Positions 1 to 64,000 of a DNA stretch of 64,000 bases are shown here, one piece after another. This stretch comes from Pachyseris speciosa (taxonomy: Eukaryota; Cnidaria; Anthozoa; Scleractinia; Pachyseridae). The notes under the pieces are model-generated. The model did not search any database. It saw only the letters and a program-made list of their open reading frames with translations, and had not been told where the DNA came from. The position numbers and the translations under genes were made by a program. The DNA lies in assembly GCA_016490735.1 (NCBI GenBank), contig JAEMWC010000056.1:47501-111500 (forward strand), read 5' to 3'. Numbering within the stretch: position 1 is the stretch's first letter; each line of letters begins with the position of its first letter.

Positions 1-138
1 ACTTATCTATACATGTATTGAAATAACAGATTAGATACTTATCTATACATGTATTGAAATAACAGATTAGATACTTATCTATACATGTATTGAAATAACA
101 GATTAGATACTTATCTATACATGTATTGAAATAACAGA
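1..138. repeat. 36-bp tandem repeat at the left window edge
   Basis: A 36-bp unit beginning ACTTATCTATACATGTATTG is repeated without visible change from base 1, giving about 3.8 copies. The array probably extends beyond the window. It falls in the region where a ZFYVE26 intron is expected. Confidence 0.95.
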
Positions 139-1885
139 AATTTTTCTTATTTATTTGTCCCGTCCCTTCCCACATTTTGTTCCCTCCCCTCCCCTCCCCT
201 CCCGCAACACAACAAACAAACATTAGCATAGTCAAGTTCAATGTAACGCAAGACAGCAGGCGAAGTTGTTCTCGTTGGTTATAATGGTCCACGATGTTGA
301 GTTTGTAGCTGGGAAACGTTGCAGACCGTAGCCGCATGAAAACCATCAATGATGGAAATCCATTTGCAGAAAGTAGTGCCATTGAGTCGGGTCGCTTGTG
401 TTTGCTGGAAGCATTCAGAGCATTTCCTCAGTGGGCAGGCCGTGAGTGTATGTTTGCATGTGGTTGTTTCAAAATTATTAGCATAATGTATTAATTTTTA
501 TGTTTGTGTGTCCCCTCAAGATGCATATAATGTCTACAATTACCAGACTGCCAAATTTTAACTTTCTAATTTGATATTTTCCATTTTGTGGTTTACAACG
601 TGAATTAACGAAATTTGTTCAATAGACTACTTACAACCGGCCCGCCAATGTTTACTTTGTGGGTCTCGCAAGCCATATAGACTGATCACGTTTATGCAAC
701 GTTTTACCACAACACAAGATTTCTATTGCATATAATCATTAAAGAAAGTTAAGACCCATTGTTTAGAAGGCCAGTAAAAGAATCTGGACGGTAAAAAATA
801 TCTTTTCGCCAAATCTTAGAATTATGCAAATGAGCGTTGACACCAACGATAATTATGTGAACACATGGATTTTCGTCAATTTTGAGCTCTTGATGTGTGG
901 AAGCTAAGGTGATACCCGCCGGTTTGAAGAGATATACCAGTTCATTGGAGTATAGAATTTGCTCTGATGTGGTTTTTTATCACGATTTAGACCAAACTTT
1001 TGAGATTTCTTTCCTTTCATTTGGTTAGTTTTCGATATGCAAATTAAGGCGCAAGAGAAGGGTGTCTTCTAATTACGCTAGAATGTGTAAGATTTTTCAA
1101 AATAGAATTCAGTGAGCTAGATTTTTGCAGTCAGAGCGCGCTTGATAAAATTTATGAAATTTACACTTTCGATGGCTATCAGTTGGGGCAGGTGTGTCAA
1201 AATTCAATTTGGGCCTGTGGGGGCAAAAAATAAAGAATTGGAAAATAATTATAGCAGTTTTTAAACATGTGTACCAAGCCCTTTTCATGGTCAAAAAATA
1301 AAGGAAAACTTTTTTTGGTCGCCAAGTTGAGAGGACCGTTCTTAGCGGGACTGCCTCTTAAATGTAATAATTCTTGATGTAAATTATTTTTTTAAGATAT
1401 AGGGCCTCTATGGAGAACAGCCTTAGAGCTGAATGGGCTACCCTGTGTAAATAAAGTTTCACTTCACTTCACAAAGTCGTAGGCTAAATGAGCAAAAACA
1501 ATCGCTCTGGACGTGCGTTTTACATTTCGGTCCATTTCCGTCCTTAGCAAAATAATAACGTGAAATGACCAAATTTTAGGTTTTGTGGAGAATGTGAGCG
1601 TATGACGGTGAACTTTTCATTCTTTTTCCCAACTTCAAATGCCCTTTCTACTAATTTAGCTCCAGGATAGTTCACCAGCATTTTACAAGTTTCACAAGTT
1701 GGAAAAATCGCGAAAGAGTTACAATAACGAGAAATTACATTTTTAAATGACGTTTTCATTGCCGTTGTCGTTCTCTGTTTATCAACAGACAGTTTCGATT
1801 CATTAATTAGCTCCTTGCTTCACATGCAAACAAATTATATACGAAGCGTAAGGGCGCGTGCAAGCGATCCAATAATATTGGTCAA
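139..1885. other. Non-coding stretch, presumed ZFYVE26 intron
   Basis: No exon of the minus-strand ZFYVE26 gene is recognised here, although the gene must continue leftwards. Visible items are a pyrimidine-rich CCCTCCCCT run at about 181-203, a possible LINE 3' end (TGTAAATAAAGTTTCAC near 1450), and a minus-strand open frame at 1544-1759 that I read as repeat-derived. The rest is featureless AT-rich DNA. Confidence 0.5.
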
Positions 1886-2265
1886 AGACATCCAACATTG
1901 TCGGCCCAACATTGTTGGGTACACCTCAACACCGTGTTGGGTGTTGTTGGCAGTTGAAAGAAGAACATCCAACACTGTTGGCCCAACATGTTGGGTGCGT
2001 CTCAACACCGTGTTGGGTGTTGTTGGCAGTTGAAACAACTACTGCCAACATTGTTGGCTGAATATTGTTGGGTGCGTCTGAACACCGTGTTGGGTGTTGT
2101 TGGCAGTTGAAACAACTACTGCCAACATTGTTGGCCCGACATGTTGGGTGCCTCTCAACACCGTGTTGGGTGTTGTTGTTAGTTGAAACAACTTCTGCCA
2201 ACATTGTTGGCCCAACATTGTTGGGTTCGTCTGAACACCGTGTTGTGTTGTGGACAGATTAAACA
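1886..2265. repeat. About 77-bp minisatellite built from small palindromes
   Basis: Nearly five copies of a 76-77 bp unit. Each unit contains short dyads such as CCAACATTGTTGG and CAACACCGTGTTG followed by TTGGCAGTTGAAACAACT. The unit starts at about 1891, 1968, 2043, 2120 and 2196. Overlapping open frames on both strands are by-products of the repeat. It lies just downstream (left) of the last visible ZFYVE26 exon, so it is intronic. Confidence 0.9.
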
Positions 2266-2358
2266 ACTGTTAACAAATGCCACTAACACCCCACATGACA
2301 TTCAAAGGCACCTTACAAGTTGGGTCCAACCAGGAGCCTTTGGTTTGGTTCATGTTAC

Positions 2359-5300
2359 CTGTTGTCACAGTGTCCTGGCTGAGATAAGGGCTTGATTCAG
2401 CAGAGTTTTCTTTGGACCCTGTTCCTTTCCGCCTTGACCTTCTCGTAATTTCTACAAACAAGGTGATCCTCGTTAATTTCGGCAGTTCAATTTAAAGCTG
2501 ATGGAAGGCCTAACCGGTTAAACTACACATTTTGAAATGCCAACTGTCGAAAAGAGTACTCGTGGACGTTGTGAAACAAAACAAAAACAAAACAAAAAAA
2601 CAGAAGTGACGGACCGGCACAACTCAAATTACAAGATGAGATTGCTCAGATTGGAGCAGATTATAAAACGTTTGGCGCGTTTACCCCTCGTCACAGTGAA
2701 TCATGATGGTTCCACCATTCTGGCTTTTGTTCAATTCCCAGACCCGGCGGCCTTTGCGGGTTGAGTTTGTTACTGGATTCCGTCCTTGCTCCGAGGATGT
2801 TTTCTCGTGGAATAATTCGGGTATTTCGGTTTGCCACTTCTCCTCACAAGAACCAACGTAACCGCAATTATTCCACGAGAAAACAGTGGATGAGTAGCAA
2901 TCCCGTGTAAATGCCCCTCCCCCATGGGGGGATGCCAACGGACGTGTCTATTTACGGTCTTCAAAATAATGTTTTTGGTGGATGTCTGAGCATCAACAGA
3001 AAGCAAATAGCAAAGTTCTTACCATCACTGCCACCAAGCAGAGTGTCATCAGAATCTTCATCCTGAGCTTGCTCGGCTTTCCATTTAAGTTCATCTGAGT
3101 AAGCTATCCCCTGGAGTTTTCTGCTCAATTTTTTCCTGGAATTCCTCGTAGTCTTAAGATTGTTGGTTCCACTATTCCAGGAAACAAGCTGGAATCTCCA
3201 CTGTGCTTCATTGATGAACTGGCCCAGTCTGGAAATACGCTGCTCCATGTTGCCACGGAGAACTGATGTCTGCAGCCAGTCATGCTTGGTGGAACTTGGT
3301 TCGGATTTTTCTGATAAACAAAGAAGATGGTAGCGATAAGGTGATTTCCATTTTGTGAGCAATGCAGATCTTTGGAAGCCTAATTACAGAATATCGAGCG
3401 ATTTGATATACTATATTCGTATGCTCGGTTTTGAACTGGATCTATAGCACGAAATGGAGGCTCTTGCGGGGGAATACAATCACATATGAAAAGATTTTCC
3501 CGTTTAAACACGGTGTGCACGCGGTATTTAACTGGATCTAGCACGAAGTCGAGGCTCGTGCGGGGGAATGCATTTACATATAAAAAGATTCCCCCGTTTA
3601 AGCCTCGTGTGCACGCTAGCTCCAGCTTACTACGGAGAATACGAATAAGGTCTCTTGGACATCTCTTATCTGGTAGGCTGCTAAATGACCATATCGTATT
3701 CTCCCGTGAACTGGATCTAGCAAGTGGAGCTCTCGCGGGAGAATGCATTTACATATAAAAAGATTCCCCCGTTTAAGCCTCGTGTGCACGCTAGTTCCAG
3801 TTCACTACAGAGAATACAAGTAAGGTCTATTGAGGGCCAAAAACCAAACTAAGCCAAAGCAATTTTCCCTGGCCAATCATGGAAAATCACGCTTGGTTTG
3901 GGTTTTGCTGGACGATGTAAAGCAAGACTAAAGAAAACGAGAATTACTTTCGACATATTTCAGTTGAAAAATACTCTGTCGTACAGTTACAAGTACATGT
4001 GAATAACAACGATTTATGTCGTGCGGAGAGTTTTGTGTTCAAGGCTGTGCTCTAGCAGCGCCCGGTGGCCCTGACGACTTACTTTTGCCTTTGGTCAACA
4101 AGGAAATCTTAGTTTTTGCACAAAATTTCAATGCTAGACATCCTGGAGTTTTGGGCTCCAAAATTTTTTCTTAGAACACAGTCTTGATGTTACATCAATG
4201 CAGGAACGGTGCACAAGTAACCACTCTCGCGAAGGAGATAAACAGTGACATACCGCCTTAAACAAATGCAAAGCGAACAAAGCTACTGAGATACTCGCCT
4301 TATTCTATAAGCGACAGGGTACAAACGATCTGCTAATAAGAACTGCTTCTCAGTGACTCGACGAATTTTCCGATTTTCGCAAATTTCGCCAAAGTCGCAG
4401 TTTTCGTTGGGTCCTCTCAACTCCCTATTCTACTGCTTTTCACTGACTTGACGAATTTTCCAATTGTTGCAAATTTTTTCAATTTTTCGCAAATTTCGCA
4501 GTTTTTGCCGCTGTGTGAAAACCTGGACATATGTAAGAAAAGTTTAGAAAGGTGTTTTAAATTTCTGTGCCTTTTGCATATGTGACCTACCTTTCTTGAG
4601 TTCCGTAAATTTTACACTATTCAGCTCCATAAGACACTCCTTTAGCGTCTTGAGCACATCCGGCACAACTTCATCATCAATCACAAATTCACGTTTGAGA
4701 TCATTGTCATCAGTTACAGCCGCTCTTGATGAGCCTTTACTGGATAGAAAGTTACCACTAAGTGAGTCATTCTCCGAGTGTCTTGCTTCACGCTGTTGGG
4801 CAGCAGACACTGCATGTCCCTCGTCATCTACCACTGTACGTAGCTTCTTTAGCAAACTGGAATCTGAGGAAGACCTCTCATTCTTAAACAGTTGCCGTCG
4901 AGATGCGGACTCTAAACCAGCGGGTGTAGCCGTTTCTTTGTGTTTCTGCTGTGAGTCGGCCGTTTGCAGACCCGACATTGGACTCAAGATTTTGTCCTGG
5001 TCTTTTAAAGGACTTAGGGGACCATGAACATCAACAGACAAGTCAACAGAACTAGCCAGGCTTTCCCAGCTTCCCGTGCGATTGCTCGCTGATAAACTCC
5101 TTGATTCTTCATCCATGGTCTCTACATCATCGCTCTCAGTTTGCTGAGTTCTTCCTTCATACAGATCCTCATAAGTACCAAACAAAAGACTGAAGATATT
5201 CTCAAGAATTTCAACTCTATACGTCAGGGGGTAAACCTGCGATAAGTGAGCCTTTCCAGCTGCTAGCTTGTTTGCAACTTCTGTACAACGAGGCTCCGGC

Positions 5301-8300
5301 TCACGTCGAAAATCAGAAAAGCCATCCGTGCCATGACCTGCAACAGCGCTCATTTTCATTTGGCTTTTCTCAGATTGCGTTTCAGAATTATCTTTGCTGC
5401 CATTCTCTTCCACGGAAGAGCTGACCGCTTCCATGAAATTCCTTAGAGCACAGTAACTATGGTACAGAAAGATATCTCTTTGAACTTCCGGGTGAATTTC
5501 AGAATCTTGTCTTTTCTCAGCAAACGATTCAACAATTTGTCTTGTGGCATCGCCTTCGGGTTTCAGCGATTCGTTCACTTTCTTTTCTTTGTCTACATCC
5601 AAAGGAGTAAACACAGGTCTTTTTCTCAAAAGCTGAAACACTTCTTTTTCTGGCAGACGGGCCAGATTTACAGACTTGTGAAGAACATGCAGCACAGAGT
5701 GCGATTCAAGGCCCTGGAACATCTCTGATGCCTGCTGATGGCAAGTGGAGCCTGATTCAGAGGATGCCAGGAGAGGACTGCAACGGAAGCACAACCGTGG
5801 TTCAGTGATTGTTTAAAATTACAAAGGATAATAATAATAATAATAATAATAATTTTTTTTAAAATAATAATAATAATAATAATAATAACAACAACAATAA
5901 TTTTTTTCGAGGGGATCCAACTCGCCAAGCCGGTTTTCAGCAGAGCCCTCCTAATTAACTTATAACTTAATTAAATACAAAATAAATAACAGTGGATGAA
6001 AAATAAAATATGTAATTAATAATAAAAAGGGGTAAAATATTCGAGAAGAAAAGTGAAATTAACATCAAAATTTCAAAACCAGTCTTTTAAAAATGTTTTC
6101 AGTTTGTCTTTAAAAATTGATAAATCATCTGCCTCTTTCAAGTCAGTTGGAAGGCTGTTCCAGTCTTTTGCTGCTTCGCATCCATACAAGATGGAATTAT
6201 GCAAAAATATAAAACACATTGTCTACATTGTTTCCCATTTGACAACTGTATCTTCAAACATCTCTTTAGGGAATCTGCAGTTTCTCAGATGTTTGCTAAA
6301 TACAAGCAACTGAATACTGAACACACTCAAGAAACACTGAACAGATCTGTCACTTTACTACTACAGTCGAACCTCAATTATCTGGACCTCGATTATCCAG
6401 ACTTCCTTAGCTGGTCCCACTTTTAATTATATACATTTAAGAATATTAATTATATACATTTAAGACCCGCAGCAAAACTTTTTCCCTTCACATTACTGGT
6501 AAGTAATGAAACTCCAGTTCAAACTGAATTTGTTTTGCTTCAAAACACAAATCTGTACGCATTTTGAGCTCACACGCGCAGTACTACTGAAATGCATTTC
6601 ACTGAGCTCTGATTTGCTCAGGTATTCATTGTTTGTAAGTGAAATTTCATGTTCCACTTGTTCAGTCATTCAGTTTTAGTTTTGGCTCATTAATATTCAT
6701 ATTTTTGATCATCTGGATTGTTCAGCTCAGTCCCCGCGAGTGGAGATAATCGAGTTTCGATTGTACATGTAAACATTCATGCTTACCGCGCTTTCTCTGT
6801 ACACCACTGAACCAGCTGAACTTGATAAGCGAGTTTTTGGCAGGCCTGGTACAGCAATGGGTCAGCTACCTTCTCCTAAATCACATGTACACAAAAGCAT
6901 TATCAATAGATTGACATAACACTACGACCAAACATTTTGAAGCCTAAATGGAGTTTTCAGCCACTGGGGCTGTGCTGTTAAAATCACAAAACACTACACC
7001 ATTGAATTGATATAAATCTGTTTGTCTGTCTCAGTCTATCTGTCATTATTGTATTAAGCTCTACATGTATACAAAGGGATGTGGCTGATCTGGTAATAGA
7101 CATACACATGTTTAGGATAGACCAGGATGTTTTGCAACTGTCGCTCATGTTGACTGAAAGTAGCTTGAAAAGTTTGACCTACATCCAACTGAGTAAAGCT
7201 GAAAGGAAAACACACTGCTCAAATAGTCATAAATACAGCTGTATATGAATCGTACCATAGGATTCCAGAGAGCATTCAGCAAATTCTGTGCATTTTCACA
7301 GCTGTAGCAGTAGGGCCAACCCAGGAGAAGAACCAATGGTTTGAGTCTCGAGAACTCCACTGGAGAAAGCAGCTGAGTCAGACAGCCAAAATCACCTTCT
7401 TTAACAAAAACAAGAGCTGTTTCCTGGAAAATGCAAGAGTCGCACAGGGGTTTTGTTAGAAGCCAGCAACTGGCAAAAATCGCTGCCTACTTTGCTAGAA
7501 TTTACCTCTTTCTGTCTCCTACTTTGTCCGTATTTTCACTCAAATTATTAAAAAAATTCATCAGGTCATCGCCTACTTTAGTTAGCTCAGGCAGCTATTT
7601 CAAACCTTATTGAAACTCCTGGTCGCATATTAACTTTAGAACAGCCAGCTAGAATAATGGGAAATAAGTACCTAATGCACGCAAATATTATAAGGAATCA
7701 GTATTTAGTAAATAAACCCCTTCTGGCGATTGGCATATCAGAGGATAATGTCTACGGCTGATAGATTGTCTGCAGTTTGCCGAGAAGTGAAGCTTCAAAG
7801 GCAACTGTGAAATTTTGAGGACAATCTATCAGCCAAGGACATTATCCTCCGATATACATGTACATGTACCAGAAAAGCCAGAAAGGGGTTTATTTATTTT
7901 ATAACCCTCTGATTAAGTTTCATATTGTGTACAAACAGTTGAAGGTTGAAAATGTTGAAATAAAAAGTGACTTGATGATGATTCTGAATGACATTGCATT
8001 TATTCTTTTAAACTGTGACAGGATTCTTCCATTTAAAGTTGAAGAAACTTTAAAAAGACTGGCTGTGTTTGCCTTTTTTTGCAACCAAAAAATTGGAGGA
8101 CAAATATCAACATGGACAGGGGTATATTGCATGATACCTGTCCTCTGATTTGCACCATGTGACCCAAAATACCCAATAAAACTGCACAAAAATTAATCGT
8201 TGGGTTATTATGGTAGATATACCAAATCTCACCACTACATTTTCCAAGATATGGTTTCCCTCCAGCGCATGAAAGAACAGGTACTGCCAAGCATCCTTCC

Positions 8301-11300
8301 TGTTCTCCATAAAAGACTGTGTGTAACACACTTGAACAACAGGGCCAACAGATAAACTTTGTTGTCTAAACCCCTGAGCAGCAGCAGCAGATCTGGACCA
8401 AAGCAATTCATGGTGGCTATCCACTAGAAATCGCATTTGGTTTTCAATACTGCAGAATTTATCAATCAGGTACATGCTTGACTGACTTAGCAGGCAGGAA
8501 TACAAAGTTCCCTTGTTGAGACAGCTGTGTTCTCTGTTATTTGTCTGATTTATCAAATTCTTGAATAGTTCATCTAGACGCATGGACAAGCTGAGCATTT
8601 CAGGTGTGGGGTTCATGTACGACAGCATTTGATAAATAATTTTACATCGCTTTGCTTCACAATCTCTGGTGTTTTCCTCAGAACTTAGCAGAGTAAAGTA
8701 AGTAGGGTGCGTCTCCATGGCATTGTCTTCCAGTGCTTTCAACTGCTCATCAATGATGTCTAAATAAAGCTGTTGCAACAACTGGTTGTTTTTCAGAAAT
8801 CCGTTTCCTTTAGATGTAAGGTCATTGATAACAGCTCGTCCAAACAGAGGGCTGTCAGAAAGGAGTTGTTTCAGGAAGGACAATGTTGAAGAAGGAAGGT
8901 CAGACACTCCTGAGGCAAACAAATCAGGATCTCTGTAAACAATCTGGCTGTGGTAGTCATCTATGTCCTGTCATTTAAAGGAAAACAAAATACATCTTCA
9001 CCGGCCCCCACTTGTTCAAAGACCTGATAACCTTTTTCCAATAGATAAGTCACTATCCAATGGATAAAAATGTGTCAGTTTCCATAAATATTATCCATTT
9101 GACAAGGACTTATCCACCGGGTAAAGTTATCTTCTCTTTGAACAACTGGGGCCAAATAAACAGTTTGGCATTCCCATGTAATTTTGCCAATAATTTGGCT
9201 GTTACACAGTGCTGCCAAAAAACACCAGAGCTGTCACCAGTTAATAACAGTGAATATGGCTGGCAAAATCAAGGTTAGGAAATGATTAACTGTAACTGAA
9301 ATCCATTACAGGCCATCTTGTATTCTAAGACCAGAGAGTTTTCTTCATGAGCTTTCTGACTTCCCTGAATGATCAATCAAGAACACACTAAAATTTTATT
9401 TAAAACAATGTGCAGATGAGGCCTTCCAAGGGGTGGTCTGGTGTTGCTTTGTCACTCATTTACAACTTTGTCTATCGCTTGTTTCATTAGGGACAAATGT
9501 CGCTGGACATCCCAAAGAAAACAAAGAGGAATGGAAAATGAATTGTTGCTGTTGCAAACCGTCACGTGTTTTCTGCCAATTTCTGTAGTTTGTCGGTGAT
9601 TTGGGAGAAGAGTGTTGCCTGTTTTCGGAGCCATGTCGCTTCTAGCCCATGGAAGGCCTTGTAGATGCTTTGAATATTTTTAATTTTACCTGGATCACAT
9701 TAGGAGGAGCATTCTGACAAGCAAGGTAAAGTAGAAGGCCAAATTCTACTTTCTTTACAATCTGTTCTGGAATCTGATCCTGTAACAAAAAGGGACAAAT
9801 AAAAATGTTTACATGGAGGCAACATTCAGAACTTTGCAAGCAAAATAGTAACAAATTCTAGAAAATTTGGCCTCGTGACCCCTTACTCCGCCAGCTTAAC
9901 TGACTTCCTGTCAAACAATTATTGCATTATAGGGACTCTGTGTTAATTACAAATGTTTCAATGGCCTCGCACCTAAGTATTTGGTAGATAAACTTACTAA
10001 ACTCTTCAGCATCCATGCCCGCCATACCTGCAAGCGCGACTTATTACAGTGTACATATACCATTGTATAGAACTGCTACTGGTCAACACACATTCGCATA
10101 TAGAGGAACTAGTATTTGAACAATTTAGATAAATATTATGACATAAAGCAATGCGTTTCCTTGCAGTCTTTTAAAGTGCACCTAACCCCAAAAAATTGTT
10201 TTCGCTTAAATAAATCTTTGCACCTGTACGAAACGTATTGCGCCGTTTTGAGCCTTTTAAAACCAAATATTGACTTTTTATAGGCTGCAAAAGTTACGAA
10301 ATTTAGCCATCCTCTGTCCCACGACCGAGCTAGTAAGGGGCATGGGTCTATTCCTTACCTGATGTCACAAACCGATTTCCATCGCATTAAGTCTTTGTAA
10401 ACATACATTCAAAGCAGTTTGTGACGTCATGTAAGGAATAGACCCATGCCCCTTACTAGCTCGGTCATGGGACAGATGATTCGTAACTTTTACAGCCTAT
10501 AAAAAGACAAGATTTGGTTTAAAAAGGCGCAAAAAGGCACAGTGTGTTTCGAACAGGTGTAAAGATTTATTTAAGTGAAAAAAATATTTTGGGGTTAGGT
10601 GCACTTTAAGCAAGCTATAAAAGAGCAACTTTCAGAGCAAGTCTTGTCATAAGTTTTTATGAATTTTTATATTCTTATATTTATTATTTATAACTTAAGT
10701 AGTTTAGTATTAAATGTATTCATGTCATTGTAAATAGTGTCTGAAAAACCTTTTGAGGATGAGTCTATTAAAGTTCATATTCTTATTCTTATTCTTATTC
10801 TAATCAAGGTTTTTGAAACTGGTGTCTTCAAAAGCTTCGGTCATTTTCAACAAAATTAAAAAAACAAATAAGTGAATATCACATAATTACATCTTAGCTG
10901 TTGAGACTTTCAGTGCCTACTGGTAAACCTTACAGAGAAACAGAATTGGGACCAGTTACAGCTGTAAAATGCAGACTGCAGATGGAAGTTTATTTGCTCC
11001 TGGCCTAACAACATCAGACCAGATAAGTGCCATGAGTACCCAGTCAAGTTGAAATCTGCAACCTGCACTGGTGCCGACCAAAACTGATCCTACTTTAGAG
11101 GTCTTCTACAACCAACAATTACTAATAAAAAAACAATGTGCACTCTCAACATACTGACCTCTTCATCGGTGAACAAATCTAAATACTCCACCAGACAAAG
11201 CCATGATAAGTGAAATGGAGAAGGAACAGACTGGGATCCCGAACTGAAAATAACATTACAACATCTTATGTATGACACAGGGATTAGTGATGAATGCCAG

Positions 11301-12515
11301 GAGAATTTATTATAAGATAAAATGAGAAAATTGCATAACTGAAGATACAGGTGTATTATAACCTGCAACAAAGTAGAAGCTGGGTGGTGTGGGGTTGGAA
11401 AAAGGTTTATCCCTTCAAACTTTCTTTCACATAATGCTACTCAAACAGTCATGGATGTGCTCATATTCTACATCAATGTATTGTGACTTACAGTGTACAT
11501 ACAGTTAACTGTAACTGAGTAAGGGGACTATGAAAAATTGGTATTGTTCTAAAGGGGAAAACAAAGGTTTACTTATTTCAGAAAGGGAGCCATATGCCCA
11601 CTTACATGTAGATGCATTCTGGGGATAAAATCTCTGCTAAACTACCTGGATAAAAGGAATGGCCAAGAGGAAAGCTTGTTTATACAATCATGCAAGCTTT
11701 AATCAAGGTTGGTACCAGCCGGTAACCCAGATGATAACTAAAGGAAGTGCATCTTATGTATCTGATGCACCTATCAATGGTTTGCCCCAGGATGAGGGGG
11801 GGTGGGGGGCAACCCGCGGGAAATTTGACATTTTCAGGCTTTCCAATGTCAATTTCCTCACCCTTCGGTTGCCATTAGAAGTCAAATTCCCACCCCAGGC
11901 ACTAGCACAATTTTGGTTTACCGTAGGGGTAGTTCGCAGAGTAGTCCATAGGATGGTCCATGGAGTACTCCTTGGGGTATTCCACAGAGTGGGGGTCAGT
12001 GGGTAGTCCACGAAGCGAGGATCAGTGTTTTCAACTCTCCCCGTGAAACTTGATTAAATTTTTTAAAACTTTTTGTAAGCCATGTATTTTTGGACACACC
12101 ATGTACCTGACTAGCTTTAGTTTGTTACTTTAAATTTGGCACTTGATGACCCGACAGCATCCCTAGTCTGTCAGTATAACAGACTTTTAAGAATTTTGAC
12201 CAAAAGCTCAGCTCTGCGAAATCTTAGACATCGGATCACATTGCAAATCCCCAACCCGGCTGCCTAGAATAATTCAACCAATAAGTTGATGGCACGTGGT
12301 CACCTTGCATGATGCGGTTGGTCAATTATCGCCCTCAAAATTTCGTTTAGGGGCTTTTTGAGCTGGTTCCTCTTCTTGAATAGCCCTCGCAAACACACTC
12401 TCGTCAACTCCCATTGACCAAGAGTCAGATGATTACAGAAGGATGTGAAGAGTTGTTCGACAGAAACTTCCTCTTCTCGGTCGAAGGGATGCGTGACAAT
12501 GGCTTGATCATCCAT
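2359..12515 (-). CDS. ZFYVE26: ZFYVE26 / spastizin (SPG15), N-terminal part, 9 exons, runs off left edge
   Basis: Exons in transcript order: 12304-12515, 11159-11243, 9690-9779, 8233-8967, 7256-7423, 6787-6875, 4591-5777, 3023-3310 and 2359-2451. Every junction has GT-AG ends and matching phase, giving about 982 codons that end in phase 1 towards an exon outside the window. Spastizin is a large (about 2,500 aa in human) FYVE-domain protein that works with spatacsin and AP-5 in autophagic lysosome reformation. Recognition rests on the N-terminus (THPFDREEEVSVEQLF, matching the human NHPFGKEEAASQKQLF region), PLVLLLGWPYC in exon 5, HSVLHVLHK and ILENIFSLLFGTYEDL in exon 7, and RISRLGQFINEAQWRFQLVS in exon 8. 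Exon 9 is basic and serine-rich, like the corresponding human linker. The FYVE finger lies beyond the window. The start at 12515 has A at -3 and G at +4. It is divergent from the SLC46 gene. Confidence 0.93.
2799..2883. repeat. Short inverted repeat (foldback) in ZFYVE26 intron
   Basis: The arms TTTTCTCGTGGAATAATT and AATTATTCCACGAGAAAA face each other across about 50 bp. This is a small foldback between exons 8 and 9 of ZFYVE26. No protein is coded. Confidence 0.75.
3397..3835. repeat. Three diverged direct copies of an ~95-bp segment
   Basis: Blocks beginning around AACTGGATCTAGCACGAA, running through CGGGGGAATGCATTTACATA and ending CGTGTGCACGCTAG, occur near 3430, 3528 and 3707. The last two are the most similar. 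Open frames on both strands here arise from the repeat. It is intronic to ZFYVE26 (between exons 7 and 8). Confidence 0.75.
5827..5909. repeat. AAT/ATA trinucleotide microsatellite
   Basis: Two (ATA)n blocks are separated by a T-run and followed by an ACA-rich tail and another T-run. It lies just upstream of ZFYVE26 exon 7 in the intron. The following 300 bases resemble a dispersed repeat of the kind often attached to such tails, also seen near 53280-53520. Confidence 0.85.
6362..6765. mobile_element. TA-flanked MITE, pogo/Tigger-like termini
   Basis: The ends are TA-CAGTCGAACCTCAATTATC at the left and the near complement GATAATCGAGTTTCGATTG-TA at the right. A TA target site plus CAGT termini is typical of Tc1/mariner-pogo elements. 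No transposase frame is present. A second copy in the opposite orientation lies at 18122-18768. It is in the ZFYVE26 intron between exons 6 and 7. Confidence 0.8.
7708..7896. mobile_element. Foldback MITE
   Basis: The outer arms AAATAAACCCCTTCTGGC and GCCAGAAAGGGGTTTATT, and the inner arms around GAGGATAATGTC...GGCTGATAGATTGTC and their complement at 7819-7855, make almost the whole segment self-complementary. It is in the ZFYVE26 intron between exons 4 and 5. Confidence 0.8.
9003..9152. mobile_element. Short MITE with GGCCCC...TTGTTCAAAG ends
   Basis: The left end GGCCCCCACTTGTTCAAAG and the right end CTTTGAACAACTGGGGCC are imperfect inverted repeats around an interior rich in TATCCA/TGGATA motifs. 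A related, more eroded copy is seen at 38292-38432. It is intronic to ZFYVE26, just upstream of exon 4. Confidence 0.75.
9885..10805 (+). mobile_element. LINE 3' remnant with (TTATTC)n tail, interrupted by a foldback MITE
   Basis: In the plus direction the translation around 9948-10040 reads KCFNGLAPKYLVDKLTKLFS and continues with IHARHTCKRD. A later piece, GQHTFAYRGTSI, appears after stops. These are typical of the C-terminal region of CR1/L2/jockey-type LINE reverse transcriptase proteins. The copy ends near 10770 in a TTATTC tandem tail. The 10171-10609 foldback is inserted inside it. It is a decayed copy, intronic to ZFYVE26. Confidence 0.7.
10171..10609. mobile_element. TTAA-flanked foldback MITE
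   Basis: TTAA is followed by AGTGCACCTAACCCCAAAA, and the right end is the complement, GGGGTTAGGTGCACT, followed by TTAA. The interior is also symmetrical: GGGGCATGGGTCTATTCCTT and its complement face each other. A TTAA target duplication is characteristic of piggyBac- and Kolobok-type transposition. There is no coding capacity. It is inserted in the LINE remnant. Confidence 0.88.
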
Positions 12516-12690
12516 GATGGCCTCGGAGCTTTACTTTGTTGGTTTGAAGCAAAACACCATCGAAATATAATGCCATAAACCTATTAATATCTTTGGCTGA
12601 TAATCGACGCTGATCCGCCATCTTGATGTTTTTGTATCTCATTTGATTCGCACGTGACTGGGAACTAGTAGGAGGAGTTAGTTCCGCCAT
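12508..12690 (-). promoter_or_regulatory. Candidate upstream ORF overlapping the ZFYVE26 start codon
   Basis: A 60-codon frame starts at 12690. A second ATG at 12621 (context CAAG-ATG-G) has A at -3 and G at +4. The frame ends at 12508, eight bases past the A of the ZFYVE26 ATG and in another frame. If transcription begins upstream of 12621, ribosomes would have to bypass it. It may instead be untranscribed promoter, because the E-box at 12651-12658 lies within it. Confidence 0.4.
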
Positions 12691-13823
12691 GTAAGTATCA
12701 TCGTCACGTATCCTACAGGCGGACCCGGCGTTTGAAGTGGATTTATTTTCGCTTTCGCAAGCTCAAGGTGAGTAGTTTATTCAGTGATGAATAGTTCATT
12801 AAAATAATTTCCAGCTGGTCTTTCCTCACAGCCCCATACAATAATACTACTCTCGCGAACGGGGATTGATTTATGCCTGCATAATGCACCTATGCAAGGG
12901 ATCAATGTTAGGTTACGATCGGGGAGGACACGGGAAGGGGTGAGGACTTTGATAGGGCTTTGGTGAAAACTGAAACCAGTCCTGCTAGGATCCATTCAAC
13001 TGCAATCTTAATCCGATTATAAAATTGCGGCATTAAAAACATCGCTGCACAGAAAACCTAGTGCGACCTTCATTAGCATGGCACGGATTGTAAAGCCAGC
13101 AATGGATGTTGCCTTCATAGTCAAATTAACTTATTTATGAGGGACAACCAGAAATTGGATTAGGCGAAAGCCCCCCCCCCCGCGGGGGGGGAGGTACTCC
13201 CTTATATGGGCTATATAGGTATGTACGGCCCCAAAGGGGATGGTTTTTAAGCCATTTTGGTCTGAAATCGGGTTTCAATTTTAACCATTTCGGTCTGAAA
13301 TAGGGTATGGTTTGTGCGCTCTAGTCCTGAATTAAGTATATTTTTTAGAAGAAGCTACTTCTTTATCATTAGGCGATAAGACCATCAACAAAAGAGTCAC
13401 AAAAGCCCTTCTCAAATTATGTTTACGCTAACCAAGTGCGTGAAATAGGTCTGAAATAGGGTATCAAATGTTTGGTCAGGTCTGATATAGGGTAGGGAAA
13501 ATCACAGATTTTGGTCTGAAATAGGGTAAGGGTTTCAGGAAGCGGGCCACACACCCTCACCCAATTTTTCTGAGAGAGAATGGTATTTGTGGCATGAGAA
13601 TAGGTGAGAGAAATTACAAAGAATTTGTGGAATTTGACTTAATGTTTACTTTCTTACAATGACATCATAAAAGAGAATGAAAAGGAGGGTGCCGTAAGGG
13701 AGCAGAGGAGTCCTATTTGACTGTATTTCCAGTTAAATTCACCGTACAGTTGCAACGTGAATTGCCAGATCTTCTTGGTTAGACTCACCATACGTACCTG
13801 ATCAGACAACAAACAAATATAAC
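12516..13823. promoter_or_regulatory. Divergent intergenic/promoter region, ZFYVE26 (-) and SLC46 (+)
   Basis: About 1.3 kb separate the two start codons. A CACGTGAC E-box lies at 12651-12658, close to the ZFYVE26 side. The right half holds a dispersed repeat (13156-13556). Transcription starts cannot be placed from sequence alone. Confidence 0.55.
13156..13556. repeat. Dispersed repeat with internal GGTCTGAAATAGGGTA motifs
   Basis: It begins at a C9/G8 run followed by GAGGTACTCCCTTATATGGG and contains at least five copies of the motif GGTCTGAAATAGGGTA or close variants. I recognise the layout as a repeat common in coral genomes, but I cannot assign a class. It lies upstream of the SLC46 start. 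Confidence 0.5.
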
Positions 13824-16800
13824 ATGGAAGACAGCTCAAGCAGAAGAAGTCATAACAATGATCATAAAGCATGGATTAGTAATCCTCACAGACTCTTAAC
13901 GGTAGAAATTATCATATTTCTGTATGGCAGTGGTATTCTTTTAGAAATACCGGTCATTCAGCAGTATCTATACCATAAAGCCATGGAGGAGCTTGAAGTA
14001 ACTGAGGCAAATGAAACTGACACTATCTGCAATCCTAATTACAAGAACAGTTCTGAATACAGGTGAGTGTATTTGCTGGTCACTGAGAGAATGACTCGAT
14101 CTACACTATAATCTCAGCTGAAGCAAACGAATTGAGTTGGTGTTAGTTGATCTGGGCAGTTGATTCTGTCATTAGGCATTGGTATCCAGTGTTCCAGATA
14201 AGAGAGGGTCTCAGGTCAGCTACTTGACCTGACAAATCAATTTTAAAATAATTATATGATGAGGATACCTCAGAAATTAATGTGATCTGGTAGCTGAAGC
14301 CAGCGGGCATTACCCCTTAAATCTACCAAATCAAAGATTGAGCCCAAGCATTAGCAGCCAAGGACAGCTGTTCTGGCCTTGTTAGGCCTCATCAGCATGG
14401 CATAGCTAATGCTCAGGCTCAAGTAGCCACATATCAATAAAACAAGCAGTGAAAACGTAAAGCTTGTGGGATGCGGCTGGAGTGAGGTATCCTTGTCACT
14501 CCAGCCACATCCCACAAGCTTTACATTTCCACTGCTTAAAATTATATGATGGTTTGGTAACAGCAGTGGGAATTTGACCTGTTGGAATTCCTTAAAAATT
14601 TATCTGGAACCCTTGATATCTGTAATATTATTTGTAAAATCAAGTGTTTGGAGTGGGCTTTAGGGCAAGAGATTGCAGTGCCAGATATTCAGGAAGCAAA
14701 TTACCGATTATCTTGTTGTATCCAAAGACTTGTTAATTGCTCACTTACAGGCTAACTGTTGGGAGTAATTCATTGCATAGCATTTTCAAACTGAAATGAT
14801 TTTGCAAAAGCTGATCTAGCTGAAGAATGAAACAAAACTAAGCACCTTAATATAACTAATTTTGTTTCATTGCAGCACAGACCATAGGGTACAGGAGAAA
14901 GCTTCACGGTACATCTTGCTGTTCAGCATAGCTCTGACTGTTCCTGCAATGCTTATAGCTTGTTTCCTTGGTGCATGGTCTGATAAAAGAGGACGTAAAG
15001 GGCCTTTGGTGATAGCATCCATTGGAAGTTCACTGGCTTCCTTGATAATTCTGATTGCAATTAATTTGAAACTTCCCATTTACATCTTTATGATTGGTAT
15101 GTGCATTGGGAATGGCTTTGCGACCACTTACCAGTAATACAGGTTGAACAAAATACAGGTCAAACACTATGAAAACACCATTTTGTATCACATGTATATG
15201 GCCAAGCGTAACGTCAAGATAGTGGGATATTGGCCAAGTTATAATTTTTTTTTTTTGCATGTTTATGAACCAAGACGAAGTTGAGGTCCATAAACACGCA
15301 AAAAAAGAATGAGGCCAATTCCCTGCCATCTTGACCGAACAAACTTGGCTAATGAAGGATTTATGATGACTCAAAGGACGCTATTAAAAGACAGTAAAAT
15401 GCGGGACGAACAGGCTATCCCACGCAGTCAAGATGGCTCCATCTTGACCTTGCGGGTAGCCAATCACAACAGGAGAATTGATTCATCGTGACCGCTGAAA
15501 GAGCCTGTCGTATAATAAGATCACTTAATGAACAGTTTATGTACATATATAGGCTCTCAAAGAATCACTTGGTTTTAAAGATCTCCTGCACTAATATACC
15601 GCTATTATGTCAAAGTAGAACATAGTGTCAAAACATACCACGAAAACAGCAAGGCAAAGTTCCTACAGTCATTATTGGTATTACATTTGAGTGATTTATT
15701 TTCACAAAGTAACCATTTAATAGAAACAGCTCAACTTGGGACTCACTAAAGGGTGACCACTGCTTAATGGAGGTAAAAAAATATAGTAATTAAGGGAAGT
15801 AATTTTTGGGACTTTGACAACTGACCACTTAGTAGAGGGTGACTTCTTAATACAGTGCTGCTTGTTACAGCTTCAACAATATTTTTGTCTTTCTTATATT
15901 CTTGTAGCAAGTGGTATAGCAGGCCTGAGTGGGTATTACCCTACTGTGACATTAGCGATCCTAGCTTATGTTGGTGACACATCTAAACCTGAATCAAGAG
16001 CATTAAAGCTGGGTGTTCTAGAATCCATCACCTTTGTCTGTGGAACAATAGTCCAGTTTAGCAGTGGTGTGTGGATTAAGAACCATGGCTATGCTTCTGT
16101 TTACTTGGCGATATTGACAGTACATCTGCTGAATCTACTTTATGTGGTTATATTTCTGCCAGAATCATTACCTACAGAGCTGAAACAGAACACTGCCATT
16201 TGCTCCTGCGATAGTATCAAACCTATTGTTTTGGTTTACACTCGTAAGAGGGTTGGACGATGGGTTCTTTTCAGCCTTTTGGTTTGCGCAGTCCTGGTGT
16301 ATTTAGCTTCATTTGTGGTGCAAACGTTGTTAGTTCTTTATGGTAAAAGGGCTCCTCTCTGCTGGGGGGAGTCTTGCATAGGTTATTTTTCAGGAACATT
16401 GCTTCTTTCAAAAGCTGTGGGAGCTATTGTAGGAATCTTGTTATGTTCTCGGTTAGGAATCTCCAATTTTGGTGCCATCCAGCTTGGCTTGTTCTTCCTC
16501 ATGGCTTCCTTAGTAATGATTGGATTCTCCAGAACCACACTGGAAATGTTTCTAGGTACATTCCTTGTTTTCATATCAAATAAATTTCTTGTGCATATTT
16601 GATCTTAATATAATAGTTGTATATTTGTAATTTGATAGTCACTTAAACGTTCATTATTCAGAGAAGATGGGGGAAATGCTACACTTTGCCAAACAAACAC
16701 AACTTAACTTTTCAGACTTTTCACAACCACATGCCTCCCCTCAAAACCACTGCTTAGGAGACTATCTGCCCTTGGGTCTTCAACAGTGACAATCCTTAGC

Positions 16801-19800
16801 CTTAAATGAAAATAAAACAAGTGCCAATCATGATTATTTCAGCCTTCTGTGAACAGCTTGGCCATAATTTGAGTTTGATTTTGCAGCAACTGTACTTGGT
16901 TTCTTTAGTGGAGTTCCACAGCCCTGCATCAGAGCTGAAATGTCGAGACTAGTGAATGGAGAAGAGCAAGGTATGATGCTGTGAATCAGTCAATCAGGCA
17001 GTCGATTCAACAATCAATTTAATAGTCAGTCAATGAACCAATCAGTGAATCAGTCAACTAATCAGGTATCAGGTAGTCAATCAGTTTTTGTGCTTTAGAA
17101 ATTTATTTATTTAATTATTTTATTTTAATCAGTTAGTCATTCAATCCATTCAGCAATCAATAATAATCAGTGTAATAACATGTAATTCCTCAGAATATCA
17201 ATCTTCAGCTAGTCAGCCAACAAATCAAATTTAGTTCAGACAAATTTAAGTCAATCATTCTGCTCATTATTTCTAGCAATCTAACTTTGTGTTTGCAGCA
17301 GAATAAGTTGATGTTACAGTGTATCATATCAAAGGAGACCAATGCAGTTTTACGCATGAAAGAGTGCAACACCACATAGAAGTTTTCTGACTCATAATTG
17401 AAGGGTGTTCCACAAAAAGGGCGTATATCGCTTTTTTGCCTAAAAATTCAAATCCCTCTAAATTCATTCTGTTTTGGCATACAGACTAGTTATGGTGTCA
17501 GAAATGAAGTTCTGCACTTATTTTGTGATTTAAAGGCCTGGATTCAGCATTTTGCATATGAATTTTGCCTACAACTGGACCAACTCAAACAAAAGAAATT
17601 AATCATGCATCAGATCATTTTGTTTCTGTTTCTTGATCAAGTTTTGGGGAAAAGTCACATTAAGCTAATCCTTCGGATACTAGCTTTTTAACTGCAAAAT
17701 AAGTACAAAACTTCATTTCTGACACCATTTCTAGTTTATATGCTAAAGCAGAGTGAGTTTAGAGATACGTTTATTTTGGATTTTATGGCCAAAAAGTGAT
17801 ATACACCCCTTTTGCAGCTGAACGCCCTTCAATTTATGTTGTAAAAGTACTTGGAATGAGATTTTCCCACTTCTCAAATCTTTGACAATTATTTTTCTAT
17901 TCAAATTTGCTATTGATTTTTCTAGGTGCTCTGTTTGCTATTCTGGCCTCTCTAGAAAGCCTGTCAAACTTTAGCAGTCAACTTATTTTCAACCGTCTTT
18001 ATACATGGACTGTCACAAAACTCAAAGGAGAATTTGTTGGTGGAATAACCTTCTTTATCAATGCAGGCCTTCTATTGATTCCCATGGTCCTTACTGGGTA
18101 AGTACACTGTTTAGATTATTGTACAGTCGAACCTCGATTATAATAACCTTTATTTAAAGAGGGTAACACCTATTACTATGAAAGTATTCTCCCTAGTGGC
18201 CCTCTGTAAATCAACTCAACTCAAATCAAATGAAATCAAATCAAATGTTGGTTTTGGGGAGAGGGGAAAACCGGAGTACCCGGAGAAAAACCTCTCGAAG
18301 CAGAGTAGAGAACCAACAAAAGTTCTCAGCCCACTTATGACGCCAAGTCCAGGAATCGAACCCGGGCCACATTGGTGGAAGGCGAGCGCTCTCACCACTA
18401 CGCCAACCCTGCTCCCCCTGCTTATCTGGACTCGTGGGGACTGAGCTGAATAGTCTGGATAATCGTAAATATCAATAGTAATGAGCCAAAACTAAAACTG
18501 AATGACTGGACAAGTGGAGCATGAAATTTCACTCGGAAACAAAGAACACCTGATCTAATCATGCAGAGCTCAGTGAAATGTATTGCAGTAGTATGGCGTG
18601 TGTGAGCTCAAAATGCGTACAGTTTGAGCAGGAGTTTCATTACTTCATTTGAAGGGAAAAAGTTTTGCTGTGGATCTTAAATATGGCTAATTAATATTCA
18701 TGAAAAACTGGGACCAGCTAAGCAAGTCCGGATAATCGAAAAATCTGGATAATCGAGGTTCAACTGTATTAATAACTTGGTTTCTGCATTGTCATTCTGT
18801 TTTAGCACTTTTCAGCTCTTGTACCTTTATAGTGGTATCAGACAATTAATGCCTAATCATTGGGGAACAAGTCATGGAGTAGCCTGTGTAGCAAGCGTTT
18901 CTTTGGTGTTTCCGCCCCAATTTTTGCGGGCTCAAAACATACATGTAGAAAAAATTTTTCTTTGCTCAGAAACCCCACGGAAACACTTGCTACACAGGCT
19001 GGTCATGGAAATGGGTATTTTTACCCTGAATAGGTTACCATTGCAACAGTATAACCTGTTATAAACACCCCTAATATAACTAAAAAATGAGCTCGGTGAC
19101 CCATGTTACATGTATTGTCGTGTTATTGTCAGGAAATAATTAGTGTGCAAAGGATTCAGAGCCACCTTAAATTTTTAAAAAATTTAAGGTCGCTCTGAAT
19201 CTGCTCCTACATTTTTTTAACTTTGCAAAAATGTTTGATCTTATTACTTTTCAACAACAAACAATGGGGGTCTCTAACGGGTTATGGTAACCTATTAGTT
19301 GCAGGACTTGTTCCCTAATGATTAGGCATATTGGTAACACTGTAAAGGTAACAACTTAAAAAGAGTGGTAGTGATGATCCATCAAAGTACAAGAGCTGAA
19401 AAGTGCTAAAACTGGTTTGAACCACGTTAACCCAGGCACATTAACTCTCTTTGGCCAGCTGTATGAAGGGCTTACAGTGAACTTCTAGCTAAGAGACCTT
19501 ACAAAGCACATCATATGGGGGAATAATACATTCATATTCTCCTCCGAATGACTTTTTGTAATAGCAGCTGAGTTGTTCTCCATGCAAGTGGACTGCTTGA
19601 TGCTTTAATACTTATGATTGACATAAACACCATGAAGATTAGTTCACAGATAGTTGTTAATGTTTGTTCATGATGTTGCTATTTTCATCACCTACTTTGT
19701 TTCGTTGCTGAAGAGAATTAATGAGAAAATAGAATCAGTGTCAGACACTCTAGGATACCAGCTGCAGTGCTGTTATGGTGTATAGTAGGCTAGAAAACAC

Positions 19801-20157
19801 AAAAGAACTTACAACAATGCACAAGGTGATAGATTCTGGAAGGGGGCAATGGCCTTCTTGATGCACAAAATGTCTGAAGATCAACTCAACTTGTGAAACA
19901 ATCTGTCTATTTCATGCAAATTGATAAAACAAGACATTAAAGACATCAAGATGCATACAAAAAGCTCTAAATCACCTCTGAAGGAACCTACATTTTAGGG
20001 CTAATTTGCAGTGTGTTTTCCAAATGAATTATATTGCAGAATTTTATTTGTTTTGTTTTTTCTTCATTCTTTCTGTAGGATCATGCAATGTCATAGACCT
20101 TCCAGAAAACACAAGGAATTTCCACCACTTCTTGATAGTGAAAATCCAGTCTCATAA
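13824..20157 (+). CDS. SLC46-family major-facilitator transporter, complete, 6 exons, 480 aa
   Basis: Exons 13824-14062, 14876-15096, 15908-16555, 16887-16970, 17926-18097 and 20079-20157 all have GT-AG borders and consistent phase. They give 481 codons including TAA at 20155-20157. The SLC46 family includes the proton-coupled folate transporter (A1) and the lysosomal carrier A3. Visible features are TM1 at about residues 24-46, N-glycosylation sites N63-E-T and N75-S-S in the first luminal/extracellular loop, the MFS motif-A-like GAWSDKRGRK at residues 112-121, and a last hydrophobic stretch ending LLLIPMVLTG, followed by a short basic-then-polar tail ending ENPVS. Length fits the family (about 450-480 aa). 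The substrate and the particular paralogue cannot be told. It is divergent from ZFYVE26 and convergent with RAD51. Confidence 0.9.
14293..14541 (-). mobile_element. Hammerhead-bearing dispersed repeat, copy 1 (core mutated)
   Basis: This is an inverted-orientation relative of the repeat at 60015-60265; the two match over more than 130 bp with few differences. It also ends in an inverted repeat, TGTGGGATG...CATCCCACA, next to AAGCTTTAC. The minus strand carries a hammerhead fold at 14350-14410. It lies in SLC46 intron 1. Confidence 0.8.
14350..14410 (-). ncRNA. Degenerate type-I hammerhead ribozyme
   Basis: Read on the minus strand: ATTAGC, GCCATG, CTGATGA, stem II GGCC-TAACAA-GGCC, then AGAA where GAAA is required, CAGCTGTC, and the closing strand ending GCTAAT. 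The essential GAAA box is changed (the G12 position becomes A), and one stem-I pair is lost. The copy should therefore not self-cleave. Confidence 0.75.
15195..15355. repeat. Foldback sequence in SLC46 intron 2
   Basis: The arm around GTCAAGATAGTGGGATATTG and the near complement near 15311-15350 enclose a smaller hairpin (GTTTATGAACC...GGTCCATAAAC). It is probably a decayed MITE. It has no coding potential. Confidence 0.55.
17395..17833. mobile_element. Foldback MITE, ends ATTGAAGGGTGTTC
   Basis: The left end ATTGAAGGGTGTTCC and the right end GAACGCCCTTCAAT are inverted. The arms continue inwards through CAGAAATGAAGTTCTGCACT and its near complement at about 17700-17735. There is no open frame of interest. 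It is in SLC46 intron 4. Confidence 0.82.
18122..18768. mobile_element. TA-flanked pogo-like MITE, copy 2, split by a SINE
   Basis: It begins TA-CAGTCGAACCTCGATTA and ends CGAGGTTCAACTG-TA. The interior (GGGGACTGAGCTGAATAGTC and on) matches the 6362-6765 copy in reverse orientation. The SINE at 18142-18419 is inserted about 20 bp from the left end. It is in SLC46 intron 5. Confidence 0.85.
18142..18419 (-). mobile_element. tRNA-derived SINE inserted in the pogo-like MITE
   Basis: Read on the minus strand from about 18419: GGGGAGCAGGGTTGGCGTAG, then TGGTGAGAGC (A-box region TGGCGTAGTGG), and GGTTCGATTCC (perfect B box) near 18352-18362. The body is followed by an AAATC-type tail near 18220-18245. 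A sister copy lies at 24203-24384. Confidence 0.85.
18800..19418. mobile_element. Foldback element with nested hairpins
   Basis: The arm at 18801-18870 (TTTAGCACTTTTCAGCTCTT onwards, then AATGCCTAATCATTGGGGAA) is inverted at about 19305-19413. Inside are a second inverted pair (GTAGCCTGTGTAGCAAG...CTTGCTACACAGGCT, 18880-19006) and a hairpin (GATTCAGAGC...GCTCTGAATC, 19153-19201). A splice-like TTTTAG at 18805 belongs to the arm and is not taken as an exon. It is in SLC46 intron 5. Confidence 0.8.
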
Positions 20158-21606
20158 TATTTTTCTAGCAAGATGGACTAGTACTCAAGTTTACATACTG
20201 CCAGGGATGATTTCTGTAAATCGTTACTGACAGTACATCCTTCTTGAGTGATGTACATCTCAAAATAGCCACCTCATTTGAGCAATTCCTTAACGTGTAA
20301 TGTCAGATTTTTTTTCAAGTCAAATCAGTACATTTGAGACTCAGCACTGCTTCCCCTCAGGTGGTATTTCAGGCAGTCACTTGGTGGTGCAAGAGGTTTG
20401 ACATTACACATGTAAAATATTGCCTTATCTTAAAATTAATTTTCAATGTAAAAAACTCTCAAGTTCAATTCATAATTTTTCAGTGTTTGCAGTCAAACAT
20501 ACTGGTCAAGACAATCACAATTGATACTTTATTTTTACACAGAAATCAAAATAATGAATATAGTATGATGAAAAACATGTACAGCAATTACAGTGTACTT
20601 GATTATAATGATATTTAATTGTAAATATTGTATTTACAGACAAAACAGTACTGTTACTACATATAATTTTAGCGGTTTAATTTGCAGGACTTTCTTATGG
20701 CAAATGAAACTACATGTACAAATTTGTAGTTTTCTTTATACAATACTGGTATGTTTTGTTAGGTCTCCAGTGGTATTCTAGATAACTTTCAAAGTAAAGG
20801 GGTTAATGATGATTTTTAAGGTCAATAGGCATGTTTCTTTCAATCTAAATCTTTGTAAGTTTATCAGTGAAGGTGTTGGGTCAGGAATTAAGAAAAGCTA
20901 GCTCTATTGGGTTTTGGATCTGACTGACCTCGCACTAAACTGGAACACTACAGCACTCTACAAACTAAGGACTAGAGCAATGACTTACAGCTCATGTTTA
21001 GAGCAATAAAGAGTATTTGATTCTTTCAGTGAATTTAACATTGCTCTAATACTATTATATAAGTCAGGATTTTTCAAAAACAAGTTAATTCTCAAGTTCA
21101 AAACTGTGCCAGATGTTTCCATTTCCATTGTCATCATTCATTGCAGTGGTGATATTGTAAGAAAAGAGTTTGATTTAATTAAGTTCTAAAGTTCACAGTT
21201 GTTGATTGTGATTGGTTTTTTTTTTCTTTTTCCAATTTGGGATCCATTTTTCTTAGTGCTGTTTGGGTTCAAAATAAAAAATAATGGTTGTCATTGTGAC
21301 ATCAGTATTGGACGAATTATTGGTGGCAGTGTAAAAGTGCAAAATATTTGTTGAAATGTTGGGAAGTTGGTAGTGAGCTTTTGAAAGCAAGTTCTGATGC
21401 TTGCCTTTCAATGGTCATTGATACATTATCAGATCTGGCTATTGTAATTGAGTCACATGATTTAATCTGGCTATTGTAATTGAGTTAGATGATTTATCTT
21501 GTACCTCTACACTGTACATGACTATTAATGTATTTTTGGTGAACACTTCCAAATACTGCTATAATACATAAATTATTAATTTTGTAGGTTTTGGTCTCCT
21601 TTGTTG
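20158..21606. other. Convergent intergenic region and SLC46 3' UTR
   Basis: AT-rich sequence between the SLC46 stop and the RAD51 stop. An AATAAA at 21005-21010 is a possible poly(A) signal for SLC46. No conserved gene is visible. Small frames at 20334-20781 show no recognisable similarity. Confidence 0.6.
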
Positions 21607-30573
<8,967 letters not shown>

Positions 30574-30834
30574 AATATTTCCTCGAGAAATTATGCTTGC
30601 AATAGACGGAGAAAGTAATTTACTGCCACAAAATCTATTGAAGTGACGTTAAGTTTCACCTCAAAGGAACAAATTCGCTAATTTTACAAACAACCTTTGC
30701 GACTAACTTCAAACGCCAAAGATTTTGAACGAAAGCGGGAACTCTAAATAGCGTCATGTAAGTTAAACAAATTGTACCTCTTGACTTTGTCACGTGACTT
30801 AATTTTCATTTTCATAATTTTTTTCCTTTGGGGA
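30574..30834. promoter_or_regulatory. RAD51 5' flank with palindromic E-box
   Basis: This is the short segment between the RAD51 ATG and the 15-kb element. GTCACGTGAC at 30789-30798 is a perfect CACGTG palindrome that fits the CLEAR/USF-type E-box consensus. CCTTTGGGGA at 30825-30834 recurs at 45920-45929 on the far side of the element. Before the insertion this would have been part of a region shared with VPS54. Confidence 0.55.
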
Positions 30835-30878
30835 GGCATATAATTCATGTTAACACACATATAGTCACCCGGACATCC

Positions 30879-33800
30879 TTAGTATACCCTAGTATACACT
30901 TATAAACTCTAGTATACCCTTATGAACCCTAGTATACCCCTATATACCCTGGTATACCCCTATAAACCCTAGTATACCCTATATACCCTTCTTAAACACC
31001 TAGTATACTCCTATAAACCCCAAGTATACCCTAGCAAACCTGATATACCCTTATAAACCCTACTATACCTTTTAAACTGTAGTATACCCTTATAAACCCA
31101 AGTATACCTTGGCAAACCCTGGTATACCCTTATAAACCCTAGTATACCCTTTTAAACCCCTAGTATACCCTTATACACCCTAGTATACCCTAGTAAACCC
31201 TGGTATACTCCTATAAACCCTAGTATACCCTAGTAAAACCCTAGCATACTCCTATAAACCCAAGTATACCCAAGCAAACCCGGTATAACCCTTTAAACCC
31301 TAGTATCCCCTTTTAAACTCTAATACACCCTTATAAACCCAAGTACACCCTAGCAAACCCTGGTATACCCTTATAAACCCTAGTATACCCTAGTAAACCC
31401 TGGTATACTCCTATAAACCCTAGTATACCCTAGTAAACCCTAGCATACTCCTAAAACCCAAGTATACCCTAGCAAACTTGGTATACCTTATAAACCCTAG
31501 TATCCCCTTTTAAACTCTAAATTACCCTTATAAACCCAAGTACACCCTAGCAAACCCTGGTATACCCTTATAAACCCTAGTATCCCCTTTTAAACTCTAG
31601 TATACCCTTATAACCCTAGTATACCCTAGCAAACCCTGGTATACCCTTATAAACCCTAGTATACCTTATAAACCCTGGTATACCCTTATAAACCCTAGTA
31701 TACCCTATAAACCCTAGCATACTCCTATAAACCCTAGTATAACCCTTATAAACCCTAGCATACTCCTATAAACCCTAGTATACCCTAGCAAACCCTGGTA
31801 TACCTTTTAAACCCTTGTTTACCCTTTTTAAACTCTAGTATACCCTTATAAACCCTAGTATACCCTAGCAAACCCTGGTATACCCTTATAAACCCTAGTA
31901 TACCCTTATAAACCCTAGTATAGCCTTAAACACCCTAGTAAACCCTGGTATACTCCTATAAACCCAAGTATACCCTAAGCAAACCTTGGTACACCCTTAT
32001 AAACCCTAGTATACCCTTTTAAACTCCAGTATACCCTTATAAACCCAAGTATCCTAGCAACCCTGGATATACTTATAACCCTAGTATACCCTTCTAAATT
32101 CTAGTATACCCTTATAAACCCAAGTATACCCTAGCAAACCCTGGTATACCCTTATAAACCCTACTATACCTTTTAAACTCTAGTATATACCTTATAAACC
32201 CTAGCATACCCTTATAAACCCTATCATACTCCTATAAATCCTAGTATACCCTAGTAAACCCTAATATACCCTTATAAACCCTAATTTCCCCTGATACACC
32301 CCTGTATACCACTATGAACCCCAGTATACCCTAGTAACCCTGGTACACTCCTATAAACCCTAGTATACCCTAGTAAACCCTAGTATCTCCTATAAACCCA
32401 GTATACCCTAGCAAACCCTGGTATACCCTTATAAACCCTTGTTTACCCTTTTAAACTCTAGTATACCCTTATAAACCCAAGTATATCCTAGCAAACCCTG
32501 GTATACCCTTAAACCCTAGTATACCCTAGTATACCCTTATAAACCCCAGTATACCGTTGTAAACCCCAGTGTACCCTTATACACCCTAGTATACCCTAGT
32601 AATACCGTTGTAAACCCCAGTGTACCCTTATACACCTAGTATACCCTAGTAACCCTAGTATACTCCTATAAACCCTAGCATACCCTAGCAAACCCTGGTA
32701 TTACCCTTATAAACCTAGTATCCCCTTTAAACTCTAGTATACCCTTATAAACCAAGTATACCATAGCAAACCCTGGTATACCCTTTAAACCCTAGTATCC
32801 CCTAGTATACCCTAGTAACCCTGGTATACTCCTATAACCCTAGTATACCCTAGTAAACCCTTAGCATACTCCTATAAACCCAAGTATACCGAAGCAAACC
32901 CTGGTATACCCCTTATAAACCCTGTGTTACCCTTTTAAACTCTAGTATACCCTTATAAACCCAAGTATATTAGCAAACCCTGGTATACCCTTATAAACCC
33001 TAGTATACCCTGATATACCTTATAAACCCCAGTATACCGTTGTAAACCACAGTGTAACCTTATACACCCTAGCATATACCCTAGTAAACCCTAGTATACT
33101 CCTATAAACCTAGCATACCCTAGCAAACCCTGGTATACCCTTATAAACCCTAGCATCCCTAGTATACCCTAGTAAACCCTAGTATACTCTTAAACCCTAG
33201 CATACCCTAGCAAACCCTGGTATACCCTTATAAACCCTAGTATCCCCTTTTAAACTCTAGTATACCCTAATAAACCCAAGTATACCCTAGCAACCCTGGT
33301 ATACCCTTATAACCCTAGTATCCCCTAGTATACCCTAGTAAACCCTGGTATACTCCTATAACCCTAGTATACCCTAGTAAACCTAGCATACTCCTATAAA
33401 CCCAAGTATACCAAGCAAAACCTGGTATACCCTTATAAACCCTACAATACCCTTTTAAACTCTAGTATACCCTTTTAAACCCTAGTATACCCTTATAACC
33501 CTAGTATACTCCTATAAACCCTAGTATACCCTAGTAAACCCTAATATACCCTTATAAACCCTAAGTTCCCCTGATACACCCCTGTATACAACTATGAACC
33601 CCAGTATACCCTAGTAAACCCTGGTATACTCCTATAAACCCTAGTATACCCTAGTAAACCCTAGTATGCTCCTATAAACCCAAGTATACCCTAGCAAACC
33701 CAGGTATACCCTTATAAACCCAAGTATACCCTAGCAAACCTTGGTATACCCTTAAAAACCCTAGTATACTCTTTTAAACTCCAGTATACCTTATAAACCC

Positions 33801-36800
33801 TAGTATACCCTTATAAACCCTAGTATACCCTTATAAACCCAGTTATACCTAGCAAACCCTGGTATACCCTTATAAACCCTAGTATACCCTTTTAAACTCT
33901 AGTATACCCTTATAAACCCAAGTATACCCTAGCAAACCCTGGTATTACCCTTATAAACCCTACAATACCCTTTCAAACTCTAGTATACCTTATAAACCCT
34001 AGTATAGCCTTATAACCCTAGTATACTCCTATAAACTCTAGTATACCCTAGTCAACCCTAATATACCTTATAAAACCCTAATTTCCCCTGATACACCTGT
34101 ATACCACTATGAACCCCAGTATACCCTAGTAAACCCTGGTATACTCCTATAACCCTAGTATACCCTAGTAAACCTTAGTATGCTCTATAAACCCAAGTAT
34201 ACCCTAGCAAACCCTGGTATACCCTTATAAACCCTTGTTTACCTTTTAAACTCTAGTATACCCTTATAAACCCAAGTATATCCTAGCAAACCCTGGATTA
34301 CCTTATAAACCCTAGTATACCCTAGTATACACTTATAAACCCCAGTTATACCGTTGTAAACCCCAGTGTACCCTTATACACCCTAGTATACCCTAGTAAA
34401 CCCTAGTATACTCCTATAAACCCTAGCATACCCTAGCAAACCCTGGTATACCTTATAAACCCTAGTATCCCTTTTAAACTCTAGTATACCCTTATAACTA
34501 GTATCCCTAGTATACCCTAGTAAACCCTGGTATACTCCTATAAACCCTAGTATACCCTAGCCCTTTTAAACTCTAATATACCCTTATAAACCCAAGTACA
34601 CCCTTATAAACCCTAGTATACTCCTATAAACCCTAGTATACCCTAGTAAACCCTGGTATACCCTTATAAACCCTAGTATACCCTTTTAAACTCTAGTATA
34701 CCCTTATAAACCTAGTATACCCTAGCAACCCTGGTATACCCTTATAAACCCTAGTATACCCTTATAAACCCTAGTAATACCCTTATAAACCCTAGTATAC
34801 CCTTATAAACCCTAGTATACTCCTATAAACCTTGGTATACCCTAGTAAACCCTAATATACCTTTATAACCCTAGTAAACCCTGGTAATACTCCTATAAAC
34901 AAGTATACCCTAGCAAACCTTGTATACCTTATAAACCCTAGTATAGCCCTTTTAAACCTCTAGTATACCCTTATAACCCAAGTATACCCTAGAAACCCTG
35001 GTATACCCTTATAAACCCTAGTATACCTTTTAAACTCTAGTATACCCTTATAAACCCTAGTATTACCCTTATAAACCCTAGTATACCCTTTTAAAACTCT
35101 AGTATACCCTTATAAACCCAGTATACCCTAGCAACCCTGGTATACCCTTATAAACCCTAGTATACCCTTTTAAACCCTAGTATACCCTTATAAACCCTAG
35201 TTATCCTTATAAACCCTAGTATACCCTTTTAAACTCTAGTATACCCTTATAAACCCAAGTATAACCTAGCAAACCCTGGTATACCCTTATAAACCCTAGT
35301 ATAACATACCCTTTTAAACCCTAGTATAACCCTTATAACCCTAGTATACCCTTATAAACCCTAGTATACTCCTATAAACCCTAGTATACCCTAGTAAAAC
35401 CCTAATATACCCTTATAAACCCTAATATCCCCTTATAAACCCCTGTATACCACTATGAACCCCAGTATACCCTAGTAAACCTGGTATATCTCCTATAAAC
35501 CCTAGTATACCCTTAGTAAACCCTAGTATGCTCTATAAACCCAAGTATACCCTAGCAACCCTGGTATACCCTTATAAACCCAGTATACCCTAGCAAACCT
35601 TGGTATAACCTTATAAACCCTAGTATACCCTTTTAAACTCCAGTATACCTTATAAACCCTAGTATAACCCCTTATAAACCCTAGTATACCCTTATAAACC
35701 CAAGTATACCCTAGCAAACCCTGGTATACCCTTATAAACCCTAGTATACCCTTATTAAAACCCTAGTATACCCTTATAAACCCTAGTATACCCTTATAAA
35801 CCCTAGTATACCCTTATAAACCCTAGTATACCCTTATAAACCCTAGTATACCCTAGCAAACTCCTGGTATACCCTTATAAACCTAGTATAACCCTAGCAA
35901 ACCTGGTATACCCTTATAAACCCTAGTATACCCTTTTAAACTCTAGTATACCTTATAAACCCTAGTATACCCTAGCAAACCCTGGTATACCCTTATAAAC
36001 CCTAGTATACCCTTTTAAACTCTAGTATACCCTTATAAACCCTAGTATATCCTATAAAACCCTGGTATACCCTTATAAACCCTAGTATACCCTAGTATAC
36101 CTTATAAACCCAGTATACCTTGTAAACCCTGTACCCTTATAAACCCTAGTATACCCTAGTAACCCTAGTATACTCCTATAAACCCTAGTATACCCTAGCA
36201 AACCCTGGTATACCCTTATAAACCCTAGTATACCCTTTTAACTCTAGTATACCCTTATAAACCCAAGTATATCCTAGCAAACCCTGGTATTATAAACCCT
36301 AGTATACCCTAGTATACACCCTTATAAACCCCAGTATACCGTTGTAAACCCCAGTGTACCCTTATAAACCCTAGTATACCCTAGTAAACCCTAGTATACT
36401 CCTATAAACCCTAGTATACCCTAGCAACCCTGGTATACCCTTATAAACCTAGTATACCCTTTTAAACTCTAGTATACCCTTATAAACCCTAGTATCCCCT
36501 TTTAAACTCTAGTATACCCTTATAAACCCTAGTATAACCTAGCAAACCCTGGTATACCTTATACCCTAGTATATACCCTTAAAACCCTATATACCTTTAT
36601 AAACCCTAGTAAACCCTAGTAAACCTTGGTATACTCCTATAAACCCAAGTATACCCTAGCAAATCCTGGTATACCCTTATAAACCTAGTATACCCTTTTA
36701 AACTCTAGTATACCCTTATAAACCAAGTATATCCTAGCAAACCCTGGTATACCCTTATAAACCCTAGTATACCTAGTATACCTTATAACCCCAGTATACC

Positions 36801-37352
36801 GTTGTAAACCCAGTGTACCCTTATAAACCTAGTATACCCTAGTAAACCCTATTATACTCCTATAAACCCTAGCATACCCTAAGCAAACCCTGGTATACCC
36901 TTATAAACCTAGTATCCCCCTTTTAAACTCTAGTATACCCTTATAAACCCTAGTATACCCTAGCAAACCCTGGTATAACCCTTATAAACCCTAGTATACC
37001 CTTATAAACCTAGTATACCTTTATAAACCTAGTAACCCTAGTAAACCTTGTATACTCCTATAAACCCAAGTATACCCTAGCAAATCCTGGTATACCCTTA
37101 TAAACCCTAGTATACCCTTTTAAACTCTAGTATACCCTTATAAACCCAAGTATACCCTAGCAAACCCTGGTATACCCTTATAAACCCTAGTATACCTTTT
37201 AAACTCTAGTATACCCTTATAAACCCAAGTATACCCTAGCAAACCCTGGTATACCTTATAAACCTACTATACCTTTTAAACTCTAGTATACCCTTATAAA
37301 CCCAAGTATACCTTGGCAAACCCTGGTATACCCTTATAAACCCTAGTATACC
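30879..37352. repeat. Left minisatellite array, unit CCCTAGTATACCCTTATAAA (noisy)
   Basis: About 6.5 kb of a 20-bp unit made of two 10-bp halves, each starting CCCT. Common half-variants are CCCTAGTATA, CCCTTATAAA, CCCTAGCAAA, CCCTGGTATA and CCCTTTTAAA. Higher-order blocks recur, for example the block with ACTATGAACCCCAGTATACC near 32310, 33590, 34100 and 35450, and the one with ACCGTTGTAAACC near 32555, 33035, 34350, 36335 and 36800. Single-base losses are scattered throughout, unlike the right array. It is non-coding; the frame at 35523-35717 is a repeat artefact. Confidence 0.97.
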
Positions 37353-37356
37353 ACCC

Positions 37357-37597
37357 TTAAGGCCATGTTACACGAGGCAATTTTTCTTGCAACTCGCAAC
37401 GTAACAAACGTTGCGTTGCAAGTTGCGAGAAAAAATTCACGTGTAACATCCCATTTTGCAACTGCAATTGTTGCGTTGCGAGTTGCGAGAAAAGTTGCCA
37501 ACGTGTAACATACCCTCTGCAACTTGAAAGGTTTTTTATTCGTCATCGTTGCGTTGCGAGTTGCAAGAAAAATTGCCTCGTGTAACATGGCCTTTAA
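37357..37597. mobile_element. TTAA-type MITE at the inner edge of the left array
   Basis: TTAA-GGCCATGTTACACGAGGCAA at the left and TTGCCTCGTGTAACATGGCC with TTTAA at the right form an inverted pair. The interior is rich in GTTGCGTTGCGAGTTGC and its complement. Open frames on both strands are low-complexity translations. Confidence 0.85.
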
Positions 37598-37917
37598 GCC
37601 GGGCTACACGAGCGATTTTTTGCTTGCGATGGTGATGCGATTTTTTTGGAAAATTGTCGCGTCGCCGGCGCGCGGTGAAAATCACCCTTGTAGCCACCCT
37701 CGCACAGGTGATGCGACAGCTCAAGAAATCGCAGAAAAAGAATCGCGAAAAGTTAAAATCATTCAATTTCTCGCGATTTTTTTCTTGCGATTTTTTACCT
37801 GTTGCGTTGCCAGTTCAAGGGTGGCTACACTTGCGATTTTCATCGCGCGCTGGCGACGCGACAAATTGAAAAATCGCATCACCGGCGCGAGCGAAAAATC
37901 GTTTGTGTAGCCAGGGC
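37598..37917. mobile_element. Second TTTAA-flanked foldback, adjacent to the first
   Basis: TTTAA-GCCGGGCTACACGAGCG at the left and TTTGTGTAGCCAGGGC-TTTAA at the right. The arms contain repeated TCGCGATTTTT and GGCGACGCGAC motifs. It shares its left target site with the preceding element. Confidence 0.82.
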
Positions 37918-37922
37918 TTTAA

Positions 37923-38144
37923 ACTGGCAACGCAACAGGTAAAAAGTCGCAAGAAAAACATCGCGAGAAATTGAATGAGTTTAATTTTTAGCGATTCTTT
38001 TTCTGCGATTTTTTGAGCTGTCGCATCACCTGTGCGAGGGTGGCTACACGGGTGATTTTCACTGCGCGCTGGTGACGCGACAATTTAAAAAAAAAATCGC
38101 ATCACCATAGATAGCAAGAAATCGCTCTTGTAGCCGCGGCTTTA
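37923..38144. mobile_element. Partial third copy of the GCCxxGGCTACA foldback family
   Basis: This stretch repeats AACGCAACAGGTAAAAAGTC and the GATGCGAC motifs of the preceding element and ends CTCTTGTAGCCGCGGC-TTTA. It looks like an incomplete or nested relative. Beyond it, 38145-39790 holds only an eroded TATCCA-rich MITE piece (38292-38432) and featureless AT-rich sequence. Confidence 0.6.
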
Positions 38145-39791
38145 GCCTCAATAACCTCGCTGTTGAGATCAAAATTCTAAAGAATTTGTTATCCCGAGCG
38201 AGGTTAGTGAGGCTGTTTTGAATGCAAACTAAAGAATAATTTAAAGGCAGCCATTTTTGCATAGGGTCTATAAGGTGAAATCATCTGGCCCCGGTTGATG
38301 AACTGGTGGATAATGCTGTCCACTGGATTAATAACTACCCAGTGGATAGTCTAGTTTGTTTTGCCAAAACGTATCCAATGGATAGTTATTTATACCACCA
38401 CTGGATAGTGTTATCCACGCTTTGAACAACTGTTGCGGTCAGTACAATAGCTTTGCACGCACTGTTGGCTCTCAGCAGCATTTTGCAAGCACAAAATTCT
38501 ATGTTTTTCTATGAATAGGTTTGGTCTTATTTCAGAGTTATGCGATTTGCGACGATTATTACATTAGATTCCCCAAACTGTGCAATCTAATAAAAATATA
38601 TAAATTTAGGCAAGCCTAAAAGCAAAACTCCCAGATACTTTAATGAGTTATCAGCTGTGATCACATAAAAAAATTGCTCACAAAGTTATCGAAAAGTTAA
38701 TTGAGTTGTTTTCCTCGATTAAGCGCCAAAATTCACAACATATTTTCGATGAGTCGTCGTAATTTAAAAGCGCATCTAGATTCCTTGAAACTGCATCAAG
38801 CGTTATCTTTGATTGTTATAACTTTGCTCGAATTGTTCTGTTTTACATTTTCTGAATTTTTTGAGGAATTTGATTTATCTTGAATGTATTTCTATAATTG
38901 TTGGGAAGTTGTATGTCCAAAAAAACTCTGAACTCAAATATTAAATCGCCACGTAAACCGAAAGATGTTTCTGCGGTTTTCTGAAAGCTAATTCTGAATC
39001 CACGGGGTTGCAATTTTAACACACTGGCAATAATGAATCCAAATTGACCACTTGGATAATATAAGTCTCTTATTTATGTGTGTGGGTGTGCAGTGTTGTT
39101 AAATAGTTCTTTTCGCTTTTGTTTTGACTTGTTTCAGTTGCAGTATTTATCTGCATTTTGCGAAGGCGTAATCTTGCGGCTGGATATTTAATTTTTATAT
39201 TCTCTTTACAAATCCGTTTAAAATCAAATGACAGTTAACCTTACAACTTAAGAGAAAATTTCTGTTAAATGTTTGTGAAGTGTGAATGCACAACAAAAAC
39301 GAAATAAAACCAAGAGCTTAAAATTAAAAGCAGCAGCGTAAACAAAATGGTTAGACTGAATCCGAAATCTTAATATAGAACTTCTTTCATACATGTAACT
39401 GGGAGATATAAGTATAAAAACAGACAATTACAAAAAAATTAGACCAAGAATAGTTAGTAACCTAGTTTGTTTCCTCATATTTGGAGAACTTTGTCAATTC
39501 AGCATAATAAAGCTCAAACCAGCTTAATAAATATCGGACACGAAGCAGAAACGGTAGAGGGTATTGAATGGTAGAAAGTATTAATCTCTCTTTCCTTTTG
39601 ACTGCCCGTTAATGTAACCTGCTTCTGCCTACTCTTCTATGATTTCTTTCATGTTCTTTGTATGAAACACTGAGTTTGTGGAATTTCCTTAATAAATTTG
39701 CCTTCATTTCACTTGGCACGACACAACATAATTACCAAGAACACTTTTAAACATCTGCTTTATTAATTCCGTGTTTGCTTGTTAATTTCAG

Positions 39792-40295
39792 CTTCTAATC
39801 TGGATATTGTGGCTGGTAGTATGATACTGTTTACGTTGACCCATACTTTGTTCGCAATCACCTTGTTGAACGAAGAGACACAGCGATATGTCGATAACAT
39901 TATCAAACAGTTTGAAGAGGATTCTCAACGTTTCAAGCATTGTCTTGTTATTTATCCTCCTTTACCAGCTCTCGGCTCGTCAAAAGACTTTTTTTTTCTT
40001 GCCGAAGTTGATGATCTGGAGTCCCAAAGAGCAATTTGAAATTTCCATTAAGTGTCCCGAGCATGGAACTGAACTGCAGCCATCACTCTGGACAAGTGAC
40101 GTTTCTGGAAAGGGAGGTCAAATTGCTAGACTCGTTTATGATCTCATGGGAAACGTCATTCTTATTCAAAGAATATATCTTTGTGTTAATGGTGGGCGAC
40201 GTCATTTGATGCGAGCAACTACACCAGATATTCATAACGTCTTGCCCAGTTATATTCAAGAATATTTTCCTGCTGTAATTTTTCAGCGAGCGAAA
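39792..40295 (+). pseudogene. Broken gene fragment of the 15-kb element (DUF6729-like region)
   Basis: Two overlapping plus-strand frames read as one protein if the nine-T run at 39989-39997 were one base shorter. The first gives RYVDNIIKQFEEDSQRF and LVIYPPLPALGSSKDF; the second gives FLPKLMIWSPKEQF, then CPEHGTELQPSLWTSD, LVYDLMGNVILIQRIYLC and VLPSYIQEYFPAVIFQRA. A Cys-rich motif followed by an IL-Q-Y-C core and a final PAVIFQRA-like segment is what I recall from uncharacterised cnidarian proteins that pair such a domain with transposase-like regions. The family call is from memory and tentative. A TTTCAG acceptor precedes it. It is cut off on the right by LINE sequence. Confidence 0.45.
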
Positions 40296-40329
40296 AGAGT
40301 TGGAGGGAGTTGGGGGAGTGGGGAGAAAG

Positions 40330-42264
40330 ACGTTCCCTCATGTCAGGAACTTGTTGAAAACGAGACAAATATCTCGGATAAGCAAAGCATTGCTGAGATA
40401 CTTAACTCGTTTTTTGTCGATCAACCGAAGAAACTGGTTGCAGCGCTTGAACTTGGCTCGTTGAACGTCATCTCAACGACGACTACTATCAGACAAGGCA
40501 TTGGTGCATTTGACCTCCCAAGAATAACTCAGAAGAGGGTTGTAGAGTTGCTGTTATCTATTCCAACCCATAAGGCCACCGGAGACGACGGCATCAGTGC
40601 CAAAATACTTAGAATTGCTGCTCCAGCAATTGCACCATCGCTGACGAAGTTATTGAATTACTGCCTGTCTGCACAGACTTTCCCTACCATCTGGAAGATC
40701 GCAAAAGTCACCCCTGTTTTTAGAGGAAACGGCAGTAGGAATGATAAGAACAACTATAGACCGATTTCTGTGCTCCCCATTCTTTCGAAAGTGCTGGAGA
40801 AACACATTTGCGATCATCTATGTAACTTCTTGAAGGAGAATGATTTGTTCCACCCTCTCCAGTCTGGGTTTAGAAAATCTCATTCCCCTGAAACTGCGCT
40901 TATCCGATTGGTAGACCAGTTACTGTTCAACCTTGACAATGATAAAGTCACTGGACTTGTTTTTATTGATTACAAGAAGGCGTTTGATCTGATCGACCAT
41001 AAATTACTACTGTTAAAATTAAGGGCCCTTGGAGTGGATGAGAGCAGGTTACCCCTATTCCGTGACTATCTGAATGGAAGATGCCAGTATGTGAACATAA
41101 ACGGGTACCATTCTACTAAAAGGGCCATAACATCTGGAGTTCCACAGGGCAGCATCCTAGGACCAATTCTATTCCTTGTATTTATTAATGACTTACCTGC
41201 AACACTGCAGCACTCTGTGGCTGATATTTATGCCGACGACACAACTATTAGCTACTCCACCCATTATACGACGGCACCGAATGATATCTCGGACGGCCTT
41301 CAGACGGATATTGATGAAATCTTGAATTGGTCAGCAGACAACAAAATGATACTTAATGAAACCAGAACAAAATCTATGCAGTTGTTACTGGCAAACGGTT
41401 AGCCAAGAAAGTCCAGTCCACTCTGCAGTTACACGTAAATTCTACTGAACTTGAACAAGTGAGCTCGCATAAACTATTAGGAGTCAAGATTGACAGCCAG
41501 CTTACTTTTGACCAACATGTTGAAAAACTATGCACGAAGCTATCGCAGAGAATCGCCGTGTTGCGGAAAATAAGGCGCTTCCTGCCGCTAGACCAACGGA
41601 AACTCTACTATAATGTTATGATCAAGCAGACGATGCTATATGCATCAACCGTATGGACATCTTGTTCTGTCGAGAATATACAGAAAGTTTTTAAACTTCA
41701 GAAACGCGCGGCACGTGCAATTCTCGGGGCCGATACCAAAGCGAATAGCGTACAACTGTTTAGAAAATTGGATTGGGTTCCATTTTTTCACGAGGCCAAA
41801 GTGAATAGGTTATTAATGGTATACAAACGACTGTTTGGGGACTGTCCATCTGATATGTCTCAGATGCTGACGAGAAACGCTGATGTCAATGAAAGACCAA
41901 GCAGACATGGGCTATTAAACTTTGTCTGTCCCCGATTCAAACGGGAGTCAGAGGGAGGAAGGTCTTTCACAGTATCGACCACACGCCTCTGAAATATGAT
42001 ACGAAGTAATATTAGAAGCAAACCAAGTTTGGCAAGTTTTAAGAAGACCATGATTGATTATTTTAAGGACAGCTACAAACACCTAGATCGTTTTATCCTC
42101 TAGTTTAATTGTGCTCCATTTTTTCATAGCGTATTTTAATTGAATTTTTATTATTCTAGTTTCTTGATTTTACCCAATATTTTTGTTCCTTTGTATTATA
42201 TATTGAGGGCCACTGGTTTTTCAGTTTTTTACTGTCACGTGTCTACCCTCGTTAAATAAAGTTG

Positions 42265-42306
<42 letters not shown>

Positions 42307-42324
42307 ATTATTATTATTATTATT
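40330..42324 (+). mobile_element. 5'-truncated non-LTR retrotransposon (jockey/CR1-like) with ATT tail
   Basis: The frame to 41402 has the reverse transcriptase motifs: KATGDDGISAKIL (start of the RT domain), WKIAKVTPVFRGNGSRND, NYRPISVLPILSKVLEK, QSGFRKSHSPETAL, VFIDYKKAFD (catalytic Asp), GVPQGSILGPILFL, ADIYADDTTI (YADD box). The frame then breaks near 41385, resumes as TGKRLAKKVQS and runs through HKLLGVKID and RRFLPLDQRKLYY. A TGA at 41990-41992 stands where Trp is expected in the TRLWN-type motif, with coding similarity continuing to about 42103. The endonuclease is missing. The copy ends in (ATT)n at about 42265-42324. It is dead as it stands. Confidence 0.9.
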
Positions 42325-42329
42325 AGGCT

Positions 42330-45300
42330 GGCTTTCCAGGGATATGCTTGGGATTAGAAGGGTGTAGTAGGGTTTACAAGGGTGTTTAAGGTTTTACATA
42401 ACTAAAATGAGGTTTAAAAGGGTGTTACGGTTTTTAGAGTGTACAGGGGTTTACTAGGATATTTTGGAATTTACTCAGGTATAACAGGGTTTACTAGAAT
42501 ATTTTAGGGGTTTACTGAAGGTTTTATAAGCATGACTAGGGTTTTCAAGGGTTTACAATGCTCTGCTAGGGTTCAAAAGGGCAAACAACGGCTTACAAGG
42601 GCATAACGGGGTTTAGTAGGGTATACTAGGGTTTAAAAAGGTGTGATGGGGTTTACTGGGGTGCGCTAAGGTTTACAGTAACGTTACTAGGGTAACCTAA
42701 CGTTTACTAGGGCTAGCAAGGATAAAATAAGGGTTTATTAAGGTTTATAAGGGTATACTAGGGTTTGCTAGGGTATACTAGAGTTTATAAGAGTATATGA
42801 GGGTTTATAAGGGTATACTTGAGTTTATAGTGGTATACAGGGGTTTATAAGGGTATACTGGGATTCATAGTGGTATACAGGGGTTTATAAGGGTATATTA
42901 GGGTTTATAAGGGTATGCTGGGTTTTTCTAGGGTATACTAGGTTTCACAAGGGTATAAAAGGGTTTACAAGGGTATACTAGGGTGTATAAGGGTATACTG
43001 GGGTTTACAACGGTATACCAGGGTTCATTAGTGTATACTAGGGTTTATAAAGATATACTAGGGTTTATATGGGTATACCAGGGTTTATAAGGGTATACCA
43101 GGGTTTATAGGGGTATACTAGGGTTTATAAGGGTATACTAGGGTTTATAAGGGTATACCAGGGTTTATAGGGTATACTAGGGTTTATAGGGGTATACTAG
43201 GGTTTGTAAGGATATACGAGGGTTTATAGGGGTATACTAGGGTTTATAAGGGTATATCAGGGTTTATAAGGGTATACCAGGGTTTATATGCGTATACCAG
43301 GGTTTACAAGGGTATACTAGAGTTTATAAGGGTATACTAGGGTTTACAAGGGCATACTCGGGTTTATAGGGGTATACTAGGGTTTGTAAGGATATACGAG
43401 GGTTTATAGGGGTATACTAGGGTTTATAAGGGTATATCAGGGTTTATAAGGGTATACCAGGGTTTATATGCGTATACCAGGGTTTACAAGGGTATACTAG
43501 AGTTTATAAGGGTATACTAGGGTTTATAGGAGTATACAGGGTTTATAAGGGTTTACTAGGGTTTATAAGGGTATACTAGGGTTTATAAGGGAATACCATG
43601 GTTAATAAGGTATACCAGGGTTTATAAGGATAGACTAGGGTTTATAGGGGTATACCAGGGTTTATAAAGGTATACTAGGGTTTATAAGGGTATACCAGGG
43701 TTTGCTAGGGTATACTAGGGTTTACAAGGGTATACCAGGGATTATAAGGGTATACCAGGGTTTATAGGGGTATATTAGGGTTTATAAGAGTATACTTGAG
43801 TTTAAAAGGGTATACTAGGGTTTATAAGGGTATACTAGAGTTAATAAGGGTATACTAGGGTTTATAAAGGTGTACCAGGGTTTATAAGGGTATACTAGAG
43901 TTAATAAGGGTATACTAGGGTTTATAAGGGTGTACCAGGGTTTATAAGGGTATACTAGAGTTTATAAGGGTATACTAGGGTTTATAAGGGTATACTAGGG
44001 TTTATAAGGGTATACTAGGGTTTATAAGAGTATACAGGGTTTATAAGGGTATACAGGGTTTATAAGGGTATACTAGGGTTTATAGGGGTATATTAGGGTT
44101 TATAAGAGTATACTTGAGTTTAAAAGGGTATACTAGAGTTAATAAGGGTATACCAGGGTTTATAAGGGTGTACCAGGGTTTATAAGGGTATACTAGGGTT
44201 TATAAGGGTATACAGGGTTTATAAGGGTATACAGGGTTTATAAGGGTATACTAGGGTTTATAGGGGTATATTAGGGTTTATAAGAGTATACTTGAGTTTA
44301 AAAGGGTATACTAGAGTTAATAAGGGTATACTAGGGTTTATAAGAGTATACAGGGTTTATAAGGGTATACTAGGGTTTATAGGGTATACTAGGGTTTGTA
44401 AGGGTATACGAGGGTTCATAGGGGTATACTAGGGTTTATAAGGGTATATCAGGGTTTATAAGGGTATACCATGGTTTATATGGGTATACCAGGGTTTACA
44501 AGGGTATACTAGAGTTTATAAGGGTATACTAGGGTTTATAAGAGTATACAGGGTTTATAAGGGTATACTAGGGTTTATAGGGGTATACTAGGGTTTGTAA
44601 GGGTATACGAGGGTTCATAGGGGTATACTAGGGTTTATAAGGGTATATCAGGGTTTATAAGGGTATACCATGGTTTATATGGGTATACCAGGGTTTACAA
44701 GGGTATACTAGAGTTTATAAGGGTATACTAGGGTTTATAAGAGTATACAGGGTTTATAAAGGTATACTAGGGTTTATAAGAGTATACTAGAGTTTATAAG
44801 GGTATACTAGGGTAAATAAGGGTATACCAGGGTTTATAAGGGTAGACTAGTGTTTATAAGGGTATACTATGGTTTAAAAGGGTATACCAGGGTTTATAAG
44901 GGTATACCAGGGTTTATAGGGGTATACTAGGGTTTATAAAGGTATACTAGGGTTTATAAGGGTATACTAGGGTTTACAAGGGTATACCAGGATTTATAGG
45001 GGTATATTAGGGTTTATAAGAGTATACTAGAGTTTATAGGGGTATACTAGGGTTAATAAGTGTATACCAGGGTTTATAGTGGTATACCAGGGTTTATAAG
45101 GGCATACTAGGGCTTATAGGGGTATACTAGGGTTTATAAGGGTATACCAGGGTTTACAAGGGTATACTAGAGTTTATAAGGGTATCCTAGGGTTTATAAG
45201 AGTATACAGGGTTTATAAGGGTATACTAGGGTTTATAAGAGTATACAGGGTTTATAGGGGTATACTAGGGTTTATATGGGTATACCAGGGTTTACAAGGG

Positions 45301-45880
45301 TATACTAGAGTTTATAAGGGTATCCTAGGGTTTATAAGAGTATACAGGGTTTATAAGGGTATACTAGGGTCTATAAGGGTATACCAGGGTTTATAGGGGT
45401 ATACTAGGGTTTATAAGGGTATACTAGGGTTTATAAGGGTATACCAGGGTTTACTAGGGTATACTAGGGTTTATAAGGGTATACTAGGGTTTATAAGGGT
45501 ATACCAGAGTTTATAAGGGTATACCAGGGTTTATAGGGGTATACTAGGGTTTATAAGGGTATACCATGGTTTATAGGGGTATACTAGGGTTTGTAAGGGT
45601 ATACCAGGGTTTATAGGGGTATACTAGGGTTTATAAGGGTATACTAGGGTTTATAAGGGTATATTAGGGTTTATAAGGGTATACTAGGTTTTATAAGGAT
45701 ATACCAGGGTTTATAGGTGTATACCAGGGTTTATAGGGGTATACTAGGGTTTATAGGGGTATACCAGGGTTTAAAGGGGTATACTAGGGTTTATAAAGGT
45801 ATACTAGGGTGTATAGGGGTGTACCAGGGTTTATAGGGGTATACTAGGGTTTATAAGGGTATACTAGGGTATACTAAGGA
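42330..45880. repeat. Right minisatellite array, inverted relative to the left (unit TTATAAGGGTATACTAGGGT)
   Basis: About 3.5 kb of the exact complement of the left-array unit. Bases 42330-42720 are strongly diverged. From about 42730 outwards the units are regular, with few single-base losses. Higher-order repeats are obvious: blocks containing TTATATGCGTATACC recur at about 43285 and 43465, and blocks containing TTGAGTTTAAAAGGGTATAC near 43794, 44112 and 44292. The G-rich strand has GGG every 10 bases. Confidence 0.97.
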
Positions 45881-45929
45881 TGTCCGGGTGACTATATGTG
45901 TGTTAACATGAATTACTTGCCTTTGGGGA

Positions 45930-46380
45930 AATAATATTCCCAAAACATTTAAAATAATATTGTCCACTGTATCATTTCTTACATGGCATGAAGACGTATA
46001 ATTTTTTTTAGTAAACAAAAATATTTTCAATGTCAAAACCCTGTACGATTCTCGACGAAAACTATTCGGAAGCTCACGATGACGTATACCAAAACGAGTT
46101 ATTGTGGAAAACGGGTGGTTACCAAGCAATTTCCAATCAGGACAGATTTGAAGATTTGTGAAATACACATCTGTAGTACTTCGTTTATTTTTTAACGCTC
46201 CATATGGTCATGGAAAGGAAAAGAGATGGTTAAGGCAAAGCAGAGGGATTATACACCATAAGGATCAAGAATCTCAATGATTCACCACAATGAAGAAGGA
46301 TCAACATCGAGATATTATTTATTGAAACTCACCGGTCGAAGTCGACGGAAATCTTTGTATTGATTTCGTTCTCTTTGATT
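45930..46380. promoter_or_regulatory. VPS54 5' flank
   Basis: The segment between the 15-kb element and the VPS54 start. It begins after the second CCTTTGGGGA. A short minus-strand frame (45851-46168) has no recognisable similarity. No TATA-type core promoter can be assigned with confidence. Confidence 0.45.
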
Positions 46381-49300
46381 ATGCTACGACTAGTGGATCC
46401 AAATGAGACAAAACCGTGGCAGAGCTGTGCAATTTGCAGTGACAAAATATTTTTCAGAACACCAAGAGAGTTTAGTACTCATTTAAGACAAGTACATTGT
46501 ACAAAAGAGGGAGGTTCCTTCGTTTGCCGTTACGGTAAAAATGGCGTTTGCCCCTCTCTACCTGTTGAGGGAGTAAGTGACAAAGATTACGAGGCACATG
46601 TGAAGAAGAGTCATACCAAACTGGAAGATAGTAAGCATGCACCCTTAAATTTCTTTCTGTCTTAACATAAAGAATTCAAAGTTGTGTGTAATTTGAGCTT
46701 TGACTCTTAACCTTATGTATCAGTCAATTCCATTTTCCACTCTTTTTCAAGAAAACACGTATACAAAAAAAGGCCTAAAAGTCATTTGGGTCGGTTATGC
46801 TCTCAGCCCTTCAATTCAGCTACGCTCATTTGTATGCGTATTAATATTCATGCGCGAATTGAATTACCTGAAGAGCACATGAAATGATTGACGGGGTAGA
46901 AAAGCATTGTTTGATAGTATGATGTAGACTACACGTTTGGCGGTTAAAACATTGATTTAAGTTTTATTGATAGGAAACTTATGTGGCTCTGAGGTGTTGA
47001 TTGCTAGGTAAATTTAATTGAAACTCGCCAGCTTGGTGGTCGAGAAGACATCATTTAAAGTCTGTACACCCGCAAGTCAGACACTTCTCAAAGAAGCGAG
47101 TGGTGTTTCTCTGTGCTTGCCAAACGCAAAGAGATTTAAGTTGACTGCCAGAGTGAGCAAATCAGTGTTTTGCAGTACAGAGTACTGTACCAGGCGGGAC
47201 AGTCTGAAAGCAACTCTCGTCTTAAAGGCGGCCCGTAGTTGAGAGTGTTGGCCCATTTGTCAAAGGTTGCCCTGCCATAAACTGGGAAAGGAGAGTTGTT
47301 TTTTGACTTAGGCGAAAAAAATGTGATGTTTGATTCGGTGTTTCCCGCATTTGAGAGGCCATTTGATTCCCAGAATTCATTGCGATCACAGAGGGCGCTG
47401 TCACCTTGAAAGTTCTGGCAAGGACTGGAAATGAAATTCGCTTGGCTGCAGTTGAAAAATTTTCACTTCAAAAACATCACAGAGAATTTATCTAAGAGTG
47501 GACAATCGGCATCACAAGAAGTCGGTCTGTTTTCGATGAGCTGAGTATCTTGGAAAACAGTGCAAGGAAAAGTTTCATTGCCGCCTGTGGCAAATATTTA
47601 AAAGCACAAAAGTCATGGTCAGCTGTCTGGTCATGTTAACACATGTAGAGATTAACATGCTGGCAGATTTTAACATATAAATCACTTTTGCATGGAGTAC
47701 CTCAGTTCGCTTATATGGAGTCTTGTAAACATCAGCAAAAAGTATTTTCACGCAAGATTAACAGCAAAAGCATTTTCACCCGAGATAAGCAGTTAAAATA
47801 ATTTTCGCGTGAATCATATGACAGGCCATTTGTGTGCAATCTAATTTCAGAATTCAATGTATACCGGGTATGCAAATTTTCTACCATCTTAAGCTAAAGA
47901 ATATCTTCAGAACTAGTTAAGTTTTTTGTCCAAATTCTTGAACTGTTGTCATTTACTTTGATTTTAATAACATTTTCATTCCATATTTTCCATTTGACGA
48001 TGAAAATGAATCCGTCAACAGACGATAGGGATTAAATTTCACATCTTATGCAAATATGAACGTTTTGAAGCCAATTTGAAGCCAACAAAAATAGTGAAGT
48101 ATTTTGTTCCATGTTTTTCACTGTTGTCATTTATGTTGATTTGGGATACGATTTTCATTCCACTGGTTCCATTTGACCACGAAAATGAACCCTTCAAAAT
48201 CGTTTCAAATGACCAAAGCATGCGAAATGCCAGTAAAAGCTCTGTTTCGAAGCGGAAACCGATGGGAAACAGCTTACTCTTTTAACTCTTATTTTGCCCT
48301 TGAACATCGTTAACTCGAATTTTCGGTGTTGCTCACGAAGAGAAGTTGTTGGTATTGGCCAAAACCTATCTTCTTCTTTAATATTTTATTCTATTTCTCT
48401 GCCAACAGCAAGCTTTTTGAGCACTGAGTTAGAATCAAGTCCGATCCTGCTGTATGTTGTTTTCAACCAAATCACCCTCTTCAGCACTTCACTCATATCG
48501 ACCAAAGCCTTTCCAAAATAATTAAGAGTCAACCAAGAAACCTGTGCACTCTTTTCATTTTGGAGGAACCCTTTAAGCTGATTAAGACTCAAAATGCGCC
48601 GCTTACTTAAACATTAACGTTAACGTTTGCAATGCCCTAGGCCTAACCCTATCCCTAGCCCTAACCCTAGCTCTAACCCTAACCCTAGCTCTAACCCGGC
48701 CCTAGTTCTAACCCTAGCTTTAACCCTAACCCTAACTCTAACCCTAGCCCTAATTTTAACCCTAACTCTAAACTTAACAATAACCCTAAATCTTTTGAGT
48801 GCTATTTTCAAGTCAGACTAAAGGTTAACCAAGGCTACTGTGTGCTGTTTTTAAGTCAAGCACTGTTTTCCAGCTAAGGAAGCTTCTTGAGCAATATCAG
48901 TAAGCAAAACACTGGTAATAAGCACTGCATTTAAAAAAGTTGATCATTTCCAAGTCGGATGGGCATCTTGTGTGCTGTTTATGAGTGCTGTTCTCTTAAT
49001 TCAGTTATGAGCATTTGGCACTTAGTTTTCAACAAAGAATACCCTGGGCATTGCTTCATGAATGTTAATAAGGCAGACTTAATTGAAGGGCTGAAAGCGA
49101 AATTATCGTGTGTGACGATTTAGCTTCGAAATTTCAAATTGCTTGGAATTGGCTGAATTTTGACATGTGGACTCCATTTTTCCAAAAAACATTGCCCTGT
49201 ATTTGTTTTTTGCTGTTGTGCGCTTCGTTTTTGAAAAAAAAACCGGGCCTAAAGTACGTTCACACAGACCGTCACATACAATAGTTTCACTTTCAACCCT

Positions 49301-52300
49301 TCAATTTCTGGCACGGCAACCTTTGGCAAATGGGCCAAGACTCTCAACTAAGGGCCGCTTTTAAGACGAGAGTTGCTTTCAGACTGTCCCGCCTGGCTCA
49401 GTACTCTGTACTGCAAAATGCCGATTTGCTCGCTCCAGCAGCCAACTTAAATCTCTTTGCGTTTGGCAAGCACAGAGAAACACCACTCACTTCTTTGAGA
49501 AGTGTCTGTCTTGCGGGTCTACAGACTTTAAATGATGTCTTTTCGACCACCAAGCTGGCGAGTTTCAATTAAATTTACCTAGCACTCACCACCTCAGAGC
49601 CACGTAAGTTTCCTATCAATAAAACTTAAATCGATTTACCGCCAAACATGTAGTCTACGTCACACTATCAAACAATCCTTTTCTACCAGTCAATCATTTC
49701 ACATCCTCTTCAGGTAATTCAATTTGCGCATGAATATTAATACGCATATAAATGAGCATAGCTGAATTGAAGGGCTGAGAGCATAACCGACCCAAATGAT
49801 CCATTTGGGTCGGTTATGCTTTCAGCCCTTCAATTGTAAAATGTAAATTACAACTATATGTGATAGTAATTAAGAAAATTAATTGGTAAGAATTTGACAA
49901 TAATTAACCAACTGCCTCGCTTAAGTGGAAGGTGGGTGCCTGGGATACCCAGGGGCTTCCACTGTGGCCAGCCAGCGCCGAGATAGAATCCTGCCCCCAT
50001 TGCTGGCAAATCCCTACAACCTAGCCATGAGCCCCCATTCCAGGCACCCGTCACACTGATGAAACAGTGGAAGGAAGAAAAAATAAGGGATGGGAGGGGG
50101 GAAGATGCTAAATTAACCGCTCCACAGACCACTGCACAAACGCTCAACAAAGAACTCGCAGATTGTAGCGGTGTACAAAGCTACCACGTACACTGTACCA
50201 TGTGAGCCTGCACTTAAGGGATTGTCTGCTGGATTCCCGCTGAGCTCGCAGGCCGCTTGACCGCTAAGCTTGAGGACCACTTGACCGCTTAACTTGTGGA
50301 CCACTAAGCTTGAGAACCACTTAACGGCTAAGCTTATGAACCGCTTGACTGCTAAGCTTGTGAACCGCTTAACCGCTAAGCTTGTGGACTGCTTGACTGT
50401 TAAACTTGTGAACCACTAGACCGCTAAGTTTATGAACCACTTGACCACTAAGCTCTTGGTGGTTAACTTAGTTAAATTACATTTAACCAAATTAAACTTA
50501 TCATTATGTAAACACTAACTTACAATTAAGATACAACTAAAATAGATAAACTGTCTGATAAAGGGGGCAATGGCTTATAACAAAGCTGTCTCTAAAATGA
50601 TTGGTCTTATTCAGTAAGGTCTTACGAAAGCTTGTGAGGTGGTTGTGGGCCATTGGCATGCGTGTTAGAAGAGATTTAGATGGAGCTAAAAAATATGCGG
50701 CCATACAAGGCGCAATGCAATACAAATGTCTGTAGGGGCTCTACCTTGGTGTAAGAACATGTGAAACTCACGAATGACCGCCGACCGGTTTTAACCGCCA
50801 ACCAGTTAGCTCAGTGGTAGAGCACCAGACTAGCATGTGGGAGGGCGCGGGTTCAAACCCCGCCCGGACCAACACTCAGGGTCTTTAAATAATTGAGGAG
50901 AAAGTGCTGCCTTTGTAATAACATCTGCAAATGGTTAGACTTTCTAGTCTTCTCGGATAAGGACGATAAGCGGTAGGCCTGTCTTACAACTCTTCATATT
51001 AATTGATTCTGCGGGACGTAAAAGAACCCACACATTGTTCAAAAAGAGTAGGGGACGTACATGTAGTTCCCAGTGTGGTGCTCTATCCATCATCTGATGG
51101 TTAAATGCTTGGAGATATTAGCTGCACAAGCTACTCTAAAATCCGAGGGTAAATAAAGTAATGTATGTATGTGTGTGTGTGTGTAACAAAGCAAACAAAA
51201 CATTCTAAACAAAAACATACAGCAAAACAATAGCCCATAAGACAAAGAAAACCTCATCAGGTTCTCACACCAAGGTAAACCACTAATTAATGACATATAT
51301 TACTTCATTATTAAGTAGGCAATCTCTTTGTCAAGTATAAAATAAATGCCCTAGAGTTTATTTAAGGTACTGATATTGAAATGGAACCTTTTGTTAAAGA
51401 TTACTATGTTAGGATGAGCATTAGTTAGATGTCAATTTATTCCATTTTCACTGCAATTACAAAAAAAAAAGAGATATACAATATTACAATAATCACATTA
51501 TAAAAAAATCTAAGTACATAACAGGGCACTGGGGAAGACTAGAAGGGAACTGACGAACCATATGTGCTAGTCAACCCATTATGAAAAGAAAATGTCTGAA
51601 TATAAAAGGTTAATTATGTAACTAGCAATTTGTTAACTAACTACTACATGTAACTACCCAACTAACTACTTATTTAACTAACAAACTAACAACCGTACTA
51701 ACTAATTGCTGATTTTAGCCCAGGTGGTATAGGGGCGCTCAGGGTCGAAAACCTTATCTTTATAAAAACTAGTGCATTGTTAAACGAAGAAACACTCGAG
51801 TTGGCAGTTCTCAATGCATCATGCAAATTGTTCCACAAATATGGAATCCTGTTAAAAAAATGTTCCCTTAAAAAGTTCCGTCCTAACTCTGTTAATATTA
51901 TTTTCAGTTTATTACTAGAGTGTGACTTAACACAGATTTGTTCTGCCAACAAGGGATATACATGGTTTTGTTTATCTGGAGACTGATCCAGCTTTTTGTT
52001 GAAAATTCAGTTTCAGGTTACCCTTTATATTTCAATGTCTCAACCCAGTCAGTACAGGAAACTAGTTATTGCCATGAAATTGTATCCCTTTCTGATTAAT
52101 TTTTACTAATTACTCGGGCTTCATAGAACACCCTAGTCTAAAACTGTCATTCATTCTTTTTCTTCGTCTTCGTGTTTTGGTTTACTCACAAATTTGCATA
52201 AATTATTTTTTCCCAGAAAATTCAGAAAGTAGAGCTTCTACTGTTGATGAAACTCTTTACCCAAGACCAAGGCTACCTCCTATCTCCTTTCCAAATGCAA

Positions 52301-53233
52301 GTTCATTCACAGTGTACTCATCCACACAAAATCTCCCTGCCATCCTAAATGATCCTCGATTGCTTAAACGCCAAACAGACTTCCTTACCAAGACATGGGA
52401 GAGGACTTTATACCACAGGAAGTTCCACCGCTCACACTTCTTCCAAAGATCCCAAGGATCTATTTTGATGATTATTTAAAGAAGACGGAGTTTGTAAGTT
52501 CCTTGATTTTTTGACATTCTATCTTAATGTAGTCCTACACTCTGAACAAGGTATTTAATACTTATCAATCCTCCTTTTCAAAAGACGTTTGAGAGTAAAA
52601 TAAGGAGTTGACCAGTACAGGGTACAAAGTTGCATCAAGAAAGGAAAATGACTACAGAGTGTATTCAAAACATGTCATTGTTTTTACACATTATTATTCT
52701 TCCTATTGTATCATATGAATAAAAAAAGCTCTCTTTTACCGGCTAGTTTCCCATCTGTGTGGCCCAACCAGACAACCTAGACTTTTTGTCACAAGGGTTG
52801 AGTTTATCATTGGTTCTCATGCTGCTTGCACCTTGTATTTAGTCTTTATGTAATTATTTGTGTACTGTACTTTGAATGGAGAAAACAATAAATAACAAAA
52901 AGATTTTTTTATGACTCTAGGCTCTCTAATTTTTCTCCCTGATCCACTAAGCATAGTATTTCCAACTTTCAAGTAGATAATCATGATAATTATCTACATG
53001 TACATTGTAAATTGTAGAGAGAAATTCAGTTTTTCTTTCTGCGATTCCAGTATTGATTGCTTTATCTGTTTCCTGTTCCAGAGGATTAAAGTTCACCACA
53101 AGCTAAAGAGGCAGTCCATTGGAGGAAACTCTACAGCTACTCCTGGTGACACTGGGTTTACTGCAGCAGCTATCGCTGCTGCTAGGAGACAAAGTGGTGG
53201 TGAGTAGTATGATAATAATAATAATAATAATAA

Positions 53234-53264
<31 letters not shown>

Positions 53265-54340
53265 AAGAAGAAGAAGGAATTTGTATAACGCTAAAACTAT
53301 AAACAATATTCAGAAGCACTTTACGTAAGTTAAAGTTCTATACTAATTTAAAATTAAAATATTGAAAGGCAGTAAACATTAAAACTATTGAAACAGACTA
53401 AAAGCTTTCCTAAATAAAAATGTTTTAAGTTGCTTTTTAAAAATGGCGAGTTATATTGGAAGTGTCATGAATGGGACATACAGTTTTAAGAGATCCCAGA
53501 CACTCTTTGCAAAGAGTAGGAGTTGTAGGTGCAAGGTTTTATCCAGAAGGATGTCCAGGCATCCTGTAAATGCCCACTTTTAAATTTTAAATTCAAGGGA
53601 AAGTCACTTACCGTAAAAACTCGTGTATAAGCCCCACTTTTTTACCAAAATTTTGGGCTCAAAATTGTGGGTGCGGCTTATATACGAGACCATTGCTTTC
53701 AGAGGGAGTAAACTGACTTCTATAAGGGGTCACAAATACTGAAATAGCACCAAAACCCTTCAGTGAATAAAGATTAAACACATTGCTTTCGGTAGAAATT
53801 TGAAATAGTGGCTTCTTCAGATTCAAAACCTGAATCTTGCTCGCCAGTGATTCTAAACACTAACTGGCATGGAATCTCCATACTTCCACAAAAGATTTTT
53901 ACAATGTTGTCTTTGACCGATCACTTCAATCTCTCCACTATGTGAGAGAAAATACCGGGCTATTCGGGAGAACTTGTGAGGCAAATGGCTGGCCGTTTTG
54001 TTGCCTTTCATTACTTGCATGGTGTGTTTAATCTTGGGGTTGTTTTACTCTTTTAGCGAGAAGTTTTTCTCCGACCGATTACTTCCGTACGTCTTTATAA
54101 ACACTATCCACGCACAACTGATGCAAAAGCGAACCTTTCCATGTTGTGTTCTGATCGTTGTCAGCTACTCTGGTGTCCAGACTTCCCTCTGTAAATGTCT
54201 GTGTGGTTACTAAGCAAACATTTTGAATCATTCTCCTGCTCTTTATTTTTGTTCAAATTTCACCGTTTTCATTTCAACTGTGGGCTTTAATGAAGACAAC
54301 CATTATCAGTCCCAAGAATTAAGGAAATCGATTAAAGATA

Positions 54341-54386
<46 letters not shown>

Positions 54387-54433
54387 CGCGAGTAATTTCA
54401 AAATCGCGCGAGGCTGATTTGAAAATACGAGCG

Positions 54434-54482
<49 letters not shown>

Positions 54483-57400
54483 TATCTATAACAAATTTCG
54501 AGGTCCAATTACTAATTAATCGTATCTATAACAAATTTCGGAATTAAAAAATTCTTTTGGGAAGGTCTTTTGAGCGAAAACGTCTGTAGCGCTTTCCATA
54601 TGTTTTGAAAACTGCAGGAAACGTTTGCAAAGGAAGCCATTAAAGCGCGCGTAATTGACGTGAAAATCACGTGGGTATCCAATTACAGGTGTCCAATTAC
54701 AAAAAGTTCAAATTGGATACCTGTAATTGGACACCCACGTGATCGCGCGTCGATTACGTGACAAATAGGCGCGCGGAGAACCAATCACGATCGAGAATTT
54801 TGTTATAGATACGATTAGCTTGTAAATCGGTATTTTAACCCTTTAAGGCCCAGGGTCCGATATATCAGATGACAGACAGGTCTACCGCTTTCACGATTGC
54901 CCACGATCTCAAATTTAGACCTGATTGTTATGGTCTGTTTATAAAAAATAGTGTCAACCAGTAACTGTTTTATGCGTTAAGAGCCAATACACTGGGAATA
55001 GCCTTCGTTTCCCATTCCATATCATTATTAATTTTGTTTTCAAGCAAAACCAAAAAGGGCCGTTTTATGCACCCTGGAGCAAAGCTTTAAAAACACACAT
55101 CTTTACTTTCAATTCTTAAATTCAAAATCTCCTTTGGAAAACCAAATATTCTAATGAGAGCAAACCTTGATCTCATGACTACGCATTTATCTCCAATTTT
55201 GCCTGTGATGCCTACAGTGAGTCGAGCATCAGCCATTTGATTCAAGCCACTTTTGAAAGCCTCTTTTTTACTTTTTGGCACCTGGATTGCATTCTGGGAG
55301 TGTTGGATACCATGGCGAAATGGAAGTCCCGCCATCCTCATTTTATAGATTTTTCATAAGTGTTGAGCCATCCAGACCTACGGGCAAAATATGGTATGCG
55401 TTGTGTTCTTTGCAAGTTAAATCTCGCCAAAATTACCTTGCTAGGTCCAAGAATCCATCACAGAATGGCTTGAGAGATGAACTTCACTTCTGAGCTGCCA
55501 TGACTCGACACGACCACTTTCGCCATCCCAGTCGTTGTGAAATTGTCTCTCACCTCTGGCTTCATTCAAGGGTTTGCCTATACTCTCCATTCCAGGTTAA
55601 TGATTCCAGCCTGGGAGCTTCTGCAGTGAAAAATGGCTCGAAAACACACTTATAAACTGAGTATCTTCCAATTACAACTTGTTACATTCACGAGCAAAAC
55701 AAAAACGGTTCAAATTGGTGACGTCACAATAAGACTCGGTATTCCAGAGCAGCAGACGTTTCAAGGGAGGCCTTCATATAGGACATCTAGATCCCTTTCA
55801 ATTATTTGCATTGAGAAAATTGCTGAAAGTTCAAAAGAATTTGGTCCTTAAAGGGTCAAGAGTTGTTTAACGTCTTAAGGTCACCGCAAATACACAGCAT
55901 TAGATTTCAGCAAGTTTATCAATATCACAAACAACTGCGAAGAAACTTTTTCGCCAGAGTGATTTTTTCAAGTTCTTATTTTTTTTCTCAAAATCATGCT
56001 TGAAATTTGGGGGTGCAGCTTATCTACGAGTGTGGCTTATACACAAGTTTTTACGGTAATCTCTTATAATTTTATGGGTGAAAAACATGCCTCCTGGATG
56101 CCCAGTTTCCAATGTCTTTCTAAAAGCCTATGTACCATTAAGTGAAGATACTTGGTTATTTATAATTTGAAAATGACTAAGAGACAACAAGAATAGGATA
56201 CGTTATTACTGGCAAATTCTTCTGGGTCCATTCCTGTCATTCTTATTCTGGTTTAGGAATATTGGTAAGTGAACCTGGGGAATAAAGTTTTCTTGGAGAA
56301 GGGTTTTGTGAAAACAGAATACTCTTAGCTTTGGTAACCTAAAACCAGCATACAGAACAGTCTGAACTGAGCGTAAACATAATAATATTATTATGAACTT
56401 GCATGGCATGGCATGGCATGGAGAAACATTACTTTTGTAAAATTATTCATAATATATATTGACTACTTCATTACTTGAAGCTACAGTCATAATTATGTTT
56501 TTTTCCTTTCTTGCACTTACAGCAGACAAAGTTTCAGCTGATGTCAGCTTAATACCAAAGGTTGGTTGTATGATTTATTAAGCAATGGTCAGCATTTTTT
56601 GTGATGATAAAGAATGCTGGTTTGCTGTGATTTTTATATAATAGATAAAATTTGAGTGGGAGACCTTTATGGGGATTTAAAATGACGAGCCGCAGGCAAG
56701 CCATTTTAAAGCCCATAAAGGTCGGTGCGGCTCACCATTTTAAAGACCATAAAGGTCAGACAAATATTAAAAATATCTTACTTGTGAGATGAAAGAATAG
56801 ATTGTGTTTGTCATGTTAATCATTTAAAATAGAGATCTGTATCAAAGTTAATGCATACTTATTAGCTGAGCAGGACTCTTTTATGAAAGTTAATGCAGCA
56901 GTTGATTTGTATTGGGGTTTAGAGAGGTATACATGTGACTCAAATACTGCACATAGATTGGTCATAATTCTTATGAATTATTAATAAATTTTACAATTTA
57001 CAATTAAATGAATCTCTCCAGGTGTTCATGCAGACCAGTTTTACCCTTGAGGATCCTGAGGTCTTTAACAATGTTCTACCATGGAGCATGGTTACACAAC
57101 AAACAAAGGGAGGAGTTAAGGATGTCCCAAGGAACTCTGCAAAACTTCTTCAAGAAAAGGTGACAGTAATATTCTAGCCAGCTTTAAGTTGACTGTACCA
57201 TCTAACTGGTACATGTACAGTGGAAGGTGGGCCGTGGTGGAGGGAGAAGTACCCCTTGCCTATTACAGTTAGGAAAACCAAAGTGTAGTGAAGTCTAAAG
57301 GAGCTTTGATGTTTGTAAAAAAGACTTGTTAATGAACAGTGATGGTTTCCTTGCTAATGGTTTCTCATGCTAATGAACAAGTACACTGTTTTGTGTCATC

Positions 57401-60400
57401 AGCTGTCGCATTACCTGGACATCACAGAGGTGAACCTCGCTCAACAAATCTCACTGAGATCAGAGGACTTCTTCAGTGCCATGGCATCTCAGGATCAACT
57501 ACAGGACCATGTGGGACAAACAATCAGTGAGATTAAGCATCTTAGGTAAGTGTTGGCTAATCTATCCTTATCCAAGCCTAAGTAAAGAAAGTCATTTGTC
57601 ACACCTTGAATGAAATACAAATTCTGACCATTTGGAAAGGAACCTGTGTCTGGAGAAGTAAACCTGGGATGCTGTGTAAATCACGCATCCCATACAGTGT
57701 TCATCATGAAGGCTTAAATCCAGCGATTGTTTTATTTAAAGTACAATACCCTTGATCAAGACAGCACTTCTCTTTATTATTCAGAATGAAAGTTCAGAAG
57801 GTGCAAGAGGTTTTGTGTTCAGGGTTCCTGGATGTTCTAAGGCTGTCATCTTTGCGGTCTAGATACCTCAGTGTGTATGAAAAGGTAAAACTGAACTCAT
57901 CTTTAAAATATAGGCCTATCACTCCTATTGGTAGAGTTACCATAGAAAGCATCTTTATATTATAATCAAAGGAACACAATAACTTTATTATTTCTACTCC
58001 TTTGGTGCAACTTTAGTACTTTTTGCTTTAAGGTTTCATTGTTAGAAAGATTTAATCATAAATTATGTTCTGTGAGATATCTTTGGCTGCTATTTTTCAT
58101 GAACTTTTTAGCTTTTTTGCCTTCTGAGCTTCACATAAATTCACTCTAACTCCAGTTTCTCTTGAGCATTAAAACCACAAACACTAGATAGCAAATCTGC
58201 TGCTCAAGGAATTTTTTTTTCACTTATAGCAAATGTATTAATCTGTTTCAGCTTAAACTAATGGCTACAGTTCATCAAACGCAGCCCACCATTCAGCTGT
58301 TGTTGTCGACATCTGACTTTGTTGGTGCCTTGGATCTCATCAGTACCACTCAGGAGGTGCTACAGCAGGAGCTAGCTGGCATTCAGAGCTTTAGGTATTT
58401 CAATGCAAATTGTACTAACTCTTACATTGTAATATTGGATTTTATCTAAACTGAAAATTAAAATACAAATGTGGCCTTGAACTACTGTAAAATACGCTAA
58501 CATACTAAAAGTCTGAGCTTTCGCCACTCAACAGCATCGTCAGGGACAGATAAGGTAAAATATTCTGCGAGCGCCAAATAAAAGGGGAAAAAGGTGTCGA
58601 TGTACAAGGTGTGTGATAAAATAAAACAATAAGTAGAACAATTGATGGCAATGGTGAGTGTCAGTGTGAGAGGATCCAGTGTCATTAGAACAATAGGTCC
58701 GCAAATTCTGTACATTCTTCTTGGTAGTTAAGTGTTGGTTTGTTTTTTCTTATGTAAAATGCTTCAAATAGGACAACATCCAAAGATTGGATTTTATGTT
58801 GGCTGTGGATCTGTAATGAATGTTACTTTGTGATCATGCAGGCATTTGGGCTCACAGCTGGCAGAACTCGAGCGAGTGATTGAACGGATGATGGAAGCTG
58901 ATTTTGTGGAGTTTGCTACTGCTAATCTAAGCAAGATGGCAGAGGATGGGTTGGGAAGTGAGGACTTAGTTGATGAGGTATTTAATAACATTTGATCAGT
59001 CTCAGTTATAAGCCACATGTGCACATTAATTGCATTTTTTATGTCAAACTAGGTACTTTATTATTATTTTGTCGAGGAGAACTGAAGGTAGGTGGATTGT
59101 GTTACCAACTGTTGAATGCAGTAGCAGAATTTTATGTCAAGTTACATACCATCTCTACAAATTGTTTTGAATCCTCACAAAGTTTGTGCACTCTTTTCAA
59201 AACAGGATAGACTTCTGTCAGTGTTGTTTGGGCTTCTTCGAAAACACAAGTTTCACTTCCTGCACCCATATCGTGATGAAGCATACTCAACAATAAAGAC
59301 CACCATAAGACAGGTGTGTTACAGCACTATAAATGAAGGGTTGAAAGCAAAACTATCGTATGTGACTGTCTGTGTGAATGTGCTTTAGGCCCGTTTTGTT
59401 TTCTTTGAAAACAAAGCACGCAACAGCAGGGCAATGTTCTTTGACAAAAATGGAGTCCACATGTCAAATTTCAGCCAATTCCTAGCAATTTGAAATTTCG
59501 AGGCTAAATTGTCACATACGATAGTCTCGCTTTCAGCCCTTCAAATACTTTGTATAGATCATTGCAAACTATCTAATGACATATACAGTAATGGGTTAAT
59601 TTAGCTTGAGCTGTCATCCCCTATATATGTATTTATCTCTTAACGTTTGTGAAGTGCCTAGAGCAGGACTGTATACTTTGGCACTATACAGGGTTCCAGA
59701 TAAGATTTTAAGGCGGGGTGTCAACTTGGAATTCCATCGGGTCAAATTTCCAGTGTTCCCACCAAACCATTATAAATTTTCTATTAATTTGTTGGGTCAT
59801 GTAGCTGGCCTTGTAGGGTTTTTGACCCAAGACCCCCCTCTTATCTGGAACACTGACTTTACAAATAGTAATATTATAGTACTTATTGTTATTAATCTCT
59901 ACTTAACAGTGGTGTCATTTCCGTAAACAAGAAATTTTCCACATTGTGTTCCTGTGTCCATGTAGAAATGGTCACCAGTCAACATTATTCTACTGTTAGG
60001 AAAACCCTAATTGACCCACTATGTGGGTACTTGAGCCTGAGTATTAGCTATGCCATGCTGATGAGGCCTAACAAGGCCGAAACAGCTGTCCATGGCTGCT
60101 AATGCTTGGGCTCAATCTTTGCTTTGGTAGATTTAAGGGGTAATGCCCGCTACCTTGTGGCCTTAGTGCCTTTTGAGTGGCTTCAGCTTACTTGATCACA
60201 TTAATTTGTGAAGTATCCATGTCACTCCAGCCACATCCCACAAGCTTTACGTTTTCATTGCTTATTTATGTCACATACCGGTAAATGGTCGAACATAAGT
60301 ACCAATTGTGTGGGCAGCCTTTGGCTACAGTATGATGGCCTTTATGGTTTTCCATTCAGTCTTGAGTTTAAACTCAACAAAATAAATTCCATAACATAAA

Positions 60401-63400
60401 ATAATAAAAAAAATAATGGACCCCCTGGCTCCTCATCAATGATTATTTTTTGTTTTACTTGTTTTTGTTTGAACAGACAGTACAACATGTTGTCACCGAA
60501 ACTAATGAGGGTGAAGAAGAGAGGTATGGCTGTCTCCATACCTTCTGGAAAAACTGTTGATTTAAACAGATTTAGTTTTATGAGAGGTATCAGTTTTGTG
60601 GTCATCTGACCTTGTTGGTCATCAGTAGATTGAGTGATTGTTTTTAGTCCAGAAATTCTGGTTACAGCAGATGGAGACGGATGAAGAGACTTCGTTTCTT
60701 TCTATTGATTTGTTTTTCTGAAAAATTTTTTTAACGTTTTTCTTTCTGTTCCCTACAGTCAAAGTCTTGCTGATACGATGAGAGGCTTGGATTTCCTACA
60801 GTGGATGGTCATGCTAGAGAAAGTGTTCAGCACATCTCTTAATGTGTTGAGGAGAATGCAGGTACTGTACTTATTTGACTACATATTCTTTTAGGAATAA
60901 ATCAGCAGAGAAAAGGGATAGCTACAGTGTAATCCAAATTAACTTGTTGTACATGTAGGTGCTACACCTAAGCATTGTACGTGTGTTGGTGATGGCAGCT
61001 GGTGGTTCCAAAGCACATTCCCACTTAGATGCCGAAGATGATTTGGAAAATGTGGACATGATTGAACCTGAGGCTGATCTAAAACCAATCTGGTAAGAAA
61101 AATCCCTCTTTTAACTGTTATATTTGTTGCTGGCTTGGCTGTGAATTTTCTTGGTAAAACATGGTCATTGAGCAGCGATGCTAGGAAACTTATTTTCTTA
61201 TCACATGGCATTAAATCTGTAAATTATGATATTAACTGTCCTTTCTTCGAGAAGTCCAGAGTTTTATAATTTATACTAATCGCTTTTCAATGGCCGCTGT
61301 TTGATTGTTAAATTAATATATCCCTAGCTACAAATGTATGTAAATTTTGTCTGTCTTAACTTTTGTGTTTTGCTTGCATGTCAACCTGATTTTTGAACTT
61401 AAATTTGTATTATTGTGATCCCCCATGATAAGCCTAGGTGCTTTGGGGACAAACAATGGCAAATATGTTTAAATATTAAGCTGGTGATATTTTGCTAAAC
61501 CTTGCATTGAAAGTTATTCACAGCTTGTTTCTGTTTTGCTTCCAGTGGTGGCATGGATATCTTGATATCCTCAGCTGACTGTCACAAACTGACTCAAGAG
61601 AGTAAAGAGCTGCTATGCGCAGCGTGTGAGATGGCTCAGCTACGTTGTGCCAAACTTATTAACGTCAGAGGAAAGGTAAGCATTCAGCCTGTTATCTATA
61701 TGAAGTTTGAGGGGAAACTTTTCTAAAACTTTTGTGCAGGTTGCTCGAGCAATTTGTGCGGTTGGTAATGAATTATTTTTCTCGTGCAGAGAAACATTAT
61801 CACCAAAGGCTATTTACTCAGGGCTTTGTTAGTACAGTAACACGTTTTTATTTTTGCATGCTTTGCCACACCATTCGGTGACCAAGCCATTTATCAAGTC
61901 TTTGACAAAGTCAACACCACATTGGGTACCACTTCGCAGTTGGTACCCTTTCCAAACAGAACTATGGGAATGGTATGGAAAGGTTGGGTGATGATATGGA
62001 AATGATAATTATGGAGCCTGTTTTGGCAAAATGTTCAACTACGGAAGCCACGTGGGAAGGAAATCCCATGGCTAACCAATGTATGGGAAGCTATGGGAAT
62101 TTAATATCCGTAGATATTCCGTAGCAGTCAGACATAAATACATGTTGTCTTATCTATGGAAATGGTATGGCTTGTTCAGAGTCCTATGTTCCATAGAATT
62201 TCCATACCAGCTGACATTGACCATCCGTCCCCTGTCCATCCGTCCACAGACCATCCGTCCACAAGCTGTGATATATATTGTTGGTTGTGTGTCATAACTG
62301 AATGTGGCCAATGATCCTGTTTGCCTGGCCAATGATCCTGTTTGCCTTTACTTTACAGAGGGGCATGGGTTCGATACGCGCATTTCATATTTTTGTTAGC
62401 TGAGTAGGTTAGAGCGGTTCAACTTGTGTGTAGAGGATGATAGATGCAATTACCATCGTGAAAGTTCCCATGCTTATGAGAAAGGAACATACATGTAACA
62501 CATTTCTTATTTCATTTTCGAGTTTAGAATTTATCACCTTTCTTTCTTTACCGCTTCATGGTTTTTTCATACATGCACTCTTAAACTGTCGATAGGTAAG
62601 CTGGTCAGCAGTCTCCCAGTAGTGGAGTGGTAGAACATCTATTGGTATACAGAGGGGCATGGGTTCGATACGCGCATTTCATATTAACGTGGCTAGCCCG
62701 ACATACGCATGTTTCGTCCCTGCCAAGGGACTCATCAGAGACCTTTCGGTGTAGCCAACTCTTCAAACATCGCATTTGAAGTCCCGCCAGCAATCAAATG
62801 ATGGTGGCAATCTGGCCTTATATCTCGCAAGGATTCCCAATTGCATAACGTGCGATAAACAACTATTGAAATTGTAAAAAATAATTCAATGCATTGTTAC
62901 CTCTTACTCACTATAATTCTCATGATCAGCATTTTACCAAGTCTCTGTCGTGTTACTGTAGGCTGGGTATTTGGACAGTCTAACCTCATCAGAGTTTGTC
63001 AGACTGACTCGCATGGTAGAAGACTTTGTGATGGACTGTGAGCGAATTTGTGGGAGACAGAGCCACAGCCTCAGGGCCACGCTACTCACACAAGCCAAGA
63101 AATTCGTGGAACGATTCCATGAAGAACGAAAGAATAAGCTGAGGTACAGCTATGTACAAAATAAATTGTCAATAAAATTATGTGCTACTGGTTTGAGATT
63201 CATTTCAGTTAGTGCGAATTTTTTAATAAACTAGAACTTTTAATGAATTTTTTATGTTCACATCAACTGAACTTGAATGGAAACTTGAATGAAGACCCTT
63301 GCAGTAGTTTATGAAATTCAACCAATGATTATTACAAGTGAGAAATAAAAGTTCAAATATTTCAACCCATAACTTTTGCATTTGCGTAGCACGACAGGTG

Positions 63401-63818
63401 CTACAAAGATGGATAATCGATGGAAAATTAAGCAGAGTAAGGGAGGGGAGGGATCGTGCGTGCAAGTGAATCGCATGGGAAGCATGTGGTGCACTATCAC
63501 ACCCTCGCTTTGTACGGGCACAATGCCTTGACAGCACCTGGCACAAGGGCTAGAGCAGTACTCTATCAACTGAACTACGAATCCTGAATCTTTATTGTGT
63601 TTTGGTTTTAGTTTGATATTGGATAATGAGCGATGGAAGCAAGCAGATGTCCCAACAGAACTTCAGTTGTTAGTGGACTCTTTAGTTGATGGTAACTCCT
63701 TGTTATGAGTTTTGTTTTATTCTTTTACTTTCTTCAATTTTTAGAAAGTCCTCACTTTTTGTCTAACTGTCTTCATCAGGTATCTACCCACGGGGAAAGG
63801 AACCCAAATTTTCCATAG
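46381..63818 (+). CDS. VPS54: VPS54, GARP-complex subunit, first 17 exons, runs off right edge
   Basis: Exons: 46381-46630, 52217-52493, 53082-53199, 56523-56560, 57022-57159, 57403-57545, 57785-57884, 58252-58394, 58842-58977, 59206-59313, 60477-60523, 60759-60861, 60959-61092, 61546-61675, 62962-63143, 63612-63691 and 63780-63818; about 722 codons. All junctions are GT-AG and phase-consistent once one missing base in exon 2 is allowed. VPS54 tethers endosome-derived vesicles at the trans-Golgi as part of GARP (with VPS51, 52 and 53). Diagnostic matches are NDPRLLKRQTDFLTKTW, FNNVLPW, LSHYLDITEVNLAQQISLRS, KLMATVHQTQPTIQLLLSTS, VGALDLISTTQEVLQQEL, ICGRQSHSL and FVERFHEERKNKL. Exon 1 encodes two Cys/His finger-like motifs (C16, C19, H34, H39; C49, C57, H73, H78) that human VPS54 lacks as far as I recall. 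The C-terminal third lies beyond the window. Confidence 0.93.
48641..48790. repeat. Interstitial telomere-like tract (CCCTAA variants)
   Basis: About 150 bp of CCCTAA, CCCTAG and CTCTAA units, the complement of TTAGGG-type animal telomere repeats, visibly degenerate towards both ends. It produces long pseudo-open frames on both strands. It is located near the centre of the 3-kb inverted-arm element. Confidence 0.93.
49081..49306. mobile_element. MITE, TGAAGGGCTGAAAGC family, nested in the 3-kb element
   Basis: The left end AATTGAAGGGCTGAAAGCGA continues AATTATCGTGTGTGACG; the right end CGTCACATACAATAGTTTCA continues CTTTCAACCCTTCAATT. The interior matches the copy at 59331-59545 (GGAGTCCA, AAACATTGCCCTG, CGCTTCG/GCACGC). 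Confidence 0.85.
50245..50456. repeat. About 28-bp minisatellite with CTAAGCTTGTGAACCGCTTG core
   Basis: Roughly seven variant copies of a unit such as ACCGCTAAGCTTGTGGACC with alternating CTTGACCGCTAAGC and GAACCACTT pieces. It is in VPS54 intron 1. There is no coding meaning. Confidence 0.85.
50793..51184 (+). mobile_element. tRNA-headed SINE, second family
   Basis: The head contains TTAGCTCAGTGGTAGAGCAC (A box), an anticodon-arm-like segment, and GGTTCAAACCC (B box) followed by GCCCGGACCA. The tRNA-unrelated body runs through GAGGAGAAAGTGCTGCC and TCTTCTCGGATAAGGACG to a TGTATGTATGTGTGTG tail. It looks like a complete SINE; I do not call it a functional tRNA gene because the body is continuous with the head. 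It is in VPS54 intron 1. Confidence 0.82.
51705..51955 (-). mobile_element. LINE 3' coding remnant
   Basis: The minus-strand translation contains LGRNFLREHFFNRIPYLWNN and LHDALRTANSSVSSFNNAL, a typical C-terminal tail of LINE reverse transcriptase proteins. Only this tail survives. It ends next to a TTAACTAACTAACTAC tandem tract at 51620-51700. It is in VPS54 intron 1. Confidence 0.7.
53211..53278. repeat. ATA then AAG trinucleotide microsatellite
   Basis: (ATA)n of eight or so units changes into (AAG)n of about fourteen units. It lies 12 bp past the donor of VPS54 exon 3. The next 250 bases look like the dispersed repeat usually attached to such tails. Open frames with runs of Arg or Leu/Ile here are artefacts. 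Confidence 0.93.
53609..56059. mobile_element. 2.45-kb TA-flanked TIR element with nested foldback
   Basis: The ends TTACCGTAAAAACTCGTGTA and the complement of TTACCGTAAAAACTTGTGTA enclose 2.45 kb; TA immediately outside CCGTAAAAAC could be the target site. Subterminal GTGCGGCTTATATACGAG and GTGCAGCTTATCTACGAG motifs are shared. A foldback at about 54340-54820 (GGAGTAATCGCGCGAG..., and ATCGTATCTATAACAAATTT duplicated in tandem at 54479-54539) is nested inside. Short frames at 55087-55851 show no recognisable transposase. It is in VPS54 intron 3. Confidence 0.8.
56400..56421. repeat. ATGGC pentanucleotide repeat
   Basis: Four copies of GCATG/ATGGC in VPS54 intron 3. Nearby, 56660-56760 has short inverted copies of GACCTTTATGG and CCATAAAGGTC around ATTTTAAA motifs. 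Confidence 0.8.
58495..58750 (-). mobile_element. Repeat with degenerate hammerhead-like motif
   Basis: The minus strand reads CCCTGACGA, a short stem TGCTGTTGAGTGG, then CGAAAGCTCAGAC at 58511-58550. The CTGANGA...GAAA order and spacing resemble the hammerhead core seen in Penelope-like and retrozyme elements. Stem III and the cleavage triplet are not convincing. It is in VPS54 intron 8. Confidence 0.35.
59331..59545. mobile_element. MITE, TGAAGGGYTGAAAGC family, in VPS54 intron 10
   Basis: The left end AAATGAAGGGTTGAAAGCAA continues AACTATCGTATGTGAC; the right end GTCACATACGATAGTCTCGC continues TTTCAGCCCTTCAAA. It is a close relative of 49081-49306 and begins about 18 bp after the exon 10 donor. 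Confidence 0.87.
60015..60265 (+). mobile_element. Hammerhead-bearing dispersed repeat, copy 2
   Basis: It matches 14293-14541 in opposite orientation across the ribozyme and the following GGGCTCAATCTTTG...GGGGTAATGCCCGCT segment, and again at CACTCCAGCCACATCCCACA with AAGCTTTAC. The class (Penelope-like remnant, retrozyme or other short retroelement) cannot be decided here. It is in VPS54 intron 10. Confidence 0.8.
60043..60103 (+). ncRNA. Type-I hammerhead ribozyme, intact core
   Basis: Order on the plus strand: ATTAGC (60043-60048), TAT, GCCATG (60052-60057), CTGATGA (60058-60064), stem II GGCC-TAACAA-GGCC (60065-60078), GAAA (60079-60082), CAGCTGTC ending at the cleavage C 60090, CATGGC (60091-60096), T, GCTAAT (60098-60103). 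Stem I pairs GCCATG with CATGGC and ATTAGC with GCTAAT around an asymmetric bulge. Stem III is minimal (A82-U89, C83-G88, A84-U87), as known for Penelope-type hammerheads, which often act as dimers. Confidence 0.88.
62600..62690 (+). repeat. tRNA-like SINE remnant with duplicated B-box segment
   Basis: CCAGTAGTGGAGTGGTAGAA resembles an A-box region, and GGGTTCGATACGC a B box. The 35-bp segment containing GGGGCATGGGTTCGATACGC occurs twice, at 62357-62391 and 62650-62684. The second copy runs directly into the hammerhead at 62690. It is in VPS54 intron 14. Confidence 0.6.
62690..62757 (-). ncRNA. Type-I hammerhead ribozyme, second family, intact core
   Basis: On the minus strand from 62757: TGGCTA, a bulge CACCGAAAG, GTCT, CTGATGA, stem II GTCCC-TTGGCA-GGGAC, GAAA, stem III CAT-GCGT-ATG closed by the A15.1-U16.1 pair, then the cleavage C (62700), GGGC and TAGCCA. 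TGGCTA pairs with TAGCCA, and GTCT with GGGC (two wobbles). All conserved core residues (CUGAUGA, GAAA, UH) are present. Cleavage is predicted between 62700 and 62699. Confidence 0.85.
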
Positions 63819-64000
63819 GTAAGTGTGAACAGAAAAGTTAGTACACAGTTTAAGTCATACTAACAGTGAAACCTCTGATTTAAAGAACAATTTTTATTGG
63901 AAATTTCCCTGTCCAAGATTGTCCTGAAAACTTTGCGTTTCTTCACAATTAGGTGTTATCTACAAATCGAGCGTTTATATTGTTGTAACTTGATAGAATT

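Follow-up and report, generated by a model that had tools for sequence, protein, structure and literature searches.

A 15-kb foldback-type DNA transposon with minisatellite arms between the RAD51 and predicted VPS54 genes of Pachyseris speciosa, probably mobilized by an IS256/Mutator-like transposase

Results

It is probable that the insertion between the RAD51 and predicted VPS54 genes in the window (the whole stretch of 64,000 nucleotides analysed here, C56:47501-111500 of a 983.7-Mb assembly that was searched genome-wide) is a 15,087-bp copy of a foldback-type DNA transposon family, a copy that was inserted with an 8-bp duplication, that another contig lacks at this position and that is likely mobilized in trans by the IS256/Mutator-like transposase of fuller copies. 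The reading as a whole is rated no higher than probable because it includes the placement of the enzyme with IS256/Mutator, for which a rival of some weight exists.

Structure of the element

The element occupies positions 30835-45921 of the window; its parts are listed in Table 1. In a self-comparison of the window, with one end turned over, 54 of the 56 positions of the terminal repeats are identical, bearing out the inverted unique ends of the original prediction, and the 29-base core of this repeat occurs exactly twice in the window when up to three mismatches are allowed (0.00 expected from shuffling). The inverted arrays of 20-bp units, predicted at about 6.5 and 3.5 kb, are also found; the right one is homogeneous from 42727 and has a degenerate inner edge (42335-42726). 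The predicted direct repeat, CCTTTGGGGA, is indeed present at both 30825-30834 and 45920-45929. Of its 10 bp, only 8 are target-site duplication, because the CC before the right-hand TTTGGGGA is the element's own end (...TTGCC), as other copies show.

Table 1. Features of the element and its target site, in window coordinates
Feature	Position	Strand	Description
Left target-site duplication	30827-30834	none	8 bp, TTTGGGGA; one copy in the C1075 empty site
Left terminal inverted repeat	30835-30890	+	56 bp, 'TA' type end, GGCATATAA...
Left arm	30877-37352	+	head-to-tail repeats of CCTTATAAACCCTAGTATAC; 334 units when parsed over 30879-37352
Interior	37353-42334	+	98.9-99.2% identity with the interiors of C131b and C39
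Two palindromic (MITE-like) stretches	37359-38142	none	37359-37594 and 37596-38142; self-comparison
Transposase gene remnant	39851-40292	+	spread over two frames; corresponds to residues 12-159 of homologue P0073, the N-terminal DUF6729 part
Dead LINE fragment	40286-42325	+	reverse transcriptase with a frame break near 41400 and an (ATT)n tail; directly contiguous with the transposase remnant
Right arm	42335-45879	-	inverted CCTTATAAACCCTAGTATAC array; 179 units in the 42335-45879 parse
Right terminal inverted repeat	45866-45921	-	56 bp, 'AG' type end, ...TTACTTGCC
Right target-site duplication	45922-45929	none	8 bp, TTTGGGGA; exact match to the left one

The LINE fragment of the interior has a reverse-transcriptase match of 3.4e-32. 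It is common to 14 of the 15 compared copies (the exception, C159, is mostly N there), and its frame break is identical in the window and in the seven copies with ORFs listed. The LINE reverse transcriptase was rejected as the mover of the element on account of this shared fragment, the shared frame break and the presence of DNA-transposon ends and duplications. At 39870-41402, deletion puts the transposase N-terminus in frame with the LINE reverse transcriptase, and the resulting predicted ORF of 510 aa (544 aa in C131b) may be a chance DUF6729-RT fusion or something expressed.

The transposase-like gene and its superfamily

Homologues of the gene whose remnant lies in the interior combine DUF6729 (identified in homologue P0073), a DDE core and an OTU protease. 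IS256/Mutator transposases carry a C/D-x-x-H motif between the second D and the E, and the D and H of an LDxFH-type motif are present in all 42 homologues. When the predicted fold of the DDE core is compared with known structures, both aligners rank ISCth4 first by a clear margin; this transposase of the IS256 family is not known to have an OTU domain or foldback arms. The Foldseek TM-scores to this bacterial enzyme (Protein Data Bank entries: 6xgx and 6xg8) are modest, being 0.36 and 0.54, and the sequence identity is 11-13%. The predicted IS256-type fold of the RNase-H-like DDE core, the D/H motif and the 8-bp duplication are the IS256/Mutator features found, and from the predicted structure the family is likely to have an IS256/Mutator-like transposase.

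The rival that survives best, although we consider it unlikely, is that the transposase belongs to another superfamily with duplications of about 8 bp, either ISL3-like, KDZ/Zisupton or P. ISL3 is the commonest of the weak profile matches of the DDE core (13 of the 42 homologues), Transposase_mut being found for 5 (best E 0.00017) and MULE for 4 (best E 0.0078); the Mutator and ISL3 matches are all weak or below the Pfam cut-offs. The 8-bp duplication is also a KDZ (Zisupton, Dileera) feature, such duplications being reported for Zisupton, but a KDZ name, as judged by family names, is absent from the 22 Pfam families listed for the 42 homologues. The P-element transposase also appears in the Foldseek results (E 2.2e-4), but at rank 6 and well below ISCth4, and the P-element superfamily was set aside. 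It is the lead of ISCth4 in both aligners that argues against these other superfamilies and for IS256/Mutator. hAT was set aside on the general features of that superfamily.

A C-terminal OTU protease in a cnidarian transposase is also described for Ginger1, present in Hydra (PMC2836005). The duplications of Ginger1, however, are 4 bp and of CCGG type, its termini are TGTNR and its core resembles a Gypsy integrase, unlike the element described here, with its 8-bp duplications and GGCA termini.

An empty site in the same assembly

The element sits between the RAD51 start codon (complement, 30571-30573) and the predicted VPS54 start codon (46381-46383), which without the insert would be about 712 bp apart, close to the 710 bp originally estimated. 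The RAD51 assignment draws on an HHH_5 profile match, a sub-cutoff Rad51 match and motifs typical of RAD51, whereas the other neighbour is a putative VPS54; Pfam gives no match for four of the ORFs of the predicted VPS54, nor for the ORF with the predicted start.

A search for an allele with an empty site had been proposed, and such a site is found on C1075 of the same assembly, with the same neighbours. This contig runs uninterrupted from the RAD51 side into the VPS54 side with a single TTTGGGGA, and none of the three end and unit strings is found in the 3.4 kb of C1075 around this point. C56 and C1075 are 95.5% identical to the left of the site (1,595 alignment columns) and 98.8% identical to its right (816 columns). 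The simplest reading of these sequences is that C56 and C1075 are two haplotypes of one individual, which would make the insertion young enough to be polymorphic. It is improbable that C1075 is instead a paralogue in which the element was never inserted. The identity values are on the low side for alleles and there are further size differences between the two contigs, but two probes, one on each side of the insertion (the 415 bases left of the element, and 57358-57760), match only C56 and C1075, and on the VPS54 side about 11.8 kb of C56 is collinear with 7.5 kb of C1075. Under both readings, the site is seen once without the insert.

Several other features are seen in this region. The RAD51 exons have single-base frame breaks at 30510-30514 and near 29680, and C1075 has an extra C in exon 1; the RAD51 frame breaks are likely consensus errors, and indels in this assembly need care. 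Within RAD51, a 736-bp stretch with inverted ends (28558-29294) is missing from C1075. On the other side of the element, C56 and C1075 diverge immediately after 46732, a stretch of about 500 bp (46782-47284) recurs in inverted orientation at 49302-49799 with 92% identity, and an interstitial telomere-like (CCTAAC)n array with 67% matches is present at 48642-48789.

Copies of the family and the gene that they carry

The boundaries of the element are also boundaries of similarity elsewhere in the genome. With a probe consisting of the left end preceded by 10 bases of left flank, such that probe base 11 is the first base of the element, 38 of the 40 matches listed (of 76 candidates) start at probe bases 9-11, corresponding to 30833-30835, and thus at the first base of the element or at most two bases before it. 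Of the remaining two, one is the window's own sequence and the other is C195, where the flank by chance resembles that of the window. The inner 26 bases of the end occur 80 times genome-wide with at most two mismatches (39 forward and 41 reverse, 60 of them exact), and their reversed control does not occur in the same assembly. These 80 ends form 29 facing pairs within 20 kb, spanning 9.3-17.3 kb, and leave 22 ends unpaired.

All 29 pairs were read, and 27 are flanked by exact 8-bp duplications; these are present at each of the first 20 pairs, where all are different, and at 7 of the further 9. C211 has 7 of 8 letters in common, and C1682, where there is no duplication, is perhaps a recombinant. 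Other copies with different duplications, as envisaged in the original prediction, are therefore at hand. Both ends were typed in 20 elements; 19 combine a GGCATA end with a GGCAAG end, and C123 has two GGCATA ends. On C40, facing ends at 1577091+ and 1609593- are 32.5 kb apart, and may belong either to one giant copy into which other elements have inserted or to a pair of broken copies. The data show that the window element is one copy of a dispersed family of mobile DNA.

The transposase-like gene gives 97 scored matches of 166 candidates in this genome. Matches of at most 53% identity were taken as other families and left out of the count, and those of at least 74% identity come from 20 contigs, of which C177 and C221 give 74-81% and the other 18 at least 90%. 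Every one of these 20 contigs carries element ends; in 15 the gene lies between paired ends and in 5 there is one end within 9.3 kb. The pieces retained differ between copies: residues 12-159 in the window, C131b, C39, C64, C1035 and C406, residues 99-159 in C1046, residues 12-371 in C589 and residues 117-620 in C218 and C1052. In C211, whose ends are 16.0 kb apart, all three domains are present, with frame breaks, between an array and the LINE. No gene pieces were found in C123, C131a, C195, C2151 and C317, nor in C159 (mostly N), and none of the 12 loci read, which extend only 1.5 kb past the match, shows a transposase that is both full-length and unbroken.

From this distribution it is likely that the transposase-like gene belongs to the element family. 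The alternative, that the DDE/OTU gene is a second transposon nested in some copies of a foldback family moved by an unrelated enzyme, would agree with the several copies without the gene and with interiors that contain palindromic elements and a LINE, but it is very unlikely: foldback ends accompany the gene on all 20 contigs, on both sides in 15, the 8-bp duplication fits an IS256-type enzyme, and the pieces retained by the window, C218, C589 and C211 differ but overlap and keep a common order, as deletion within one ancestral gene would produce. With the gene assigned to the family, we conclude from these sequence comparisons that the window copy is probably an internal-deletion derivative, which would need transposase from elsewhere. 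The original prediction of a giant, probably non-autonomous DNA transposon holds as regards mobility, given the copies, duplications and empty site, but the family is not merely non-autonomous and likely carries its own transposase gene. The idea of a local inverted duplication or minisatellite expansion that is not mobile, suggested by the large inverted tandem arrays visible in the window alone and by the related 10-bp-unit minisatellites that seem to exist on other contigs, is refuted beyond reasonable doubt by the 80 genomic ends, the exact duplications in 27 of the 29 pairs and the empty site with its single TTTGGGGA.

The minisatellite arms

The 20-bp unit CCTTATAAACCCTAGTATAC consists of two related 10-bp halves, with GGG roughly every 10 bases on the G-rich strand; non-overlapping G3N1-7 motifs number 95 in the arms versus 2 in the 48.9 kb of the window outside the element. 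Both inverted arrays are present in 14 of the 15 other copies examined, the C317 stretch covering one arm only. The left arm is 6.47 kb in the window, 2.37 kb in C39 and 1.89 kb in C131b, despite interiors that are 98.9-99.2% identical, and length therefore changes much faster than sequence. The 16 left-type arms measured range from 1.0 to 6.5 kb, that of the window being the longest and the second being 3.9 kb. Such changes would fit unequal exchange, slippage or gap repair.

The left arm of the window has 4.4 indels per 100 bp versus 1.1 for the right arm. Deletions amount to 3.8% in the left-type arm of C218 and 3.6% in that of C1052, as many as in the window, and to 1.3% in C39 and 0.7% in C131b. 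The excess of single-base deletions in the left arm of the window may be noise, decay or both, and the exact length of this arm is uncertain, because its many single-base indels and the frame breaks in the nearby RAD51 exons suggest assembly noise.

Discussion

Drosophila FB is a foldback element with long inverted ends that consist largely of internal tandem repeats. The same build, with an outer unique part and a variable middle, is found in the element described here and in Tetris (PMC4079207). The assignment to the foldback-type class is made by structure, from the long inverted tandem-repeat ends and an 8-bp duplication, which is within the 8-10 bp of Tetris and Tm1. The arms of Tetris reach 1.7 kb and are made of repeats of about 220 bp, its duplications are 8-10 bp and no transposase was found for it in that study, which also associates Mutator-like enzymes with most foldback elements (PMC4079207); here, the arms reach 6.5 kb, consist of a 20-bp minisatellite, and a transposase gene is present inside copies. 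Tm1 of root-knot nematodes (PMC3169594) shares foldback ends with many short repeats (about 14 bp in Tm1), outermost motifs that differ between the two ends and, in one element, a Mutator-type (Phantom) transposase, but it has 9-bp duplications, unlike the 8-bp duplications, 20-bp units and DUF6729-DDE-OTU protein seen here. Galileo (PMC3573991) differs by its 7-bp duplications, a transposase of the P superfamily and shorter arms (up to about 1.26 kb). In some of its subfamilies, tandem repeats change in number independently in each arm, and secondary transposase-binding sites are reported there. In short, the build is that of a foldback element and the enzyme is likely IS256/Mutator-like.

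It is possible to picture the transposition of this family as follows. The DDE enzyme would bind the GGCA...TGCC ends, would perhaps also use the 10/20-bp repeats as serial binding sites, a proposal taken from the Galileo work (PMC3573991), and would excise the element and insert it into an 8-bp staggered target. The arms would grow and shrink by the processes named above, outpacing the divergence of the interior. In the window copy, an internal deletion would have fused transposase residue ~159 to the passenger LINE fragment, so that this copy could not move by itself.

A broader proposal is put forward tentatively, as somewhat more apt to fail than to hold: that these elements form a distinct eukaryotic DNA transposon lineage, whose IS256-fold transposase bears DUF6729 at its N-terminus and an OTU deubiquitinase domain at its C-terminus and whose ends have expanded into minisatellites of kilobase length, with the arrays serving as serial, helically phased transposase-binding platforms, and that the lineage generates new minisatellites in cnidarian genomes and has been jumping recently enough to be polymorphic. 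In the literature collection searched, the word DUF6729 was not found, no relevant paper on coral foldback transposons was found as judged by title and start of abstract, and the same search gave no paper on sea urchin TU elements or on ISL3 together with Zisupton. What sets this element apart is the length of the minisatellite arms (up to 6.5 kb, where Tetris reaches 1.7 kb and Galileo about 1.26 kb), the DUF6729-DDE-OTU protein and the presence of an occupied and an empty site in one assembly.

Among the foldback elements compared here, the enzyme is frequently lacking, as in Tetris, or known from just one copy, as in Tm1, and the origin of tandem-repeat arms is an open question. In the present genome there are dozens of copies whose duplications are intact, with left-type arms of 1-6.5 kb and different pieces of the transposase gene, as well as an occupied and an empty site. 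How the arms grow, how minisatellites are born and what the OTU domain does can therefore be tested directly. Because the short intergenic region between RAD51 and VPS54 is interrupted by the insertion on one contig, it also provides a natural test of promoter effects.

Related repeats are found outside this genome. The element ends and array unit have no matches in viral_contigs, and the 10-bp-unit pattern is found in one viral_contigs stretch (3.5 copies) and in 16 bacterial stretches in genome_contigs; the eight of these 17 stretches that were viewed are arrays of related 10-bp units. When the translation of the array is compared with a protein database, 24 proteins are retrieved (P0001-P0024), many of which have a 10-residue repeat. 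As a lead, these 10-residue repeats may encode a 10-bp minisatellite, GGGTATACAA/T, a putative relative of the element's half-unit. Arrays of 10-bp units like GGGTTTATGA are seen in a Saprospiraceae MAG (JABWBR01) and in other MAGs.
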